NCBI RefSeq assembly: GCF_030270585.1
Contig: NZ_BSYI01000001.1
Location: 1-64,000, forward strand
Reading direction: 5' to 3'
Length of the DNA stretch: 64,000 nucleotides
Origin: Paralimibaculum aggregatum
GTDB taxonomy: Bacteria > Pseudomonadota > Alphaproteobacteria > Rhodobacterales > Rhodobacteraceae
The notes under the pieces were generated by a model, which was not told the DNA's origin, ran no database searches, and saw only the letters and a list, made by a program, of their open reading frames with translations. The translations under genes and the position numbers were made by a program. Of this stretch, positions 1-64,000 are shown in pieces (within the stretch, counting starts at the first letter, position 1; the number at the start of each line of letters is the position of its first letter).

Positions 1-1
1 G

Positions 2-274
2 GTCGGGAGGGTGCAACGGACGGCACTCGAGGAGTTCCGGCCAACCGTCGATCTCGACGACCCGGACCTCGGGGTGAAGCTCAGGGAATGGCAGCACTTC
101 CACAACTGGGAACGTCCGCACGACAGCCTCGGCGGCGGCGTTCCAATCGACCGCCTGTGCGACCGCATCCATCAGGCACCGCTCGGCGAGGAAATCGCCG
201 ATGCCTACGACCCGGACCGCGAACTCATCCTGCCGCGCGACGACTGCTCGACACGTCCGAACCGCCCAGACTGA
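2..274 (+). CDS. Transposase C-terminal fragment (IS481-like integrase core), cut by the window edge
   Basis: Reading frame open from the first bases of the window to a TGA at 274, so the 5' part lies outside. The residues GRVQRTALEEF followed by WQHFHNWERPHDSLGGG match the C-terminal end of the DDE integrase core of IS481-type transposases, where a G-(K/R)-V-(E/Q)-R motif precedes the catalytic Glu region and a W-x-x-F-x-N-x-x-R-P-H motif closes the domain. A GTG at 11 is not a credible start because homology already begins before it. Whether the element is whole cannot be judged here. It ends about 200 bp from the 3' end of tRNA-Arg, a usual site for mobile DNA. The family is fairly sure, the exact IS subgroup is not. 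Confidence 0.7.
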   Translation, partial: VGRVQRTALEEFRPTVDLDDPDLGVKLREWQHFHNWERPHDSLGGGVPIDRLCDRIHQAPLGEEIADAYDPDRELILPRDDCSTRPNRPD

Positions 275-474
275 AACCATGTCCGCAGATCACACAGCCG
301 GAGGTCAGGGCCTTCTGCGCCAACATCGAAATTCTAAGTTGATACTCGAGAATGGTCTGGGCCACGAAAGGGATTTGCCATTGCCCAAATGCTCAAGCTC
401 AGATCGCGTGGAAGACAGGTGGAAGATGACATCCCTGTCGGACCAATCTCCACACTCTAACGTGTTGATTTTGT

Positions 475-551
475 TGGCGCACCGGGGAGGATTCGAACCC
501 CCGACCCCCAGATTCGTAGTCTGGTGCTCTATCCAGCTGAGCTACCGGTGC
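475..551 (-). tRNA. tRNA-Arg (anticodon ACG)
   Basis: The reverse complement folds as a 77-nt cloverleaf. The acceptor stem is GCACCGG/CCGGTGC with discriminator G and an encoded CCA. The D-arm contains AGCTCAGCTGGATAGAGC, the anticodon arm is CCAGA-CTACGAA-TCTGG, and the T-arm has GGTTCGAATCC. The anticodon ACG at positions 34-36 specifies arginine; A34 would be read as inosine after TadA deamination. It lies downstream of, and on the same strand as, the 673-3270 gene, with a probable terminator between them. Confidence 0.96.
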
Positions 552-611
552 CGGCCCTTGCAGGAGCACGCATCTACCCCCCGTGCGCGGGGATTGCAAG
601 GGGCCGGGGGC

Positions 612-651
612 AAAAAAACGTGCTCTCACCCCTGGCCCTTCCGGACAGGGG
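612..651 (-). terminator. Possible terminator of the 673-3270 gene
   Basis: On the minus strand the inverted repeat CCCCTG (651-646) / CAGGGG (634-629) is followed about ten bases later by seven T residues (618-612). The gap between stem and T-run is longer than in a classic Rho-independent terminator. A second, longer imperfect repeat (551-562 with 595-607) with a nested CCCCG/CGGGG hairpin lies further on, just before tRNA-Arg. Confidence 0.4.
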
Positions 652-672
652 CGGCCATCGCATGCGCCGCCT

Positions 673-3270
673 TCAGCGGCCGACGAGGAGCAGTGTCCGG
701 CTCTGGCCCGCCTGCTCGAGGCGCATCGCGTCGCGGCCGATCAGGCGCACCTCCCAGCCATCGAGGCGATCGCCGCGGGAGAGCCGGCGAACCGCGCCGT
801 CGGCGGTGCGGACAAGCGCCGTGCGTCCGCCATTGAGCTGCAGGATGCCGATGAGCGATGTGCGGTCGAGCGACAGCCCCCGGTCGCGCGCGGCGATGCG
901 CACGGAATTGCTCGGCGCCCGCAGCACATGGTTGATCTTCGGCAGGGCCGGCGGCGCGGTGCTCGCGAGGCGCGAGGGGCGCTCCGGCGGCGCCGGGGTC
1001 CGGAAGACGGGGCTGCGCCGGGCATCGCCGGCCGCCGTGGCTGGCGCGGTCTCCCCAGTCTCCCCGCCATCCGCGGGGGGCGTCTCCGCGGCGGCGGGAG
1101 CGGCGATCGCGGCCGGGCGCGGGCGCGGCAGAGGCATCTCGACGCGCGCGATGGCAGGGTCTGCGGGCTCCTCCGACGCCTCGGTCGCGGCTTCCGCGGG
1201 CCCGGCGGAGACCGGGGGCGCCTCGGCCTCGGTGCCGTCGCCCGCGGCGTCGGGCGCAGAGGCAATGCGGCTGCCCGGACGGGGCTGCGGGAGCCGCATG
1301 CCCAGCCACCGCGCCGGATCGCCCTCGACGATGCGGATGCCGTTGCTCTCGACGGGTGGCGCCTCGGTGCCGGCAGCCGGCGGGGTGCTCTCCCCCGCGG
1401 CGGATGCCGTCGGCTCCGCCGTTTCCGCCGCCGTTGGCGTAGGCGCGGGCGCGCCCAGCGCTTCGGGACGGGCCGGCGGCGGTGCCAGGGCGAGGCGCTG
1501 CGGCGCGCCCGGCCCGGGCTCCCGCGCCGCGGCTGCGAGGTCCAGGGCGGCGCCCGGGCCATCCGGGCGTCCCGCGGCCAGAGCGGCGAGATCGGGTCCG
1601 GCCAGCGTCCGGCCTCCGGCAATCTCCCGAGCGGACATCGTGCTGCGGGCCTCGGCGGAAAGGTCGGGCGCCGCATCCGCCGCCGCGCCGGCCGCCAGCC
1701 GGATCTCGGCACCGGCGCCGGGGCGGGGCCGCGGCAGCGGCGGCTCGGGCCAGGCGGGATGGTCGGGAGACAGCTCCTCGTCGCCCTCGGAGGGCTCCGG
1801 CGCCAGCCCCGCCCGCCGCGACCGCCCGGTCGGCGCCAGCGCCGGCGGGAAGGGCCGGCCCGGCGCCTCGAGACGCGGACGGCTCGGCAAGGTCCCGGCC
1901 TCGGGCAGCGGCGCCGGCGCCGTCAGCTCGGACGGCTCGGCCGGACGCGGCGGCGTGCCGAGGCCCAGCCCGCGGAGAATGCCGAAGGCCGGGGCCGGAA
2001 GCGTGGTCGGATCGAAGCTCAGGACCGCGGGGCTCACCCGCACGATCCGGCCGAACCCGTCGACCACGACGACGGGCGACGGATCCGAATTCGGGGCGGC
2101 GGCGGCGGGCGGCTCGATGGTCCGGCCGGTATCGGCGGGAGAATCGGGCGGCGTCGGCCGGCTGCTGGCATGCGGCGGACTGGCGATGCTGCCGCCGGAC
2201 GCATCGACGCCGAAGGATGCGTGCCGCTCGAGGCTCGGCGGGCTGTCCGGTGCGCCGGCCAGCGCGCGCGGCGGCGAGATCGCGTCCGGATCGGCGCGCC
2301 GTCCGGCGTCCGGCAACGCATCGCCCGGGGCGCCTGCCCCCCCTGCCCCGGCCACCGCGGATTGCGGATCGAGCGCGGCTATCCCGGGCGCGATCGCGGG
2401 CGGCCGGGGCTCGGGATCATCCGCCAGCCACCAGGCGAGCCCGCCGGCGCAGGCAAGGAGCGCCGCGACGGCCGCGATGGTGCCCGTCCGCCTCGGGCGG
2501 GGTGCTGCGGCTGGCTGCGCCCGGGGCGGGACGGCGCCCCCCGGGGGCGAGACCGCGCCGGGAGTGGCGGGCGCTGCCGCGGGCCGTGCCGGATCGGCCG
2601 CGGCCTCGATTGGAGCGTCCGTCAGGGGCTCGGAGGGAGGCACCACGGCCGGCGGGGGCACCGGCGCTTCCTTCGCAGGCGCCTCCTGCGCGGACGGCTC
2701 CGCCTCGGGCGGCCCCTCCGGTGCAGTGGCAAGCGCCGCATTGACCGGCGCGAAGACCGGCCCGGCGGCGCCGAAGGCGTCGGCCTCGTGGCGCGTGGAG
2801 ACTGGTCCGGGCAGGAAACCCCACTGCGCGGCGTAATCCTGCGCCTCGGACCAGGTGTCGTGCAACGCCGCCAGCACCGTGACCGTACCACCGCCATCCG
2901 GCTCGGAGACCGCGAGCACCAGGCCCTCGGGCGGCTGCAGCAGCGCCGCGCCGACCCAGGCGGCGGTCTCGGCCGGGCTCGCGAGGGCCGGGTCATCGGC
3001 AGCGAGGCGCCGTGCGAAGACCTGCTCCGGCGGCAGCCAGAGGAGCGCCGGTTCGCCCGCGACACCCTCCGATTCGGCGACCGCCCGGAGCGCCGCGACG
3101 CGGTCGGCGAAGCCCGTGCCCTCGATCGCCGCCGCGGCCGCTGGGCCCCAGCCGCCGCCAGCGTCGCGCAGATGCAGCGCCACGCCGTCCGTCGAGAAGT
3201 CGAGCGCGAGAACGGACCGCGCAGGACTGCCCGGATCCTTGCTTCCGCTCTCGGCCTCGCCCTTGGTCAT
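673..3270 (-). CDS. Large Pro/Ala-rich membrane protein with N-terminal actin-like look and C-terminal PilP/GspC-like domain
   Basis: Predicted 865 aa. The ATG at 3270 is chosen because an AGGGG lies about 8 nt upstream and the residues before it look like non-coding shadow. Residues about 18-180 begin with VLALDFSTDGVALHLRD, reminiscent of the first strand of PilM/GspL actin-like folds. One hydrophobic segment (about 263-283, ending AWWLADD) should cross the inner membrane. About 500 residues of Pro/Ala/Arg-rich linker follow, and the last 75 residues (SLIGILQLNGGRTALVRTAD ... DRLDGWEVRLIG) resemble the periplasmic homology domain of PilP/GspC. Similar C-terminal ends are known in Rhodobacterales proteins of unknown role. 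I infer a cell-envelope or secretion scaffold; function unproven. It stands alone. Confidence 0.6.
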   Translation of the reverse strand: MTKGEAESGSKDPGSPARSVLALDFSTDGVALHLRDAGGGWGPAAAAAIEGTGFADRVAALRAVAESEGVAGEPALLWLPPEQVFARRLAADDPALASPAETAAWVGAALLQPPEGLVLAVSEPDGGGTVTVLAALHDTWSEAQDYAAQWGFLPGPVSTRHEADAFGAAGPVFAPVNAALATAPEGPPEAEPSAQEAPAKEAPVPPPAVVPPSEPLTDAPIEAAADPARPAAAPATPGAVSPPGGAVPPRAQPAAAPRPRRTGTIAAVAALLACAGGLAWWLADDPEPRPPAIAPGIAALDPQSAVAGAGGAGAPGDALPDAGRRADPDAISPPRALAGAPDSPPSLERHASFGVDASGGSIASPPHASSRPTPPDSPADTGRTIEPPAAAAPNSDPSPVVVVDGFGRIVRVSPAVLSFDPTTLPAPAFGILRGLGLGTPPRPAEPSELTAPAPLPEAGTLPSRPRLEAPGRPFPPALAPTGRSRRAGLAPEPSEGDEELSPDHPAWPEPPLPRPRPGAGAEIRLAAGAAADAAPDLSAEARSTMSAREIAGGRTLAGPDLAALAAGRPDGPGAALDLAAAAREPGPGAPQRLALAPPPARPEALGAPAPTPTAAETAEPTASAAGESTPPAAGTEAPPVESNGIRIVEGDPARWLGMRLPQPRPGSRIASAPDAAGDGTEAEAPPVSAGPAEAATEASEEPADPAIARVEMPLPRPRPAAIAAPAAAETPPADGGETGETAPATAAGDARRSPVFRTPAPPERPSRLASTAPPALPKINHVLRAPSNSVRIAARDRGLSLDRTSLIGILQLNGGRTALVRTADGAVRRLSRGDRLDGWEVRLIGRDAMRLEQAGQSRTLLLVGR

Positions 3271-3507
3271 GCGCGCCCCTGCAGGTTCGCTGTTGCCCCG
3301 CCGGGGCGGATGCCCGCGGCCGGGGCCCCCAGTCTGCCGGAAGCCGGAGCGGCTGGCCAGTCCCGCCCGCATCCAGCCCTCTTGCGCGGCGCGCGAGCCC
3401 TGTGCGAAAGCTGGTCGCGACGTCTACGCGGCGGAACCGCGGCGCGCCCCCGCGCCCCGCGGCACCGCCGGCAAAGCCGACGGGACACCGAGAGGAGACA
3501 AGGCAAG

Positions 3508-4110
3508 ATGGCACGGACACTGAACGGCAGGGTGCTGAGCGAGGTCGTCTGGACCGATGGCGCGATCTGGACCAAGCGCGTGGCGCTGGTGGCGCTCGGC
3601 ATCGCCGCGATGGCGATCGCGGCCAAGGTCAAGGTGCCGTTCTGGCCGGTGCCGATCACCATGCAGAGCTTCGTGGTGCTCTCGGTCGGCGCCGCCTACG
3701 GGATGCGTCTCGGCGCGGTGACGCTGCTCGGATACCTGGCGATCGGCGCCCTCGGCTTCGATATCTTCACCTCCTCCAGCGCCAGCAACAACGGCCTCGC
3801 CTACATGATGGCGGGCACCGGCGGCTATCTGGTGGGCTTCCTGCTCGCGGTGCTGGCGCTCGGCGCGCTGGCCCGGATCGGCTGGGACCGCTCGCCGCTG
3901 AAGATGGCTGGCGCGATGCTGATCGGCGAGGTGCTGATCTTCCTGCCGGGCGTGCTCTGGCTCGGCCATCTCTATGCCGCCGACAAGGGCTGGGCCTGGG
4001 TGATGGAGTGGGGGCTCACCGCCTTCCTGCCCGCCGAGGCGCTGAAGCTCGCCCTTGCCGCGGTGCTGTTCCCGCTCGCCTGGCGCGCGGTCGGCCGCGC
4101 CCGCGGCTGA
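3508..4110 (+). CDS. bioY: BioY, substrate-binding S component of a biotin ECF transporter
   Basis: Predicted 200 aa, start fixed by an AGAGGAGAC ribosome site 9-17 nt upstream. Several hydrophobic segments cover the protein. The family signature is clear: VPFWPVPITMQSFVVL near residue 50 followed by YGMRLGAVTLLGYLAIGALG, both typical of BioY, with a conserved C-terminal EALKLALAAVLFPLAW helix. BioY binds biotin in the membrane and works alone or with the ATPase/transmembrane modules BioM/BioN. No bioM or bioN is next to it, so it either acts as a solitary BioY or shares an energising module encoded elsewhere. The next gene starts 55 nt downstream on the same strand, so they may be cotranscribed. 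Confidence 0.92.
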   Translation: MARTLNGRVLSEVVWTDGAIWTKRVALVALGIAAMAIAAKVKVPFWPVPITMQSFVVLSVGAAYGMRLGAVTLLGYLAIGALGFDIFTSSSASNNGLAYMMAGTGGYLVGFLLAVLALGALARIGWDRSPLKMAGAMLIGEVLIFLPGVLWLGHLYAADKGWAWVMEWGLTAFLPAEALKLALAAVLFPLAWRAVGRARG

Positions 4111-4165
4111 GGCTGGCGCAAGGCAAACGCTCGACGCGGTCGGCGGCACGGGCCATATCCCGCCC

Positions 4166-5068
4166 ATGCTGCCGATCGTGCACCACCCGGACTACCGCAT
4201 CCCGCTGCGCCCGCGGCATCCTTTCCCGATGTCGAAATACGGCTACCTGCGGGAGGCGCTCGAGGCCCGCGGGCTGATCTCCCCCGGCAACGGGTTCGCC
4301 CCGGCGCAGGCCGGCGCCACGGTGATCGCCCGGGCCCATGACCCCGACTATGTGGCCCGCGTCCTCGAGGGCAGGCTGGCCCCGGAGGAGACCCGGCGCA
4401 TCGGCCTGCCGGGCTCGGCGAAGGTGGCGCGGCGCGCCCGGCTGGCCTGCGCCGGCACCCTGCTCGCCACCTGGCTGGCGCTGGAGCACGGGCTCGCCGC
4501 CAATGCCGCCGGCGGCTCGCACCATGCCGGCCCCGAGGGCGGCGCGGGCTATTGCGTCTTCAACGATGTCGGCGTTGCCGCCGCGGCGGTGCTGGCGGGC
4601 GACGGGCCGGCGCCGGTGCTGGTGGTCGATTGCGACGTGCACCAGGGCGACGGCACGGCGCGGATCTTCGCGGAGGAGCCGCGGGTCTTCACCCTCTCCG
4701 TCCATGCCGCGCGCAACTATCCGGCGCAGAAGGCGCGATCGGATCTCGATCTCGCGCTGCCCGACGGCACCGGCGATGCGGACTATCTCGAGGCGCTCGG
4801 CGCGGCGCTGGAGCATGCGCTGGCCGCCGCCCGGCCCCGGCTGGTCTACTACAATGCCGGGGTGGATGTCTGGCAGGGCGACCGGCTCGGCCGGCTCGCG
4901 CTGACGAGCGGGGGCATCCGCGCACGCGACCGGCTGGTGCTGGGGCGCATCCGTGAAGCCGGGCTGCCGCTGGTCTGCGTGCTCGGCGGCGGCTATGACG
5001 ACGACCCGCACCGGCTCGCCGGGCATCACGCGATCCTCTTCGAGGAGGCGGCGCGGCTTGCCGGCTGA
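4166..5068 (+). CDS. Histone deacetylase-family amidohydrolase (AcuC/acetylpolyamine amidohydrolase type)
   Basis: Predicted 300 aa beginning MLPIVHHPDYRIPL; upstream in-frame codons overlap bioY and are not homologous. The zinc-dependent deacetylase fold shows in order: GSHHAGPEGGAGYCVFNDV (tandem His and the FND motif, about residues 113-131), VVDCDVHQGDGTARIF (Zn-ligand Asp/His and catalytic charge relay, about 153-168), YNAGVD and the terminal GGGYDDD containing the transition-state Tyr. Bacterial members deacetylate acetyl-lysine or acetylpolyamines; substrate specificity cannot be read from the sequence. It follows bioY by 55 nt on the same strand. A nearby polyamine-type transporter (7.2-11.3 kb) is suggestive but not proof of an acetylpolyamine role. 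Confidence 0.88.
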   Translation: MLPIVHHPDYRIPLRPRHPFPMSKYGYLREALEARGLISPGNGFAPAQAGATVIARAHDPDYVARVLEGRLAPEETRRIGLPGSAKVARRARLACAGTLLATWLALEHGLAANAAGGSHHAGPEGGAGYCVFNDVGVAAAAVLAGDGPAPVLVVDCDVHQGDGTARIFAEEPRVFTLSVHAARNYPAQKARSDLDLALPDGTGDADYLEALGAALEHALAAARPRLVYYNAGVDVWQGDRLGRLALTSGGIRARDRLVLGRIREAGLPLVCVLGGGYDDDPHRLAGHHAILFEEAARLAG

Positions 5069-5085
5069 GGCGCCCGCCCAGCTAG

Positions 5086-5117
5086 TCAGACGGCCAGACG
5101 GTCAGACTGTCAGCCGG
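5086..5117. repeat. 8-bp tandem repeat, four copies, between two convergent genes
   Basis: Four successive octamers TCAGACGG, CCAGACGG, TCAGACTG and TCAGCCGG fill most of the 57-bp gap between the deacetylase stop and the peroxidase stop. Possibly slippage-derived; no function assigned. Confidence 0.75.
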
Positions 5118-5125
5118 AAAGCAGG

Positions 5126-7159
5126 TCAGCCGATCAGCGTGATCTCCGCCTCGTCGAGGCTCCAGTGCCCGGCGCCCCAGATCTGGACCACGGCGACGCC
5201 GTCCACCGAGAGCGTCGACATCGCGGCGTCATGGGTGATCTCCACCACCGCGGTGCCGGCGCCGAAGCCGCGCAGCTCGATGCCGTCCTCCGCGCCGTCG
5301 AAGCCCATCACCATGTCCATGCCGTCGTCGGCGGCATCGAAGACGAAGATGTCGGCCCCTTCGCCGCCCACCAGCAGATCATGCCCCGGCCCGCCGGCGA
5401 TGCGGTCGTCGCCGTCCTCGCCCATCAGCTTGTCCGCGCCCGCGCCGCCGGAGAGCCCGTCGCTGCCGGTGCCGCCGCGCACCATGTCGGCGCCCTCGTC
5501 GCCGAAGAGGTCGTCGGCGCCGTCCTTGCCCTTGAGATAGTCCGCCCCCGCGAAGCCGATCAGCAGATCGGCCCCCTCGGTGCCCTTGATCAGGTCGTCT
5601 CCATCGGTGCCGCCGAGCCGGTCGGAGGCGAGGAAGGCGTCGCGCTGCACATGCGCGACCCCGCCGGAGCGGGCCAGCACATCCGAGAGCAGGGTGGCCC
5701 GCACCTCGCTCTCGAGCGCCGGGTTCGCCCACTCCCGCGCCAGGTAGAAGGCCGGGTCGCCGTCGCGGCTGGCGGCGAACTGCTCGGCCAGGATCGCCTG
5801 CACCGTCGGGCCGATGCCCGCCCCCGGGGCCTTGTCCTCGGCCAGCCCGCCGACCCAGAGATCGACGTCGCCCAGCGTCGGATAGACCGAGGCGAGCTCG
5901 GCCTGCACCGCCGGATCGGCGGTGATGACGGAGAAATCCGTGCTGCCGGCCAGCGCCTCGGCATCGACATCGCCGAGGATCTGCGCGCGCACCGAGAGAT
6001 AGCCGTCGATCCCGTGGTCGCGCCCGCGCAGCATGTTTCGCTCGGGCAGCGAGAAGCCGGTGAGCCCGCCATCGGGGGTGAAGAGCAGGAAGTTGAGGCT
6101 GTCGACCACCTTCGTGTCGATCGCCTGCGCCGGGGTCTCGAGCACGCCGCGCAGCAGATCCGAGGTGCCCCGCTCCAGCAGCACCGCATCGGTCTCGAAG
6201 GCCTCGAAGAGCGCCATCTCGGCCGAGGCCGCCAGCCCGCCCTCGTCGAGGAAGCGGAAGGTCTCCGGGATCGCGGTATGGCCGAAACGGTAGGCCGCGG
6301 TGGAGAACTCGGTGGAGACCTGCGGATCGACATCCGGGTCGAAGCCGTCATAGGCGCCGAGCGCATCCGCGCCGATCAGATGCGGCAGGAACTCCTCGTA
6401 GGTGATCTGCTGGATCAGCACCTCGACGATGGCGCGGGCACTGGCGAAGAGCTCGTCGTCGGTCCAGTCCGGATGCTCGGCGGCCAGACGATCGGCCCAG
6501 TAGTTGTGCTCGTTGAGCCAGAGCGTGTGGACCGAGGTCAGCCCCGGGTTCTCCTGCACGCGGATGTCTCCCGCGGCGAACCCCTCGCCGGAGGGCGCAT
6601 AATCCGCCGCGATATCGTCGAGGAACGGGATGAAGAGCTCGCGCTCGTCGGGCAGCAGGTCGACACCGTCCGGCCCCGGCCGGCTCTGCATCCGCCCGCC
6701 CTCGAAGGCGCGCAGCAGCAGGGTGCGGAAACTGTCGGAGCCATAGACGTTCGAGGCGTCGATCAGCGGGGTGATCACGTTCGGCTGCTCGCGCACGAAG
6801 TCGTGCCCCGGGCCGGTGTATTCCTCGGAGCGCACCACGTTGAAGGGCGCGCCCTCCCCCTCGAACTTGATGAATTCCGCGTCCTCGCCCTCCTGCTCGG
6901 GCGTGAGGTCCATGTCGTGGTCGAGGAACTGGCCCCAGAAGATCCAGAGCGCCGAGAGACCGTCCGGGTGGGGGATGTCGGCATCGCCCTGCGTGAACAC
7001 CGCCTCGGCCACCTCGATCGCCGGGACCGGGTTCTCGGTGGGCGCGGAAATCCCGTCGCCATAGGCCGGCGCGGTCAGCCGCCGCAGCGCCTCCACCACC
7101 ACATCCTGCTGGCTTCGCAGCGTGACAACCGCCTCCGAGCCAAGCGAACCGTCGTTCAT
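5126..7159 (-). CDS. Secreted animal-type heme peroxidase with C-terminal RTX calcium-binding repeats
   Basis: Predicted 677 aa from the ATG at 7159; an ATG-like codon 8 residues earlier is less likely. Residues 74-87 carry the distal-heme motif WGQFLDHDMDLTP (His81), as in animal-type (myeloperoxidase/peroxinectin-like) peroxidases. YRFGHTAIP near residue 290 supplies the proximal His. Residues about 518-625 hold glycine/aspartate nonapeptides such as GGTGSDGLSGGAGADKL and GGPGHDLLVGGEGADIF, the RTX beta-roll that folds on calcium outside the cell. No N-terminal signal peptide is visible, and the RTX block plus C-terminal tail suggest type I secretion. No type I ABC/MFP genes are next to it. 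Related bacterial peroxidases oxidise halides or phenolics; the substrate here is unknown. It is transcribed away from potHI's end and convergent with the deacetylase gene. Confidence 0.88.
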   Translation of the reverse strand: MNDGSLGSEAVVTLRSQQDVVVEALRRLTAPAYGDGISAPTENPVPAIEVAEAVFTQGDADIPHPDGLSALWIFWGQFLDHDMDLTPEQEGEDAEFIKFEGEGAPFNVVRSEEYTGPGHDFVREQPNVITPLIDASNVYGSDSFRTLLLRAFEGGRMQSRPGPDGVDLLPDERELFIPFLDDIAADYAPSGEGFAAGDIRVQENPGLTSVHTLWLNEHNYWADRLAAEHPDWTDDELFASARAIVEVLIQQITYEEFLPHLIGADALGAYDGFDPDVDPQVSTEFSTAAYRFGHTAIPETFRFLDEGGLAASAEMALFEAFETDAVLLERGTSDLLRGVLETPAQAIDTKVVDSLNFLLFTPDGGLTGFSLPERNMLRGRDHGIDGYLSVRAQILGDVDAEALAGSTDFSVITADPAVQAELASVYPTLGDVDLWVGGLAEDKAPGAGIGPTVQAILAEQFAASRDGDPAFYLAREWANPALESEVRATLLSDVLARSGGVAHVQRDAFLASDRLGGTDGDDLIKGTEGADLLIGFAGADYLKGKDGADDLFGDEGADMVRGGTGSDGLSGGAGADKLMGEDGDDRIAGGPGHDLLVGGEGADIFVFDAADDGMDMVMGFDGAEDGIELRGFGAGTAVVEITHDAAMSTLSVDGVAVVQIWGAGHWSLDEAEITLIG

Positions 7160-7237
7160 TTCAAACCCCCAACAGGCGACCACGCCCGGATCGGGCGGAG
7201 TATGCCGAGATCACGAAAACTTGTACAGACGCCCGCC

Positions 7238-8041
7238 TCAGGGCAGATCGTCCGCCGCCGCCGCGCGGGCGCGCTTGAGGCTCACCGACCACACCAGCGT
7301 GCCGAGCGCAACGAGCCCGATCAGGATCGTCGCGATGGCGTTGATCTCCGGCGTGACGCCGAGCCGCACCTGGGAGAACACCTTGATCGGCAGCGTGGTG
7401 GAGCCGGGCCCGGCAGCGAAGCTCGCGATCACCAGATCGTCGAGCGAGAGCGTGAAGGAGAGCAGCCAGCCGGAGACCACGCCCGGGGCGATCATCGGCA
7501 GCGTCACGCGCCAGAACACCGTGGCCGGCCGGGCGCCGAGATCCTGCGCCGCCTCCTCCACCGAGCGGTCTAGGCCGGTGAGCCGCGCCTGCACCACCAC
7601 CGCGACATAGCACATCGAGCATGTGGCATGGGCGAGCACGATGGTCAGCATCCCCCTATCGAGCGAAAGCGAGATGAAGGTCAGCAGCAGCGAGAGCCCG
7701 ATGATCACGTCCGGCATCACCAGCGGCGCCAGCACCATGCCGGAGAACAGCGTCCGCCCGAAGAAGCGCGACGACCGGGCCAGCGCGATGCCGGCCATCA
7801 CCCCGAGGCATGTCGCCAGCGTCGAGGAGGCCAGCGCCACGCGCACCGAGACCCAGGCGGCGTCGATCAGCCCCTGGTTCGCCCAGAGCTCGCGATACCA
7901 TTTCAGCGACCAGCCGCCCCAGACCGTGACGAGCTTCGATTCATTGAAGCTGTAGACGATCAGCGTCACGATCGGCAGGTAGAGAAAGACGAAGCCCAGC
8001 CCCATGGCGACACAGAGCGGCCAGCTCGGACCCCGGCGCAT
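7238..8041 (-). CDS. potI: Polyamine-type ABC transporter permease, PotI/PotC-like
   Basis: Predicted 267 aa, six hydrophobic segments, starting MRRGPSWPLCVAMGLGF. The permease EAA loop is clear: EEAAQDLGARPATVFWRVTLP. The start ATG shares a base with the stop of the upstream permease (TGATG), so translation is coupled. With potH it forms the membrane channel for a putrescine/spermidine-family substrate. The binding protein and ATPase are encoded divergently 1 kb away. Family assignment is firm; substrate is inferred from the binding protein's PotF/PotD likeness. Confidence 0.88.
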   Translation of the reverse strand: MRRGPSWPLCVAMGLGFVFLYLPIVTLIVYSFNESKLVTVWGGWSLKWYRELWANQGLIDAAWVSVRVALASSTLATCLGVMAGIALARSSRFFGRTLFSGMVLAPLVMPDVIIGLSLLLTFISLSLDRGMLTIVLAHATCSMCYVAVVVQARLTGLDRSVEEAAQDLGARPATVFWRVTLPMIAPGVVSGWLLSFTLSLDDLVIASFAAGPGSTTLPIKVFSQVRLGVTPEINAIATILIGLVALGTLVWSVSLKRARAAAADDLP

Positions 8042-8946
8042 CAGCCCGTGCCCCCGCGGCGCGCAATGCGCTGGAAGATCACGATGGGCACCACCAGCAC
8101 CAGCACCAGCAGCACCGTGAGCGCTGAGGCCACCGGCCAGTCGCGGTTCTGGAAGAACTCGGTCCAGAGCGTGCGGCCGATCATCTGCGTCGAGACCCCG
8201 CCGAGAAGCTCCGGGATCACGAACTCGCCGACCGCCGGGATGAAGACGAGGAAGCACCCTGCCGCCACGCCCGGCATCGCCAGCGGCACCACCACCCGCC
8301 AGAACACCGTGGCCGGCCGGGCGCCGAGATCCGCCGCCGCCTCCATCAGGCTGCCGTCGAGCTTCTCCAGCGAGGAATAGAGCGGCAGCACCATGAACGG
8401 CAGATAGCTGTAGACGATGCCGATATAGACCGCGAGCGGCGTCAGGTGGATCACCAGCGGCTCGGTGATCGCCCCGAGGCTCAGCAGGACCTGATTGAGC
8501 AACCCCTCGGTCTTGAGGATGCCGATCCAGGAATAGACGCGGATCAGGAACGAGGTCCAGAACGGCAGGATCACCGCGGTGAGCAGGATCGCCCGCCATG
8601 TCGGGCCCGAGCGCGCCATGCCATAGGCCATGGGAAAGCCGACCAGCAGGGTCAGCAGCGTCGAGATCCCGGCCACCTGCAGGCTGTTGAGATAGCTGTC
8701 GATATAGAGCGCGTCGGAGAACAGGAAGGCGTAGTTCTCGAGGTTCGGCGCCGAGAGATGGTCGAGCGCGGCGCCGATGCTGTCCCAGACGGGCAGATAG
8801 GGCGGCCGCGCGATGGCCGGCTCGGAGATCGAGATCTTGGCGACGATGAAGAAAGGCAGCAGGAAGAACAGCAGCAGCCAGAGATACGGCACGGCGATGG
8901 TCAGACGCCTGCCCCAGCCCATGCCCCTCGCCCTGCCCTGGCCCAT
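8041..8946 (-). CDS. potH: Polyamine-type ABC transporter permease, PotH/PotB-like
   Basis: Predicted 301 aa from the ATG at 8946; an alternative in-frame ATG at 8922 (MGWGRRLTIAVPY) is equally plausible, giving 293 aa. The first membrane segment (VPYLWLLLFFLLPFFIVAK) and the stretch FWTSFLIRVYSWIGILK are hallmarks of PotB/PotH. The EAA loop reads MEAAADLGARPATVFWRVVVP. It overlaps potI at the stop codon. The 175-bp space to potF contains the divergent promoters. Confidence 0.88.
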   Translation of the reverse strand: MGQGRARGMGWGRRLTIAVPYLWLLLFFLLPFFIVAKISISEPAIARPPYLPVWDSIGAALDHLSAPNLENYAFLFSDALYIDSYLNSLQVAGISTLLTLLVGFPMAYGMARSGPTWRAILLTAVILPFWTSFLIRVYSWIGILKTEGLLNQVLLSLGAITEPLVIHLTPLAVYIGIVYSYLPFMVLPLYSSLEKLDGSLMEAAADLGARPATVFWRVVVPLAMPGVAAGCFLVFIPAVGEFVIPELLGGVSTQMIGRTLWTEFFQNRDWPVASALTVLLVLVLVVPIVIFQRIARRGGTG

Positions 8947-9121
8947 GCGCCCTCTTGTCCGCAACCCTGCCGGCCCCGAGCCTAGGGCCTGCCCGCGCAA
9001 CGGGCAAGACGCCGCGAATGCCTGCGATTTGACTTTCGAGCCGGCCGGAGCGCGGCTAGTCTCGGTGCGACTCGGGCCGGTCACGGGCCCGGCGCAACAG
9101 GTTGGGAATAAGGAGACCGCA

Positions 9122-10207
9122 ATGCGTCAGTGGATGTTCGGTGTCGCGGCCCTCGCACTCGTGGCGGGCACCGCCGCCGCCGAGGAGGGGGTTGTCCACG
9201 TCTACAACTGGTCCGACTACATCGACGAGGAGATCCTTGCCGAGTTCGAGGCCGAGACCGGGATCAAGGTGGTCTACGACGTGTTCGATTCCAACGAGCT
9301 GCTCGAGACCAAGATGCTCGCCGGCGGCTCCGGCTATGACGTGGTGGTGCCCACCGGCGACTTCCTGCAGCGCCAGATCGGCGCCGGCGCCTTCATGGAG
9401 CTCGACAAGTCGAAGCTCCCCAATCTCGTGAACATGTGGGACCGGATCGCCGAGGTCACCGCGAATTACGACCCCGGAAACGCCTATTCCATCAACTACA
9501 TGTGGGGCACCACCGGCATCGGCTACAACGTCGACGCGGTCGAGGCGCGGCTCGGCACCGACGAGATCACCTCCTGGGACGTGATCTTCAAGCCGGAGCT
9601 GCTCGAGAAGTTCGCCGATTGCGGCGTGCACATGCTCGATGCGCCGACCGAGATGATCCCCGCCGCGCTCAACTATCTCGGCCACGATCCCGACAGCTTC
9701 GATACCGGGCAGATCGAGGAGGCGGCCGCGCTCATCCAGAGCATCCGCCCGCATATCGCGCAGTTCCACTCCTCGCAGTACATCGAGGCGCTGGCGAACG
9801 GCGACATCTGCCTGGCGGTCGGCTGGTCGGGCGACGTGCTGCAGGCCCGCGACCGTGCCGACGAGGCGGAGAACGGCGTGCGCGTCGGCTACGCGATTCC
9901 GAAGGAGGGCGCGCTGATGTGGTTCGACCAGATGGCGATCCCGTCGGATGCGCCGAACCCGGAGGCGGCCCATGCCTTCCTCAACTACATCATGAAGCCC
10001 GAGGTGATCGCGAAGGCGTCCAACTACGTCTATTACGCCAACGGCAACAAGGCGAGCCAGGCGCTGCTCAACGAGGACGTGATCGGCGATCCGGCGATCT
10101 ATCCGCCCGAGGAGGCGGTGGCCAATCTCTATGTCACCAGCCCCTATCCGCCGCGGGTCCAGCGCACGGTCACCCGGCTCTGGACGCGGATCAAGACCGG
10201 CTCGTGA
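9122..10207 (+). CDS. potF: Periplasmic polyamine-binding protein, PotF/PotD-like
   Basis: Predicted 361 aa with an AAGGAG ribosome site 7 nt before the ATG. Residues 1-20 form a Sec signal peptide ending AGTAAAEE. The mature start VVHVYNWSDYIDEEILAEFE is the family signature, and VVVPTGDFLQRQI, INYMWGTTGIGYN and NYIMKPEVIAKASNYV follow as in PotF. The protein captures putrescine or a related amine in the periplasm and delivers it to PotH/PotI. It overlaps potG by 4 bases (GTGA). The permease genes run the opposite way, an unusual split of the normally contiguous potFGHI set. Confidence 0.92.
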   Translation: MRQWMFGVAALALVAGTAAAEEGVVHVYNWSDYIDEEILAEFEAETGIKVVYDVFDSNELLETKMLAGGSGYDVVVPTGDFLQRQIGAGAFMELDKSKLPNLVNMWDRIAEVTANYDPGNAYSINYMWGTTGIGYNVDAVEARLGTDEITSWDVIFKPELLEKFADCGVHMLDAPTEMIPAALNYLGHDPDSFDTGQIEEAAALIQSIRPHIAQFHSSQYIEALANGDICLAVGWSGDVLQARDRADEAENGVRVGYAIPKEGALMWFDQMAIPSDAPNPEAAHAFLNYIMKPEVIAKASNYVYYANGNKASQALLNEDVIGDPAIYPPEEAVANLYVTSPYPPRVQRTVTRLWTRIKTGS

Positions 10208-11343
10208 GCACCGCGGGCGTGCAGCGCAAGCCGGCGGCGGCAACCGCCGGCGCCAAGCCCTGGGCGGACCCCGCCGCCCGGCCCTATCTGGAGATTGCCG
10301 GGGTCACCAAGCGCTTCGGCAGCACCGCGGCCGTGGACCGCATCTCGCTCGGCATCCATGCCGGCGAGTTCTTCGCGCTGCTCGGCCCCTCCGGCTGCGG
10401 CAAGACCACCCTGCTGCGGATGCTGGCCGGGTTCGAGACCCCGGACGAGGGCTCGATCCGGCTCGACGGCGAGGAGCTCTCGCGCATCCCGCCGCATGAG
10501 CGGCCGGTGAACATGATGTTCCAGTCCTATGCGCTGTTCCCCCACATGACGGTGGAGAAGAACATCGCCTTCGGGCTGGAGATGGAGCGGATGCCGGCCG
10601 CGCAGCGGCGGGCCCGCGTCGAGGAGATGCTGGCGCTGACCCGGCTCGAGAAGCTTGCCCGGCGCAGGCCCGACCAGCTCTCCGGCGGCCAGCGTCAGCG
10701 CGTCGCGCTGGCCCGGGCGCTCGCCAAGAAGCCCAAGCTGATCCTGCTCGACGAGCCGCTCGGCGCGCTCGACCGCAAGCTCCGCGAGGCGACCCAGTTC
10801 GAGCTGGTGCGCATCCAGGAGGAGCTCGGCCTCACCTTCGTCATCGTCACCCACGACCAGGAGGAGGCGATGACCGTCTCCACCCGCATCGCGGTGATGA
10901 ACGAGGGCCGCATCGCGCAGATCGGCGAGCCGCACGAGGTCTACGAAGCGCCGCAGAACCGTTTCGTGGCGGAGTTCATCGGCGATGTGAACATTCTCGA
11001 GGGGCGCGCCGATGCCGCGGCGGGGCGTTTCGTCTTTGCCGTCGGCGGCTGGGCGGAGCTGCCGGAGGGCGCCGCGCCGGTCGCGATGGCCGTGCGGCCC
11101 GAGAAGATCGAGATCGAGCTCGCCCGCGGCGCGGAGGAGGACGGGCCGAACCGGATCCTCGGCGTGGTCGAGGACATCGCCTATCTCGGCGACATGTCGG
11201 TCTATCACGTGCGGCTCGACAGCGGCAGCATCGTCCGGGTGGCGCGCACCAACCGGATCAGGGCGCTCGAGGAACCGATCGACTGGGACAGCCGGGTCCG
11301 GCTGGCCTGGGATGCGAAATCGGCGGTGCCGCTCGCGGCGTAG
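10204..11343 (+). CDS. potG: Polyamine-type ABC transporter ATPase, PotG/PotA-like
   Basis: Predicted 379 aa starting at a GTG that overlaps the potF stop. Walker A GPSGCGKTT (about residues 62-70), Q-loop FQSYALFPH, signature LSGGQRQRVALARAL, Walker B LILLDEPLGALD and the switch His in VTHDQEEAM are all intact. The C-terminal quarter (from about residue 280) is a TOBE/MOP-like regulatory domain with AVRPEKIEI. It energises uptake by PotH/PotI. The start is GTG, consistent with translational coupling to potF. Confidence 0.92.
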   Translation: MSTAGVQRKPAAATAGAKPWADPAARPYLEIAGVTKRFGSTAAVDRISLGIHAGEFFALLGPSGCGKTTLLRMLAGFETPDEGSIRLDGEELSRIPPHERPVNMMFQSYALFPHMTVEKNIAFGLEMERMPAAQRRARVEEMLALTRLEKLARRRPDQLSGGQRQRVALARALAKKPKLILLDEPLGALDRKLREATQFELVRIQEELGLTFVIVTHDQEEAMTVSTRIAVMNEGRIAQIGEPHEVYEAPQNRFVAEFIGDVNILEGRADAAAGRFVFAVGGWAELPEGAAPVAMAVRPEKIEIELARGAEEDGPNRILGVVEDIAYLGDMSVYHVRLDSGSIVRVARTNRIRALEEPIDWDSRVRLAWDAKSAVPLAA

Positions 11344-11423
11344 TTGCGGCGCGGCGGGCGATCACCGCCCCGGCGCGGGAGCCGCCCCCCGCGGGGCAGA
11401 ACTCTCCGCCACCGGTGCGGCGA

Positions 11424-11603
11424 TCAGGCCTCGCGAACCCCGCCGGTGCTGCGCGTGGCGCCGGTCTTGTTGCCGAAGGCCCAGCCGAAGGCGAGGATGA
11501 ACAGGCGCCGCATCTCCCGCGCGCGCATCAGTTCGGCCTCTGCGATCTTCTCGCGGACGAGATCATGGTCGATCGCGCCGATGTCAAAGCGTTTCATGGA
11601 CAT
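11424..11603 (-). CDS. Small basic/amphipathic protein of unknown function
   Basis: Predicted 59 aa starting MSMKRFDIGAIDHDLV, chosen because GGAG sits 8 nt upstream; an ATG at 11615 would add four residues. The middle (REKIAEAELMRAREMRRLF) is a charged helix followed by a short hydrophobic patch (ILAFGWAFG). Short Arg-rich helical proteins of this sort are common in Rhodobacterales (RSP_7527- or DUF1127-like), but I cannot assign it firmly. It is a single gene after potG in convergent orientation. Confidence 0.55.
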   Translation of the reverse strand: MSMKRFDIGAIDHDLVREKIAEAELMRAREMRRLFILAFGWAFGNKTGATRSTGGVREA

Positions 11604-11791
11604 GGTCTGCTCCATTCTTTCTGAGACTGAGGGCCCAGATCCCATGCGTTTCCTGTCTGCCAAAGATAGGCCTGCGGATGGGGCGGAGACCTGCCGTTTT
11701 CGCAAAGCGGCTTTTCGCACTTGCAGCATGACAGGCATGCGGACCCGGGACGCAACCGCCATGGTCCTAAAAGACGTTTGATGTCAGATCG

Positions 11792-11894
11792 TTATCGCCC
11801 GGCCGCGACCGGTTCGGCCATCGTTCACGCGTTCGGGAACGGGCCTGCGGCGGGGTCGGGTGCTGCTGCACCGAGGCAACAGGCCGGGCGATAA
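11792..11894. other. Structured non-coding element: 13-bp closing stem enclosing two hairpins
   Basis: TTATCGCCCGGCC (11792-11804) is perfectly complementary to GGCCGGGCGATAA (11882-11894). The 77 nt between them contain two further hairpins. One is 11816-11845, with GGCC/GGCC and CGTTC/GAACG stems separated by a 2-nt bulge. The other is 11856-11874, TC-GGTGC / GCACC-GA around TGCT with one bulged G. The whole reads as a three-way junction on either strand. It lies in the 355-bp gene-free stretch between the small gene (start 11603) and the soxG stop. It resembles no riboswitch or sRNA class I can name, and strand is undetermined. Confidence 0.5.
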
Positions 11895-11927
11895 GGCGCA
11901 GGCGTGCTTCAATCCGCCGGGTCAGAT

Positions 11928-11950
11928 CGGGGGCAGAAGCCCTGCCCCCG
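11928..11950 (-). terminator. Probable terminator hairpin after soxG
   Basis: A perfect 9-bp inverted repeat, CGGGGGCAG (11928-11936) and CTGCCCCCG (11942-11950), with a 5-nt loop, begins 8 nt past the soxG stop. There is no T-run, as is usual for many high-GC alphaproteobacterial terminators. Confidence 0.55.
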
Positions 11951-11958
11951 CGCCCGGG

Positions 11959-12543
11959 TCAGACGCCGAAGCGGCCGACCTCGGCACCCTCGACGCCGGA
12001 GGTCTCCAGCCAGGCGAAGAGGTGGTGCGCAAAGCTGCGGAAGCAGACCAGCTCCCACTCTTCGGGACCGCGCCGCCAGATGCCCACCGCGAGCCCGCCG
12101 AGATGGGTCCGCCGGGCCCGGCCCACGGGGAACCCGGCCTCGCTGAAATCGAGCGGTGCGCCCTTGGCCAGCGTCTCGGCGGCATCGGCCCCCTCGAGCC
12201 GCAGCACGGCACGGGCATGGGAGACGTCGAGCGCCATGTGATGCGTGCCGGCGAGCGCCCCCTCGAGCATCTCCACGGCGCCGGCCACCTCGGCATGGGG
12301 CACGAAGAGCAGCAGCTCGTCCGGCGCCATCCAGACCGCGCCGCGGTCATCGCCCGCGAACCCGGCCGACAGGGCCTCCGGCACCGCGACGCCCGTGATC
12401 GCCTCGACCGCCCCCACCAGCGCCGACGATGCGAGATCGCCCGCGCGCAGGGTGATCTGCCCGCGCAGCCCGCATTCGGCAAGCCGCAGCCCGGGGCGGG
12501 GTTCCGCCGCCCGGCCGTCCAGAGCACTCACAGCATCAGACAT
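11959..12543 (-). CDS. soxG: Sarcosine oxidase gamma subunit
   Basis: Predicted 194 aa from MSDAVSALDG; the ATG overlaps the end of soxA by 8 bases. The protein has the GcvT/folate-binding-like fold of SoxG, with LLLFVPHAEVAGAVEML and DVSHARAVLRLEGADA and the late FRSFAHHLFAWL stretch. SoxG is a structural subunit of heterotetrameric sarcosine oxidase, which oxidises sarcosine to glycine, H2O2 and 5,10-methylene-THF at the end of betaine/choline breakdown. Last gene of the soxD-A-G run. Confidence 0.9.
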   Translation of the reverse strand: MSDAVSALDGRAAEPRPGLRLAECGLRGQITLRAGDLASSALVGAVEAITGVAVPEALSAGFAGDDRGAVWMAPDELLLFVPHAEVAGAVEMLEGALAGTHHMALDVSHARAVLRLEGADAAETLAKGAPLDFSEAGFPVGRARRTHLGGLAVGIWRRGPEEWELVCFRSFAHHLFAWLETSGVEGAEVGRFGV

Positions 12544-15500
12544 TCTGCCGCTCCCCCGCCGCGTCATAGAACACCGGGCTGACCACCTCGGCCCTGATCA
12601 CCTTGTCCTCGCCCACCGGGAAGAGCAGCGTCTCGCCCATGCGCTCGGAGCCCCGCTCGATCAGCGCCATGGCGATGGAGCGGTCGAGGGTCGGCGAGAA
12701 ATAGCTCGACGTCACATGCCCGATGGTGCGCATCGGCTTCGGCGCGTCGATGTCCTCCACCGCATGGGCGCCGTCGGGCAGCACCTCGGCCGGGTCCTCG
12801 GTGCTGAGGCCGACGAGCTGCTTGCGGTTCGGGCGGATGAGATCGGCCCGGCTCTGCGCGCGCTTTCCGAGGAAATCGTCCTTCTTCTTCGAGACCGCCC
12901 AGTGCAGGCCGAGATCCTGCGGCGTGACGGTGCCATCGGTCTCGTCGCCGATCATGATGAAGCCCTTCTCGGCGCGCATCACGTGCAGCGCCTCGGTGCC
13001 GTAGGGCATCGCGCCGAAGGCTTCGCCCGCCGCGTGCAGCGCCTGCCAGAGCGCGAGCCCGTGGCCGGCCGGCGTGGCGATCTCGTAGGAGAGCTCGCCC
13101 GAGAAGGAGATCCGGAAGATCCGCGCCGGGCAGCCCGCGACGGTGCCCTCGGCAAAGGCCATGAAGGGGAGCGCATCGGCGGAGATGTCGGCATCGGTGC
13201 CGGCGGCCTCGATCAGCCTGCGCGCCTCCGGCCCGGCCACCGCGATCTGCGCCCAGTGATCGGTGACGTTCTGGACATAGACCTCGAGGTCCCACCACTC
13301 GGTCTGCAGCCATTCCTCGAGATGGCCGGCCACGCGGTCCGACCCGCCGGAGGTGGTGTGCAGCAGGAAGCTGTCCGCCCCGGTGCGCACCACGACGCCG
13401 TCGTCGAACAGGAAGCCGTTCTCGTTGCACATCAGGCCATAGCGGCAGCGGCCCGGCTTCAGGGTCGACATCATGTTGGTGTAGATGCGGTCGAGGAAGA
13501 CGCCGGCATCCGGGCCCTTCACCGCGATCTTGCCGAGGGTGGAGGCATCGAGCAGGCCGACATGGCCGCGGGCGTTCAGCACCTCGCGGCGCACCGCGGC
13601 CTCGCGGCTTTCGCCCTCGCGGCGATAGCAATAGGGGCGCTCCCAGTCGCCCACCGGCTCGAAATCGGCACCGTTCGCGGCGTGCCAGCCATGCATCGGG
13701 GTCTGCCGCACCGCCTTGAACAGCGGGCCCGCCGCCTGCCCCGCGATCGCCCCCATGGAGATCGGCGTGTAGGGCGGGCGGAAGGTGGTGGTGCCGACCT
13801 TCTGGATCGGCGCGCCGAGCGCCTCCGCCAGCAGCGCGAGGCCGTTGATGTTGGAGGTCTTGCCCTGGTCGGTGGCCATGCCGAGCGTGGTGTAGCGCTT
13901 GGTGTGCTCGACGCTCTCGTAGCCCTCGCGCGCGGCAAGGCGGACATCGGCCGCGGTCACGTCGTTCTGGAAATCGACGAAATGCTTGGTGCCGTGGGCA
14001 TACTTGTCGCGCGAGGGGGTGAACCAGTGCGCCGCGACCGGCTGCTCGGCCGGCTCCTCCACCGCCGGAACCGGCAGCTCCGGACCGGGGGTGAAGCCCG
14101 CCGCCTCGGCCGCCGCGCGGCCAGCCATGCGCGCATCCGCAAGGCATGGGGCGCTGGTCAGCTCGCCATTTGCCGCCCCGGCGCAGCGGGTGTTGATCTC
14201 GCCGTCGGGGCCGAGCGGCGCGCCGGCTTCCGGATGCGGGCGGAACATCAGCGCGGTGTCGTCCCAAGCCAGCTTGCCGCCGCAATGGCTGTAGAGATGC
14301 ACCACGGGCGACCAGCCGCCGGACATCGCGACGAGATCGACCGTCTCGGCCGGGCCTGCGCCGCCGATCTCGGTGCCGGATTTCAGCCGCCCGATCTCGA
14401 CGCCCTCGAGCCGCTTGCCGCCCCTGGCCCTGGCGATCCCGCGGCCCTCGTGGATCGGGATCTGCAGCGCCCGCGCCATCTCCGGCAGCGCGCCCTCGGC
14501 ATCGTGGCGCACGTCGACGATGCCGACGACCTCCGCCCCCGCCTCGTGCAGCGCCAGCGCGGTGCGGTAGGCGTCGTCGTTGTTGGCATAGACGATGGCG
14601 CGCCGCCCCGGGCAGACGCCATAGAGCCGGATGTAGTCGCGCACCGCGCCGGCCAGCATGACGCCGGGGGTGTCGTTGCCGGCGAAGGTGAGCGGGCGCT
14701 CGATGGCGCCGGTGGCGACGACGATCTGCTTCGCGCGCACCCGCCAGAGCCGGTGGCGCGGCGCGCCGGGCGTGCCGGGGCGATGGTCGGAGACGCGCTC
14801 GTAGAGCAGCGCATAGCCGTGGTCGTAGAGCCCGGCGGCCATGGTGCGCAGGCGCGTCACCACGCTCGGATCGGCCTCGAGCTCGGCGGCGCGGGCGGTG
14901 GCCCAGTCCGCCGCCGGCACGCCGTCGATCCGGGTCTCGGCCTCGGCGAGCGCCCGCCCGCCCCAATGCGCGGTCTGCTCCACCAGCAGCACCCGCGCGC
15001 CGGAAGCCGCCGCCTCGCGCGCCGCGGCGAGCCCGGCGATGCCGCCGCCGATCACCAGCACGTCGGTATGGGCGTGCAGGTGCTCGTAGCTGTCCGGGTC
15101 GCGCTCGCTCGGCGCCTTGCCGAGGCCGGCGGCGCGGCGGATGAAGGGCTCGTAGACATGCTTCCAGGCGGCGCGCGGATACATGAAGGTCTTGTAGTAG
15201 AAGCCCGCCGAGAACACCGGCAGCATCGAGGCGACCGCGGCATTCACCGCGCCGATGTCGAAATCGAGGCTCGGCCAGTGGTTCTGGCTGATCGCCTCCA
15301 TGCCGGCATGCAGCTCGGTGGTGGTGGCGCGCTGGTTCGGCTCGAAGCGGTTGCCGGCGCCGACGCCGAACAGCGCGTTCGGCTCCTCGGCACCGCTCGC
15401 CACGATGCCGCGCGGGCGGTGATACTTGAACGAGCGGCCGACCAGCACCCGGTCGTTGGCCAGCAGCGCCGAGGCCAGCGTGTCGCCCTCGAAGCCCTCG

Positions 15501-15580
15501 AGATCGCGGCCGTTGAAGCGGAAGCCGAGCGGCTGGCTGCGGTCGATCAGGCGGCCGCCCTTCTCCAGACGATGCGCCAT
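12536..15580 (-). CDS. soxA: Sarcosine oxidase alpha subunit
   Basis: Predicted 1014 aa, normal size for SoxA. Residues 1-100 form a 2Fe-2S-ferredoxin-like domain that lacks cysteine clusters. About 170-500 is an NAD-binding FAD-type fold beginning VLVIGGGIAGLAAAREAA. The C-terminal third is a GcvT-like aminomethyl/THF-binding domain containing GLLDASTLGKIAVKGPDAG and SFSGELSYEIATPAG. The subunit holds NAD+ and the folate site that traps the formaldehyde equivalent. The gene begins 3 nt after soxD's stop and overlaps soxG, so all three are coupled. The catalytic flavin subunit SoxB is not encoded in the window. Confidence 0.95.
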   Translation of the reverse strand: MAHRLEKGGRLIDRSQPLGFRFNGRDLEGFEGDTLASALLANDRVLVGRSFKYHRPRGIVASGAEEPNALFGVGAGNRFEPNQRATTTELHAGMEAISQNHWPSLDFDIGAVNAAVASMLPVFSAGFYYKTFMYPRAAWKHVYEPFIRRAAGLGKAPSERDPDSYEHLHAHTDVLVIGGGIAGLAAAREAAASGARVLLVEQTAHWGGRALAEAETRIDGVPAADWATARAAELEADPSVVTRLRTMAAGLYDHGYALLYERVSDHRPGTPGAPRHRLWRVRAKQIVVATGAIERPLTFAGNDTPGVMLAGAVRDYIRLYGVCPGRRAIVYANNDDAYRTALALHEAGAEVVGIVDVRHDAEGALPEMARALQIPIHEGRGIARARGGKRLEGVEIGRLKSGTEIGGAGPAETVDLVAMSGGWSPVVHLYSHCGGKLAWDDTALMFRPHPEAGAPLGPDGEINTRCAGAANGELTSAPCLADARMAGRAAAEAAGFTPGPELPVPAVEEPAEQPVAAHWFTPSRDKYAHGTKHFVDFQNDVTAADVRLAAREGYESVEHTKRYTTLGMATDQGKTSNINGLALLAEALGAPIQKVGTTTFRPPYTPISMGAIAGQAAGPLFKAVRQTPMHGWHAANGADFEPVGDWERPYCYRREGESREAAVRREVLNARGHVGLLDASTLGKIAVKGPDAGVFLDRIYTNMMSTLKPGRCRYGLMCNENGFLFDDGVVVRTGADSFLLHTTSGGSDRVAGHLEEWLQTEWWDLEVYVQNVTDHWAQIAVAGPEARRLIEAAGTDADISADALPFMAFAEGTVAGCPARIFRISFSGELSYEIATPAGHGLALWQALHAAGEAFGAMPYGTEALHVMRAEKGFIMIGDETDGTVTPQDLGLHWAVSKKKDDFLGKRAQSRADLIRPNRKQLVGLSTEDPAEVLPDGAHAVEDIDAPKPMRTIGHVTSSYFSPTLDRSIAMALIERGSERMGETLLFPVGEDKVIRAEVVSPVFYDAAGERQNV

Positions 15581-15583
15581 GGC

Positions 15584-15901
15584 TCAGCCCTCCCAGTTCG
15601 GGCGGCGGGCCCGGATGCGCTCGACGATCTCCGCCGGCGGCTCGGTGACCTGCGCCGGATAGGTGCCGAAGACCTCCAGCGTCACGGTGCAGCGCGCCGC
15701 ATGGAACCACTTGCCGCAGCCGAAGGCATGGCGCCAGCGCTCGAAATGCACGCCCTTGGGGTTCTTGCGGGTGAACAGGTAGCCCGCGAAGTCCTCGTCG
15801 GTGGAGCCGGGGCCGAAGCGCTCGAGATGCGCCTCGCCGCCGGGCGCAAGCTCGGTCTCGGCGCAATCGGCGCCGCAATTCGGACAGGTGATCAGCAGCA
15901 T
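15584..15901 (-). CDS. soxD: Sarcosine oxidase delta subunit
   Basis: Predicted 105 aa. The start MLLITCPNCG carries the first Cys pair of the structural zinc site, and FGCGKWFHAARCT supplies the remaining His/Cys ligands, as in known SoxD. RKNPKGVHFERWRHAFGC is highly typical. It usually lies directly after soxB in a soxBDAG operon, but here it heads the run, and upstream (15902-16043) I find no coding sequence. Confidence 0.95.
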   Translation of the reverse strand: MLLITCPNCGADCAETELAPGGEAHLERFGPGSTDEDFAGYLFTRKNPKGVHFERWRHAFGCGKWFHAARCTVTLEVFGTYPAQVTEPPAEIVERIRARRPNWEG

Positions 15902-16043
15902 GGGTCGGTCGGTCCTCGGGCGGTCGATGGGCAGAGGGCAGCCGCAAGATGCAGTGCGGCCTAGCCTCGTCGCACGCCGTCGAGGTTTGCACGCGACCGG
16001 ACCCGTCGCAATAGGGCCTGCTTGCGACGCGCCGGACGCTCCC

Positions 16044-16304
16044 TCAGGTCGCCTTCAGGGCGGGGCGGGCACGGCGCAGCCTGCGCCCGGCAACCAGCGC
16101 CAGGCTCAGCAGGTTGGCCCAGAGACAGAGGACGACCGCCGCCGCCGGCAAGGCCGGCTCGAGATCCGCCGGCGCAAGGCCGGTCCAGACCAGCGCGATC
16201 ACGGCCACCGCCCCGGCCATGCAGGCGACCGCGGTCATCCGCAAGGCGTCGCGCACGGGGGACTCCATGGGAGACTGGGCAATTTCAGCGTGTCGATCGG
16301 CCAT
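16044..16304 (-). CDS. Small two-helix membrane protein, paralogue of the next gene
   Basis: Predicted 86 aa from MADRHAEIAQSP, chosen for the AGGAGG 5 nt upstream. Two hydrophobic helices (AVACMAGAVAVIALVWTGL and ALPAAAVVLCLWANLLSLAL) are followed by a basic tail GRRLRRARPA. The second helix and tail match the gene at 16401-16622 in the pattern VLC-x2-ANLLS-x2-L-x2-GRR, so the two are tandem paralogues. No known family recognised. It may follow the neighbouring gene in one transcript (96-bp gap) and precedes soxD. Confidence 0.6.
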   Translation of the reverse strand: MADRHAEIAQSPMESPVRDALRMTAVACMAGAVAVIALVWTGLAPADLEPALPAAAVVLCLWANLLSLALVAGRRLRRARPALKAT

Positions 16305-16400
16305 TGCATCCTCCTCTTCCCGGTGCTGACAGGAGGCCATGCAATCTTGGCGAGATTTTGTCGGGCAGATGGCACAACCGGAGGATGCGTGAAGGGCGCC

Positions 16401-16622
16401 TCAGCCGGTCCGGCGTCCGAGCAGCAGCAATGCGCTGAGCAGGTTCGCCGAGATGCAGAGCACCAGGCCGCCGGAAATCAGCCCGCCGCGTTTCAGCCCG
16501 ATGGTGGGTGCGGCCCATTCCGCCGCCAGCATCAGGCTCGCAAGCACGAGAAAGCACAGCGCCACAGCTCTGACGAACCGCCGTTTCACCGAAATCGGCC
16601 GGGCTTCTCCCGCATTCTGCAT
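16401..16622 (-). CDS. Small two-helix membrane protein, paralogue of the previous gene
   Basis: Predicted 73 aa, AGAGGG ribosome site about 7 nt upstream. Two hydrophobic helices (VALCFLVLASLMLAAEWAA and GGLVLCISANLLSALLLLG) end in GRRTG. It shares the ANLLS/GRR ending with the 16044-16304 product. An inner-membrane location is expected, with a cytoplasmic basic N-terminus (VKRRFVR). Function unknown. Confidence 0.6.
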   Translation of the reverse strand: MQNAGEARPISVKRRFVRAVALCFLVLASLMLAAEWAAPTIGLKRGGLISGGLVLCISANLLSALLLLGRRTG

Positions 16623-16953
16623 GCAACGACCCTCTTTCCCCCAAGGCAGGCCTTCACCGGCCAGTGTGACCCGAATCGCACTCGTTTCGCAAGGTGAACC
16701 TTCGCAGGATGCAAAGCCGCGCCACCGCCGGCCTGCCTGCCCGTCTGCCCGCCTGCCGGGCCGAGGCGCCCGCCCGTTCAGCCGATGTTAACCAAACCCC
16801 GCGATGGTTAATGCGCAACGCGGAGCACGGGCCGGAACCGGCCCGCTTCGGCCGCCAGGGGCGCGCCGGACCGCGGCGCCAGCGCCCCGCGCCTGCGGGG
16901 CGACCGCAACGTGCGCCCGGCTCGAATGGCCGGCGCCGGTCCGGGGGTGGACG
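16623..16953. other. 331-bp gene-free divergent promoter region before the PKS gene
   Basis: It separates the small membrane-protein gene (minus) from the PKS start (plus). It contains a short pyrimidine-rich degenerate repeat (16731-16760, CCTGCC/CGTCTGCC units) and the paired TTAACC boxes described separately. The ATG at 16804 opens in frame with the PKS but lies inside a TTAACC box and has no homologous residues after it, so I treat this stretch as leader. Confidence 0.5.
16787..16812. promoter_or_regulatory. Paired CtrA-like boxes upstream of the PKS gene
   Basis: GTTAACCA (16787-16794) and TGGTTAAT (16805-16812) form an inverted pair. The second, read on the minus strand, contains TTAACCAT, the known 8-mer CtrA half-site of Caulobacter. 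TTAA is rare in DNA this GC-rich. Binding by CtrA is inferred. Confidence 0.5.
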
Positions 16954-19900
16954 GTGTATCAGAACGAGCTCGATCCGACGGCAGATCAACCGGCTGCGGG
17001 GCACGACACGGACCGGGAGGCAGGATCGGGGCCTGCCGCCGCCCCGCTGCCCGCCGCGCGCGATGTGGCGATCCTCGGCCATGCCTGCCGGCTGCCGGGT
17101 GCCGCCGACCCGGCGGCGTTCTGGGAGATGCTGACGGCCGGGCGCTCGGCGATCGCACCGATGGAGGGCGCACGCTGGCCGGCTTCGCGCCATCTCCACC
17201 CCGATCCGCGCCGCCGCGGGCGCAGCTATACCGATGCCGCCGCGCTGGTCGACGGGATCTGGGCGTTCGACCCCGGCTTCTTCGGCTTCTCGATCCGCGA
17301 GGCCGAGCAGATGGACCCGCAGCAGCGCCTGCTGCTGATGACCGCGTGGGAGGCGATCGAGGATGCCGGCGTGCTGCCGGCGCGCCTCTCCGCGGCGCGC
17401 ACCGGGGTATTCGTCGGCTGCGCGGCGATGGACCACAGCCACGGCTTCCTCGAGCGGCCGGACTGCATCGACGCGCCGTTCATGACCGGCAACACCCTCA
17501 GCATCGTGGCCAACCGGCTCTCCCATGTGCTCGATCTCACGGGGCCCAGCTTCACGGTGGACACCGCCTGCTCGGCCTCGATGGTGGCGCTCGACCGGGC
17601 CGCGAAGGCGCTGGCCGCGGGGGAGATCGACTATGCGCTGGTCGGCGGCGTGCATGCCCTGCTCTCGCCGGCGCCCTTCGTCGGCTTCTCGCGGGCGGGG
17701 ATGCTGTCGCCGAGCGGGCGGCTCCGGGCCTTCGATGCGGAGGCCGACGGCTATGTCCGCGGCGAGGGCGCGGTGGCGCTGCTGCTCGGCCGGGGCAGCG
17801 CGGCGGAGGCGGCGGGCGACCGGATCCGCGGCCGGCTGCTCGCCACCGGGGTCAACAGCACCGGCCGGCAGGGCGGCATCACCCGTCCGGCAGCCGCGCG
17901 CCAGGCGGCGCTGATCGCCGGGACGGTGCGGGCAGCGGGGCTCACGGCCGCCGAGATCGCCTTCGTGGAGGCCCATGGCACCGGCACGCCGGTGGGCGAT
18001 CCGCAGGAGGCCGAAGCGATCGGCCTGGCGCTCGGCCAGGCCCGCGCAGCGCCGGTGCCGGTGGCGACGCTGAAGCCCAGTATCGGCCATCTGGAGCCGG
18101 CCTCGGGGCTGGCGGGGCTGCTGAAGGCAACGCTGGCGATGGAGCGGCGCGCGCTGCCGCCCTCGCTCGGATACGCGCGCGCCGGCCCCGGGGTCGACCC
18201 GGAGGCGCGCAATCTGCGCATCGTGGCCGAAGGCGCGCCGCTCGATCCGGCGGGCCGGGCCGCCGTGGTCAATGCCTTCGGTTTCGGCGGCGCCAACGCC
18301 TGCGCGGTGGTCGCCGCACCGAAACCGCGCCCCAGCGGCACAGCGGTGCCCGCGGCCCCCGGCGCGCTGGTGATCTCGGCCGCGACCGCGGCGGGGCTCG
18401 AGCGCCAGCTGGCGGCCTGGCGGCAGCGGCTGGCGGCGGCGGCCCCCGAGGAGGCGGCGGCGCTCGCCAATGCCGCGGCGCATCGGCGCGCGCGCCTCGC
18501 CCACCGCGCGGTGATCTTGCCCGGCGAGGGCGCGGAGCCCTATCCGCTCGCGGATCCCGGCGCCGTGATCCGCGGCCAGCTGCCGGCCAGCGGCGCGCGG
18601 ATCGCCTTCGCCTTCGCCGGCAACGGTGCGCAATACCCGGCGATGGGGGCGCATCTCTACCGCTCCGATCCGGTCTATCGCCGGGCCTTCGATGCGGTGG
18701 CCGAGCGCTTCGCCGCCATCGATCCGCTGCAGGACCCGCGCGGGCTCGCCGATGCCCCGGCGGAGGCGCTGCGCGACGCCCGCCGCGCGCAGCCGGCGCT
18801 GTTCGCGCTGCAGGTCGCGCTCGTCGAAGCGCTGGCGGCGGCGGGGCTGCGCCCGCAGGCGGCGATCGGCCATTCGGTCGGCGAGGTGGCCGCGGCCTGG
18901 GCCGCCGGCGCGCTCGATCTCGCCACCGCGGTGCGCCTGATCGCCACCCGCGGCCCGCTTCTGAACGCGCTGCCGCCGGGCGGCATGCTGGCCCTGCGCG
19001 CAAGCCGCGACGAGGCCGAGGCGGCGATCGCCCGTTCCGGCATTCCCGGCCTCGCGCTGTCGGGGGACAATGCGCCGGAGGGCACCACCCTCTCCGGCGA
19101 CGCGGCAGCGATCGCCGCCTTCCGCCGCTTCGCCCGGGGCGCGCGGCTGGCGGCGCGGCCGCTCGACGTCGCCTATCCCTATCACAGCCCGGCGCTCGAG
19201 CCGCTGCGAGATCGCTTCTTCGCGGCGCTGGGCGAGATCCGCCCACGCCCTTCGGCGATCCCCCTGGCGGCCGCGACCGAGGGCGGGGCGGTGGCCGGCG
19301 AGGCGCTCGATCTCGGTTTCTGGTGGCGCAACGTGCGCGAGCCCGTCCGGTTTCGCGAGGCCGTGGCGGCGCTCGGGCGCGCGGGCTGCGGGATCTTCCT
19401 CGAGATCGGCCCGCGGCCGGTGCTGCGCGCCTATATCGCGGACACGCTCGCCGCCGAGGGCCGCCCGGCCGCGGTGCTCGCGAGCCTCGACATCCGCGGG
19501 CCGGCGGCGCGGGCCGGCGTCGAGCGGATCGTGGCGGAGGCGCTTGCCCATGGCTCCGCGATCGACGAGGCCCGCGTCTTCGGCCCGGCCGCCCCGCTCC
19601 GTGCCGCGCCGCCGCCGACGCAGTGGGAGCTGAGGACCTGCCGCGCCATCCCGCGCGAGCCGGCATGCGACCATCCGCTGCTCGGAGCGCCGACGGGCCC
19701 CCATTGCTGGGAGACGCCGGTCGATGCCGCGCTGCATCCCTGGCTCGCCGCGCATCTCGTCGAGGGCCGTGCGACCATGCCGGCGGCGGCCTTCTCCGAG
19801 ATCGCCCTGGTGGCGGCGGAGGCGGTGCATGGCACCGGGCGGGCGGAGGTCGCCGCGCTCGAGCTGCGCGCCGGGCTGGCCCTGGCCGAGGGCGAGAGCC

Positions 19901-22900
19901 GCCACCTGCGCTGCCGGGTAGAGGCCGCCGCCGCCATCGTCCTGATCGAGAGCCGCGGCGAAACCGGGGGCAGTCCGGAGGCCGGCGCGCCGCCCTCCTG
20001 GGTGCTGCATGCGCAGGCCAGCATCGCCCCGATCGGCGCCCGCCCCGCACCGCTCGGATGGCGCGCATCGGAGGCCGCCCGGAGCTGCGACGCGCCGGCA
20101 CTCTATGCCGCGCTGGAGGCGGACGGGCTGCGCTACGGCGCTCCCTTCCGGCGGGTCTCCAGCCTCGCATTCGCCGGCAGGGAGGGGCTGGTGCGGCTCA
20201 CCGGCGACCCGCGCAGCGCGGCGTTCTCCGGCCACCGGTTCGACCCCGGCGCGCTGGATGCGGCCTTTCAGGCGCTGCACCCGATCATCGCGGCGGCACT
20301 GCCCGAGGAGGCGCTGGCCGGCGATCTGCTCCTGCCGCGGCGGATCGGCCGGCTGCGGCCGGGCGCCGGCACGGATCCGGTCGCCGCGGAGCTTCGCCTC
20401 GATCATGTCTCCCCGGAGGCGGTGACGGCGGATGTCGTGCTGCTCGATGCGGCCGGGCGGGCGGTGCTGCGCGTCGACGGCCTCGGGCTCGACCGCGTGG
20501 CCCGGGCCGGTCCGGCGGCCAGCCGCTTCTGGACCGTCGGCGAAGTGCCGGTTGCCCCGCCTGCCCCGCCTGGCCCAGAGGTGCTGCGCGGCGCGGTCGC
20601 CGCCGCCCTCGCGGCAGAGGTGCGGGAGGAGGCAGACGAGGGCCGGCTGCTGCTGGATGCGCTCGCCCGCAGGATCGCCTGGGAGCGGCTCCCGCCGCGC
20701 GCCTCGGGCACCGAGGATGCGCTGGCGGCCAGGCTCCGCGCCGCGCTTGCGGAGGACGGCGCCGTTCCCGGCACCGGGTCCTGTCCCTATCCGCCGCGAG
20801 CCGAGCTGATCGCGGCACTGCTCGCCCTCGCGCCGGAGGATGCGCCGCGCCTGCGCCGCGTGCTCGATCTCGAGCGCCGGCTCGCCGATCCGGCCGCGGC
20901 GCCGCTGGACCTGCCGACCAGCGAGACCGGCTGCCCTGCCGCGCGCGCCGCCGCAGCCGCAACGGAGGCCGCGGCAGCGGCGCTGATCGGCGCATGGCCG
21001 GAAGCCGGGCGGCGGCGCATTCTGCTGCTTGGAGACGCGCCCGCGGCCTTGCGCCGTGCGCTCGGGGCCGCGCCGGGCATCGCCTCGATCCGCGAGATCG
21101 ATCCGGAGCGGGAGGGTGCGCTTGAGGCGTTCCGGGCTGCGGGGCCGGCCGATATCGCGGTCGCGCCGCAGGGGCTCGGCACGGTCGACCGGGTCTGGTT
21201 GGCGCGCCTTGCGGCGGCGCTCGTGCCGGGCGCCGCGCTGCTGGTCTTCGCGCCCGGCCGGGATCTCCTGCAGGCGGTGGTGGCGCCCGCTTCGCCGGTG
21301 GCGGCGGACGCCGCCGGGCTTTGCGCGCGGCTGACGGAGGCCGGCTTCGCGGTGACCGAGCCGCTGCCCCTCGGCGGCCTCGCGGACGGGGTGCTGATCG
21401 TCGCCGCTGCGCCCGGCGCGGCAGCCGGCACCGATACGCCGGCCGAGCCCCCCGCGGTCGCGCTCGAGGCACCGCCCGGAGATGCTCTCGCCGCCGCGCT
21501 TGCCGCCGCCTGCCGGATCGATCCGCTGGCGCCGGAGCGGGTGGTCGTCCTGCCGCCGCGCGCCGCGGATGCCGCGGGGCTCGCGGCCGATCTGGGCGCC
21601 GTGCGCGCCGCGCTGTCGGCATCCGGTCGGCGGCTCTGGCTGGTGCTGGAGACCACGGGCGACGCAGATCCGAGGAGCGAGGCGATCGCGGCGCTGCTCC
21701 GGGTGCTGGCCAACGAGCAGCCGGAGGCCGGGAGGCGGCTGCTCCGCCTCGCGCCCGGGCTCGACGGCGCGGATGCCGCCCGCCGCATCGCGGCGATCAT
21801 CGCCGATCCGCCGGACGAGCACGAGCTCACGCTGCGGGCGGGGATGCTGACGGCGCCCCGGCTCCTGCCCGCCCCGGACCTTGCCATGCGCCCGACCATG
21901 CCGGGAGACGCACCGCGGCTGAGCCGCCTGGCGCTCCGCCGGCGCGGCGATCCGTCGAGCCTCGCCTGGACCACGGCCGCACGCCGCACCCCGGGGCCGC
22001 GCGAGGTGGAGATCGAGATTGCCGCCACGGGGCTGAACTTCCGCGACCTGATCTGGGCACAGGGCGGGCTGCCCGAGGCGCTCCTGGCACCGGGGCTCAC
22101 CGGTGCCTGCCTCGGCATGGAATGCGCCGGCCGGGTGGTTGCCGCCGGCGCGGAGGCCGGCATCGCGCCGGGCCAGCCGGTGGCGGCGATCGCCGCCGAT
22201 GCCTTCGCGAGCCATGCCTGCGCCCGGCGCGAGGCGGTGCTGACGCTGCCCGAGGGCATCGACCCCGTCCACGCCGCGGGCCTGCCGGTGGCCCTCTTCA
22301 CCGCCGACTGCGCGCTGACCGAGCTGGCCGGCCTCGCCGCGGGCGAGACCGTGCTGATCCATGGCGGCGCCGGCGGGGTCGGGCTGGCCGCGCTGCATCT
22401 CGCGCGGGCCCGCGGCGCCCGGGTGCTCGCCACCGCCGGCAGCGCCGACAAGCGGGCGCTTCTCACGGCCCTCGGGGCGGCGGCGGTGTTCGACAGCCGC
22501 AGCCTCGACTTTGCCGACCATGTGCGCGATGCGACGGCCGGGCGCGGGGCCGATGTGGTGCTCAACAGCCTGTCCGGCGAGGCGCTGCGCCGCTCGCTCG
22601 ACTGCCTCGCCCCGTTCGGCCGCTTCGTCGAGCTCGGCAAGCGCGATTTCCTCGAGAACACGCGCATCGCGCTCGGCAGCCTTTCGGGCAACCGGCGGTT
22701 CCTGGCGCTGGATGCCGACAGCCTGCTGGCGGACTGCCCGGAGGTCGCGGCGCGGGTCATGGCACGGCTCGGCGAGGCGCTGGCGGAGGGGCGCCTGCCG
22801 CCGCTGCCGGTGCAGCGCTTCGGCGCGGCGGATGTGGGCGCCGCCTTCCGGCTGATGCAGGGCGCCGGGCATCTGGGCAAGATCGTGGTCGAGGCGCCGC

Positions 22901-24174
22901 CCGCGCCGCGCCGCGGGCAGCCCGCGCCGGGCGGCACCTGGCTGATCGCCGGCGGGCTCGGCGGGCTCGGCCTCGCGATCGCCCGCCGCCTCGCGGCCCG
23001 CGGGGCGCGCCGGCTCTGGCTGGTCTCGCGCAGCGGTCGCCCCCGGCCCGGCGATGCAGCGGCCCTCGCCGCGCTCGAGGCGACGGGGGCAGAGATCCGC
23101 TGCCAGGCCACGGACATCGCCGACCCCGCCGCGGCGGCAGAGCTTGTCGACCGCGTCGCGGCGGAGGGTCCGCTCGAGGGCGTCATCCATGCCGCGATGG
23201 TGCTGCGCGACGGCGCCTTCGCGGCGCAATCCGCGGAGGACGACCGCGCGGTGCTCGCACCGAAGCTCGACGGCGCCCGGCATCTCGACCGGCTGACCCG
23301 CGCGCTGGCACCGCGTTGGTTCGTCCTGCTCGGCTCGGCCGCGGCGGAGCTCGGCAATCCCGGTCAGGGCGCCTATGCCGCGGCGAACGCAGCGCTCGGC
23401 GCAATCGCGCGGGGTCGCCGCGCCGCGGGGCTGCCGGGCCTCGCCGTCGCGCTCGGGCCGGTGGCCGATGCCGGCCATCTCGCCCATGCGCCGGAGCTGC
23501 GCGCCCGCATGGCGCAGGCGCTGGGCCCGGGGGTGATGCCGGCGGCGGCCATGCTTGACGATCTCGGCCGGCTGCTCGACGATCCGGCGCCGCCGCCGGA
23601 GGTCCTGCTCGCGCCGCTGCCCTGGGGCCGCCTCGCGGCGCGCCTGCCGGCGCTTTCGGCGCCCCGCTTCGCGCATGTGGTGCCCGCGGGCAACGCGGCG
23701 ACCAGCCAGGCCCCGCTCGCGGAGACGCTTGCGGGATTGCCGGAGGCCGAGGCGCTCGCCCGCCTCGCCGCGGCGCTTGGCGAGGCGCTGGCATCGGTCC
23801 TGCGCCAGCCCGAGGAGGCGCTCGACCCGCACCGCACGCTGCTCGATCTCGGGCTCGACAGCCTGATGTCGGTGGATCTGAAGCTGGCGATCGAGGCGCG
23901 CCTCGGGGCCTCCCTGCCCACCCTGCATCTCGGCGAGGACACGACCATCGCCGATCTCGCGCGGCAGCTGCTCGCCGGTCTGCGCGCTGGCGAGACGGGC
24001 GCGGACAGCGCCACCAGGCCGGGCGACGGCGCCCCGGCCGATGCCACCATGGAGCGGCTGATCCGCCAGCATGTGGCCACGAGGGACGACGCCCTGCGCC
24101 CGGAGACCGCATCGCGCCTTCGCGCCGCCGCGGCGAAGGATGTCCGCAACGCCGCGGCGGAGCCCGCCCGATGA
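16954..24174 (+). CDS. rkpA: Highly reducing type I polyketide/fatty acid synthase, RkpA-like (KS-AT-DH-X-ER-KR-ACP)
   Basis: Predicted 2406 aa from a GTG preceded by GGGGGTGG; an in-frame ATG at 16804 would add 50 unrelated residues. KS (about 37-450) has catalytic Cys206 in DTACSAS, His341 in EAHGTGTP and His379 in GHLEP. AT (about 548-870) has Ser641 in GHSVGE, with YPYHS around His744 at the specificity site. DH (about 903-1180) has His934 in HLVEGRATMP and Asp1102 in DAAFQ. A 470-residue Ala-rich stretch follows with a methyltransferase-like position but no SAM motif. ER (about 1675-1985) has HGGAGGVGLAALHLA. KR (about 1993-2240) has Ser2128 and Tyr2141. The single ACP carries Ser2303 in LGLDSLMS. 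No thioesterase is present, so the chain must be released by another protein; the gene overlaps the oxoamine synthase gene by 4 bases. RkpA of Sinorhizobium is needed for capsule (K antigen). Confidence 0.92.
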   Translation: MYQNELDPTADQPAAGHDTDREAGSGPAAAPLPAARDVAILGHACRLPGAADPAAFWEMLTAGRSAIAPMEGARWPASRHLHPDPRRRGRSYTDAAALVDGIWAFDPGFFGFSIREAEQMDPQQRLLLMTAWEAIEDAGVLPARLSAARTGVFVGCAAMDHSHGFLERPDCIDAPFMTGNTLSIVANRLSHVLDLTGPSFTVDTACSASMVALDRAAKALAAGEIDYALVGGVHALLSPAPFVGFSRAGMLSPSGRLRAFDAEADGYVRGEGAVALLLGRGSAAEAAGDRIRGRLLATGVNSTGRQGGITRPAAARQAALIAGTVRAAGLTAAEIAFVEAHGTGTPVGDPQEAEAIGLALGQARAAPVPVATLKPSIGHLEPASGLAGLLKATLAMERRALPPSLGYARAGPGVDPEARNLRIVAEGAPLDPAGRAAVVNAFGFGGANACAVVAAPKPRPSGTAVPAAPGALVISAATAAGLERQLAAWRQRLAAAAPEEAAALANAAAHRRARLAHRAVILPGEGAEPYPLADPGAVIRGQLPASGARIAFAFAGNGAQYPAMGAHLYRSDPVYRRAFDAVAERFAAIDPLQDPRGLADAPAEALRDARRAQPALFALQVALVEALAAAGLRPQAAIGHSVGEVAAAWAAGALDLATAVRLIATRGPLLNALPPGGMLALRASRDEAEAAIARSGIPGLALSGDNAPEGTTLSGDAAAIAAFRRFARGARLAARPLDVAYPYHSPALEPLRDRFFAALGEIRPRPSAIPLAAATEGGAVAGEALDLGFWWRNVREPVRFREAVAALGRAGCGIFLEIGPRPVLRAYIADTLAAEGRPAAVLASLDIRGPAARAGVERIVAEALAHGSAIDEARVFGPAAPLRAAPPPTQWELRTCRAIPREPACDHPLLGAPTGPHCWETPVDAALHPWLAAHLVEGRATMPAAAFSEIALVAAEAVHGTGRAEVAALELRAGLALAEGESRHLRCRVEAAAAIVLIESRGETGGSPEAGAPPSWVLHAQASIAPIGARPAPLGWRASEAARSCDAPALYAALEADGLRYGAPFRRVSSLAFAGREGLVRLTGDPRSAAFSGHRFDPGALDAAFQALHPIIAAALPEEALAGDLLLPRRIGRLRPGAGTDPVAAELRLDHVSPEAVTADVVLLDAAGRAVLRVDGLGLDRVARAGPAASRFWTVGEVPVAPPAPPGPEVLRGAVAAALAAEVREEADEGRLLLDALARRIAWERLPPRASGTEDALAARLRAALAEDGAVPGTGSCPYPPRAELIAALLALAPEDAPRLRRVLDLERRLADPAAAPLDLPTSETGCPAARAAAAATEAAAAALIGAWPEAGRRRILLLGDAPAALRRALGAAPGIASIREIDPEREGALEAFRAAGPADIAVAPQGLGTVDRVWLARLAAALVPGAALLVFAPGRDLLQAVVAPASPVAADAAGLCARLTEAGFAVTEPLPLGGLADGVLIVAAAPGAAAGTDTPAEPPAVALEAPPGDALAAALAAACRIDPLAPERVVVLPPRAADAAGLAADLGAVRAALSASGRRLWLVLETTGDADPRSEAIAALLRVLANEQPEAGRRLLRLAPGLDGADAARRIAAIIADPPDEHELTLRAGMLTAPRLLPAPDLAMRPTMPGDAPRLSRLALRRRGDPSSLAWTTAARRTPGPREVEIEIAATGLNFRDLIWAQGGLPEALLAPGLTGACLGMECAGRVVAAGAEAGIAPGQPVAAIAADAFASHACARREAVLTLPEGIDPVHAAGLPVALFTADCALTELAGLAAGETVLIHGGAGGVGLAALHLARARGARVLATAGSADKRALLTALGAAAVFDSRSLDFADHVRDATAGRGADVVLNSLSGEALRRSLDCLAPFGRFVELGKRDFLENTRIALGSLSGNRRFLALDADSLLADCPEVAARVMARLGEALAEGRLPPLPVQRFGAADVGAAFRLMQGAGHLGKIVVEAPPAPRRGQPAPGGTWLIAGGLGGLGLAIARRLAARGARRLWLVSRSGRPRPGDAAALAALEATGAEIRCQATDIADPAAAAELVDRVAAEGPLEGVIHAAMVLRDGAFAAQSAEDDRAVLAPKLDGARHLDRLTRALAPRWFVLLGSAAAELGNPGQGAYAAANAALGAIARGRRAAGLPGLAVALGPVADAGHLAHAPELRARMAQALGPGVMPAAAMLDDLGRLLDDPAPPPEVLLAPLPWGRLAARLPALSAPRFAHVVPAGNAATSQAPLAETLAGLPEAEALARLAAALGEALASVLRQPEEALDPHRTLLDLGLDSLMSVDLKLAIEARLGASLPTLHLGEDTTIADLARQLLAGLRAGETGADSATRPGDGAPADATMERLIRQHVATRDDALRPETASRLRAAAAKDVRNAAAEPAR

Positions 24175-25484
24175 GCGGCAGGGCCGAGGGTGCGGCGCTG
24201 GTCGCCCGGCTGCGCGCTCAGGCGGCGGCGCGGCCCGCGCCGGGCCCTGCGGATGCTGCCGACACCACCCCCGCACCAGCGGGTGCCGACTATGATTTCG
24301 AGGATCTGCCGGAGCACCGCCCGATCCGTCTGCAGCTCGCCGCGCTCGAGTCGCTGGGGCTGGAGCACCCGTTCTACCGGCTGAACGAGAGCGGGCCCAC
24401 CACCGCTCCGGTGATCGAGGGGCGGCCGCAGCTCTCCTTCGCCAGCTACGACTATCTCGGCCTGAACGCACATCCCGAGCTGATCGCGGCGGCGCGGGAC
24501 GCGGTGGCGCGCTGGGGGGTCTCCGCCTCGGCCAGCCGGCTGGTCGGCGGCGAGCGGGCGCATCACCGCCAGCTCGAGGCGGCGCTCGCAAAGATGCAGG
24601 GCACGGAGGACTGCGTCGTCTTCGTCTCCGGCCATGCCACCAATGTCACCGGGATCGGCGCGCTGATGGGCCCGCAGGACCTGATCCTGCACGATGCGCT
24701 GGCGCACAACTCGGTCACCGTCGGCGCGCAGCTCTCCGGCGCCGCACGCCTGACCATGCCGCACAACGATCTCGACTGGCTCGAGGACAGCCTGGCCCGC
24801 CGGCGCGGCGATTTCCGGCACGTGCTGATCGCGGTGGAGGGGCTCTACTCGATGGATGGCGACATTCCCGACCTCGCCCGTCTGGTGGAGATCAAGCGCC
24901 GCCACGGGGCCTGGCTGATGGTCGACGAGGCGCATTCCCTCGGCGTGCTCGGCGCCACCGGCCGCGGGCTGGCGGAGCATTGCGGCGTGCCGCCCGCCGC
25001 GGTGGACATCTGGATGGGCACGCTCTCCAAGACGCTGGCCTCCTGCGGCGGCTACATCTGCGGGCAGGCGGCGCTCGTCCGGCACCTCAAGGCGCGCGCC
25101 TCGGGCTTCGTCTTCTCGGTGGCGCTCGCCGCGCCGCTGGCCGCCGCGGCCACCACCGCGCTGGCGCTGATGGCGCGAGAGCCGGAGCGGGTTGCGCGGC
25201 TCCAGGCGCGGGCCGCGCGCTTCCGCGACCGTGCGCGGGCGGCCGGGATCGACACCGGCCTCGGCCAGGGCTTCGCGGTGATGCCGGTGATGGTGGGCGA
25301 CAGCCTGCGCGCGCTGAGAGCCTCGGCCGCGCTCTTCGAACGGGGGATCTATGCCCTGCCCATCGTGCATCCCGCGGTGCCGGAGCGCCAGGCCCGGCTG
25401 CGCTTCTTCATCACCGCCGAGCACACCGAGGCGGAGATCGACCGCGCGGTGGCGGAGACGGCGGCGGCGCTCTCGGCGCTCTAG
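24171..25484 (+). CDS. rkpG: PLP-dependent alpha-oxoamine synthase (RkpG-like; KBL/ALAS/SPT family)
   Basis: Predicted 437 aa, ATG overlapping the PKS stop (ATGA). After a 60-residue Ala-rich lead, FASYDYLGLNAHPEL, SASASRLVGGERAHHRQLE, VSGHATNVT, HDALAHNS, MVDEAHSLGVLG and TLSKTLASCGGY (Lys287 expected to bind PLP) give an intact family core. The enzymes condense an acyl-CoA or acyl-ACP with an amino acid, losing CO2, to form an alpha-amino ketone. Coupled to a PKS without thioesterase, it most likely releases the chain from the ACP. This is the role known for Fum8 in fumonisin synthesis and proposed for RkpG. The amino acid used is not readable. Its TAG stop shares bases with the convergent SDR's stop (CTAG). 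Confidence 0.93.
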   Translation: MSGRAEGAALVARLRAQAAARPAPGPADAADTTPAPAGADYDFEDLPEHRPIRLQLAALESLGLEHPFYRLNESGPTTAPVIEGRPQLSFASYDYLGLNAHPELIAAARDAVARWGVSASASRLVGGERAHHRQLEAALAKMQGTEDCVVFVSGHATNVTGIGALMGPQDLILHDALAHNSVTVGAQLSGAARLTMPHNDLDWLEDSLARRRGDFRHVLIAVEGLYSMDGDIPDLARLVEIKRRHGAWLMVDEAHSLGVLGATGRGLAEHCGVPPAAVDIWMGTLSKTLASCGGYICGQAALVRHLKARASGFVFSVALAAPLAAAATTALALMAREPERVARLQARAARFRDRARAAGIDTGLGQGFAVMPVMVGDSLRALRASAALFERGIYALPIVHPAVPERQARLRFFITAEHTEAEIDRAVAETAAALSAL

Positions 25485-26266
25485 CGCTCCGCCTCCTCCG
25501 CCGCGATGCGCGCGGCGAAGCCCGCCGCCAGCCGGTCCGACAGCCCGGCCGGCAGGCAGCGATCCGCCCAGGAGAGGAACGCCAAGGCCCGCGGGAAGCT
25601 GACTACCGCGCGGCCGCGCGCGACACCCGTGAGGATGCGCAGGGCCGCCCGGTCCGCCGGCATCTCGAAGGGTCGGGCGCCGCGATGGCGCGCGGTCATC
25701 GGCGAGGTCACGAAACCCGGGCAGATCACCGTGACCCCCACCCCGTGCGGCCGCAGCGCGCCGCGCAGCGCCGTGCCATAGGCCCGCAGCCCCGCCTTGC
25801 TCGCGCCATAGGCCGCCATGTCGGGCAGCGGGCGCAGGGCGGCGAGCGAACTCATCAGCACCACGCGCCCGGCACCGCGCGCGCGCAGCGCCGGCAGCAG
25901 CGGGCTGACGGTGTTGATCGCGCCGATCAGGTTGGTCTCGACCACGCGGGCTGCATCCGCCCGGCTCTCCCAGCGGCCATCGGGCGCGGTGCCGCCGCTG
26001 ATCCCGGCATTGGCGATGAGGAGATCGACCGGCGCCCGCGCGTCGAAGCCGGTCAGCGTCCCGGCCAGCGGATCGGCGGCGCGGACATCGATGGCGGCGC
26101 ATTCCGCCGCACCGCCGGCGGCACGCACCCGTTCGGCAACGGCAGCCAGCCGCGCCTCGGACCGTGCGACCAGCAGCAGGCGCCGCCCCGGTGCGGCCAG
26201 CGCCCCGGCCAGGGCCGCGCCGATCCCCGACGAGGCGCCGGTGATGACGATGTTGCGCGGCTTCAT
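25481..26266 (-). CDS. rkpH: Short-chain dehydrogenase/reductase, RkpH-like, probable 3-keto reductase
   Basis: Predicted 261 aa. NADP-binding TGASSGIGAALAGAL (residues about 9-23), NAG in LLIANAGISGG, catalytic Ser in LMSSLAALRP and Tyr-x3-Lys in AAYGASKAGLRAYG are complete. A C-terminal hydrophobic/basic tail may attach it to the membrane. It shares its stop with the oxoamine synthase gene and follows the KpsS-like gene by 9 nt. Known: rkpH stands beside rkpG in Sinorhizobium, and ketosphinganine-type reductases are SDRs of this size. Inferred: it reduces the ketone left by the oxoamine synthase. Confidence 0.85.
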   Translation of the reverse strand: MKPRNIVITGASSGIGAALAGALAAPGRRLLLVARSEARLAAVAERVRAAGGAAECAAIDVRAADPLAGTLTGFDARAPVDLLIANAGISGGTAPDGRWESRADAARVVETNLIGAINTVSPLLPALRARGAGRVVLMSSLAALRPLPDMAAYGASKAGLRAYGTALRGALRPHGVGVTVICPGFVTSPMTARHRGARPFEMPADRAALRILTGVARGRAVVSFPRALAFLSWADRCLPAGLSDRLAAGFAARIAAEEAER

Positions 26267-26275
26267 CCCGCGCCC

Positions 26276-27496
26276 TCAGAACGGCGCCGGCGCGAGGATG
26301 CGCGCCGCGACGCCCCGGGCGCCGGGCTCGGCGCCGCTGCCGTCGAACCCGCCCGGCACCTGCACGGTGGCCGCGAGCATGGCGGCGAATGCCGCGACCA
26401 GCCCGTCCTCCGGCGGCTGCGGCGCCGACCAGAACCCGGCCAGCGGCCCGCGATGGGTCATGCCCGGCACGTCATAGACCGCCGCGCCGAGCGGGATCAC
26501 CGGCACGCCGGCCTGCAGCGCGCCGAGCCCCACGGTGGAGTTCACCGTCACCACGCCGGCAGCCGAGGCCAGCAGCCGCTCGAGATCGCCGCCGGCGAGA
26601 TAGAGCACCCGGCCGCTGACCCCGTGGCGCGCCGCCAGCCGCCGCACCCGCCGCGCCCAGAGCGCCAGCCCGTTGTCGAGCGGATGGCGCTTGACCAGCA
26701 GCAGCGCATTGCCCGGCGCATGGGCGGCGAAATCCGCGACGACGCGATCCAGCACCGCCGCGAGCCCGCCAGGCGGCCCGTCGCGCCGGATCTGGAAATC
26801 GGTCTCGAGCTGCAGCGGCAGGAGGAAGACCGGCCCCGCCGCGCCCAGCGCCCGTGCCATGCCGGCCCGCACCCGCCGCGCGGCCAGCGGCGCGCCGAGC
26901 GCCTTGCCGATCCAGCCGGCCCAGTCCGCGACAGGGCCATGCAGCGCATGGGTGCGGTAGCGCGGCCAGGCCGGCCGGCCGAGCAGGTTGGCGAGGTTCC
27001 ACGCCACATCCATCGCCGCATAGCTGGCGAAGGGCGCGGCGAAGCGCTGGGCCTCGACCGCGCCGGCAAAGCCCCGGATCCGCACCGGGCAGCGCGGGAT
27101 GCGCGAGCGCGCGCCCATGCCGCCGGGCTCCAGCGTCAGCCAGCCGGGGCGCAGATAGCCCTGCTCCACCACATGCACGCGCACCCCCGTCGCCTCGGCC
27201 TGCGCGATCGCCGCGCGGTGCCAGAACCGCCCGTCGCCGAGGCAGACGAGATCGCTCACCCGCTCGGCCGCGAGGCGCGCGCCGATCCAGCCCGCCCAGC
27301 CCTCCGGCCGGCCGCGATAGCGAAGCGCCGGGCCGCGCCAGAACAGCCGGTCCCCCGGGCAGAGCAGCACGCGCAGCACCTCCGCCCCCTCCGCCCGCAG
27401 CGCCGCCGCGAGCCGCAGGAAGAACCAGGAGGCCGGCCCCTGCAGCAGCATGATCCTGCGGCCTTCGCCGCTCCCTGTCCGGTTCCTGGTCGGCAT
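26276..27496 (-). CDS. KpsS/RkpJ-like capsule polysaccharide biosynthesis protein, copy 1
   Basis: Predicted 406 aa from MPTRNRTGSGEGRR, the first in-frame ATG after the divergent promoter. The body (MLLQGPASWFFLRLAAALRA, VHVVEQGYLRPGWLTLEPGG, LLLVKRHPLDNG, VVTVNSTVGLGALQAGVPVI) matches the capsule-synthesis family that includes KpsS, LipB and RkpJ. KpsC/KpsS build a beta-Kdo linker on the lipid anchor in E. coli-type capsules. Only a single-domain protein is present here, so linker chemistry may differ. It is clearly paralogous to the divergent gene 27595-28959 and leads into the SDR gene. Confidence 0.85.
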   Translation of the reverse strand: MPTRNRTGSGEGRRIMLLQGPASWFFLRLAAALRAEGAEVLRVLLCPGDRLFWRGPALRYRGRPEGWAGWIGARLAAERVSDLVCLGDGRFWHRAAIAQAEATGVRVHVVEQGYLRPGWLTLEPGGMGARSRIPRCPVRIRGFAGAVEAQRFAAPFASYAAMDVAWNLANLLGRPAWPRYRTHALHGPVADWAGWIGKALGAPLAARRVRAGMARALGAAGPVFLLPLQLETDFQIRRDGPPGGLAAVLDRVVADFAAHAPGNALLLVKRHPLDNGLALWARRVRRLAARHGVSGRVLYLAGGDLERLLASAAGVVTVNSTVGLGALQAGVPVIPLGAAVYDVPGMTHRGPLAGFWSAPQPPEDGLVAAFAAMLAATVQVPGGFDGSGAEPGARGVAARILAPAPF

Positions 27497-27505
27497 AGGC
27501 AGAGT

Positions 27506-27512
27506 GTTAACC
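27506..27512. promoter_or_regulatory. CtrA-like box between divergent KpsS-like genes
   Basis: GTTAACC in the 98-bp divergent promoter, 11 nt upstream of one ATG and 83 nt upstream of the other; a weaker GGTAAACC lies 8-15 nt further on. Binding factor inferred from the island-wide motif. Confidence 0.4.
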
Positions 27513-27594
27513 GATGAAGGGTAAACCGGAGGTAACGCCGGCCCGGATTTCGCGCCCGCGATCCGCTGCCCGGCCCGTCCGGAAGGAGCCCCGC

Positions 27595-28959
27595 ATGCGC
27601 CCGAGCCCGCCCCGCACCGTCCTGATGCTCCAGGGCCCTCCCTGCCGGTTCTGGCGCGAGCTCGGCGACGGGCTGCGCGCAGAGGGGTTTCGCGTGCTGC
27701 ATGTCGGCTTCTGCCTGGCCGATCTCGCGCTCTGGCGGCGGCGCGGGCAGCGGCTCTGGCGCGGCCGGCTGGCGGACTGGCCGGCGCATCTCTCGGCGCT
27801 GATCGCGGCCGAGGGGGTGACCGACATTCTCTATTATGCCGACCGGCTGCCCTATCACGCCGCGGCGATCGAGGTGGCCCGCGCCGCCGGCATCCGCGCC
27901 TGGGCGATCGAGAACGGCTATCTGCGGCCGGACTGGCTGACCATGGAGCCCGAGGCGATGGGGGCGCTGTCCCGCTTCCCGCGCGATCCGGCGGAGATCC
28001 GGCGCCTGGCCGGGGACGCCGCGGTGCCCGAGGCAACGCCGCGATACCGCCACGGTTTCGCCCGCGAGGCCGTCTCGGAGGTGGTGTTTCACCTCGCCAT
28101 GGTTCTGGGCCGGCCGATCTTTCCCAACTATATGGCGGACAAGCATTATCCCCCGCTGCTCGACTATCTGAGCTGGCTCCGGAAATGGAGCCTCGGGGGC
28201 GCCGCGGTGCGGGCGGCGGCGCGCGCCGAGGCGGCCTGCCGGCGGCGCGACTGGCCTTTCGTGCTGCTCGCCATGCAGCTGCAGAGCGACTACCAGATCC
28301 GCGCGTCCTCGCCCTATGGCTGCCTCTCGGAGATGCTGGAGGACGCCATCGCCTCCTTCGCCGCCCATGCGCCGGCGCGGCTTCGCCTCGTGGTCAAGCT
28401 GCACCCGATGGACAATGGCTGGGAGAACTGGCCCGCCCGCATCGCCCGGCTGGCCCGCGCCCATGGCGTGGCGGACCGGGTGCTGGCGATCGACGGCGGA
28501 TCGCTCGATCTCTTCCTAGAGCGTGCCGAGGGGGTGCTGACGGTCAACTCGACGGTCGGCATCCATGCGCTGCGCCGCGGCCGGCCGGTGCTGGCGCTCG
28601 GCGATGCGGTCTACGACATGCCGGGGCTCACGCATCAGGGCGGGCTCGGGCGGTTCTGGGCGCGGCCGGAGGCGCCGGAGCCGGAGCTGCGCGATGCCTT
28701 CCTCGCCGCGCTCGCCGACCGGATCCAGCTGCGCGGCTCGTTCTACGACCCGGCGGGGCGCGCGGCGGCGGTGGCGGAGATCGCCCGGCGTCTCGGCAAG
28801 CCCGAGCGCCACTGGCTGCTCTGCCGGCCGGTCGAGGCGCTCGGCCTCGCCGCGCAGGCCCGGCCCGGCGGTACCGCCGATGCGGCCACGGAGCCGGGCG
28901 ATCTCGGTCCGGCCGGCAGCCCGGCGCTCGCCCTCAGGCAGCAGAGGCAGATGGCCTGA
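27595..28959 (+). CDS. KpsS/RkpJ-like capsule polysaccharide biosynthesis protein, copy 2
   Basis: Predicted 454 aa; start MRPSPPRTVLMLQGP chosen for GGAAGGAG 6 nt upstream. Conserved blocks are LMLQGPPCRFWRELGDGL, AWAIENGYLRPDWLTMEP, LVVKLHPMDNGWENW and VLTVNSTVGIHALRRGRPV. It is longer than copy 1 mainly at the C-terminus. The set ENGYLRPDWLT, HP-x-DNG and VNSTVG is shared with copy 1 and with RkpJ/KpsS. Two copies could add successive linker sugars, act on two lipids, or form a heterodimer; nothing in the sequence decides. It stands alone on the plus strand. Confidence 0.85.
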   Translation: MRPSPPRTVLMLQGPPCRFWRELGDGLRAEGFRVLHVGFCLADLALWRRRGQRLWRGRLADWPAHLSALIAAEGVTDILYYADRLPYHAAAIEVARAAGIRAWAIENGYLRPDWLTMEPEAMGALSRFPRDPAEIRRLAGDAAVPEATPRYRHGFAREAVSEVVFHLAMVLGRPIFPNYMADKHYPPLLDYLSWLRKWSLGGAAVRAAARAEAACRRRDWPFVLLAMQLQSDYQIRASSPYGCLSEMLEDAIASFAAHAPARLRLVVKLHPMDNGWENWPARIARLARAHGVADRVLAIDGGSLDLFLERAEGVLTVNSTVGIHALRRGRPVLALGDAVYDMPGLTHQGGLGRFWARPEAPEPELRDAFLAALADRIQLRGSFYDPAGRAAAVAEIARRLGKPERHWLLCRPVEALGLAAQARPGGTADAATEPGDLGPAGSPALALRQQRQMA

Positions 28960-29040
28960 CCTCGCCGGGCGCCAAAGGCCCGAGGGGCGCGCGGCCTGCG
29001 CCGCCCGCCCCCGGTCCTGCCTTCCGGTTCGGGTGTCCGA

Positions 29041-30198
29041 TCAGTTCACCACGAGATTGCCGATCACGGCGCCGGTCGTCACCGGCTGCAGAGCCAGCGA
29101 GACGATGCGGAAGATCTTCTCCAGCGAGTTCAGCTCGGAATTCGCCACATAGAGCGTGTCGCGGTGGCGGATCGGGAAGCGCTTGGCCAGCAACAGCCCG
29201 GATGGCTTGGAGAAATCCAGCCGGTAGACCACCGGCACCGGCTCCGCGCCATAGCCCGCGAGCCGCGCCCCCGGCACCTGCGGCATGCCGACCAGCACGG
29301 AAGGCGCCTCGTAGCGGATCACGAAGACCCCCGCCGCATCGGCCCGCGCATCGACCAGCCCGTTGGCCATGCCGAGCGCCTCGTCGAGCGAGAGCCGCGG
29401 CCGGTCGAAGCCGATCCTGGCGTTCTGCGCCACCGCGCCGAGCACCGAGAAATGCCGCGGCCGGTGCTCCACCGAGATCACGTCCGCCGGGTGCACCGCC
29501 ACGTTCTGCGCCGGCTCGGCGAGCAGCGCATCCATCTCCACCAGCGCGCTCGACTGCTTGCGGGTGAGGCGCAGCGCGCTCTCGTGGATCGGCTTGCTCA
29601 GCCCGCCGGCCGCCGCCACCATGTCGAGCACCCGCTCGCCGGTGCCGCTGAGCGGCACGCGCCCGCCGCCGGCCACCGCATCGCCGAGCACGGTGACCGA
29701 GGCGCTCGGCGAGCTGACCAGGCTGACCACCGCCTGCGGCTCGATCGCCTGGCCCTGCAGCGCCGCCTCGATCCGCCGCGCCGCCGCCTCCGGCGAGAGC
29801 CCGCGCACGCGGACATTGCCGCCATAGGGCACCCGGATCGTGCCATTGGCCGAGACGATCTGCTCGGGCAGCGCGCGGGCGCCGCCGCCGCCTTCGACCG
29901 AGCCGGAGAACAGCCCGCCGCCGGTGGCCTCGAACAGCATCACCTGCACCCGGTCGCCAGTGCGCAGGCGCCGCCCGTAGATCGCCGGGCCGCGCGCCAG
30001 CCGCGTGAGATCGTCGCCGAGCTCGACCGCGCCGAGGCGCCGGACGACCTCCGCATCGGTCTCGATCAGCTCGAAGCCGAGCGCCTCCGGCGCCGCCGCC
30101 TCGTCATACACATCGGCGGTCAGGGGGCCGGAGCGCGGAACGGCGGAACAGGCCGACGCCAGCAGGGCGCAGGCCAGGATGACAAGTCTGGTCGACAT
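29041..30198 (-). CDS. kpsD: Outer-membrane polysaccharide export lipoprotein (KpsD/Wza-like)
   Basis: Predicted 385 aa. The chosen start gives a lipoprotein signal, MSTRLVILACALLASACS, with the Cys of LASAC as acylation site. Next come a polysaccharide-export domain (YGRRLRTGDRVQVMLFEA), SLBB-type repeats (VTVLGDAVAGGGRVPLSGT; FSVLGAVAQNARIGF) and a C-terminal RHRDTLYVANSELN. OPX proteins form the outer-membrane channel for capsule and meet the KpsE-type protein in the periplasm. It is monocistronic, divergent from the 30313 gene across a promoter with two TTAACC boxes. Confidence 0.9.
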   Translation of the reverse strand: MSTRLVILACALLASACSAVPRSGPLTADVYDEAAAPEALGFELIETDAEVVRRLGAVELGDDLTRLARGPAIYGRRLRTGDRVQVMLFEATGGGLFSGSVEGGGGARALPEQIVSANGTIRVPYGGNVRVRGLSPEAAARRIEAALQGQAIEPQAVVSLVSSPSASVTVLGDAVAGGGRVPLSGTGERVLDMVAAAGGLSKPIHESALRLTRKQSSALVEMDALLAEPAQNVAVHPADVISVEHRPRHFSVLGAVAQNARIGFDRPRLSLDEALGMANGLVDARADAAGVFVIRYEAPSVLVGMPQVPGARLAGYGAEPVPVVYRLDFSKPSGLLLAKRFPIRHRDTLYVANSELNSLEKIFRIVSLALQPVTTGAVIGNLVVN

Positions 30199-30212
30199 GG
30201 GTTCCCCATTCA

Positions 30213-30300
30213 TTAACCGTTTAGGGTCAAGCTGGCCTCGGAACGAATTCTGTACCAAAGCGCAACAGGCGATGAACAAAGCCTAGGCGCGCGCGGTTAA
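30213..30300. promoter_or_regulatory. Inverted pair of CtrA-like boxes in the kpsD/30313 divergent promoter
   Basis: TTAACC (30213-30218) lies 15 nt upstream of the kpsD start and GGTTAA (30295-30300) lies 13 nt upstream of the 30313 start. They form the mirrored 7-mers ATTAACC and GGTTAAT, one at each end of the promoter. TTAA-N7-TTAC at 30297-30311 also approaches the full CtrA consensus TTAA-N7-TTAA. Confidence 0.45.
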
Positions 30301-30312
30301 TGGGAGCTTACA

Positions 30313-31368
30313 ATGCTGTTCAACATCGAGGCGGATTCGGGCTCCGAGATCGCCGGCTACCTGGTGCCGGACAGTTTTTCCGACACGCCGCGGCTCTGCC
30401 TCCATGCCGGCGGCGCGCTGCTCTGGCACGGCGAGGCCAGCGAGCCGCGCGCGGCGCTGGTGGCCGCCGGGCGCCACGCCACCGGGCGCTGCGGCTTCCG
30501 GATCGGGCCGGCCGAGGTGCCGGGGCTGGCCGCGCTCGCCGATCTCGAGCTGCGCGAGCCGGCCAGCGGGCTCTGCCTCTACCGCCGGGCGGGCGGGCGC
30601 CGGCTGGTCGGGCAGAGGATCTTCCGGCTGGAGACGCGGCTGCTTGCCGACAGCGGCTTCGACCGCGCCATGGAGCCGCATTTCCAAGCCTGGCACAGCC
30701 GCATCGAGCATTTCGGGGCGGAAACGATCAACCAGCTCTTCCTGCTCCACGGCATCGCCTCGAGCTATGCCAGCGGGCGGGTGCAGGTGCCGGCGCATCC
30801 CGCCCTCACCGACGGTTCGGTGACCGTGATGCTGCAGCTGCGCGACCCCTTCGAGGAGCTGGCCGAGCGCATCGCCGTGCTCGCCGGGGCGCGCGGGCCG
30901 CTGGCGCGGCATCTCACGGTGCGCGAACGGCTGGCGCTGCACGGCGCGGCGGCGGCGCTGGACGGCCTCGACCCGGGCTCGGCGCGCGCGGTGCGGCGGC
31001 TGTTCCGCCGGCTCGAGCCCGGGGTGGCGGCGGCGCTCTCCAACCCGCTGGCGCGCCAGCTCACCACCGCCAGCCCCGGCGATCTCTGCGCGCCCGCGGC
31101 GGTGGCGGCGGGGCTGCGCGCGCTGGCCGGTTTCGAGATCGTCTCGACCGGCGAGCTGCCCGGCTATTTCGAGGCCGCCGCGGCGGCGCTGCTCGAGCTG
31201 CCGCCGCCGGCGCCGATGCGCGACCCCCATGCCGCGGAAACGGCGGAGATCGCCGATGCCCTGGCCGGGATCTCCGCCGTGCAGGCGATGCTGGAATGCG
31301 ATCTCGAGATCTATGCCAGCGTCTCCGGCGTCTTCGACGGGCTGGCCAGCGGCACCAGCCAGGGCTGA
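30313..31368 (+). CDS. Capsule-island protein of unknown function
   Basis: Predicted 351 aa with GGGAGC 7 nt upstream of the ATG. The first 75 residues (IAGYLVPDSFSDTPRLCLHA ... ATGRCGFRIGP) form a compact beta-rich module. The middle (HSRIEHFGAETINQLFLLHG, SVTVMLQLRDPFEELAERI) faintly resembles the body of sulfotransferase-like proteins, but no P-loop is visible, so I do not assign it. There is no signal peptide or membrane helix, so it is probably cytoplasmic. Its last 58 bases overlap the convergent glycosyltransferase gene. Its position, with a shared TTAACC promoter with kpsD, implies a capsule role. Confidence 0.6.
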   Translation: MLFNIEADSGSEIAGYLVPDSFSDTPRLCLHAGGALLWHGEASEPRAALVAAGRHATGRCGFRIGPAEVPGLAALADLELREPASGLCLYRRAGGRRLVGQRIFRLETRLLADSGFDRAMEPHFQAWHSRIEHFGAETINQLFLLHGIASSYASGRVQVPAHPALTDGSVTVMLQLRDPFEELAERIAVLAGARGPLARHLTVRERLALHGAAAALDGLDPGSARAVRRLFRRLEPGVAAALSNPLARQLTTASPGDLCAPAAVAAGLRALAGFEIVSTGELPGYFEAAAAALLELPPPAPMRDPHAAETAEIADALAGISAVQAMLECDLEIYASVSGVFDGLASGTSQG

Positions 31369-32609
31369 GTGGCATCCGCCGCGGCGCTGAGCGGCGCCGA
31401 ATGGCGGAACAGCCGGTGATAGGCATCGACCATGCGGTCGAGCCCGATCGCGGCGCGCCGCTCCGCCAGCACCTCCGGCGCCGCCGCGCCGCCGCGCATG
31501 GTCAGCGCCGCCGCCATCGCCTCGACCAGCGCGCGCAGGTTCCGCGTCTCCCCGGTCTGGCTGAGCGCGGCGATCCGCGCGGGGCCGAGCGCGGCGACAT
31601 CCTCCGCCGCCTCGATCACCCGCACCCGCGGGCTCATCCGCCGCGCCTCGCGGGCATTGCCGACATCGGTGAGGATCATCGGACGGTCCGCCGCCAGCGC
31701 CTCGAGCACCACGTTGGAGCAGCCCTCCTGCAGCGTCGGCAGCAGCACGCAGTCCACCACCTCGCGGTAGAAGGCGGCCATGGCGTCGTGCGGCACATAG
31801 TCGACCCGGGTGATCCGCGCGCGCGCCGGCGAGGCCGCGATCAGCCGCTCGACATGCGCGCCATAGGCCTCCTCGCCCGGATTGCCGAGCAGCACGAGCT
31901 GGAAGCCCCGGTGGCGCTCGGCCAGCATCTCGGCGGCGCGGATCGCCAGCGGATGATGCTTCACCGGATGGAAGCTCGCCGGCATGGCGAAGACGAAGCG
32001 CCCCTCCGGCAGGCCGAGATCGGGCAGCGGCGCCGCCCCCTCCAGCCAGCCGAGATCGACGCCGTTGGGGATCAGCTCGATGCGGTCGGCGGGGCAGCCG
32101 GCCCGGCCGGCGAAATAGCTGCGCACGAATTCCGAGACGGCGGTCACGCGGTCGGCCTGCAGCACCTGCCGGGCATGATGGGCGAAGCCGGCATCGTCGA
32201 GCCAGGTGTAGACATTGTGCAGGGTGTAGAGCGTGAAGATGCCGAGCGCGCGCGCCGCCGCGAGGCCGAAGCTCGAATAGTGGTAGTGCAGCACCTCGAT
32301 CCCGTGCGCCGCCAGCGTCTCGACGAAGCGCGGCTCCTCGCGGTTGAGGATCACCGCGTGGTCCGGGCTCTCGAGCCGGCCGAGCATGGCGCCGGCGATG
32401 TTGTTCTCCACCAGCACGACGACGCGGCAGCCGCGCGCGCGATAGCCGCGATAGAGATTGAGCGCGACCTGCTCGAGCCCGCCCTTGTCGAAGGAGGGGA
32501 CGACGAGGCCGACGGACAGCGGCGGCGCAGCGCCTGTCGACGGGCCCGTCACCGGGTTCATCACAGGGTTCATCGCGGGCCTTTTCACGGGGCTCTTCAC
32601 GCGGCTCAT
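31311..32609 (-). CDS. Glycosyltransferase, GT4/GT1 family (GT-B fold)
   Basis: Predicted 432 aa. Following a proline-spaced lead (see repeat 32538-32609), VGLVVPSFDKGGLEQVALNL is a classic GT4 N-terminal motif. VTAVSEFVRSYF, RIELIPNGVDLGWLEG, FAMPASFHPVKHHPLAI and LLPTLQEGCSNVVLEALAADRP (E-x7-E nucleotide-sugar site) complete the fold. It transfers a sugar from a nucleotide donor during capsule repeat assembly in the cytoplasm; donor and acceptor are unknown. The ATG overlaps the preceding gene's stop by 4 bases, and the 3' end overlaps the 30313 gene by 58 bp. Confidence 0.88.
   Translation of the reverse strand: MSRVKSPVKRPAMNPVMNPVTGPSTGAAPPLSVGLVVPSFDKGGLEQVALNLYRGYRARGCRVVVLVENNIAGAMLGRLESPDHAVILNREEPRFVETLAAHGIEVLHYHYSSFGLAAARALGIFTLYTLHNVYTWLDDAGFAHHARQVLQADRVTAVSEFVRSYFAGRAGCPADRIELIPNGVDLGWLEGAAPLPDLGLPEGRFVFAMPASFHPVKHHPLAIRAAEMLAERHRGFQLVLLGNPGEEAYGAHVERLIAASPARARITRVDYVPHDAMAAFYREVVDCVLLPTLQEGCSNVVLEALAADRPMILTDVGNAREARRMSPRVRVIEAAEDVAALGPARIAALSQTGETRNLRALVEAMAAALTMRGGAAAPEVLAERRAAIGLDRMVDAYHRLFRHSAPLSAAADATQPWLVPLASPSKTPETLA
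32538..32609. repeat. Degenerate 12-bp tandem repeat encoding the GT4 N-terminus
   Basis: Six 12-bp units, for example CACCGGGTTCAT, CACAGGGTTCAT and CACGCGGCTCAT, encode (minus strand) a four-residue period ending in Pro: VKSP-VKRP-AMNP-VMNP-VTGP. Copy changes would keep frame. Confidence 0.7.
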
Positions 32610-35362
32610 GCGGTGCTCCTGATCCGTTGCGGGGCGGCGGCGGCCGGGCCGGCCTCGGCGACCGCGGCGGCGATCTGCCCGAGCCCCGCGCGCGAGCGGG
32701 CCAGCAGGCTGCGGAATACCGCGTGGTTGGCGGCGGCCATCTCGGCGCGGGCGTCGGGGCCGGGCAGCCGGCCTTCGCGGAACGCCGCGGCATCGAGGTA
32801 GCGCATGCCCATCGCCGCGAAATCGCCGACATGCGGCGTGTCGAGCACCGGGATCACGCCGAAACGCAGGTATTCGATCAGCTTGGTCGGGCAGGCGACG
32901 CGGTTGACCGTGCAGTCCTCCCGCAGCAGCAGGCCGAAATCGCAGCGCTGATAGGTGGCGAAGACCTGCGCCTGCGCAGCCGCGCGCAGCGAGAGGCCGG
33001 GCGCGCCCTCCTCCACCCCGGCGCGGCGGAGCGCCCGGGCCATGCCCTCCGGGTCCGGCGTCAGCAGGCACCAGTCGATCTCCTCGACGGTGGCGGCGAC
33101 GGCCGCGGCCAGCTCGGGGATGCACTGCCAGCGCTGGGTGCCGCCGGCATAGATCGCCCGCGGGCGGGCGTTGTAGGGCCGCGCGGGCAGCTGCGCCGGG
33201 CCGGAATGGGTGTAGATCGGGCAGACGATCATCCGCTCCGGCGCGAGGCCCAGCTTCTCCGCGAAATGCGCCGCCATGGCATCGGTGACGCAGACCACCA
33301 GATCCGCCTCGCGCGCCGCCCAGGCTTCGTATCCGGCGTATTTCTGCGCCATGTAATGGTTCTCGTAGAGCACGAATTCCTCGGGGACCGCGCCGTGCAT
33401 GTCCATGATCAGGCGGCCGCGGCGCGCCGGCAGCAGGCGGCGCAGCACCGGCGGGTCGATGCCGACGAGGCTCTGGCTGTAGACGCAGGCGCCAAGCCCC
33501 AGCAGCGCCGCCAGCACCGCCTCGCCGAGGGGATCGCGATGGGCGATCTCGAGCCGCCAGATGCCGGTATCGAGGAACACCAGCGCCGGCCGCCCGGCCC
33601 GCGCCTCGACCATCTTGAGATAGAGCCGGTCGCGCGGCGCCAGCGCCTTGTCGATCGCCACCACGCGCTGGACATAGCCGTCCTTCTCGTCGCCGGTCAC
33701 CGGGTCGGTGTCCATGGTCAGCACCAGCACCGGATCGGCCGCGGCGAAGATCCGCGCCAGCGCCGCGGCGACCGGCTGCATGCCCAGCACGTCGGCCAGG
33801 CTCGCCCGGTCGCGCGCGATCAGCTCGGCCCAGAGCGCGTCCTGCACCCGGCGATAGGCAGCGCGGAGCCCGGCCGGATCGGCCAGCGAGACCGGCTGCG
33901 GCGCGGCGCCGAAGGCAACCTCGTCCCAGGGGCAGAGGGCGGCGGCGTCGGCCAGCCCCCGGCTCTCGGCGGGGCTTGCCGTCTCGAGCCGGCCGAGCCG
34001 GGTGTGCAGGCGCCGCAGCTCGCGGCCGAGCGCCGCCGCGCCGGCCTCGCGCCGGGCCGCATGAGCCGCCAGGAGCCGCGGGGCATCCGCCGTCCAGCAG
34101 CCGAGCGCCGCGGCATCCGCGGCCTCCGCCGTCGCCGCCGCCAGCGCCGCCGCCACCGGATCGCCGGGCGCCGCGCCGGCAATGCTCGTGCGCTCCAGCC
34201 GGTGCGCATAGATATGCCGCGCGACCACCGGGGGCGCGAGGCCGAGGCCGTCCATCCCCGCCAGCAGTCGCCCGAGGGCCTGGCGCAGATCCGGCGCGCT
34301 CTCGTCGAGCAGGCCGAGCGCCTCGAGCGCCCCCGCCTCGAACAGCAGGCAGGCCGGCTCCAGCGCCGCGGCCTCGGTCACCGCGCCCGGGATCAGCGCA
34401 CGGCGCCGGGCCGCGAAGCCCTCCAGCGCCGCCAGCGGCTCGGAAGAGGCATAGATGTCGAAATCCACCGGCACCGCCTGCACCGTCTCGGCCAGGTTGA
34501 GCACCGGCGCGGCCACCGGCGCCCAGAGATCGACCAGCCCGCGAAGCGCCCCCCGCGGCAGCAGCGCCGCCTGCTCCAGCAGGCCGACATGGCTGTGCCG
34601 CCCGGCCTGCTGCGCCGCCCAGAGCCCGGCATTGGCGAGCGCCAGCGCGTCGCCCCCGGGCACGCAGTGGCGCCTGACCTCGAGCCCGTCGCCCCGCGCC
34701 GCCACCGCCTCAGCCAGCGCATCGAGCTCGCCCCGCGCCGGCTCGTCGCCGGCATCGGTGAGATAGACGGTGACCGGCAGCCCGGCGCGGCCCTGCGCCA
34801 GCGCCCAGAGCGCGAGATCGAGCGCCGTCCGGTCGCCCAGATAGGGCATGGCGAGCGCGATGTCCGGCTGCCCCGGATCGAACGCCGCGACCTTGGGATG
34901 CGGCCGGATGCCGGCGGCGCGTCCCTCGGCGAGCCAGTGCGAGAGCGGGTCGCGGTCGCCGCCGGCAAGCTCCGGGCAGGCCGCGAGATAGGCCGCGGTG
35001 CAGAACAGCCCCGAGGGGTCGCGCCCCTCGCGCCAGCCATGTGCCAGCCAGTGCTCCAGCGGCTCGCCGCCGGCCAGCGCGACATCCCTGTAGCGCGCGC
35101 GGTACCAGGCGGGGGAGAACAGCGGACAGGGCGAGCGCGCCGCCTGCGAGCCCCGCTCGAGATAATCGGCCCGCGGCTCGACCGCCCGATCGACGGCATG
35201 GCCGGCATACCAGGCGGCATCGAAGAGCGGGGCGCCGGGCTCGGCGGCCGGGGTGTCCTCTGCCGGGGCGGCCTCCGCCGGGCCCGCCGCGCCGGGCGGA
35301 GCGGCTTCGGCGATGGCGGCAGGGTTGGTATCGGCGGCGCGGCGGCGCAGGAGGCGAAGCAT
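32606..35362 (-). CDS. Large glycosyltransferase with N-terminal DAxWY repeats
   Basis: Predicted 918 aa. Residues about 45-150 contain three copies of the glycosyltransferase-associated repeat: FDAAWYAGH, FSPAWYRARYRDVALAGGEP with HWLAHGWREGRDPSGLF, and CTAAYLAACPELAGG with SHWLAEG. A central Ala-rich region may be a second, degenerate transferase. The C-terminal 350 residues form a GT-B domain: LIMDMHGAVPEEFVLYENHY, ADLVVCVTDAMAAHFAEKL, RAIYAGGTQRWQCI and LREDCTVNRVACPTKLIEYLRFGVIPV. It acts with the downstream GT4 (4-bp overlap) and upstream wecB in one minus-strand transcript. Sugar specificity is unknown. The long length suggests a bifunctional enzyme, which is inference. Confidence 0.8.
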   Translation of the reverse strand: MLRLLRRRAADTNPAAIAEAAPPGAAGPAEAAPAEDTPAAEPGAPLFDAAWYAGHAVDRAVEPRADYLERGSQAARSPCPLFSPAWYRARYRDVALAGGEPLEHWLAHGWREGRDPSGLFCTAAYLAACPELAGGDRDPLSHWLAEGRAAGIRPHPKVAAFDPGQPDIALAMPYLGDRTALDLALWALAQGRAGLPVTVYLTDAGDEPARGELDALAEAVAARGDGLEVRRHCVPGGDALALANAGLWAAQQAGRHSHVGLLEQAALLPRGALRGLVDLWAPVAAPVLNLAETVQAVPVDFDIYASSEPLAALEGFAARRRALIPGAVTEAAALEPACLLFEAGALEALGLLDESAPDLRQALGRLLAGMDGLGLAPPVVARHIYAHRLERTSIAGAAPGDPVAAALAAATAEAADAAALGCWTADAPRLLAAHAARREAGAAALGRELRRLHTRLGRLETASPAESRGLADAAALCPWDEVAFGAAPQPVSLADPAGLRAAYRRVQDALWAELIARDRASLADVLGMQPVAAALARIFAAADPVLVLTMDTDPVTGDEKDGYVQRVVAIDKALAPRDRLYLKMVEARAGRPALVFLDTGIWRLEIAHRDPLGEAVLAALLGLGACVYSQSLVGIDPPVLRRLLPARRGRLIMDMHGAVPEEFVLYENHYMAQKYAGYEAWAAREADLVVCVTDAMAAHFAEKLGLAPERMIVCPIYTHSGPAQLPARPYNARPRAIYAGGTQRWQCIPELAAAVAATVEEIDWCLLTPDPEGMARALRRAGVEEGAPGLSLRAAAQAQVFATYQRCDFGLLLREDCTVNRVACPTKLIEYLRFGVIPVLDTPHVGDFAAMGMRYLDAAAFREGRLPGPDARAEMAAANHAVFRSLLARSRAGLGQIAAAVAEAGPAAAAPQRIRSTA

Positions 35363-35379
35363 CGCGAGCGGTCTCCTCG

Positions 35380-35415
35380 GGCTCTCGGGCGGTCTGGGGC
35401 TCTCGGGCGGTCGGG
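35380..35415. repeat. 18-bp direct repeat in the wecB/large-GT spacer
   Basis: Two adjacent 18-mers differ at one base (GGCTCTCGGGCGGTCTGG and GGCTCTCGGGCGGTCGGG), within the 75-bp gap before the large glycosyltransferase start. Confidence 0.75.
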
Positions 35416-35437
35416 GCGGGACGCGCCGGCCCCGGGC

Positions 35438-36616
35438 TCAGGCGGTCAGCGCGACGGGGGCGGGCTGCGCCGCGATCGCGGGATCCGGCGCGAACTCGGA
35501 CACCGGCTCGCCCTTGATCGCGGCGAGGATCCGGCCGCTTGCCGCGCCGTCGCCATAGGGGTTGGCGATGCGCGCGATGCGGGCATGCTCGGCGCTGTCC
35601 TCGATCAGCCGGGCCGCGGCGGCAACGATCGCCGCCGGATCGGTGCCGACGAGCTGCGCCGTGCCGGCGGCCACCGCCTCGGGGCGCTCGGTGACGTCGC
35701 GCATCACCAGCACCGGCGTGCCGAGCGAGGGCGCCTCCTCCTGCACGCCGCCCGAATCGGTCAGCACCAAATGCGCCCGGCGCAGCAGCCAGACGAAGGG
35801 CAGATAGTCGAGCGGCTCGATCAGATGGATGCGCGGATGCCCGCCGAGCCGCGCATGCACCGGCTCGCGCACCTGCGGGTTGAGATGCACGGGGTAGACG
35901 ATGCGGACATCCTGCCGCGCGGCGAGATCGGCCAGCGCCGTGCAGATATCCTCGAAACCCTGGCCGAAGCTCTCGCGCCGGTGACCGGTGACGAGCACCA
36001 GCCGCGCCCCCGGCGCCGCCAGCGGCGCGAGTTCGGCGATCCGCGCCGCCTCCTGCCCGGAACCGAGGCGCGCCTCGGCGAGGCGCAGCGCGTCGATCAC
36101 CGTGTTGCCGGTGACGACGATCTCGCGCGGGCCGAGATTCTCCGCCAGCAGGTTGGCGCGGGCCAGCGGCGTCGGCGCATAGAGCTGGTCGGCCACCGCG
36201 TCGATGCAGCGCCGGTTCATCTCCTCGGGCCAGGGCCTGCCGAGATCGCCGGTGCGCAGCCCCGCCTCGACATGGCCGACCGGGATGCGCCGGTGGAAGG
36301 CGGCGACCGCCGCGGCCATCGCGGTGGTGGTGTCGCCATGCACGAGAATGCGGTCGGGCCGCTCCTCCTGCAGCACCGGGTCGAGCGCGCCGAGCGCCCG
36401 CGAGGCGAGGCGGTTGAGGCTCTGGCCCGGGCGCATCAGCGCGAGATCGTGATCCGGCCGGATCGCGAAGGCGCCGAGCACCGGGTCGAGCATCTCGCGG
36501 TGCTGGCCGGTGATGCAGACCCGCTGGTCGATCGCCGGATCGGCCGCCATCGCGGCGATCACGGGGGCGAGCTTGATCGCTTCCGGCCGGGTGCCGAAGA
36601 CCGTCAGGACCTTCAT
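35438..36616 (-). CDS. wecB: UDP-N-acetylglucosamine 2-epimerase (non-hydrolysing)
   Basis: Predicted 392 aa starting MKVLTVFGTRPEAIKLAPVI, the textbook WecB start. GQHREMLDPVL, HGDTTTAMAAAVAAFH, VGHVEAGLRTGDL, PEEMNRRCIDAVAD, VTGHRRESFGQGF and TDSGGVQEEAPSLGTPVLVM are all present, so the active site looks intact. The enzyme interconverts UDP-GlcNAc and UDP-ManNAc, providing ManNAc (or ManNAcA after oxidation) for capsule. The usual partner wecC is not in the island. It is the first gene of the wecB-GT-GT minus-strand run and has TTAACC 124 nt upstream of its start. Confidence 0.95.
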   Translation of the reverse strand: MKVLTVFGTRPEAIKLAPVIAAMAADPAIDQRVCITGQHREMLDPVLGAFAIRPDHDLALMRPGQSLNRLASRALGALDPVLQEERPDRILVHGDTTTAMAAAVAAFHRRIPVGHVEAGLRTGDLGRPWPEEMNRRCIDAVADQLYAPTPLARANLLAENLGPREIVVTGNTVIDALRLAEARLGSGQEAARIAELAPLAAPGARLVLVTGHRRESFGQGFEDICTALADLAARQDVRIVYPVHLNPQVREPVHARLGGHPRIHLIEPLDYLPFVWLLRRAHLVLTDSGGVQEEAPSLGTPVLVMRDVTERPEAVAAGTAQLVGTDPAAIVAAAARLIEDSAEHARIARIANPYGDGAASGRILAAIKGEPVSEFAPDPAIAAQPAPVALTA

Positions 36617-36725
36617 CGCGGGCCTCCTCTCGCAAGGCACGGGCGGGCTGGGCGGATGGCGGCGCGGGGCGTGCATTCGTGACGCATCGGGGGCCTTTCC
36701 GGTCTCGATCTGTTCGCCCCCGAAG

Positions 36726-36745
36726 TTAAGCAACAGTCGTTAACC
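36726..36745. promoter_or_regulatory. CtrA-like boxes upstream of wecB
   Basis: TTAA (36726-36729), ten bases, then TTAACC (36740-36745), in an AT-rich island (about 36724-36785) that is conspicuous in this GC-rich DNA. Expected to be the promoter zone of the wecB transcript. Confidence 0.45.
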
Positions 36746-36776
36746 GAGTATTGACGAAAAGCAGCCGAAATATTGC

Positions 36777-37820
36777 TCAATTGATGAGGTTGGGGGGCCC
36801 GAGGGCGAAGCCATGCCGCCAGAAATCCTGCAGAAGCGCCGGATGGTTGAGATCGGCCGCCAGTGCCCGCCCGCGTGCCGCCAGCGCGCGCCGCGCCGCC
36901 GCGTCGCGGATCAGCCCGGAGACCGCCTCGGCCCAGGCCCCGGCCCGCTCCGGCAGCACCAGCCCGGCGCCGCGCCGCGCCACCCGCGCCGCCTCGGGCC
37001 AGCCCGCGGAATACACCCCGGCCGCCCCGGCCACGCCGTGCTCGATGATCTTGTTGACCGAGCGGGCGCGGTTCACCGGCGTCTCCCGCAGCGGATAGAG
37101 CGCGATGTGCAGCCGCCGCGCGCCGAGGCTCGCCCGATAGGCCTGCCAGGAGGTCTCGCGGATCGGGCGCAGCCGCGGATGCCCCGCGAGCGCGCCGAGC
37201 CGGTGATTCGCAGCGAGATGCAACTCCGCCTCCGGGTGCCGGTCCAGCAACTCGCGCAGCACCGGCAGGAGGAAGGCGAGATCCCCGCCATGCACCGCCG
37301 AGCCGAGAAAGCCGATGCGCACCGGCCCGGCCTCGGCATGATGCGCCAGCCCGGCCAGCGGCTCCGACCAGTGCGGGCGCAGCAGATGCACCCGCGCCCG
37401 GCCGCGATAGCGCTCGGCCAGCGCCGCCGAGCTCACCGCCACCTCCGCGCCCGCCGCGAGCAGCCGACGGCCCTGGCGCCGCTCGAACAGCGCGAGCTTC
37501 AGCCGCTGGCCGGGTCGCAGCGAGCGGTCGGCGCAGGCCGCCTCGATGTCGTCGTCGATCAGCCAGATCACCCGCCGCCGCCGCGGCAGCGCCTCGGCCC
37601 GGCCCCAGTTGCGCACCACCACCAGGGTCTCGGCCGAGGCGAACACCCCCGGCCCCAGCCGCGCGACCGGCCGGTCCGGCCCGATCCAGCCGCCGCAGGC
37701 GTTGACCAGGTAGAGATCCGCGGTGGGCGAGCGGGGGCGGATCATCGCCCGCGCCGCCAGCCGCTCGGCCGCCGCCCCGATCCGCCGCCCGATTCCGCTC
37801 CCGGCTCCCGCGCCGATCAT
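36777..37820 (-). CDS. Probable glycosyltransferase (GT-B fold)
   Basis: Predicted 347 aa from MIGAGAGSGIGRR, with GGAG 8 nt upstream; an in-frame ATG 25 residues later (MIRPRSPTADLY) is possible. VIWLIDDDIEAA, VHLLRPHWSEPL, VRIGFLGSAVHGGDLAFLLP, LHIALYPLRETPVNRARSVNKIIEHG and GLVLPERAGAWAEAV follow the layout of GT4-like enzymes that act on lipid or capsule sugars. The motif ARSVNKIIEHGVAG corresponds to the donor-binding helix. It is divergent from the methyltransferase gene with only 50 bp between the starts. The acceptor is unknown. Confidence 0.72.
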   Translation of the reverse strand: MIGAGAGSGIGRRIGAAAERLAARAMIRPRSPTADLYLVNACGGWIGPDRPVARLGPGVFASAETLVVVRNWGRAEALPRRRRVIWLIDDDIEAACADRSLRPGQRLKLALFERRQGRRLLAAGAEVAVSSAALAERYRGRARVHLLRPHWSEPLAGLAHHAEAGPVRIGFLGSAVHGGDLAFLLPVLRELLDRHPEAELHLAANHRLGALAGHPRLRPIRETSWQAYRASLGARRLHIALYPLRETPVNRARSVNKIIEHGVAGAAGVYSAGWPEAARVARRGAGLVLPERAGAWAEAVSGLIRDAAARRALAARGRALAADLNHPALLQDFWRHGFALGPPNLIN

Positions 37821-37870
37821 CGCCCCGCTCCGCCGCCATCCCGCACCGTCTGCATCAGAGGTTAGACCCC

Positions 37871-38728
37871 ATGTTCTCCGCGCGCGCAAAAGGATCGCAG
37901 AGGCCGCTCCCCCTGCCCGACCTGTTCGACCGCTATGTCGCCACGCCGCCCTCGGCGCAGAACGCCGTCGATGCGGTGCCCGGCTGGCGCACCGCGCTGC
38001 CGCCCGAGACCGGCGCCGAGGCCGGCACGCTCGGGCTGATGTCCGACAGCCGCATCGCCTGGGCGCTGGAGCGGCTCGGCGGCGTCGCCGGCGCCCGGGT
38101 GCTCGAGCTCGGGCCGCTCGACGGCGGGCACACCGCGATGCTGCACGCCGCCGGCGCCGCCCGGGTCGACGCGATCGAGGGCAACCGGCTGGCCTTCCTG
38201 CGCTGCCTGATCGCCAAGGAGCTGCTCGGGCTCGATCGCGCGCATTTCCATCATGGCGATTTCGCCGCCGGGCTCGGCAGCGCCGATGGCCGCTACGACC
38301 TCGTGCTGGCCTCGGGCGTGCTCTACCACATGGCCGATCCGGCGGCGCTGCTGGCACGCCTCGCCGCGGTGACCGACCGGCTCTATCTCTGGACCCATCT
38401 CTTCGACGCCGCCGCGATGCCGGAGGGCGACCCACGCCGCGGCGCCTTCACCGGGCGGGTGCTCGAGGCGGCGCATGGCGGCGTGCCGCTGCGGCTGCAC
38501 GAGCGCGGCTATCTCGGCTCCGAGCGCAAGGCGGCGTTCTGCGGCGGCCCGCGCGACCGGCATGTCTGGATGGAACGCGGCGGGCTGATGGCGCTGCTCG
38601 GCGCGCTCGGCTTCGACCGGCTGGAGATCGCCCATGACGATCCCGCGGCCGAGGGCGGGCCGGCGCTCTCGGTGCTGGCAACGCGCAGCCGCGGCCCGGC
38701 GGCCGGCGCGGCGGAGACGGCAGGGTGA
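37871..38728 (+). CDS. SAM-dependent methyltransferase
   Basis: Predicted 285 aa. The class I methyltransferase motifs are motif I VLELGPLDGGHTAMLHAAG (about residues 77-95), motif II acidic VDAIEGN, and YDLVLASGVLYHMADPAALL (post-I/motif III). WTHLFDAAAMPEGDPRRG and the late RDRHVWMERGGLMALL recur in capsule/EPS-linked methyltransferases. It probably O-methylates or modifies a sugar or phosphate of the polymer, perhaps as a chain-end cap; the target is inference. It overlaps the following KpsE-like gene (GTGA). Confidence 0.78.
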   Translation: MFSARAKGSQRPLPLPDLFDRYVATPPSAQNAVDAVPGWRTALPPETGAEAGTLGLMSDSRIAWALERLGGVAGARVLELGPLDGGHTAMLHAAGAARVDAIEGNRLAFLRCLIAKELLGLDRAHFHHGDFAAGLGSADGRYDLVLASGVLYHMADPAALLARLAAVTDRLYLWTHLFDAAAMPEGDPRRGAFTGRVLEAAHGGVPLRLHERGYLGSERKAAFCGGPRDRHVWMERGGLMALLGALGFDRLEIAHDDPAAEGGPALSVLATRSRGPAAGAAETAG

Positions 38729-40035
38729 GCGCCCAGCCGGTGATCCGCCTCGCGCCGCCCGGCCGCCGCGGCCGGCGCGCGCCGGACCCCGCGCCGGAGG
38801 TGGAGATCGACGCCGGGCCGGCGGCAACCGGCTCCGGCCCCGGTCCCGGCGCCGAGGCCGGCATGGCGCCGCCGATCGCCGCGCCGATGCCGCCGAGGGC
38901 GCGTCCGCGGCGGGTCAACTGGCCGGCGGTGATCTCGTTCGCGCTGATCGTGGTGCTGCCGGTGGTCGTGATCGGCACCTATTATTACCGCCACGCCGCC
39001 GACCAGTTCACCGCCACCGCGCGCTTCACCCTGCGCGAGACCCGGGCCCGCCCGCTCGGCTTCGAGGCGGCGGAGGGCGCGCCGGAGCGCATCGGCAGCG
39101 GTCTGGCCACCGAGACGGTCTCGCATTTCACCCATGTCGCGGCGAGCTATCTCGAGAGCCGGGCGCTGCTCGCCGATCTCGGCGCCGTGCTGGATGTCGA
39201 CGCGATGTTCCGCCGCCCGGAGGCGGATTTCTGGGCACGCATGCCGGAGGGGCTGCCGGCGGAGGCGCGGTTCGACTACTGGCGCGAGCGGGTGCGCGTG
39301 GCGGTGGACGGGCCGTCCGGCATCGTCAGCCTGCAGATCCGCGCCTTCCGCCCGGAGGATGCGCTGGCGCTGGCCGATGCGGCGGTGGCCCGGGCCGAGG
39401 CGCTGGTCAACGCGCTCTCGCTGCGCCAGAAGGCCGATGCGGTGGCGAGGGCCGAGGCGGAGGCCGCGGAATCCGAGCGCCGGCTGCAGGCCAGCATCGC
39501 CGCGCTCTCCGCCTTCCGCGACCGCGAGGGGCTGCTCGACCCCGGCCAGGAGGGCGCCGAGACGGTGCGGCTGCTGAGCCAGCTCACCACCGAGCGGATC
39601 CGCCTCGAGAGCGAGCTGCGCGTGCTCGACCGGGTGGTGGACGGCGATGCCGCGCGCGCCCGGGCGCTGCGCACCCGGCTCGCCAGCATCACCGGGGACA
39701 TCGCGCAGCTGCGCGACCAGCTCGGCTCCGGCGCCGCCGCGGATGCCAGCCTCGCCGCCGCCCTCGGCCGTTTCGAGGCGCTGGAGATCCGCCGCCGCTT
39801 CGCCGCCAAGCTCTACGGCCTGGCGCAGACCCGGCGGATCAATGCGGAGATCGACCGGGCGCGCCAGTCGGTCTTCCTCAACCTCTTCGACCCGGCCCAG
39901 CGGCCGGAGCGGTCGGACCATCCGCGCCGGGCCGCCTTCACGCTGCTGGCCTTTCTCGGCCTCAGCGCGGGCTGGGCTATCCTCGCGCTGATCTGGGCAT
40001 CGGTCGCCGATCACCGGCTGGACCGGCGAGGCTGA
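38725..40035 (+). CDS. KpsE-like inner-membrane capsule export protein (PCP family), copy 1
   Basis: Predicted 436 aa, GTG start overlapping the methyltransferase stop. Residues 1-65 are Pro/Gly-rich and cytoplasmic. One helix (AVISFALIVVLPVVVIGTYYY, about 70-91) is followed by a large periplasmic coiled-coil region (QKADAVARAEAEAAESERRL; LRVLDRVVDGDAARARALRTR) and a C-terminal helix preceded by SDHPRRAAF. This is the KpsE/BexC/CtrB topology. It bridges the ABC transporter to the outer-membrane KpsD. The last 59 bases overlap the convergent GT2 gene. A second KpsE-like gene is at 43046-44368. Confidence 0.85.
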   Translation: MSAQPVIRLAPPGRRGRRAPDPAPEVEIDAGPAATGSGPGPGAEAGMAPPIAAPMPPRARPRRVNWPAVISFALIVVLPVVVIGTYYYRHAADQFTATARFTLRETRARPLGFEAAEGAPERIGSGLATETVSHFTHVAASYLESRALLADLGAVLDVDAMFRRPEADFWARMPEGLPAEARFDYWRERVRVAVDGPSGIVSLQIRAFRPEDALALADAAVARAEALVNALSLRQKADAVARAEAEAAESERRLQASIAALSAFRDREGLLDPGQEGAETVRLLSQLTTERIRLESELRVLDRVVDGDAARARALRTRLASITGDIAQLRDQLGSGAAADASLAAALGRFEALEIRRRFAAKLYGLAQTRRINAEIDRARQSVFLNLFDPAQRPERSDHPRRAAFTLLAFLGLSAGWAILALIWASVADHRLDRRG

Positions 40036-42238
40036 GCGGCGCGCGCAGCGGTGCGGCGCTGGCCAGGCCGAGGAAGACCCGCGCCGCCGGCAGCCGCTCC
40101 CCCACCACCAGCCGCGGGCGCGACTGGAAACGCGACCACCAGGGGCTGAAGCTCGGATCAACCAGGGTGGCGGTGCCATGGCGCGCGGCCAGCGCATCCT
40201 TCTCGCGCTGGAAGCGGCGCGCCTTCTCACCCACCATGTCGGAGCCGCGCGAGGCGCTCTCGTGGTGGAACAGCGTGGCGAAGGGGGTCCAGACCACGCC
40301 ATATCCGGCCTCCCGCGCGCGGGCGCAGAGATCGACGTCGTTGTAGGCCACCGCGAAGCGCCGCGCATCCATGCCGCCGAGCCGGTGCCAGCATTCCGCC
40401 GTCACCAGCATGCAGGCGCCGGTCACCACGCTCAGCGAGTTGCGCACCGCGAGCCGGCCCATCGGCCCCGGATCGTCCTCTGCCGCCCGGTAGTACCAGT
40501 GCCCGGCATAGCCGCCGAGGCCGAGCACCACGCCGCCATGCTGCAGCGTGCGGTCGGGGAACAGCAGCTTCGCCCCGACCACGCCGGTGCCCGGATAGGC
40601 GAGGCATTCCACCATCTCGCCGAGCCAGCCGGGCTCGATCACCGAAATGTCGTTGTTGAGCAGCAGCAGCGCCTCGCCGCGGGCCATCGCCGCGCCGCGG
40701 TTGACCATGGCGGCGAAGTTGAACGGCTCCGGCCGGATCTCGTAGCGGAAATCGCCGCGCCGGGCCTCGCGGGCATAGAGCGCATGCACCCGCGGATCGG
40801 TGGAGCCGTTGTCGACCACGACGATCTCCATGCGCGGATAGTCGGTGCGCGCGCGCAGGTCGCCGATCACGCGGGCGATCATCTCGTGGCTGTCGCGGTT
40901 CGGGATGATCACCGAGACCAGCGGGCGCGGCGCCTCCGGGAAGCGCATCCGGTGCAGCTCGCCGATCAGCGCCGGCTCGGCGCGGGCCGGGCCGGCGAGG
41001 CTGGCGAACTGCTCCTCGAGCGCCTTGCGGGCATTGGCCACCGCCCGGTCCTTGCCGGCATGGGAGACGCTGCCGGCCCGCTCGGTCCACTGATAGGCCG
41101 GATAGGGCAGGTGCCGGATCTGCCCGGCGCGCAGGCCGCGGGTGTAGCGCAGCACCAGCTCGTAGTCCTGGCTGCCGTGGAAACCCTCGCGCAGCCCGCC
41201 CAACGCCGCCAGCCGCTCGCGGCGATAGACCGAGAGATGGTTGACGTAGTTGACGCCGGAGAGCAGCACCGGGTCGAAGGCCGGCTTCCAGAACGCACCC
41301 TTCGGCGCGCCGGCCTCGTCGGTCACCACCTCGTCGGTGTAGAGGAACAGCGTCTCGGGATGATCGCGGAGCGCGCGGCGCAGCCGGTCCACCGCATGGG
41401 GCGAGAGCGCGTCGTCATGGTCGACCAGCCCGACCCAGGCGCCGCGGGCCGCGGCCAGCGCGCGGTTGGTGGCATGGGCGATGCCGCGGTTCGCCCCGGC
41501 GCGCAGCACGGTCAGCCCCGGCACCCGGTCATGGGTGGCCAGCCAGAAGGCGGTTTCGGGGCTCGAGGAACCGTCATCGGCGAGGATCAACTCGGCCCCC
41601 GGCCCCTGCGCCTCGAAGGAGGCGAGCAGCCGGTCGAGCCAGGCCGGCTCGGCATCGTAGACCGGCACCAGGAAGGAGATCTCCGGCTGCACCGGCACCG
41701 GCAGCGGCGAAAGGCTCGCCTCGAGCGCCGCCATCTCCCAGATCCGCGCGAGGTTCTGGCCGAGCCCGGGCCGCCCCACCGCGGGGCGCCGCAGCCTCCC
41801 GAGCCGCGCCGCGAGCCCCGGATCCGGCCCGATCAGGTTGACCGTGAGCCCCGGCCGCCGCGCCAGCCGCGCGCGCAGCAGGCGCACGAGGCCGGCCCGG
41901 CTGCGCCGGCTCCAGCGCCGCAGCGCGAAGCGCGTGCCCGGATGCTCCGCCGGGTCGAGCCTGAGCCCGAGCCGGCCGGGCCCGGCGCGGAGATCGATCG
42001 CCAGCAGCAGCACCCGGCTCTCGGGAAAATCCACCCGCTCCGCCTCGGAGAAGCCGCCCCGCTCGCGCAGATAGACCGCCGCATCCAGCGGCCGGTCGCG
42101 CGCCTCGAGCTCGATCACCGCGAAGCGCGGCCCGGCGCGGCCCGGCGCGATGGCGATCTGCGGGTCGGGCCCCGTCGCCTCCCAGATGCCGCCGCCGCGG
42201 GCCGCAAGCTCGCCGTTCGGCGTGAATGACGTGAACAT
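39977..42238 (-). CDS. Glycosyltransferase with tandem GT2 domains
   Basis: Predicted 753 aa. The 180-residue N-terminal part is unlike known domains. GT2 domain 1 starts at about residue 188 (ISFLVPVYDAEPAWLDRLL) with LADDGSSSPETAFW, GLVDHDDALSPHAV and KPAFDPVLLSGVNYVNHLSV. GT2 domain 2 starts at about 443 (VSVIIPNRDSHEMIARVI) with VVDNGSTDPRVHALY, LLLNNDISVIEPGWLGEMV and VAYNDVDLCARAREAGY. Tandem GT2 enzymes of this type build O-antigen or capsule backbones (rhamnose- or galactose-like); the sugar is not deducible. It is the last gene of the kpsT-kpsE-kpsM-GT2 run and overlaps the copy-1 kpsE gene tail to tail. Confidence 0.88.
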   Translation of the reverse strand: MFTSFTPNGELAARGGGIWEATGPDPQIAIAPGRAGPRFAVIELEARDRPLDAAVYLRERGGFSEAERVDFPESRVLLLAIDLRAGPGRLGLRLDPAEHPGTRFALRRWSRRSRAGLVRLLRARLARRPGLTVNLIGPDPGLAARLGRLRRPAVGRPGLGQNLARIWEMAALEASLSPLPVPVQPEISFLVPVYDAEPAWLDRLLASFEAQGPGAELILADDGSSSPETAFWLATHDRVPGLTVLRAGANRGIAHATNRALAAARGAWVGLVDHDDALSPHAVDRLRRALRDHPETLFLYTDEVVTDEAGAPKGAFWKPAFDPVLLSGVNYVNHLSVYRRERLAALGGLREGFHGSQDYELVLRYTRGLRAGQIRHLPYPAYQWTERAGSVSHAGKDRAVANARKALEEQFASLAGPARAEPALIGELHRMRFPEAPRPLVSVIIPNRDSHEMIARVIGDLRARTDYPRMEIVVVDNGSTDPRVHALYAREARRGDFRYEIRPEPFNFAAMVNRGAAMARGEALLLLNNDISVIEPGWLGEMVECLAYPGTGVVGAKLLFPDRTLQHGGVVLGLGGYAGHWYYRAAEDDPGPMGRLAVRNSLSVVTGACMLVTAECWHRLGGMDARRFAVAYNDVDLCARAREAGYGVVWTPFATLFHHESASRGSDMVGEKARRFQREKDALAARHGTATLVDPSFSPWWSRFQSRPRLVVGERLPAARVFLGLASAAPLRAPLSLAGPAGDRRPMPRSARG

Positions 42239-42262
42239 GGTTCCTCCCCGGCCGCGCGGGCC

Positions 42263-43036
42263 TCATCCGCCCAGCAGCCGGCCGCGGATCGCCCGCTCCA
42301 GCACGAGGCTCAGCACGATGGTCGCCGCCGCCCAGCCGAGCACGTAGGGCCGGTCGAGCAGCGTGTCGGGATAGCCCTCGTAATAGGCCCCCCGCATCCA
42401 TTCCACGAGATGCATGGTCGGGATCCAGCTCAGCGCCTCGCCGAAGCGCGCCGGCAGCGCGCTCGGCACGAAGAGGATCCCGGAGAAGATGTAGCAGCCG
42501 ATCACGATCAGCGTGTAGATCGTCACCCAGCCGTGCAGCACCATGGCGATGATCGCCGAGAGCATGCCGCAGCCGAGCCCGAGCGCCAGCGCCGCGCCCA
42601 TCGCCGCCGCCGCCTGCACGATGTCGGCCGGCATCGGGTCGATCCCCACAGCGAGCGCGATGCCCACCAGCAGCGCCGCCATGGCGCAGCTGCCGAGCAG
42701 CTCGAGCAGCGCCCGGCCGAACAGGATGTCGAGGATCTTCACCGCCGGGAAGGCGAGCAGCTGGCGGTTCATCACCAGGCTCATCATGATGAAGCGTGAC
42801 ATGTAGTTCCAGGTCATGAAAGGCAGCAGCGCGGTGCCGAAGAACAGCTCGATGCTCTGCCCCCAGGGCGCATAGCGGCCGAGGAAGGTGTAGAACAGCA
42901 GCAGGATCAGGATATGCGCCAGCGGCCAGCTCACCGCGAGCAGGTAGCCGAGCCCGTGGTTGAAGAAGCGGGTGCGGATGTCGCGCAGCATCACCGCCCG
43001 GATCGCCCGCCCCGTCGCCGCCAGTGCCTCGCCCAT
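42263..43036 (-). CDS. kpsM: Capsule ABC exporter permease KpsM
   Basis: Predicted 257 aa with about six membrane helices. Family motifs are VMLRDIRTRFFNHGLGYLLA near the N-terminus, PFMTWNYMSRFIMMSLVMNR and the late PTMHLVEWMRGAYYEGY, as in KpsM/BexB/CtrC. With KpsT it exports the finished lipid-linked capsule across the inner membrane (ABC-2 type). It follows the KpsE-like gene by 9 nt and precedes the GT2 gene by 24 nt. Confidence 0.94.
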   Translation of the reverse strand: MGEALAATGRAIRAVMLRDIRTRFFNHGLGYLLAVSWPLAHILILLLFYTFLGRYAPWGQSIELFFGTALLPFMTWNYMSRFIMMSLVMNRQLLAFPAVKILDILFGRALLELLGSCAMAALLVGIALAVGIDPMPADIVQAAAAMGAALALGLGCGMLSAIIAMVLHGWVTIYTLIVIGCYIFSGILFVPSALPARFGEALSWIPTMHLVEWMRGAYYEGYPDTLLDRPYVLGWAAATIVLSLVLERAIRGRLLGG

Positions 43037-43045
43037 GCCGCCCCC

Positions 43046-44368
43046 TCAGGCCATGTGGTTGCGGATCGTGGCGAAAAGCCCCGCCGCCGCGCCCCAGAGC
43101 GCCAGGCAGGCGGTCAGGATCACCCCGAGCCAGAGCGCCCGGCGCGGGTGGCTCGGCTCCTCCGGCAGCGCCGGCTCGACGAAGACGTCGAGATACATCA
43201 TCCGCGCCTCGGCGACCTGGCGCACCTCCTCGAGCTTGGCGGCGGCGGCGAGGAACTGGCGCTCCGCCAGCTCCTGCTCGACCTCGATCTCGGCGAAGCG
43301 GGCCATCACCTCGGCGAGGCTGCGCCCGTCGGCCGCGCCGGCGCCGACCCGCTCGCGCCCCAGCGCCGCAAGCTGCGCCTTCAGCGAGGCGATGCGCCGC
43401 GAGAGCGCCTGCAGCCGGGCCGACGAGGGCGCCAGATGCTGCGCCTGCGCGGCATGGTCCTGCTCCAGCCGGATCAGCTCGGCGCGGGTGCTCGAGGCCA
43501 GCGCCGAGAGCGCCCCGGCCTCGGCCTCGGTGTCGAGCACGCCGGCCTCGTTGCGCGCCACCGCGAGCCGCGCCTGCGCCGCGGCCAGCCGGTCGGCGGC
43601 ATCGCGGAACAGCGCCTCCGCCTTGGCCACCGCATCGGCCCAGACGCGGGCGTTCAGCCGCTCGACCAGCGCCTCCGCCGCGGCGATCGCCGCCGCCGAG
43701 AGGTCGCGCGCGCCCTCCGGCGTGAAGGACTGCAGCCGGAACACCACGATCCCCGCCGGCAGCTCGATCTCGGCGCCCGAGAGCGCCTCCCAGCGGGCAT
43801 GCAGGTCCTCCGCCGGGGCATCCGGGGCGAGGCGGGCCACCCAGTCCCCGGCGATCCAGGTCTCCGGGCGCAGCGGATCGGCCGCCGGCCCGGTCCAGCG
43901 CGCGCGCAGCCCCTCGCGCGCGGCGAGCTCGGCCACCAGGCCCGCGCTCCCGAGATATTCCGCGATCACCTGGGTGTCGCGCTGCATCTCGATCGAGGGC
44001 AGGCCGGTGATGCCGGAGAGCCGGTCCGGCCGCGCCGCCTGGTTGACGCGCAGGATCATCCGGCTCTCGACCTCGTAGCGGTCCTCCGCCAGCCAGCCGT
44101 AGTAGACACCGGCCAGCGCCATCGGCAGCGCCACCAGCAGCGCGAAGCCGGCCCGCGCGAAGGCGCGGATCGCCCCGGCCCGCCGCCGCTCGGAGAAGCC
44201 GACATCGAAGCGCCGCCGCCGGTTGGAGAAATTGTGCCGGCCCGCCGCGGCGGAGAGCCCCTGCGCGACATGCGCGCGCAGCGCCGCCGGCCCGTCGGGC
44301 AACACGGGGGCAGCGGGGGCCGGGGTGGCTGGGGCCGGGGCGGGGCCGGTGATCCGCGGCTCGGTCAT
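43046..44368 (-). CDS. kpsE: KpsE-like inner-membrane capsule export protein, copy 2
   Basis: Predicted 440 aa from MTEPRITGPAPAP. A Pro/Ala-rich cytoplasmic lead is followed by helix AGFALLVALPMALAGVYYGW, the periplasmic motif DRYEVESRMILRVNQAARPD, a long coiled coil rich in Ala/Glu/Arg and a C-terminal helix after SHPRRALWLG. Lying between kpsT and kpsM, it is the probable standard partner of the exporter. The shared H-P-R-R before the last helix shows kinship with copy 1, but overall sequences differ. Confidence 0.88.
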   Translation of the reverse strand: MTEPRITGPAPAPATPAPAAPVLPDGPAALRAHVAQGLSAAAGRHNFSNRRRRFDVGFSERRRAGAIRAFARAGFALLVALPMALAGVYYGWLAEDRYEVESRMILRVNQAARPDRLSGITGLPSIEMQRDTQVIAEYLGSAGLVAELAAREGLRARWTGPAADPLRPETWIAGDWVARLAPDAPAEDLHARWEALSGAEIELPAGIVVFRLQSFTPEGARDLSAAAIAAAEALVERLNARVWADAVAKAEALFRDAADRLAAAQARLAVARNEAGVLDTEAEAGALSALASSTRAELIRLEQDHAAQAQHLAPSSARLQALSRRIASLKAQLAALGRERVGAGAADGRSLAEVMARFAEIEVEQELAERQFLAAAAKLEEVRQVAEARMMYLDVFVEPALPEEPSHPRRALWLGVILTACLALWGAAAGLFATIRNHMA

Positions 44369-44375
44369 CGCCGCC

Positions 44376-45029
44376 TCACCGGTTGAGCCGCAGATAGGCG
44401 GCGATGGCGAGCCCGACATCGGGATAGGTCAGCAGCTGGCCCTCGACGATCAGCGCGCCGCGGTCGCAGTATTTCGCGATGGTCTGCATCGAGTGGCTGA
44501 CGACGATCAGGTCCGCCGTGCTGCGCCGCGCATCGAAGGCCGCCGCGCAGCGCGCCTGGAAGCGGGCATCGCCGACCGCGGTGATCTCGTCGATCAGGTA
44601 GACGTCGAACTCGATGGCCATCGAGAGCCCGAAGGCCAGCCGCGCCATCATGCCGGAGGAATAGGTCTTCACCGGGTTGCGCAGATAGTCGCCGAGCTCG
44701 GCAAACTCCTGCACGAAGCGGGCGATGCGGCGCGGGTCCTCGCCATAGACACGGGCGACGAAATGGATGTTCTCCTGCCCGGTCATCTGCGGGTGGAAGC
44801 CGCCGGCGAAGCCGAGCGGCCAGGAGACCCGCCGGCTGCGACGCACGCGCCCGGCATTGGGCAGCTCGATCCCGGCGATCAGCCGCAGCGTGGTGGACTT
44901 GCCCGCGCCGTTGACGCCGAGCAGGCCGTAGGAGAGCCCGCTCTCGAACACCGCCGAGACATCGTCGAGCACCGTCTTCGGCCGCCCGTCGGTGCGGTAG
45001 GATTTGGAGACCCGCTCGAGCGCGATCAC
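44376..45029 (-). CDS. kpsT: Capsule ABC exporter ATPase KpsT
   Basis: Predicted 217 aa, usual KpsT length, from a GTG with GGAGG 7 nt upstream; the longer frame to 45098 has no homology. Walker A GVNGAGKSTTLR, signature YSSGMMARLAFGLSM, Walker B FDVYLIDEITAVGD and switch VVSHSMQT are intact. The signature is the KpsT/Wzt variant (SSGM) rather than SGGQ. It drives export through KpsM. First gene of the minus-strand exporter operon. Confidence 0.95.
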   Translation of the reverse strand: MIALERVSKSYRTDGRPKTVLDDVSAVFESGLSYGLLGVNGAGKSTTLRLIAGIELPNAGRVRRSRRVSWPLGFAGGFHPQMTGQENIHFVARVYGEDPRRIARFVQEFAELGDYLRNPVKTYSSGMMARLAFGLSMAIEFDVYLIDEITAVGDARFQARCAAAFDARRSTADLIVVSHSMQTIAKYCDRGALIVEGQLLTYPDVGLAIAAYLRLNR

Positions 45030-45149
45030 CGGGCGCCTCCGCCCTGCCCCGCGCCGCCGCGCCGCCGCCTCGCTGTCTCGCCTCTCGCCACCACGCACCC
45101 CGGTTGCGGGCTGAGCCCGTTCTGGACGGCGCCCAGAATCGCCGGGGGT

Positions 45150-45155
45150 GGTTAA
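45150..45155. promoter_or_regulatory. CtrA-like box upstream of kpsT
   Basis: GGTTAA on the plus strand (AATTAACC on the coding strand), about 120 nt before the kpsT start. A TTCTGG/CCAGAA hairpin (45120-45138) lies between it and the gene. Confidence 0.4.
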
Positions 45156-45186
45156 TTCTTGGTGAGCGGCGGCGTCTCCGCCCGCC

Positions 45187-45630
45187 TCACTGGTGCAGGA
45201 GGTCGCTCACCATCGGGCCGATCTTGCCCTCGGTGGAGCCGAACTTCTCCATGCTCAGCCCGCCGGCGCTGGCGTCATAGCTGGCCGAGCCGATCACCCG
45301 CCCCGCGTCCAGTATCTCCAGCCGCGCCGTGTAGAGATACATCGCGAGATCCCAGCGCCAGGTGGCGGTGTAGCGCATGACATGGCGGCAATGCCCGGGC
45401 GCCGGGCCCTGCACGACCTCGGTCCTGACCCCGCGCATCTCGACCTGGCGGACGAGCGCAGGCAGGAACCCCTCCATGTGGACGGCCGGGTTGGACTCGA
45501 TGCAGAGCGCGAAGATGTGGTCGGGGACGGGGGTCGCGGCACGCTGGATGCTGCAGGATGCCAGCAGCAGGACCGCTGCCGCGAGGAAATGATGAAGCCG
45601 CAAGGCCCTGCTCCGAAATGCGCGCGTCAA
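45187..45630 (-). CDS. Lipoprotein, Sbal_3080-like family
   Basis: Predicted 147 aa with a lipoprotein signal (FLAAAVLLLASCS, Cys at about residue 26). The mature domain, IFALCIESNPAVHMEGFLPA, YTATWRWDLAMYLYTARLEI and ASYDASAGGLSMEKFGST, resembles small lipoproteins of the Sbal_3080 group, whose function is unknown. It lies between the tRNA-Glu pair and kpsT on the same strand; 157 bp with a TTAACC box separate it from kpsT, so it need not belong to the capsule operon. Confidence 0.7.
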   Translation of the reverse strand: MTRAFRSRALRLHHFLAAAVLLLASCSIQRAATPVPDHIFALCIESNPAVHMEGFLPALVRQVEMRGVRTEVVQGPAPGHCRHVMRYTATWRWDLAMYLYTARLEILDAGRVIGSASYDASAGGLSMEKFGSTEGKIGPMVSDLLHQ

Positions 45631-45663
45631 TCAATCCGGACGAAGCTGCCCCGGGAGGAAGGT

Positions 45664-45739
45664 TGGTACGCCCTAGGGGACTCGAACCCCTGTTTCCGCC
45701 GTGAGAGGGCGGCGTCCTAGACCACTAGACGAAGGGCGC
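45664..45739 (-). tRNA. tRNA-Glu (anticodon CTC)
   Basis: 76-nt cloverleaf on the minus strand starting GCGCCCTTCGTCTAGTGG. The anticodon arm GCCGCC-CTCTCAC-GGCGG gives CTC (glutamate), the T-arm is GGTTCGAGTCC, and CCA is encoded. The first acceptor pair is a G-U wobble. Confidence 0.95.
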
Positions 45740-45778
45740 CCATGGGGGGGCGACTTTCTGCACCGGCTGTCCTTCGCG

Positions 45779-45854
45779 TGGTACGCCCTACGGGACTCGA
45801 ACCCGTGTTTCCGCCGTGAAAGGGCGGCGTCCTAGACCGCTAGACGAAGGGCGC
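45779..45854 (-). tRNA. tRNA-Glu (anticodon TTC)
   Basis: 76-nt minus-strand cloverleaf nearly identical to its neighbour 39 bp away. The anticodon loop CCCTTTCAC gives TTC (glutamate), and CCA is encoded. The two genes differ at only a few bases and reflect tandem duplication followed by an anticodon change. Confidence 0.95.
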
Positions 45855-45924
45855 GCCGGCGCCGGTGCAGCGCTAGATAGCGAAGGCCCGGGGATGGCGC
45901 AAGAGCAAATCCGGGCATTTTTCC

Positions 45925-45970
45925 GGGGATCGCCCGGGGGATCGCTCAGCGGATCGCTCAGGGGATCGCA
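45925..45970. repeat. 12-bp tandem repeat spanning the recJ stop
   Basis: Nearly four copies of GGGGATCGCTCA-type units (45925, 45937, 45949, 45961). The recJ stop (45958-45960) lies inside, so copy changes could alter the protein's last residues. Confidence 0.75.
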
Positions 45971-47742
45971 AGATCCTCGAGCCGCAGCTTGGCGCGCCGC
46001 CGGCCGCCCCAGTCGTCGATCTCGAGGCGCCCCGCGGCATGCACCGGCTGGCCCGAGGCCCCGGCATCGGCGAGCGCCGCGGCAAGGCCGCTGTCCTCGG
46101 CGCGGAAGGCGATGGCATCGACGCTGCCGCCCGGCCCCGCGAAGCGGCAGCGCATGTGCCCGGTGCCGACGGGCTTCACCCCCTGCACCCGCACCCCGGC
46201 GAAGGCGAGCCGCGGTGCCGGATTGGCCGGGCCGAACGGACCCGCCGCCTCGAGCCGGGCCACCAGCTCGACGCTCGCGCCGCCCGGCGCCAGCGCACCG
46301 TCGATGGCGAGATCCTCCGGCCCCGCCGTGCCCGCCCCCTGCGCCGCCAGCCGCCCGCCGAGCGCGTCCATCGCCGCCTCGAGCCGCGCCGCCGCCACGG
46401 TGAGCCCGGCCGCCATCCGGTGCCCGCCGCCCTTCAGCAGCAGCCCCTCGGCCGCCAGCGCCGCCACCGCGGAGCCGAGATCGACCCCGGGCACCGAGCG
46501 GCCCGAGCCCTTGCCCTCGGCGCCGTCGAGCCCGATCACCACCGCGGGGCGGTTGAAGCGGTCCTTCAGCCGGCTCGCGACGATGCCGACGACACCGGCA
46601 TGCCAGCCCTCCCCGGCGGCCCAGACCAGCGGGCCGTCGGCGCCGCGCGCCTCGGCCTGCTCGGCCGCCGCGGCCAGCACCGCCGCCTCGATCTCGCGGC
46701 GCTCGCGGTTCAGCCCGTCGAGCCTTGCGGCCAGCGCCGCCGCCTCGTCCGGGCAGCGGGTGGCCAGCAGCCGGGTGCCGAGATCCGCCGCGCCGACCCG
46801 CCCGCCGGCATTGATCCGCGGCCCCAGCGCGAAGCCGAGATCGCGCGCGCTCGGCGGCGCCGTCAGCCCCGCCACATCGGCCAGCGCCGCGAGCCCCGGC
46901 CGCCCGCGCCGCGCCAGCACGCCGAGCCCCTGGCGCACGAAGGCCCGGTTGAGCCCGATCAGCGGCGTCACATCGGCGATGGTGGCCAGCGCCACCAGAT
47001 CGAGCCAGGCGCGCAGGTCCGGCTCCGGCCGCCCGGCGAAGGCGCCCTGCCCGCGCAGCGCCCGGTTGGTCGCGGCGAGCAGCAGGAAGGCGACCCCGGC
47101 GGCGCAGAGATGGCCCTGGCCGGAGGGACAGTCGGCCCGGTTCGGGTTGACCACGGCCAGCGCCCCGGGCACCGCGCCCTCGGTCAGGTGATGGTCGACC
47201 ACCAGCACATCGGCGCCGGCCCGGCAGGCGGCGGCGATCGGCTCCGGCGCGGCGCTGCCGCAGTCGAGGCAGATCAGCAGGTCGTGCGCCGCGCCGAGCC
47301 CGGTCATGGCGGGCAGGTTGGGGCCATAGCCCTCGTCGATCCGGTCGGGGATATAGGGGGTGGCCTCGAGCCCCAGGGCGCCCAGCCAGTCGAGCATCAG
47401 CGCCACCGAGGCGGCGCCGTCGACGTCGTAGTCCCCAAAGAGCGCGATGCGCTCGCGCCGCCGCACCGCCAGGGCCAGGCGCTCGGCGGCGCGGTCCATG
47501 TCGGCGAGCCGGCTCGGATCGGGCATCAGCGCGCGCAACGTCGGCGCGAGGAAGCCCTCGGCCTCCTCCGGGCCGACCCCGCGCAGCGCCAGCACCCGGC
47601 CGACGATCTCCGGCAGCGCGGCGGTCTGGGCGATGGCGAGGCCGAGGCGCTCGGCATAGGCGTCGGGGCCGACCCAGCGCCGGCCGGTCACCGACCGGGC
47701 GACGCCGAGAAAGGCGGGGGGCGTTTTCGAGTCATCCAGCAT
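45958..47742 (-). CDS. recJ: Single-stranded-DNA-specific 5'-3' exonuclease RecJ
   Basis: Predicted 594 aa. FLGVARSVTGRRWVGP opens the typical RecJ start. DHH motifs are IALFGDYDVDGAASVALML (motif I), LLICLDCGSA, and VLVVDHHLTEG (DHH). LCAAGVAFLLL, LATIADVTPLIGLNR and the DHHA1 block KGSGRSVPGVDLG with LLKGGGHRMAAGLTV complete it. The C-terminal OB domain (LEIDDWGGRRRAKLRLEDLAIP) is intact. RecJ resects 5' ends in RecF-pathway recombination and mismatch repair. No ribosome site is visible before the ATG; instead a perfect palindrome abuts the start, which suggests leaderless or atypical initiation. Confidence 0.96.
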   Translation of the reverse strand: MLDDSKTPPAFLGVARSVTGRRWVGPDAYAERLGLAIAQTAALPEIVGRVLALRGVGPEEAEGFLAPTLRALMPDPSRLADMDRAAERLALAVRRRERIALFGDYDVDGAASVALMLDWLGALGLEATPYIPDRIDEGYGPNLPAMTGLGAAHDLLICLDCGSAAPEPIAAACRAGADVLVVDHHLTEGAVPGALAVVNPNRADCPSGQGHLCAAGVAFLLLAATNRALRGQGAFAGRPEPDLRAWLDLVALATIADVTPLIGLNRAFVRQGLGVLARRGRPGLAALADVAGLTAPPSARDLGFALGPRINAGGRVGAADLGTRLLATRCPDEAAALAARLDGLNRERREIEAAVLAAAAEQAEARGADGPLVWAAGEGWHAGVVGIVASRLKDRFNRPAVVIGLDGAEGKGSGRSVPGVDLGSAVAALAAEGLLLKGGGHRMAAGLTVAAARLEAAMDALGGRLAAQGAGTAGPEDLAIDGALAPGGASVELVARLEAAGPFGPANPAPRLAFAGVRVQGVKPVGTGHMRCRFAGPGGSVDAIAFRAEDSGLAAALADAGASGQPVHAAGRLEIDDWGGRRRAKLRLEDLAIP

Positions 47743-47757
47743 GCCATATCTATGGCA
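47742..47757. promoter_or_regulatory. Perfect palindrome at the recJ start codon
   Basis: TGCCATATCTATGGCA, a 7-bp inverted repeat with a 2-bp centre, begins at the first base of the recJ ATG. On the coding strand CATAGATAT could serve as a -10 element a few bases from the ATG. Confidence 0.4.
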
Positions 47758-47893
47758 CCGAGCGGGTCAGACCGCAACGACTTGTGGTATCCTCCATCGG
47801 AACGCAGGCGCAACATGCGGCTCCGCCAGATGCAGGCAGCGAGCCGCCGCGCCCGGCCGGGGCGCTGGCGGCGGCTGGTCGCCCGCCCGAAAT

Positions 47894-47910
47894 GCCGGCA
47901 CCGTGCCGGC
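47894..47910 (-). terminator. Probable glpX terminator
   Basis: The inverted repeat GCCGGCAC-C-GTGCCGGC is followed on the minus strand by ATTTC. A second hairpin (CGGGCC / GGCCCG, 47915-47932) lies between it and the glpX stop at 47946. The remaining recJ-glpX spacer (203 bp) shows nothing else. Confidence 0.5.
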
Positions 47911-47945
47911 TGTGCGGGCCATCGGCGGCCCGCCGGCCGCAGAGA

Positions 47946-48917
47946 TCAGAAATTCCGCGTGCGATACATCAGCCGGCGCATCGAGCCGGTGCGCGAGCGC
48001 ATCAGCAGCGTCTCCATCTCGATGAAGTCGCCGTGGCGCCGGGCGCCCTTCAGGATCGAGCCGTCGGTGACGCCGGTGGCGGCGAAGATCACGTCGGCCT
48101 TCACCATGTCGTCGCGGCTGTATTTGGCATCGAGATCCTCGATCCCGGCGCGGCGGCCGCGGGCGATCTCGTCCTCGTTGCGGAACATCAGCCGGCCCTG
48201 GATCTGCCCGCCCATGCATTTCAGCGCCGCCGCGGCCAGCACCCCCTCCGGCGCGCCGCCGAGGCCCATGTACATGTCGATCCCGGTCTCGGCCGGGTCG
48301 GCGCAGTGCATCACCCCGGCGACGTCGCCATCGGTGATCAGCCGGATCGCGGCGCCGGTGGAGCGCACCGCATCGATCAGCTCCTTGTGGCGCGGACGCT
48401 CGAGGATGCAGACGCTGACATCCTCCGGCCTGCAGCCCTTGGCCTTGGCGAAGACCCGCACCCGCTCGTCCGGGCTCATGTCGATATCCACCAGCCCGTC
48501 CGGGAAGCCGGGCCCGATGGCCAGCTTGTCCATGTAGACATCCGGCGCGTGCAGCATCGAGTGCCGCGGGCCCATGGCGATCACGGTGATCGCGTTCGGC
48601 ATCGCCTTGGCGGTGAGGGTGGTGCCCTCGAGCGGGTCGAGCGCGATATCGACCTCGACGCCGCTGCCGGAGCCGACCTCCTCGCCGATATAGAGCATCG
48701 GCGCCTCGTCGCGCTCGCCCTCGCCGATCACCACGGTGCCCTTGATGTCGAGCATGTTGAGCTGGGTGCGCATGGCGTCCACCGCCACCTGGTCGGCGGC
48801 CTTCTCGTCGCCCCGCCCGATCAGCCGGGCCGCCGCCAGCGCCGCCGCCTCGGAAACGCGGGCAAGCCCGAGGCTGAGCATCCGGTCCTGGAAATCGAGA
48901 CGCACATCATCGGTCAT
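47946..48917 (-). CDS. glpX: Fructose-1,6-bisphosphatase class II (GlpX)
   Basis: Predicted 323 aa from MTDDVRLDFQDRMLSLGLAR; an ATG two codons earlier is too close to the GGGAG ribosome site. VVIGEGERDEAPMLYIGE and VDIALDPLEGTTLTAKAMPNA are the metal- and substrate-binding motifs, and MGLGGAPEGVLAAAALKCMGG is diagnostic for GlpX. The enzyme dephosphorylates fructose-1,6-bisphosphate in gluconeogenesis; some homologues also act on sedoheptulose bisphosphate. It lies 89 bp downstream of homoserine dehydrogenase on the same strand, a neighbourhood common in Rhodobacterales. Confidence 0.95.
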   Translation of the reverse strand: MTDDVRLDFQDRMLSLGLARVSEAAALAAARLIGRGDEKAADQVAVDAMRTQLNMLDIKGTVVIGEGERDEAPMLYIGEEVGSGSGVEVDIALDPLEGTTLTAKAMPNAITVIAMGPRHSMLHAPDVYMDKLAIGPGFPDGLVDIDMSPDERVRVFAKAKGCRPEDVSVCILERPRHKELIDAVRSTGAAIRLITDGDVAGVMHCADPAETGIDMYMGLGGAPEGVLAAAALKCMGGQIQGRLMFRNEDEIARGRRAGIEDLDAKYSRDDMVKADVIFAATGVTDGSILKGARRHGDFIEMETLLMRSRTGSMRRLMYRTRNF

Positions 48918-49006
48918 CGCCATTCTCCCTCAGCTCGGCCCGGGTCGACTGCCGCCGGGGCCATTGTCCGGGCTTCTAGGCCGCCCCCGGCCAGCGTGCA
49001 AGCCGC

Positions 49007-50317
49007 TCAGATCTCCTCGATGGCGATCGCCACCGGCTCGGCAGCGCTCACATCCAGCGCCGCGATGCGGGCCACCGCGCCGTCGATCATCTCGCGCCGG
49101 GCGTCGTGGGTGACGATCACCACCGGCACCGCGCCGGCCCGCGCGCCGCCGCGCCCGTATTGCCGCATGCGGTGGATCGAGACCCCGGCCTCGCCGATCG
49201 CCGAGGCCAGCGCCGCCAGCGCGCCGGGCCGGTCGAGCAGCGAGAAGCGCAGGTAGTAGGGCGCGTGCTCGTCGGAGTAGTCGAGCCGCTCGGCCGCCCG
49301 GAGCCCCGCCGCGGGCTGCGCGAAGAGCGGCCCGGCGGCGCCGCGGGCGATGTCCATGAGATCGGCGACGATCGCCGAGGCGGTCGGCCCCTCCCCCGCA
49401 CCGGGGCCGGTGAAGGCGCAGGTGCCGACGAAATCGCCCTCCAGCACCACCGCGTTGGTGACGCCGGGCAGGCTGCCGATCAGGCTCTCGCGCGGGACCA
49501 TGGTGGGGCGCACGCGCTGCTCGAGCCCGCCGGCCTCCATCCGCGCCACCGCCAGCAGCTTGATGGCGAAGCCGAGATCGCCCGCGGTCTCGATATCGGC
49601 CGCGGTGATGCGCTCGATGCCCTCGGTGGTGACCCCCGCGAAATCGACCCGGGTGCCGAAGGCGGCGGCGGCGAGGATCGCCAGCTTGTGCGCCGCATCG
49701 GTGCCGCCGACATCGAAGGCCGGATCGGCCTCGGCATAGCCCTTGGCCTGCGCCTCGGCGAGCACCTCGGCATAGCCCCGCCCGGTGGCGGCCATCTCGG
49801 TGAGGATGTAGTTGCAGGTGCCGTTGAGCACGCCGGAGACGCGGTGGATGCGGTTGGCCGCGAGGCCCTCGGTCAGCGCCTTCATCACCGGGATGCCGCC
49901 GGCCACCCCGGCCTCGGCGCGCAGCGCGACGCCGGCCGCCTCCGCCGCCTCGGCCAGCGCCTGGCCGTGATGGGCGATCAGCGCCTTGTTGGCGGTGACC
50001 ACCGGCTTGCCGGCGGCGAGCGCCGCCTCGACCAGTGCCTTGGCCGGGCCGTTGGAGCCGCCGACCACCTCGACGACGCAGTCCACGTCATCGCGCGCGG
50101 CGAGGCGCACCGCGTCGTCCTCCCAGGCATAGGGCGCGAGATCCACCCCGCGGTCGCGGCCGCGCGAGCGCGCCGACACCGCGGTGACCGCAACCGGCCG
50201 CCCGGCGCGCGCGGCGATCGCCCCGGCATTGGCGGCAAGCAGCTTCACCACGCCGGCGCCGACGGTGCCGAGACCCGCGATGCCGATCCTGAGGGGCGAG
50301 GTGTCTGGGCGGGTCAT
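49007..50317 (-). CDS. hom: Homoserine dehydrogenase
   Basis: Predicted 436 aa. The Rossmann start LRIGIAGLGTVGAGVVKLL, VVEVVGGSNGPAKALVEAAL, VVTANKALIAHHG, AEAGVAGGIPVMKALTEGL, LNGTCNYILTEM and EADPAFDVGGTDAAHKLAIL (catalytic Asp/Lys region) are intact. The C-terminal 80 residues form an ACT domain (YLRFSLLDRPGALAALASAI) for threonine feedback. It reduces aspartate semialdehyde to homoserine for Thr/Met synthesis. Likely cotranscribed with glpX. Confidence 0.96.
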   Translation of the reverse strand: MTRPDTSPLRIGIAGLGTVGAGVVKLLAANAGAIAARAGRPVAVTAVSARSRGRDRGVDLAPYAWEDDAVRLAARDDVDCVVEVVGGSNGPAKALVEAALAAGKPVVTANKALIAHHGQALAEAAEAAGVALRAEAGVAGGIPVMKALTEGLAANRIHRVSGVLNGTCNYILTEMAATGRGYAEVLAEAQAKGYAEADPAFDVGGTDAAHKLAILAAAAFGTRVDFAGVTTEGIERITAADIETAGDLGFAIKLLAVARMEAGGLEQRVRPTMVPRESLIGSLPGVTNAVVLEGDFVGTCAFTGPGAGEGPTASAIVADLMDIARGAAGPLFAQPAAGLRAAERLDYSDEHAPYYLRFSLLDRPGALAALASAIGEAGVSIHRMRQYGRGGARAGAVPVVIVTHDARREMIDGAVARIAALDVSAAEPVAIAIEEI

Positions 50318-50468
50318 CGGGCGATCTCCGGGCTGATGGGCGGGACTGGGACGCTGTCGGGACGGGGGGCCGCGGGCGGATGCCGCGAACCGGGCTCGCG
50401 CCGGCGCTTAGCGCGTCCGGCCGGCCGGCTCAACCGGCAAAAGCGGCGCATCCGGGCAGGCCGGGCGC

Positions 50469-50816
50469 TCAGCCGCGCAGATCCCAGCCGAAGGGCGCGA
50501 AGCCGAAGCGGAAGGCCAGCCGCGCCGTGCGCTCGCTCGCCTCCCGGATCTCCGCCAGCCCGAAGGTCAGCTTCACGGTGGCGGCGATGTGCTTGGGCCG
50601 CTCCTCGGTCTTCTCGCGGATGCCCGCCGGCATGCCCTCCGCCTCGAGGCTCGCGAGAAACGCGTCGGGCTGCGCGCCGGGCACCCAGGGCACGAAATGG
50701 AAGCTCAGCACCACCGGCTGGCCGGGCACCAGCCGGGTCTCGCGGGTGACTTCGGCCATCGCCTTCTCGAGGCGATCGCGCTCGCCCGCCCAGTCCCAGG
50801 TCTCCGGATCGATCAT
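50469..50816 (-). CDS. Small protein resembling RraB (RNase E inhibitor) family
   Basis: Predicted 115 aa from MIDPETWDWAGERDRL with GGAGG 8 nt upstream. The core VVLSFHFVPWVPGAQPDAFLASLEAEGM has the alternating strand and Asp/Glu-rich helix of RraB-like proteins, and the end FRFGFAPFGWDLRG parallels their aromatic tail. In E. coli RraB binds RNase E and alters mRNA decay. Assignment is tentative. It follows the lipoprotein gene by 28 nt. Confidence 0.5.
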   Translation of the reverse strand: MIDPETWDWAGERDRLEKAMAEVTRETRLVPGQPVVLSFHFVPWVPGAQPDAFLASLEAEGMPAGIREKTEERPKHIAATVKLTFGLAEIREASERTARLAFRFGFAPFGWDLRG

Positions 50817-50844
50817 CGCGCTGTCCTCCCTGCGGCCTGCCGGC

Positions 50845-51312
50845 TCATTCGGTCTCCGCACCATCCGCCGCCGCCTGCGCCTCCGCGGCCCGGCGCCGGG
50901 CGCGCTGGGCGGCCTCGGCCTCGACCAGCGCCGCCCGTTCCGCCGGGGTCAGCGGCGGCCGCCGCGCCTCCGCGGTGCGCCGATCGCGCCGTGGATCGGC
51001 CGCGGCCAGCGCCTTCCGCTCGGCCTCGCTCAGAACCGGCGGGGCCAGCCGCGCCGCCTTGGGCCCGGCGCTCTCGGAGGCCAGCGAGAGCTCGGTCTGC
51101 ACCGCGATGCCCCCGGCCGGATCGGGCACGGCGGCGGTGTAGGTGCCCGGCGGCGGCGCCGGCGGCACATCGACCAGCAGCGGCCAGGGCGTGGCCTCGA
51201 CCTCCGGGCTCTCGACCACCTGGTATTCGTTGAACAGGCGAAAGCTCTCACAGCCCGCCAGCGCCAGCACCAGCGCCGCCGCGACACCATGCGCTGCCCC
51301 AAACCGCTTCAT
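50845..51312 (-). CDS. Lipoprotein of unknown function
   Basis: Predicted 155 aa with signal GVAAALVLALAGCES (acylated Cys at residue 21). The first half (YQVVESPEVEATPWPLLVDV, PPAPPPGTYTAAV) is Pro-rich. The second half is a charged, Ala/Arg/Glu-rich helix (LSEAERKALAAADPRR, TPAERAALVEAEAAQ) that is probably coiled. It is divergent from phaC, with 162 bp between starts. Confidence 0.65.
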   Translation of the reverse strand: MKRFGAAHGVAAALVLALAGCESFRLFNEYQVVESPEVEATPWPLLVDVPPAPPPGTYTAAVPDPAGGIAVQTELSLASESAGPKAARLAPPVLSEAERKALAAADPRRDRRTAEARRPPLTPAERAALVEAEAAQRARRRAAEAQAAADGAETE

Positions 51313-51474
51313 TCGCCCGCCTCCGGTCTGCTATGGATTGTTGAGGGCCGGCTTCCCCGTGGCGGAACCCTACCCCCCTGCGCGGGGGCTGGCCAGTGCC
51401 GAACCGCCGGGCCCGGCCGATGGCCGGGTCCCCAAGCTCCCGCCGGAGGAGCAAGACCACGGAGGAAGCCCGCC

Positions 51475-53289
51475 ATGGCCGACGAGCCCGCGACGAAGCC
51501 CACCGACCCCGCCGCCGACCTGCCGGTCCTTTCGGACCGCATCGGACGCATCGTCGAGCGCAGTTCCAAGGTCTGGGCCGAGGCGCTCGACAAGCAGATC
51601 GACGATATCGGCCATCTGAAGCCCGATCCGCTCAACACGGTGCCCTCGATGGCGCGCTGGGCCTACGACTTCTGGGACCATCCCGACCGGATGGCGACCG
51701 CGATGGGCCAGCTCTGGGCGGCGCAGGCCGATCTCTGGACCCGCACCATGCAGCGCGCCTGGACCGGCGAGGCCGCCTCGCCGCTGATCCAGCCGGAACG
51801 CGGCGACAAGCGCTTCAAGGACAAGCTCTGGGACGAGAGCCCGTTCTACGACTATCTCAAGCAGTCCTACCTGCTGACGGCGGACTGGCTGAAGGGCCGC
51901 CTCGCCGAGGCCGAGGGGCTGACCCCGCAGGACCGCAAGAAGCTCGAGCTGATCACCCGCAACTTCATCGAGGCGACCTCGCCCTCGAACTCGCCGGTGA
52001 TCAACCCCGAGGTGCTGCGCACCACCATCGACGAGAAGGGCGAGAACCTGATCCGCGGCCTCGAGCACCTGGTGCGCGACCTCGAGCGCGGCAAGGGCCA
52101 GCTGCTGATCCAGCAGACCGACATGAGCGCCTTCAAGGTGGGCGAGAACATGGCCACCACCCCCGGCGCGGTGGTCTTCGAGAACGAGCTGCTGCAGCTG
52201 ATCCAGTATGCCCCGGCCACCGAGCAGGTGCACAAGACCCCGCTGCTGTTCTGCCCGCCCTGGATCAACAAGTTCTACATCCTCGACCTCAACGAGAAGA
52301 AGTCGATGATCCGCTGGCTGGTCGAGCAGGGCCACACGGTCTTCGTGATCTCCTGGGTCAATCCCGGCCCGGCGCAGAAGGACGAGACCTGGGAGAGCTA
52401 CATGACCAAGGGCGTGCTCACCGCCCTCGCGAAGGTGCTCGAGGAGACCGGCGAGCCGCAGGCCAACATCGTCGGCTACTGCATCGGCGGCACCATGGTG
52501 GGCAGCACCCTCGCCTACATGGCCGCCAACGGCGACGACCGGGTGAAATCCGCCACCTTCTTCACCGCCCAGCTCGACTTCACCGATGCCGGCGAGCTGC
52601 AGGCCTTCGTCGATGACGAGGTGCTCGACACCATCGAGCAGGCGGTCGACGAGAAGGGCTATCTCGCCGCCGAGAACATGTTCGCCGCCTTCAACTCGCT
52701 GCGCTCGACCGACCTGATCTGGGGCTTCGTGATCAACAACTACCTGCTGGGCAAGGAGAACTTCCCCTTCGACCTGCTCTACTGGAACTCGGATTCGACG
52801 GCGATGCCGGGGCGGGTGCACATGTACTACCTCGACACCTTCTACAACCGGAACCTGCTCGCCAAGGGCGAGATGGAGATCGCCGGGCAGCGGCTCGACC
52901 TCTCCAGGGTCAAGCTGCCCTGCTTCCATGTCGGCACGGTGGAGGACCACATCGCGCCGGCGCCCTCGACCTATCGCGCGGCGAAGATGCTCGGCAGCCG
53001 CAGCCAGACCTACATCCTCGCCGGCAGCGGCCATATCGCCGGCGTCGTCAACCCGCCGGCCTCGGGGAAATACCAGTACTGGACCAAGCGCGGGCTGAAG
53101 GGCACCACGCTCGAGGAATGGCGCGAGGGCACCACCGAGACCAAGGGCTCCTGGTGGCCGCACTGGGACAAGTGGCTCGCCGCGAAATCCGACGGCAAGG
53201 TGCCCGGGCGCAGCCCCGGCACGGTGCTCGGCCAGATCGAGCCGGCCCCCGGGCGCTACGTGAAGCAGCGCTTCGACGACGAGAGCTGA
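51475..53289 (+). CDS. phaC: Class I poly(3-hydroxyalkanoate) synthase
   Basis: Predicted 604 aa, GGAGG 9-13 nt upstream of the ATG. The N-terminal domain has FWDHPDRMATAMGQLWAAQ. The alpha/beta-hydrolase core has TPLLFCPPWINKFYILDL, the lipase-like box GYCIGGTM with catalytic Cys, and the charge-relay Asp and His in VEDHIAP and GSGHIAGVVN. The end WWPHWDKWL is characteristic of class I enzymes. It polymerises 3-hydroxybutyryl-CoA into storage granules. A hairpin (51412-51428) lies in its leader. The stop overlaps the ATG of the esterase gene (TGATG). No phasin or phaR gene is in the window. Confidence 0.96.
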   Translation: MADEPATKPTDPAADLPVLSDRIGRIVERSSKVWAEALDKQIDDIGHLKPDPLNTVPSMARWAYDFWDHPDRMATAMGQLWAAQADLWTRTMQRAWTGEAASPLIQPERGDKRFKDKLWDESPFYDYLKQSYLLTADWLKGRLAEAEGLTPQDRKKLELITRNFIEATSPSNSPVINPEVLRTTIDEKGENLIRGLEHLVRDLERGKGQLLIQQTDMSAFKVGENMATTPGAVVFENELLQLIQYAPATEQVHKTPLLFCPPWINKFYILDLNEKKSMIRWLVEQGHTVFVISWVNPGPAQKDETWESYMTKGVLTALAKVLEETGEPQANIVGYCIGGTMVGSTLAYMAANGDDRVKSATFFTAQLDFTDAGELQAFVDDEVLDTIEQAVDEKGYLAAENMFAAFNSLRSTDLIWGFVINNYLLGKENFPFDLLYWNSDSTAMPGRVHMYYLDTFYNRNLLAKGEMEIAGQRLDLSRVKLPCFHVGTVEDHIAPAPSTYRAAKMLGSRSQTYILAGSGHIAGVVNPPASGKYQYWTKRGLKGTTLEEWREGTTETKGSWWPHWDKWLAAKSDGKVPGRSPGTVLGQIEPAPGRYVKQRFDDES

Positions 53290-54371
53290 TGGCGCCGGCC
53301 GGCGCGCGCCGGGCCGGGCGCCGGAGCGGGCGCCGGGGAAGGCGCCCGGGAAAGCCCGCGCGGATGTTCGGGCGGATGTTCGGGCGGATGTTCGGGCCGA
53401 TGTTCGGGCGGATGCTTCGGGGCGGGCTGCTCGCCGCGCTGCTCGCCGGGCCCGCCGCCCCGGCGGCGGCGCAGTCGGGCGTGATCAACCCCTGCGCCTT
53501 CTCCGAGCGCGACAGCGCCTGCCGCGTCGAGGACGGCGAGTACCGCGTGCTGCTGCCGCAGGGGCTCGGCCCGTTCCCGGCGCTGGTCTATCTCTACGGC
53601 TCGCTCGGCGAGAGCCGGCGGATCACCGACTCGCGCCAGTTCCGCGAGGAGATCGTGCGCCGGGGCTATGCACTGATCGTGCCGCAGGCGCTCGACATCA
53701 CCTATCTCGGCAGCCTGCGCGGCACCGGCTGGGGCCGGCGGATCCGCGCCGCGCGCCACCCGCGCGACGATGTCGACTTCCTGCGCCGGGTGGTGTTCGA
53801 CGCCCGCCGGCGGGTCAATATCGACCCCGGGCGGATCATCTGGGCCGGCCATTCCGACGGCGGCTACATGGTCTTCGAGATGGCCTGCCACCACCCCGAG
53901 ATGGGCGTCGCCTTCGCCTCCCATGCCGCGAGCTATGGCGGGATGCTGCCGCGCGCCTGCCGCCGCCCGGTCCGGCTCCTGCACACCCATTCGCCGGACG
54001 ACCGGATCGTGCCCTTCGCCGGCGAGCGGCGCCAGGGGCCGATCGTCGACAGCGCCGATCTCGGCGAGGCGCTCGGGCTGATCGCGCGCACCAATCGCTG
54101 CCGCCGCGGCCCGGAGCCGGCCGGGCGCTTCTTCGGCTTCGAGCGGCAGACCTGGTCCGACTGCGAGCATGGCTCGGCGCTCGACCTGCTGATCCACGAC
54201 CGCGGACACGGCTGGCCCGCGGCCTGGCTGCCGGCGGTGCTCGACTGGTATGACAGCGTGAGCTTCCGGCCCGCGGTCTCGCGCACCATCCGGGTTGGCG
54301 AGCCGGCCCCGGGCACCCGCCGCAAGGTGCCGGGCGCCTCCGGGGGCTTCTTCAAGTCCGTCCCGAAATAG
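53289..54371 (+). CDS. Exported alpha/beta-hydrolase, PHB-depolymerase/LpqC-like esterase
   Basis: Predicted 360 aa if translation begins at the coupled ATG at 53289. A very basic lead and a run of RMFG repeats precede a signal peptide (LRGGLLAALLAGPAAPAAAQS), so an ATG inside the repeats or at MLRGGLL may be the true start. The mature part has PFPALVYLYGSLGES, the nucleophile box IIWAGHSDGGYM, an Asp in HSPDDRIVPF and a His in HDRGHGWPAAW, matching esterase/PHB-depolymerase proteins. An exported enzyme could not reach cytosolic granules, so an extracellular polyester or ester substrate is more likely. Confidence 0.75.
   Translation: MAPAGARRAGRRSGRRGRRPGKPARMFGRMFGRMFGPMFGRMLRGGLLAALLAGPAAPAAAQSGVINPCAFSERDSACRVEDGEYRVLLPQGLGPFPALVYLYGSLGESRRITDSRQFREEIVRRGYALIVPQALDITYLGSLRGTGWGRRIRAARHPRDDVDFLRRVVFDARRRVNIDPGRIIWAGHSDGGYMVFEMACHHPEMGVAFASHAASYGGMLPRACRRPVRLLHTHSPDDRIVPFAGERRQGPIVDSADLGEALGLIARTNRCRRGPEPAGRFFGFERQTWSDCEHGSALDLLIHDRGHGWPAAWLPAVLDWYDSVSFRPAVSRTIRVGEPAPGTRRKVPGASGGFFKSVPK
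53361..53420. repeat. 12-bp tandem repeat before the esterase signal peptide
   Basis: Three identical CGGATGTTCGGG units, a fourth with one change and a partial fifth, encoding RMFGRMFGRMFGPMFGRM. Each unit contains an in-frame ATG. Confidence 0.85.
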
Positions 54372-54467
54372 CGCCTGCCGCGGCGCATCCGCCCTGCTTC
54401 TCCCCCGCGCGTGCGTCGTGCGGCGGTGTGCGGCCGAAAGGGTGTTGCCTTCCGCGCGGATCGGCGT

Positions 54468-54487
54468 ATTGGTACAACTGTACCAAT
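54468..54487. promoter_or_regulatory. Perfect operator-like palindrome before the aminotransferase gene
   Basis: ATTGGTAC-AACT-GTACCAAT, an 8-bp perfect inverted repeat with a 4-bp centre, ends 11 bases before the ATG and touches the CGGAG ribosome site. The GGTAC half-sites resemble operators of GntR-family repressors of amine or amino acid catabolism. No regulator gene is adjacent. Confidence 0.6.
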
Positions 54488-54498
54488 CGGAGCCAGTC

Positions 54499-55815
54499 AT
54501 GACAATTTCCGACCATTCCGCCGATGCCGCCGCCCCCGCCCAGGCCGACTGGATCCGCCGCGCCCAGGCGGTGCTGCCCGCCGGCAGCTTCGGCAATTTT
54601 CCCGGCGACATCGTGATCGAGAGCGGCGAGGGCGCGCGCATCCGCGATGCCGATGGCCGGGACTATGTCGATTACCTGATCGGCTCGGGCCCGATGCTTG
54701 TCGGCCATCGCCACCCGGAGGTGATCGCCGCGGTGCAGGCGCAGCTTGCCAGCGGCCTGACCTTCTTCGCCAACAACCCGCATGGCATCGCGCTCGCCGA
54801 GGTGATCGTCGATGCCGTCGCCTGCGCCGAGCAGATCCGCTATGTCTCCACCGGCTCGGAGGCCGATCTCTATGCCATGCGGCTGGCCCGCGCGCATACC
54901 GGCCGGCAGAAGATCCTGAAGTTCGAGGGCGGCTATCACGGCATGTCCGACGTGGCGCTGATGAGCCTCGCGCCGAAGCGGCTGGCCAATTTCCCCGAGC
55001 CGGTGCCCGACAGCGCCGGCATCGCCGAGGCGGTGCGCGGCGACGTGCTGGTGGCGCCGTTCAACGATCTCGAGGCGGTGCGCGCGCTGGTGGCGGCGCA
55101 TGGCCCGGAGATCGCCGGCATCATCGTCGAGCCGCTGCAACGGCTGATCCCGCCCGAGCCGGGCTTTCTCGAGGGGCTGCGCGAGATCGCCTCCGCGCAG
55201 GGCATCGTGCTGATCTTCGACGAGGTGGTGACAGGCTTCCGCTTCGGCTATGGCGGGGCGCAGGCGCTCTATGGCGTGACGCCGGATCTCTGCACGCTGG
55301 GCAAGGTGATCGGCGGCGGCTTCCCGCTGGCGGCGATCGCCGGGCCCGCCGCGATCATGCGCCATTTCGACCGCGAGGCGGTGGGCGAGGACGGGTTTCT
55401 CTACCAGGTCGGCACGCTCTCGGGGAATCCGGTGGCGGCGGTGGCCGGGCTCAAGACGCTGGAGATCCTGCGCCGCCCCGGCACATACGCGCACATCGAG
55501 GCCGCCGGCCGGCGGCTGCAGGGGGCGATCCGCAGCGCCTTCGCGGCGGCGGGGGTGCCGGTGCAGGTGGTCGGCGTGCCCTGCCTCTTCGACGCGGTCT
55601 TCACCGAGGCGCCGGTGCGCAACTACCGCGACATCTTCCACGCCGACAGGCGCCGGGCGATGGACTTCACCCGGGCACTGCGCAACCGCGGGGTGCTGAA
55701 GCCGGACGGCAAGTTCTACATCTCCGCGGCGCTGACCGAGGCGGATCTGGCGCTGACCGAGGCGGCCATCGCCGAGGCCGCGCCGGAGGTGGCGGCGGGG
55801 GCGGTGACGGCGTGA
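54499..55815 (+). CDS. Class III aminotransferase, glutamate-1-semialdehyde-aminomutase-like
   Basis: Predicted 438 aa from MTISDHSADAAAP. Key motifs are VDYLIGSGPMLVGHRHPEV, STGSEADLYAMRLARAHTGR, KFEGGYHGMSDVAL, LIFDEVVTGFRFGYGGAQ (Asp contacting the pyridine N) and LGKVIGGGFPLAAIAG (PLP Lys). HemL-type enzymes share this layout, but the separate operator and context argue for a catabolic omega-amino or beta-amino acid aminotransferase rather than heme synthesis. The substrate is not identifiable. Single gene, convergent with the ATP-grasp gene, 41-bp G-rich gap. Confidence 0.85.
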   Translation: MTISDHSADAAAPAQADWIRRAQAVLPAGSFGNFPGDIVIESGEGARIRDADGRDYVDYLIGSGPMLVGHRHPEVIAAVQAQLASGLTFFANNPHGIALAEVIVDAVACAEQIRYVSTGSEADLYAMRLARAHTGRQKILKFEGGYHGMSDVALMSLAPKRLANFPEPVPDSAGIAEAVRGDVLVAPFNDLEAVRALVAAHGPEIAGIIVEPLQRLIPPEPGFLEGLREIASAQGIVLIFDEVVTGFRFGYGGAQALYGVTPDLCTLGKVIGGGFPLAAIAGPAAIMRHFDREAVGEDGFLYQVGTLSGNPVAAVAGLKTLEILRRPGTYAHIEAAGRRLQGAIRSAFAAAGVPVQVVGVPCLFDAVFTEAPVRNYRDIFHADRRRAMDFTRALRNRGVLKPDGKFYISAALTEADLALTEAAIAEAAPEVAAGAVTA

Positions 55816-55856
55816 CCGGCGGGGGGCGGCGGGGGCGGGCGGGGCCCCTGCCCCGG

Positions 55857-56810
55857 TCAGCCGGCCTGCGCCGCCGCGAGCCGGGCCTTCAGATGCGCCA
55901 CCACCAGCTCGGCGATGTCGGTCTTCGAGACCTTGGCGAAGTGGCGCCAGGAGGGCGGGCGGTTCATCTCGATCACCACGGTGCGCCCGTCGGCGAGGCG
56001 GGCGACATCCCAGCCGATCAGCCCCTGGCGCATCACCTTGCCGAGCGCATCGAGCACATCCGCCGGCGCCGGCTCCTCGACCAGCTCGGCCCCCTGGCTC
56101 GCATTGGCCGGGCGCTCGGGCCCGGCCGCCACCCGGCGCACGCAGCCGATCACCGCGCCGTCGAGGGTGTAGACCCGGTATTCGGCGGCGATGTCGAGCG
56201 CCGGCTCGATCAGGAAGGGCGGCATCTGCCGGCCGAAGCTCTCGGCCACGTCGAGCACCGCCCGGATCGATTCGGCCGAGCCGTCGACCCAGCGCACCGA
56301 GACGCCGCCCGAGCCGGCGATGCTCTTGGCCACCAACTTGCCGCGGGAATAGTCGTGCGCGCGCAGGCAGGCGGCGAGATCGACCCGGCTCGCCACCAGC
56401 GTGCGGTCGACATCCGCGCCGCTGCCCTGGGCCTCGACGATCAGGTCGCTGAGATCCGTGGAGCCGCGCTGGAAGCGTTCGTTCGGGTCGAGCATCACGC
56501 AGCCGTTGCGGCGCAGCGCATGGTCGATGGCGCGGACCATGTGGGTGCTGCCGCCGCCGGTGGCGCGGACGATCATCGCGGCGGGCTCGTAGACGCGCCC
56601 CATCGCCATCAGCCGCGCCGGGCGGCCGTCGCTCGGCAGCCGGAGCTGGAAGCTCCAGACCGGCCCGGCGGCGACCTCGAAGCCCGCCCGGTCGGCCGCC
56701 TTCATCAGGCTGCGCACCGAATAGGGCGCGCTGTAGCGCCCCGGCGCATCGGCCGGCTGGATCTCGTTGGACAGGATCACGAGGAGCGGGCGGGTCTCGG
56801 GACCGGACAT
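55857..56810 (-). CDS. ATP-grasp protein (RimK/GshB-like)
   Basis: Predicted 317 aa. LLVILSNEIQPADAPGRYSA is the start of a pre-ATP-grasp domain. HMVRAIDHALRRNGCVMLDP, KLVAKSIAGSGGVSVRWVDG (ATP-binding Lys and Gly loop), PFLIEPALDIAAEYRVYTLD and TVVIEMNRPPSWRHFAKV (metal-binding Glu-Asn) follow ATP-grasp ligases such as RimK. The family joins a carboxylate to an amine or thiol using ATP; the substrate is unknown. It lies 86 bp downstream of the hydrolase gene's 3' end on the opposite side, with no partner gene beside it. Confidence 0.72.
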   Translation of the reverse strand: MSGPETRPLLVILSNEIQPADAPGRYSAPYSVRSLMKAADRAGFEVAAGPVWSFQLRLPSDGRPARLMAMGRVYEPAAMIVRATGGGSTHMVRAIDHALRRNGCVMLDPNERFQRGSTDLSDLIVEAQGSGADVDRTLVASRVDLAACLRAHDYSRGKLVAKSIAGSGGVSVRWVDGSAESIRAVLDVAESFGRQMPPFLIEPALDIAAEYRVYTLDGAVIGCVRRVAAGPERPANASQGAELVEEPAPADVLDALGKVMRQGLIGWDVARLADGRTVVIEMNRPPSWRHFAKVSKTDIAELVVAHLKARLAAAQAG

Positions 56811-56896
56811 CGGGGCCTCGGCGGCAGCGACCGGCTGCGCCGCCGGCCGGTTGCCGTGCTAGCGCATTCGCCGCCCGCGGTCGAGCGCCGACGCGC

Positions 56897-57742
56897 TCAG
56901 CCGGCGTGCCTGGCGAGGAAGCCGTCGATGGCGGCGAGCGCCTCCGGCTCGTCGAGGAAGGGCGCATGGCCGCGCCCGGCGAGCTCCAGCGTCTCGATAT
57001 CGGGCCGGGCGCGCGCCATCTCGGCCACGGTGGCGGGCAGCAGGATGTCGGAGTTCGCGCCGCGGATCACCAGCACCGGCACCCCGTGCAGCCCCTCGAA
57101 GAGCGGCCAGAGCGACACCGTCGGCCCCGCCGCATCGAGCCCGGCCGCCACCGCGCTGCGCAGCTCCGGATCATAGGCGAGCGCCGGCCGGCCCTCCGCG
57201 TCGTCGTAGATCCTGCGGGCAAAGCGCTCCCAGTCGGCAAGGCTCACATCCGGAAAGGCGCGCTCGTTGGCCGCGCGCAGTTCCGCCGCCGCCTCGGCGA
57301 AGCTCGCGGCCGCCGGCGCCCGCCCGAGGCCGGAGAGGATGCGCAGCAGCCCCTGCCCCTCGACCACCGCGCCGACATCGTTGAGCACGATTCCCGAGAC
57401 CCGCTCCGGCGCGCCGCAGGCAAGCGCCATGGCGAGGATGCCGCCCCGCGAGGTGCCGATCATCGCGACGCGCGCGAGCCCGAGATGGTCGAGCAGCGCC
57501 CGGGCATCGCCGGCCTCCACCGGGATGGTGTATTCGGCGATCGGGTCGAGCGCATGTTCCGAGCGCCCGCGGCCGCGGCTGTCGAGCCGGATCACCCGGT
57601 AGCGCGGCGCCAGATGCGCGGCGAGGTCGGAGAATTCCCGGCTGTTGCGCGTGAGCCCGGCCAGGCAGAGCACCGCCGGGCCGCTGCCGCCGCTGTCCTC
57701 ATAGGCGAGGCGGCGATGATCGGCGGTGCGGAAGCTCTTCAC
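56897..57742 (-). CDS. Alpha/beta-hydrolase
   Basis: Predicted 281 aa, GTG start overlapping the ackA stop by 4 bases (GTGA). VLCLAGLTRNSREFSDLA (oxyanion region), VIRLDSRGRGRSEH, nucleophile box MIGTSRGGILAMALA, NDVGAVVEGQGL and a final GRGHAPFLDEPEAL (catalytic His) give a complete catalytic set with Ser nucleophile. Many family members are esterases, haloperoxidase-like or epoxide-type hydrolases; none can be chosen. It is last in the fabI-DUF3141-ackA-hydrolase operon. Confidence 0.85.
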   Translation of the reverse strand: MKSFRTADHRRLAYEDSGGSGPAVLCLAGLTRNSREFSDLAAHLAPRYRVIRLDSRGRGRSEHALDPIAEYTIPVEAGDARALLDHLGLARVAMIGTSRGGILAMALACGAPERVSGIVLNDVGAVVEGQGLLRILSGLGRAPAAASFAEAAAELRAANERAFPDVSLADWERFARRIYDDAEGRPALAYDPELRSAVAAGLDAAGPTVSLWPLFEGLHGVPVLVIRGANSDILLPATVAEMARARPDIETLELAGRGHAPFLDEPEALAAIDGFLARHAG

Positions 57743-58923
57743 GCGGCGCCCTCCCCGAGCATCGCGGCGGCGGCGCGGGCGATCACGATCTCCTCGTCGG
57801 TGGGGATCACCATGACATGCGTCCGGCTGAGATCGGCGGAGATGATCCGCGCATTGGCCTCGTTGCGCGCCCGGTCGAGCTCGATGCCGAGCCACTGCAT
57901 GCCGCGGCAGACCTCCGCGCGCACGAGGCGCGAGTTCTCCCCGATGCCGCCGCAGAAGACCAGCGCGTCGAGCCCGCCGAGCGCCGCCGCCAGCCCGCCG
58001 AGCTCGCGCCGGATGCGGAAGGTGAAATAGTCGATCGCCTCGCGCGCCGCCGGGGCTTCGGAGGCCTCCAGCGCGCGCATGTCGTTGGCCATCCCCGAGA
58101 GCCCCTTGAGCCCGGATTCCAGGTACAGCAGGTCGGCGAGCTCGGCCGTGGTCATGCCTTCCTGATCCATGAGATAGAGCACTACGCCAGGATCGAGCTG
58201 GCCGCAACGCGTGCCCATCGGCAGCCCGTCGAGCGCGCTGAAGCCCATGGTCGATGCCACCGAGCGTCCGCCGAGCAGCCCGCACATCGAGGCGCCGTTG
58301 CCGAGATGCGCCACCACCACCCGCCCCGAATGCAGCAGCGGCGCGCTGCGCGCGAGCTCGCCGGCGATGTAGTCGTAGCTCAGCCCGTGGAAGCCGTAGC
58401 GCCGCACGCCCCGGTCGTAGAACCGCCGCGGCAGGGCGAAGGTGTCGTTCACCCAGGGGTGGTTGCGGTGGAAGCTGGTGTCGAAGCAGGCGACCTGCAG
58501 CGCCTCGGGGAAGGCGGCGCGGGCGGCGCGCGCGCCGGCGAGGTTGTGCGGCTGGTGCAGCGGCGCGAAGGGCACGAAGCGCTCGAGCCCGGCCAGCACG
58601 TCGTCCGAGAGCCGCGCGGGGCCGGCATGGTCGGGCCCGCCATGCACCACCCGGTGGCCCACCGCGGCGATCTCCCCATCCGGGAAATGCCGCGCCACGA
58701 GCCGCAGCACGAGGCCCACCGCGCCGGCCTGATCGGTCGCGCCGGCCGGGTCCTCGCCGGGCGCGATGGCGGTGCCCGCGGCATCCCTGAGGTGCAGCGC
58801 GGGGCTGCCGCCGATCCGCTCGATCAGCCCGGCGGCACGCGGCTCGGGCCCCTCCGCCAGCGCGAAGACGCCGAATTTCAGCGAGGAGGAGCCGGCATTC
58901 AGCGTCAGGACATGGGCACTCAT
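57739..58923 (-). CDS. ackA: Acetate kinase (or short-chain acyl kinase)
   Basis: Predicted 394 aa. VLTLNAGSSSLKFGVF, VGHRVVHGGPDHAGPA, ACFDTSFH, YGFHGLSYDYIAGEL, VVAHLGNGASMCGLLGGRSV, STMGFSALDGLPMGTRCG and LVFCGGIGENSRLVRAEVC are the standard motifs with an intact phosphate-binding loop. It makes acetyl-phosphate or the reverse, ATP plus acetate. The usual pta gene is not adjacent. The start overlaps the DUF3141 stop (ATGA). Confidence 0.95.
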   Translation of the reverse strand: MSAHVLTLNAGSSSLKFGVFALAEGPEPRAAGLIERIGGSPALHLRDAAGTAIAPGEDPAGATDQAGAVGLVLRLVARHFPDGEIAAVGHRVVHGGPDHAGPARLSDDVLAGLERFVPFAPLHQPHNLAGARAARAAFPEALQVACFDTSFHRNHPWVNDTFALPRRFYDRGVRRYGFHGLSYDYIAGELARSAPLLHSGRVVVAHLGNGASMCGLLGGRSVASTMGFSALDGLPMGTRCGQLDPGVVLYLMDQEGMTTAELADLLYLESGLKGLSGMANDMRALEASEAPAAREAIDYFTFRIRRELGGLAAALGGLDALVFCGGIGENSRLVRAEVCRGMQWLGIELDRARNEANARIISADLSRTHVMVIPTDEEIVIARAAAAMLGEGAA

Positions 58924-61337
58924 CCCGCGGCCGCGCCCGGCGCCCGGGGCACGGCAAACGGGTCCTCCGTGATGTCCCCGGCAAAGGGCGGCTGGCCGAG
59001 CACGCGGTGGAAGCGCTGCAGCAGCTCGACGGTATCCGGCGCCATCTCGTCGACCGGGCCGGGGATGTAGCGCACCAGCTCGAGCGCGCGGCGGCGCTCC
59101 GCCTCGGTGCGAAGCAGGTCGGGCAGCGTCTCGATCGCCCGCTCGCGCTCGAACTCCACGATCAGCGTCTGCTCGTTGATCATCAGGTTGCGCTGCGCCG
59201 CCGGCAGCGAGCGGAACGGCTCGTCCTCGGCCAGCACCCGGGCCGAGCGCTCGAGCCGGTCGCGCCGGACATTGCCGCGGCTGTCGGCCATCAGCACCAG
59301 CATCCGCACCACCGCCTCGGCGAGGCCGCCCTCGGAGATGTGGCAGAGCGCGGTCTGCACCTCCGAGAGGTTGCGTAGCTCCGCGCTGCTGGAGAGGCGC
59401 CGCGGCCGGGCATGGGTGCGGCCGAACCAGCGCGCCCAGGGGGTGCTCCAGAGGCCATGAAACAGCATCTCGTACCAGGCGTCGCGCAGGTCGCGCGCGA
59501 GATCGAGCGACTGCTCGATGACGTCCGCCATCGCCCGCTCGCCCTGCAGGAAGGGGTTGTCCGCCGGCAGCGCGGCGCGCGGCGCGGTCCCGGCGGCGAC
59601 ATGGTCGGCCAGCAGCTTCATCGCCGGGTTGCGGCTCGAGAGCATGGCGCGCTGCAGGCGCAGCGGGTGCAGCGCCCGGCCGAGCTCGGCGCTCGCCGCC
59701 GTGGCGCCGGCCTGCACGAAGGGGCGCACCGCGATGTCGTAGAGCTCGGTCTGCAGCTCCGAGGCGCGCGCCACCGCGGCGAAGCTCGCCTCGTCCTCGC
59801 GCCCGTCGTCGAGCGTGGCGATGTCCTCCAGCGTGCGCTCGTGGAAGCTGACCGTGAAGCTGCGGTTCTCGACGGCGCCGGCATAGGCCTCGATCTTCAT
59901 CTCGTAGAGCCCGGGCGGCAGCGCCTCGATGGTCCTGAGCGTCGAGGCCACCTCGCTGTGCTCCTTCCGCGCGATCTTCGAGGAGACGAAGATGCCGAGA
60001 TGGCCGATCTGGTCGTGCACCATGTAGATGATGCGCTGGCCGCGGATGCGGATCTCGGAGACGTCGGCATAGGCGTCGGTGATCCAGTTCAGCGCCTGCT
60101 GCGGCGGGGTGATGTTGTCGCCGTGGCTGGCGAAGACGACGATCGGCGCGCGGATCTTCTTGACGTCGATCGGCTGGCCGGGCTCCAGCTGCGCCTCGTT
60201 GCGCGCCAGCCGGTTGCCGATGAAGAGCTGCTCGACGATCCAGCGGATCTCCGCCTCGTTGAGCAGGAAGAAGCCGCCCCACCAGCGCTCGAATTCGAGG
60301 AAGCGGGTGCGGCCCGCCTCCGGCGCGGCGTAGATGTCGTAGTATTTGCGGAACAGCGTGCGGCCGGGGCTCAGCATCTCGAAGTTCGAGACCAGATGGG
60401 CGCCGTCGAACACGCCATGGCCGAGATCCGACCAGAACATCGGCTGCCAGGTGCCGCCGAGCACGCCGCCATTGTAGCGCATCGGGTTGGTGCCGACCTC
60501 GCCGGACCAGGTCGCCACCGGCGCGCCGTTGAGGCAGAGCGGGCCGACGATGTCCGGGTTGGAGGCGGCGAGGATCAGCGCCGCCCAGCCGCCCTGGCAG
60601 TTCCCGGTCACCACCGGGTTCGAGGCCTTGGGATGGCGGCGCATCACCTCGCGCACGAAGGCGGCCTCGGCGCGGGTGACACTGGCCAGCGTCTGCCCCG
60701 GCTCCGGCATCCGGCGGAAGCCGACGAAATAGACCGGGTGCCCGGCGCGCAGCGCGACGCCGACCTGGCTGTCGGTCTTGAAGCCGCCGATGCCGGCGCC
60801 GTGCCCGGCGCGCGGGTCGATGATCACGAAGGGGCGCTTCGTGTCGTCCACCATGCAGCCCTCCGGCGGCAGGATCTTCAGCAGCATGTAGTTGCAGGGG
60901 TCCGGCAGCCCGGCGCCGTCGAGCACCACCTCGTGGTCGTAGATCAGCACCGGCGGGCAGCCCGCGGCCTCGTGCTCGAGGAAGATGTCGCCGCGCTCGC
61001 GCAGGATGTCGAGGAAGACCAGCCCGCGGCGCAGCGCATCCGCGGCATAGGCCGGCAGATCCTCGGCGACGCTGCCGGTGCCGAGCCGCGCCAGCGCGGC
61101 CTCGGTGATCGCGGTGAGCGTCTCCACGTTCTGCTCGGCGCGGGCGCGGTGGCCCTTCGCGATGGTCTCGGCAAGGCGCCCGGCGGCACGCAGCATCAGT
61201 TCGCCGGTGCGGGTCAGCTCCGCGAGGCTGGCGCCGGCCACCTGGAGCCGCGCGGCGGGCGACCATGCCGTGCTGTCCGGCAGGGCAAAGCGCAGCAGGT
61301 TGGATTGGGCGTCGATCGCCCGGGTCTGGCTGGTCAT
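58920..61337 (-). CDS. DUF3141 protein, PHA-synthase-like alpha/beta-hydrolase
   Basis: Predicted 805 aa with GGAGAG before the ATG. The N-terminal 150 residues resemble the helical domain of PhaC-like proteins. The core holds RPFVIIDPRAGHGAGIGGFK, the box VVTGNCQGGWAALI whose Cys sits where PhaC has its catalytic Cys, VVFASHGDNITPPQQALNWI and VHDQIGHLGIFVS (Asp and His positions). About 300 further residues have no recognised fold. Family members are known beside phosphotransacetylase, ackA and fabI genes and are suspected to act on polyhydroxybutyrate or acyl-CoA. It is coupled to ackA and 10 nt behind fabI. Confidence 0.88.
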   Translation of the reverse strand: MTSQTRAIDAQSNLLRFALPDSTAWSPAARLQVAGASLAELTRTGELMLRAAGRLAETIAKGHRARAEQNVETLTAITEAALARLGTGSVAEDLPAYAADALRRGLVFLDILRERGDIFLEHEAAGCPPVLIYDHEVVLDGAGLPDPCNYMLLKILPPEGCMVDDTKRPFVIIDPRAGHGAGIGGFKTDSQVGVALRAGHPVYFVGFRRMPEPGQTLASVTRAEAAFVREVMRRHPKASNPVVTGNCQGGWAALILAASNPDIVGPLCLNGAPVATWSGEVGTNPMRYNGGVLGGTWQPMFWSDLGHGVFDGAHLVSNFEMLSPGRTLFRKYYDIYAAPEAGRTRFLEFERWWGGFFLLNEAEIRWIVEQLFIGNRLARNEAQLEPGQPIDVKKIRAPIVVFASHGDNITPPQQALNWITDAYADVSEIRIRGQRIIYMVHDQIGHLGIFVSSKIARKEHSEVASTLRTIEALPPGLYEMKIEAYAGAVENRSFTVSFHERTLEDIATLDDGREDEASFAAVARASELQTELYDIAVRPFVQAGATAASAELGRALHPLRLQRAMLSSRNPAMKLLADHVAAGTAPRAALPADNPFLQGERAMADVIEQSLDLARDLRDAWYEMLFHGLWSTPWARWFGRTHARPRRLSSSAELRNLSEVQTALCHISEGGLAEAVVRMLVLMADSRGNVRRDRLERSARVLAEDEPFRSLPAAQRNLMINEQTLIVEFERERAIETLPDLLRTEAERRRALELVRYIPGPVDEMAPDTVELLQRFHRVLGQPPFAGDITEDPFAVPRAPGAAAG

Positions 61338-61347
61338 GATCTCTCCG

Positions 61348-62112
61348 CTAGCCGATGATGCTGTAGCCCCCGTCGATGTGATGCACGCCGCCGGTGACGT
61401 TGAACGCCTCGCGGCTGGCGAGGAAGGCGGCATAGGCCCCGACATCCTCGATGCTGGCCAGCATGCTGGTGGGTGCGCGCTCCGCCGCGCGGTCGAGCAG
61501 CTCGTCGAATTCGGCGATGCCGGAGGCGGCGCGGGTGCGCAGCGGCCCCGGCGAGAGCGCGTGCACCGAGATGCCCCTCGGCCCCAGCTCCGCCGCGACA
61601 TAGCGCATGGTCGCCTCGAGCGCCGCCTTGACCGGGCCCATGACGTTGTAGTGCTCGACCACCTTCTCGGCGCCGTAGAAGCTCACCGTCATGCAGGTGC
61701 CGCCATGCGGCATCAGCGGCTCGGCGCGGCGGATCATGCGCAGGAAGGAATGCACCGAGACGTCCATGGCCAGCGCGAAGCCCTCGGCCGAGCAGTCCAC
61801 CACCCGGCCGTGCAGGTCGTCCTTCGGGCAGAAGGCGATGGAGTGCACCAGCGTGTCGAGCCGGCCCCAGCGCGCGGTGATCTCGGCGAACAGCGCCTCC
61901 GCCTGGGCCTCGTCGCGCACGTCGAGCGGCATGATGATCTCCGCCCCCAGCGCCTCGGCCAGCGGGCGGACATGGGGCTCGGCCTTCTCGTTGAGATAGG
62001 TGATCGCGAGATCGGCCCCCTGCGCCCGCAGCGCGGCGGCGCAGCCATGGGCGATGGAGTGATCATTGGCGACCCCGATGACGAGAGCCTTCTGACCTGC
62101 GAGCGAAAACAT
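61348..62112 (-). CDS. fabI: Enoyl-ACP reductase FabI
   Basis: Predicted 254 aa with GGAGG before the ATG. ALVIGVANDHSIAHGCAAAL (NAD site), LVHSIAFCPKDDL, Tyr-x6-Lys in YNVMGPVKAALEA, ALSPGPLRTRAASGI and GGVHHIDGGYSIIG are all FabI features. The reductase performs the last step of the fatty acid elongation cycle. The operon position with DUF3141, ackA and a hydrolase suggests a specialised paralogue rather than the housekeeping copy; a second fabI elsewhere is expected. Confidence 0.92.
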   Translation of the reverse strand: MFSLAGQKALVIGVANDHSIAHGCAAALRAQGADLAITYLNEKAEPHVRPLAEALGAEIIMPLDVRDEAQAEALFAEITARWGRLDTLVHSIAFCPKDDLHGRVVDCSAEGFALAMDVSVHSFLRMIRRAEPLMPHGGTCMTVSFYGAEKVVEHYNVMGPVKAALEATMRYVAAELGPRGISVHALSPGPLRTRAASGIAEFDELLDRAAERAPTSMLASIEDVGAYAAFLASREAFNVTGGVHHIDGGYSIIG

Positions 62113-62175
62113 GGCGACACCTCCGGCAATTGCCTGAGCATGAGCGCGTTTCGGCAGGTAGCGCAAGTGAATTTT

Positions 62176-62192
62176 GTGCAACGCAGCATTGC
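62176..62192. promoter_or_regulatory. PhaR-like site upstream of the fabI operon
   Basis: On the minus strand GCAATGCTGCGTTGCAC contains CTGC-N3-GCA, one base short of the CTGC-N3-GCAG site described for alphaproteobacterial PhaR. It sits 64-80 nt before the fabI ATG, in a good operator position. Confidence 0.35.
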
Positions 62193-62199
62193 GCCGCGA

Positions 62200-62235
62200 G
62201 CGGGTGCCGCGCCGGCACCCGCCCGGTTTCCGGGC
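62200..62235 (-). terminator. Tandem hairpins after the MmgE/PrpD gene
   Basis: GCGGGTGCC/GGCACCCGC (62200-62222, 5-nt loop) and GCCCGG/CCGGGC (62221-62235, 3-nt loop), starting 8 nt beyond the stop at 62244. No T-run. Confidence 0.5.
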
Positions 62236-62243
62236 GCCGCCGG

Positions 62244-63617
62244 TCAGGCCGCGGGGTGGTGCTGCGCGAGGATGCCGATCTCGTCGAGCGGCGCGGCGCC
62301 ATCGGCCTCGAGGAAGCGCTCGGCCAGCGCCGCCGAACAGCCGCAATCCGCCACCTTGCGCAGCAGCTGCGCCCGGGTCATCGGCATCGCCACGCCGCCG
62401 GGCACGTCGCTGGTCACCTGCTCCAGCACCCGGCCGTCAGCCAGCGTCACGGTGATGGTCTCCGGCGTCGAGGGGCCGATATCGCCGGGGTCGCCCTTCG
62501 GCAGGCGGTAGAGGTCGAGCTCCACCGCGGCGGTCATGCGCTGGCGCTCCGGGTCGGAGAAGCGCGCCGGGCGGAAATCCTCCGGCACGACATGGCCGGT
62601 GGTCAGCCCGGTCACCACGCAATAGCGCACCGAGAAGCGCGCCTCGGCATCGTTGGTCGGCACGCCGAAGCCGGCCACCCGGTGGAACGGCTCGGGCATC
62701 CGCACCCGGATCGACGCGATCTCGTCGCCCGGCGCGAGCCGGCGGTGCAGCGCCTCCGCCCCGTGGATCGGCCGGTGCGTGTAGGCGCAGCTCGGCCAGA
62801 GCTTGCGCACCACGGGAAACAGCTCGACCGCCCGGCCGAGCTCCATCTCCTGCATCATCGCGCTGAAACCGATCGATTCCGCCGTGCCATAGACCCTGGC
62901 GAAGCCGAAATCGCTGTCCCAGAGATTGCAGTTGCCGGTGGCGTTGCCGCGGGCCAGCAGCGCCGCACGCAGGCCGGATTCCGCTGCCAGCCCGGCATGG
63001 ATCGCCTTGGCATCGAAGCCGAACTGCATCTTGAGCCCGGCCGAGGAGCTCGCCGCCAGCGCCATCGCATTGGCCATCTGGAAGGGCGAGAGACCGAGCG
63101 CCCGGGCGCAGGCCGCCGCGGTGCCGATGGGGCCGAGCGTCGAGGTCGAGTGCCAGCCGATGTCGTAGTGCCCGTAGCCGAGCGCCTTGCCCATCCAGAT
63201 GACGGTCTCGTAGCCGACCAGCCAGGCCTCGCAGATCCGGTCCACCGTCATCGGCACCTTCTGCGCCAGCGCGAAGAGCGCGCCGAGGATCGGGGCGCTG
63301 GCATGGCTGGAGCCGGAGAGCTCGTAATCGTCGAAGTCGATGGCATGGGTGCGCACGCCGTTGACCAGCGCCGCGCCGTGCAGCGAGAGCATGGCGCCGC
63401 CGCCGGTGGGCTGCACGCTGCCGGCGCTCAGCCCGAACGCCATCGCCTCCATGGCCGCGAGCGCCTGGCGCTCCGGCGTACCGATCACGGTGCAGGCCAG
63501 CGTGTCGACCAGCGTGACGCGGGCCTCCTCGCGGATCGCCGCGCCGATGCCGAGATCCGGCCGGGCGGCCCAGGCGGCGAAGGTCTCGGCAAAGTTCTGG
63601 ACGTTGGGTTTCAGCAT
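62244..63617 (-). CDS. MmgE/PrpD family protein
   Basis: Predicted 457 aa from MLKPNVQNFAETFAAW with AGGAAA upstream. The helical PrpD-like N-terminal domain has DFDDYELSGSSHASAPILGA and GYGHYDIGWHSTSTLGPIGTAAA, and the swivelling C-terminal domain has KLWPSCAYTHRPIHGAEALH. Family members are 2-methylcitrate dehydratase, aconitate decarboxylase and similar dehydratase/decarboxylases. With the acyl dehydratase directly upstream (10-nt gap) it may act in a C5-dicarboxylate or itaconate-like pathway; the substrate is undetermined. Confidence 0.88.
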   Translation of the reverse strand: MLKPNVQNFAETFAAWAARPDLGIGAAIREEARVTLVDTLACTVIGTPERQALAAMEAMAFGLSAGSVQPTGGGAMLSLHGAALVNGVRTHAIDFDDYELSGSSHASAPILGALFALAQKVPMTVDRICEAWLVGYETVIWMGKALGYGHYDIGWHSTSTLGPIGTAAACARALGLSPFQMANAMALAASSSAGLKMQFGFDAKAIHAGLAAESGLRAALLARGNATGNCNLWDSDFGFARVYGTAESIGFSAMMQEMELGRAVELFPVVRKLWPSCAYTHRPIHGAEALHRRLAPGDEIASIRVRMPEPFHRVAGFGVPTNDAEARFSVRYCVVTGLTTGHVVPEDFRPARFSDPERQRMTAAVELDLYRLPKGDPGDIGPSTPETITVTLADGRVLEQVTSDVPGGVAMPMTRAQLLRKVADCGCSAALAERFLEADGAAPLDEIGILAQHHPAA

Positions 63618-63627
63618 GGGGGTTTCC

Positions 63628-64000
63628 TCAGAACACGGCATCGGCGGTCATCGCCGTTGCGCCGTCGGCACGGCGGGCCCAGAGCGCCATGGTCTCGCCC
63701 TCCCGCCGGCCCTCGATGCGGAAGGGGGCGGCGCCGGCAATCGGGGCCAGCCCGCGGAAGGCGAATCGCCGGGGCGCGCGGCCCATGCTGCGGGCGGCGA
63801 GATCCACCAGCAGCGTCGCGGTGAGCGGCCCGTGGAACACCAGCCCGTCATAGCCCTCGACCGTGCGGGCATAATCGACATCGTAGTGGATCCGGTGGCC
63901 GTTGAAGGTCAGCGCCGAGTAGCGGTAGAGCATCACCGGGCCGGGCGCGATCTCCTCGGAGACCGCCGCGCCCGCCGGGGCCGGCACCGTCTTCGGCGCG
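63628..64000 (-). CDS. Acyl dehydratase of the FAS1-dehydratase/mesaconyl-C4-CoA hydratase type, truncated by window edge
   Basis: The frame stays open to the right edge, so the N-terminal part lies outside. The visible 124 residues include VMLYRYSALTFNGHRIHYDVDYA, containing the N-x-H-x-I-H-Y-D hot-dog catalytic helix, and GLVFHGPLTATLLVDLAAR, both diagnostic for HTD2/mesaconyl-CoA hydratase-like proteins. Hydration of mesaconyl- or itaconyl-CoA would fit the MmgE/PrpD neighbour; this is inference. Confidence 0.8.
   Translation of the reverse strand, partial: APKTVPAPAGAAVSEEIAPGPVMLYRYSALTFNGHRIHYDVDYARTVEGYDGLVFHGPLTATLLVDLAARSMGRAPRRFAFRGLAPIAGAAPFRIEGRREGETMALWARRADGATAMTADAVF

Follow-up and report, generated by a model that had tools for sequence, protein, structure and literature searches.

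In the window, i.e., the whole stretch of 64,000 nucleotides that was analyzed, a type I polyketide synthase (PKS) of the iterative kind is encoded on the plus strand at positions 16804-24174. The start of this gene is uncertain, with the ATG at 16804 giving the longest frame and codon scoring favoring 17065; position 16954, given as the start in the earlier note, is a downstream codon of the same frame as 16804. Pfam domains were found on this strand in the order KS (17059-18516), AT (18607-19488), DH (19672-20514), ER (21994-22890), KR (22933-23469) and ACP (23776-23967), the DH-ER interval being a long stretch without Pfam match. A Pfam scan of 16804-24174 revealed no thioesterase, in agreement with the earlier description of a complete KS-AT-DH-ER-KR-ACP synthase lacking that domain. 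An alpha-oxoamine synthase (AOS) in the place of RkpG/WcbT is encoded at 24171-25484 on the plus strand (Pfam, NCBIfam and family profile). Its start shares ATGA with the PKS stop, a 4-bp overlap, and its pyridoxal phosphate (PLP) residues are kept; the AOS is intact and overlaps the PKS, as had been claimed. The window scan also confirmed the genes said to follow this pair, namely a short-chain dehydrogenase/reductase (SDR) in the place of RkpH/WcbP (25481-26266, minus strand; Pfam) and two KpsS-type transferases, paralogue a (26276-27451, minus strand) and paralogue b (27514 or 27595-28959, plus strand).

Both paralogues match Capsule_synth (PF05159) and contain the QXXXD and ExGYLRP motifs, the former being described as the nucleophile motif of the KpsS beta-Kdo transferase (PMC10148158). 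They are labeled KpsS-type here because they do not reach the NCBIfam KpsS equivalog cut-off (163.3 and 182.3 of 600 bits). A single-sequence search found no significant solved relative of KpsS, and a KpsS profile gave only marginal matches to solved structures (E 0.024-0.054), to an N-acetylglucosaminyl transferase entry and to KpsC. These two are the only PF05159 genes in the whole genome (201 contigs, 98.7% complete); both are single-domain, and the KpsC model gave no match, so no KpsC module was found in this organism.

The island continues with a KpsD-type outer-membrane export protein (29041-30198, minus strand; Poly_export and SLBB), a GT4-type glycosyltransferase (31311-32609, minus; Pfam), a large protein with a GT4-type stretch (32606-35362, minus; Pfam) and a WecB-type UDP-GlcNAc 2-epimerase (35438-36616, minus; Pfam and NCBIfam). 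Two KpsE-type (BexC/CtrB/KpsE) inner-membrane proteins were recognized by NCBIfam at 38725-40035 (plus) and 43046-44368 (minus), together with a GT2-type glycosyltransferase with two matched stretches (39977-42238, minus; Pfam), a KpsM-type ABC permease (42263-43036, minus; Pfam and NCBIfam) and a KpsT-type ABC ATPase (44376-45029, minus; Pfam and NCBIfam), the last recognized only as being of the polysaccharide-export kind. The "full Kps export locus" of the earlier note therefore holds for content, with the KpsM, KpsT, KpsE and KpsD types all present; however, the genes lie on both strands rather than in one operon, and the NCBIfam equivalog cut-offs were missed by KpsM (88/300 bits) and by both KpsE-type proteins (154.5 and 134.5 of 437.5).

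Conservation of catalytic residues in both the PKS and the AOS indicates that the gene set is beyond chance. The checked PKS residues are identical in 66/66 aligned PKSs. For the AOS, 136 rows were counted, 100 of them scoring at least 500 bits and 34 below 455, with two intermediate rows omitted; the PLP lysine K287, D252, H255 and H179 are present in all 100 high-scoring rows, which include three loci without a visible PKS (L099, L104 and L117). The family has its own signatures (Y93, G127-E128-R129 and H179-N180). In single-sequence ranking against NCBIfam, BioF (8-amino-7-oxononanoate synthase) was the best model for the window AOS, followed by KBL-type models and then serine palmitoyltransferase. 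The BioF cut-off was missed (366.2/426.45 bits), and a role as BioF in biotin synthesis was rejected in view of the PKS linkage, a PKS-AOS fusion and the family signatures. With the family profile, the closest solved structure was serine palmitoyltransferase (325 bits), Thermus AONS/KBL being just 4 bits behind. The window AOS shares its fold family and catalytic residues with serine palmitoyltransferase, but it falls below both NCBIfam cut-offs for that enzyme (282.8/640 and 282.3/500 bits), carries the family's own signatures and has a PKS acyl-ACP as its presumed donor.

Among the best 80 of 568 AOS loci, 77 have a PKS homolog within 10 kb of the AOS; the genome-level search covered 49 of these 80 loci. 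In a sample of 398 genomes from the phylum, where AOS-positive means at least 370 bits, a PKS lies within 1.5 kb of the AOS in 17/17 other genomes with a high-scoring AOS. One genome counted as AOS-negative (G499, 335 bits) also has a PKS-linked AOS, and the 296-bit match in G337 is a different KS-AOS megasynthase. Moreover, PKS and AOS are naturally fused in L164, forming one frame of 2622 aa. Taken from linkage and this one fusion, the AOS is probably the off-loading partner of the PKS, as had been suggested. Capsule_synth occurs in 15/18 AOS-positive versus 51/380 AOS-negative genomes of the phylum sample, and strong KpsE matches (E <= 1e-30) in 48/52 AOS-positive versus 6/139 AOS-negative genomes. 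The proposed dedication to ABC-type capsule export is supported, and rows of PKS, AOS, SDR and KpsS recur in loci of different genera. We hold it to be highly probable that this is a lipid module dedicated to capsule in which the AOS off-loads the PKS.

The following pathway may be proposed. On its own ACP, the PKS would assemble an acyl chain that is long and reduced and, since it has no thioesterase, would pass this chain to the AOS. The AOS would condense the chain with an amino acid, with loss of CO2, to a 2-amino-3-ketone, which the SDR would reduce to an amino alcohol (a long-chain base). One KpsS-type enzyme would then place an initial ulosonic acid on this lipid, beta-Kdo being the likeliest candidate, and the second paralogue would carry out a further early step that elsewhere belongs to KpsC. 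Glycosyltransferases would lengthen the polysaccharide, and the polymer, anchored by the lipid, would be exported through KpsM/T and KpsE/D. We infer the product, the amino acid, the KpsS acceptor and the permanence of the lipid as anchor; for the pathway as a whole, including the long-chain base as KpsS acceptor, we see the chances as evenly balanced. Two points put forward in the earlier note, namely the amino-alcohol chemistry and a lipid that takes the place of lyso-phosphatidylglycerol, are likewise predicted rather than observed. The NCBIfam cut-offs missed for serine palmitoyltransferase and KpsS, and the first rank of BioF for the single AOS sequence, weigh against the pathway. Counting against the replacement, a phospholipid anchor has been reported for the poly-Kdo capsule of S. 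meliloti 1021 (PMC7902896; Fraysse 2005), a strain whose capsule is affected by rkpA.

The KpsS proteins of AOS-bearing genomes form a separate lineage. A tree was built from 107 of 108 distinct rows (one short row omitted), its AOS-negative side consisting of 24 hand-chosen AOS-negative genomes with Capsule_synth matches. The AOS-positive label needs 3 changes on this tree, compared with a mean of 21.9 after shuffling, and again 3 on a more careful tree of 92 rows from which 15 near copies had been omitted. Both window proteins sit in the AOS-positive part, outside the KpsS lineage of AOS-negative genomes. The same division runs through a genome with two KpsS systems (G149), where the KpsS of the PKS locus (L050) falls in the AOS-positive part, and its other KpsS (L158), which has a two-module KpsC as neighbor, belongs to the AOS-negative part. 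Three genomes without a PKS or AOS of the rkp-1/wcb kind also placed their KpsS with the AOS-positive proteins, G494 within that part and G480 and G504 at its base. These placements count against the proposed pathway, as does the chance that the lineage tracks a different sugar or linkage rather than a different lipid.

A two-module KpsC was found in 20/22 AOS-negative genomes examined, the exceptions being L247 (C-only) and L252 (match 244-686). Among 43 AOS-positive genomes examined, KpsC is C-only in 25 and two-module in 14; of the others, one is split into C and N halves that two genes encode (G143), one is N-only and two are unclear (G346 and G183, match 186-691). An apparent AOS-KpsC fusion in L040 was ruled out, as its two parts lie in different frames. 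The idea that KpsC is lacking from such systems is supported in that it is missing from the window and reduced in many relatives; the 14 genomes with both modules weigh against the proposed pathway. In addition, PF05159 found no KpsS/KpsC-family gene in the genomes of five loci that have PKS, AOS and Kps-type export genes; therefore, the PKS-AOS module is able to function where the phospholipid-Kdo enzymes are missing. Leeia oryzae (L082) and Azorhizobium oxalatiphilum (L048) are examples of isolates lacking KpsS.

These observations bear on a different role for the lipid, in which it meets an export need as carrier, adaptor or transporter ligand, KpsS acts on phospholipid, and the covalent anchor stays (lyso)phosphatidylglycerol-Kdo. 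The phospholipid anchor of S. meliloti 1021, the 14 two-module KpsCs and a review that assigns to the rkp-1 products the making and modification of a lipid carrier for secretion all speak for such a role; the division of KpsS by AOS presence, even inside one genome, and the five loci just mentioned speak against it, and we consider it rather unlikely. It also seems improbable, though compatible with the main pathway for the other paralogue, that one KpsS paralogue moves another ulosonic acid, e.g., pseudaminic acid, within the repeat unit instead of Kdo. In A. baumannii, a KpsS homolog that is 30% identical to the E. coli protein is reported to be a pseudaminic acid transferase (PMC12887879); against this, the two window paralogues belong to one KpsS lineage and share both motifs.

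The long-chain base might instead be remodeled into a phospholipid-like anchor, either by N-acylation or by an LtaS-like enzyme of the RkpI/WcbQ type that adds a phospho-head group; this would reconcile the reported phospholipid anchor with a PKS-AOS origin. Sulfatase-superfamily genes lie within 10 kb in 12/80 loci (best 80 of 568), too few for such a gene to define the module, and in L033 too; one of them has a weak LtaS match. The wcb row contains a sulfatase-annotated membrane protein (PMC4275268). L033 and L075 carry GNAT genes, and L098 has an LpxL-like acyltransferase. However, no such gene occurs among the island proteins scanned, where a sulfatase-superfamily membrane protein in the rkpI/wcbQ place was not found and the four PF00884 matches of this genome lie outside the island. 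Moreover, LtaS-type enzymes act outside the cytoplasm and KpsS inside. We regard remodeling as quite doubtful. Separately, a GNAT-like gene (c31) adjoins the AOS in five loci; one weak GNAT match was obtained, and two members checked gave no NCBIfam match and two no Pfam match. Finally, a role in secondary metabolism, with a merely accidental position near capsule genes, is hardly credible: PKS and AOS are natural-product chemistry too, and another KS-AOS megasynthase was found in L165, but the KpsE distribution, the recurring four-gene rows and the reported capsule deficiency of rkp-1 mutants all speak against such a role.

If the preferred pathway is extended beyond this genome, many alpha-, beta- and gammaproteobacteria may possess a second kind of capsule anchor. 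This would be a long-chain base of polyketide origin, N-acylated or not, that the dedicated KpsS lineage glycosylates. The alternating Kdo linker would often be missing, because KpsC is lost or retains just the beta-(2->7) module, and in one branch without KpsS and KpsC the lipid would be glycosylated otherwise. We offer this wider reading tentatively, at somewhat less than an even chance. Nearly all capsules exported by ABC transporters are described as sharing a conserved (lyso)phosphatidylglycerol-Kdo anchor (PMC10148158), with Vi antigen as an exception (PMC12220298). If true for a large lineage, a polyketide-derived amino lipid would be a second anchor chemistry and a bacterial parallel to the fungal PKS-AOS sphinganine analogs, and it would settle which product the rkp-1 and wcb genes give.

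Compared with known systems, the window set is a lipid module of the rkp-1 (Sinorhizobium) and wcb (Burkholderia, Cobetia) kind, with a monomodular reducing PKS without thioesterase, an adjoining AOS, an SDR and a KpsS-family gene. It is a variant because it has two KpsS-type genes and no KpsC module, and because its island lacks a sulfatase gene of the RkpI type. The equivalence with rkpA/G/H/J drawn earlier is supported by L091 (Pararhizobium polonicum), which has PKS, AOS, SDR, sulfatase and KpsS in one row, the sulfatase-superfamily gene sitting between SDR and KpsS. With rkp-1 (rkpA, G, H, I, J), a comparison resting on this row and on published descriptions rather than on Sinorhizobium sequence, the window shares the PKS/FAS-like synthase, AOS, SDR, KpsS-like gene and capsule role; it differs in having the SDR and one of two KpsS genes on the opposite strand, no sulfatase-type gene among the island proteins scanned and the export genes in the same island. 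The wcb operon, described as serving lipid carrier biosynthesis (PMC11766843), similarly has adjoining genes for an 8-amino-7-oxononanoate-synthase-like protein and the type I PKS WcbR, together with those for a sulfatase, an SDR and KpsS (PMC4275268), but its sulfatase, acetyltransferase and deacetylase genes are missing among the island proteins scanned. Relative to E. coli group 2/3 capsules (KpsMTED, KpsS, KpsC), the export genes and the KpsS family are common, whereas the window has no KpsC, a KpsS outside the lineage of AOS-negative genomes and the extra PKS-AOS-SDR module. In fungal fumonisin synthesis, Fum1 is a reducing PKS without thioesterase whose chain is off-loaded by the AOS Fum8; the working principle is alike, by analogy alone, and the window product would be a capsule-associated lipid. 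That the rkp-1/wcb product may be a lipid that carries or anchors the capsule has already been published; the present analysis adds the coupling of the AOS to the PKS, the separate lineage of KpsS, the reduced KpsC and the loci that lack KpsS.

Every gene of the set described in the earlier note was recovered in the window. In the PKS, the KS, AT, DH, ER, KR and ACP domains were recognised by Pfam, the tail after the ACP serine is about 100 residues long with no Pfam match to a thioesterase, and the stop codon overlaps the start of the alpha-oxoamine synthase (AOS) gene as ATGA. The short-chain dehydrogenase/reductase (SDR) gene and one KpsS-type gene are on the minus strand, facing PKS-AOS, and the second KpsS-type gene is on the plus strand. 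Genes of the KpsD, KpsE (two), KpsM and KpsT types are located within 29041-45029, interspersed with glycosyltransferases and a WecB-type epimerase. Genome-wide, both genes with PF05159 (Capsule_synth, the KpsS/KpsC family), the single PKS match at E <= 1e-60 and both KpsE-type genes are in this island. An alignment of 66 PKSs (that of the window and 65 from named loci and genomes clustered with them) showed identity in 66/66 for the KS Cys and two His, AT Ser, DH His and Asp, KR Ser/Tyr/Asn and ACP Ser. The PLP lysine K287 of the AOS, together with D252, H255 and H179, is invariant in 100 family rows (500 bits or more), and Y93 (100/100 vs 8/34 other AOSs), N180 (100/100 vs 9/34) and E128 (99/100 vs 6/34) are family signatures. 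Both KpsS sequences have the QXXXD motif; in KpsC, its Asp acts as the nucleophile according to an excerpt of PMC10148158. The island adjoins ordinary genes for a PotF/PotG-type polyamine ABC transporter and for a protein of the sarcosine oxidase alpha type (9134-11343 and 12536-15580), and directly past the kpsT-type gene are two tRNA-Glu genes (45664-45854), where a capsule island acquired by horizontal transfer could have inserted.

Genome contigs were scanned with the AOS alignment, and the best 80 of 568 relatives were analysed. A PKS homologue was found within 10 kb of the AOS, mostly directly upstream, in 77 of these best 80 of 568 loci; none was detected within this distance at L099, L104 and L117, of which L099 and L117 are short contigs. 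In the phylum sample, 17 other genomes carry an AOS scoring at least 370 bits, and each of the 17 has a PKS match no more than 1.5 kb away. Moreover, a genome of only 71% completeness (G348) contains a natural single-frame PKS-AOS fusion of 2622 aa (L164 5835-13700), with the AOS at residues 2203-2611 and 49% identical to that of the window. This single frame gives direct support to the prediction that the AOS takes its chain from the PKS. A different megasynthase frame (L165 1199-7012, 1938 aa), which combines a KS with an AOS domain at its C-terminus, probably makes another natural product.

The window AOS reached no NCBIfam equivalog cut-off, and 22 members of AOS set A2 match the same 11 NCBIfam models as it does. 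In the profile comparison, the top-scoring solved structure was a serine palmitoyltransferase (325 bits), which we take to be the Sphingobacterium enzyme, followed by an AONS/KBL structure (321 bits, presumably from Thermus) and KBL 1fc4 (312 bits). Serine is a fair guess for the amino acid substrate, and the SDR is the predicted reductase of the ketone. In relatives, the lipid may be acylated or receive a phospho-head group; GNAT genes occur in L033 and L075 and sulfatase-type genes in 12 of the best 80 of 568 loci, and no gene of either type was found among the window proteins scanned. In five loci (L063, L095, L078, L056 and L070), the AOS is followed downstream by a gene for a conserved protein of ~380 aa (c31) that matches GNAT weakly if at all, and a PhyH-type hydroxylase gene adjoins the AOS in L112 (11485-12390). 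In Paenalcaligenes, a DAHP/KdsA-type synthase gene (Pfam DAHP_synth_1; L080 11664-12503) directly follows the AOS, which would fit a Kdo-based primer. One genome of the window's family has an AOS of the next-nearest group with inositol-1-phosphate synthase, SDR and cytidylyltransferase genes (L036 10997-15687), perhaps another sphingolipid-like pathway.

Among 398 phylum-sample genomes, Capsule_synth (E <= 1e-10) was detected in 15 of 18 genomes with this AOS (AOS+) versus 51 of 380 without it (AOS-; Fisher p 2.5e-10). Strong KpsE matches (E <= 1e-30) were present in 48/52 AOS+ genomes versus 6/139 AOS- genomes of the class sample, two sets that differ in make-up; in the class sample alone, the counts were 3/3 and 6/139.

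The KpsS tree comprised 107 rows, 83 from AOS+ loci and genomes and the rest from 24 AOS- genomes. The AOS label changed three times on it, compared with a shuffled mean of 21.9 (0/500 shuffles as low), and a careful 92-row tree also gave three changes (3-4 in bootstraps). One part of the tree holds 82 AOS+ and three AOS- rows (SH-aLRT 94, not starred). Only one AOS+ row (L158) falls on the other side: it represents a second KpsS in Pseudohalocynthiibacter (G149) and is adjoined by a two-module KpsC; the KpsS of the PKS locus in this genome are nearest to the window's two KpsS. As for the three AOS- rows, L181 (G494) lies inside the AOS+ part, and L183 and L185 (G480 and G504) lie at its base. 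No PKS of the window's kind was detected in these three genomes at E <= 1e-60, and in G494 the KpsC model recognises only the C-terminal module. Kinship alone is insufficient for the split, because the KpsS of seven other genomes from the family of the window (G022, G264, G296, G354, G384, G410 and G413) fall in the other part, and these genomes are without such an AOS. On these trees, KpsS appears to follow the lipid module; the split could also reflect a common sugar or linkage in place of the lipid.

KpsC was scored with a model of the two-module protein. Both modules were found in 20 of the 22 AOS- genomes examined, whereas the 43 AOS+ genomes had the C-terminal module alone (25), both modules (14), separate halves (1), the N-terminal module alone (1) or an unclear pattern (2); for C-only versus two-module KpsC, p was 5.9e-6. 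The 14 with both modules include four Halomonas/Vreelandella genomes, three grouping with them on the KpsS tree, and G149, where KpsC accompanies the second KpsS. The halves are on separate genes in G143 (L043 1-1533 with L261), and only the N-half was found in G171 (L273). No KpsC module was detected in the window. Excerpts on the E. coli enzyme assign the beta-(2->7) link to KpsC-C and the beta-(2->4) link to KpsC-N. According to part of PMC5539429, the capsule of S. meliloti 1021 is a homopolymer of beta-(2-7)-Kdo, which would fit a C-only KpsC machine.

PF05159 had no match in 8/49 genomes with this AOS, some of them drafts or MAGs. One (L104) has no PKS in the locus either, and five (L048, L063, L079, L082 and L098) have KpsE- and KpsT-type genes in the PKS-AOS locus, with KpsM also in four; the order in L082 (Leeia oryzae) is PKS-AOS-KpsD-KpsM-KpsT-KpsE. 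In the phylum sample, G200 has no PF05159 at 1e-10 and a KpsE-type match near PKS-AOS (L171). Since Kps-type export genes are present in such loci, the lipid module can, as predicted from gene content, serve export without phospholipid-Kdo enzymes. The same loci speak against a purely auxiliary role of the PKS-AOS lipid beside a phospholipid anchor, unless priming is carried out by unrelated enzymes. Large proteins (470-611 aa) adjoining the export genes in L082 (14988-18610) and L079 (15709-17118) are candidates for the missing priming step; Pfam or NCBIfam gave nothing useful beyond coiled coil for those of L082, and a Pfam scan likewise for that of L079. An LpxL-like acyltransferase and a cytochrome P450 are encoded beside the PKS-AOS-SDR-Kps locus of L098 (12053-14438), with related genes in L110.

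The proposal that a polyketide and an amino acid yield a sphingoid capsule anchor, instead of lyso-phosphatidylglycerol, is indirectly supported by the KpsS lineage, the reduction of KpsC and the loci without KpsS, and is unproven. In the open-licence literature searched, no match linked oxoamine synthase or serine palmitoyltransferase with PKS and capsule, and the excerpts retrieved contained neither an amino-lipid anchor nor a KpsS lineage tied to PKS-AOS; the combination of KpsS, KpsC and PKS matched one paper, on E. coli K96. For the capsule of S. meliloti 1021, the text of PMC7902896 states a phospholipid anchor, and PMC5539429 cites one. Excerpts describe rkp-1 as making and modifying a lipid carrier or anchor (PMC4881576, PMC3557214), the wcb and rkp clusters as homologous, with a type I PKS (PMC3908369), and the wcb operon as lipid carrier biosynthesis, probably of fatty acids (PMC11766843); the wcb gene row appears in PMC4275268. 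Judged by gene content, our locus is of this known kind. The contiguous PKS-AOS-SDR-sulfatase-KpsS order of Pararhizobium polonicum (L091) fits rkpA-G-H-I-J of rkp-1. The window is a variant of this kind: it is without KpsC, no sulfatase gene was found among its island proteins scanned, and its KpsS is doubled.
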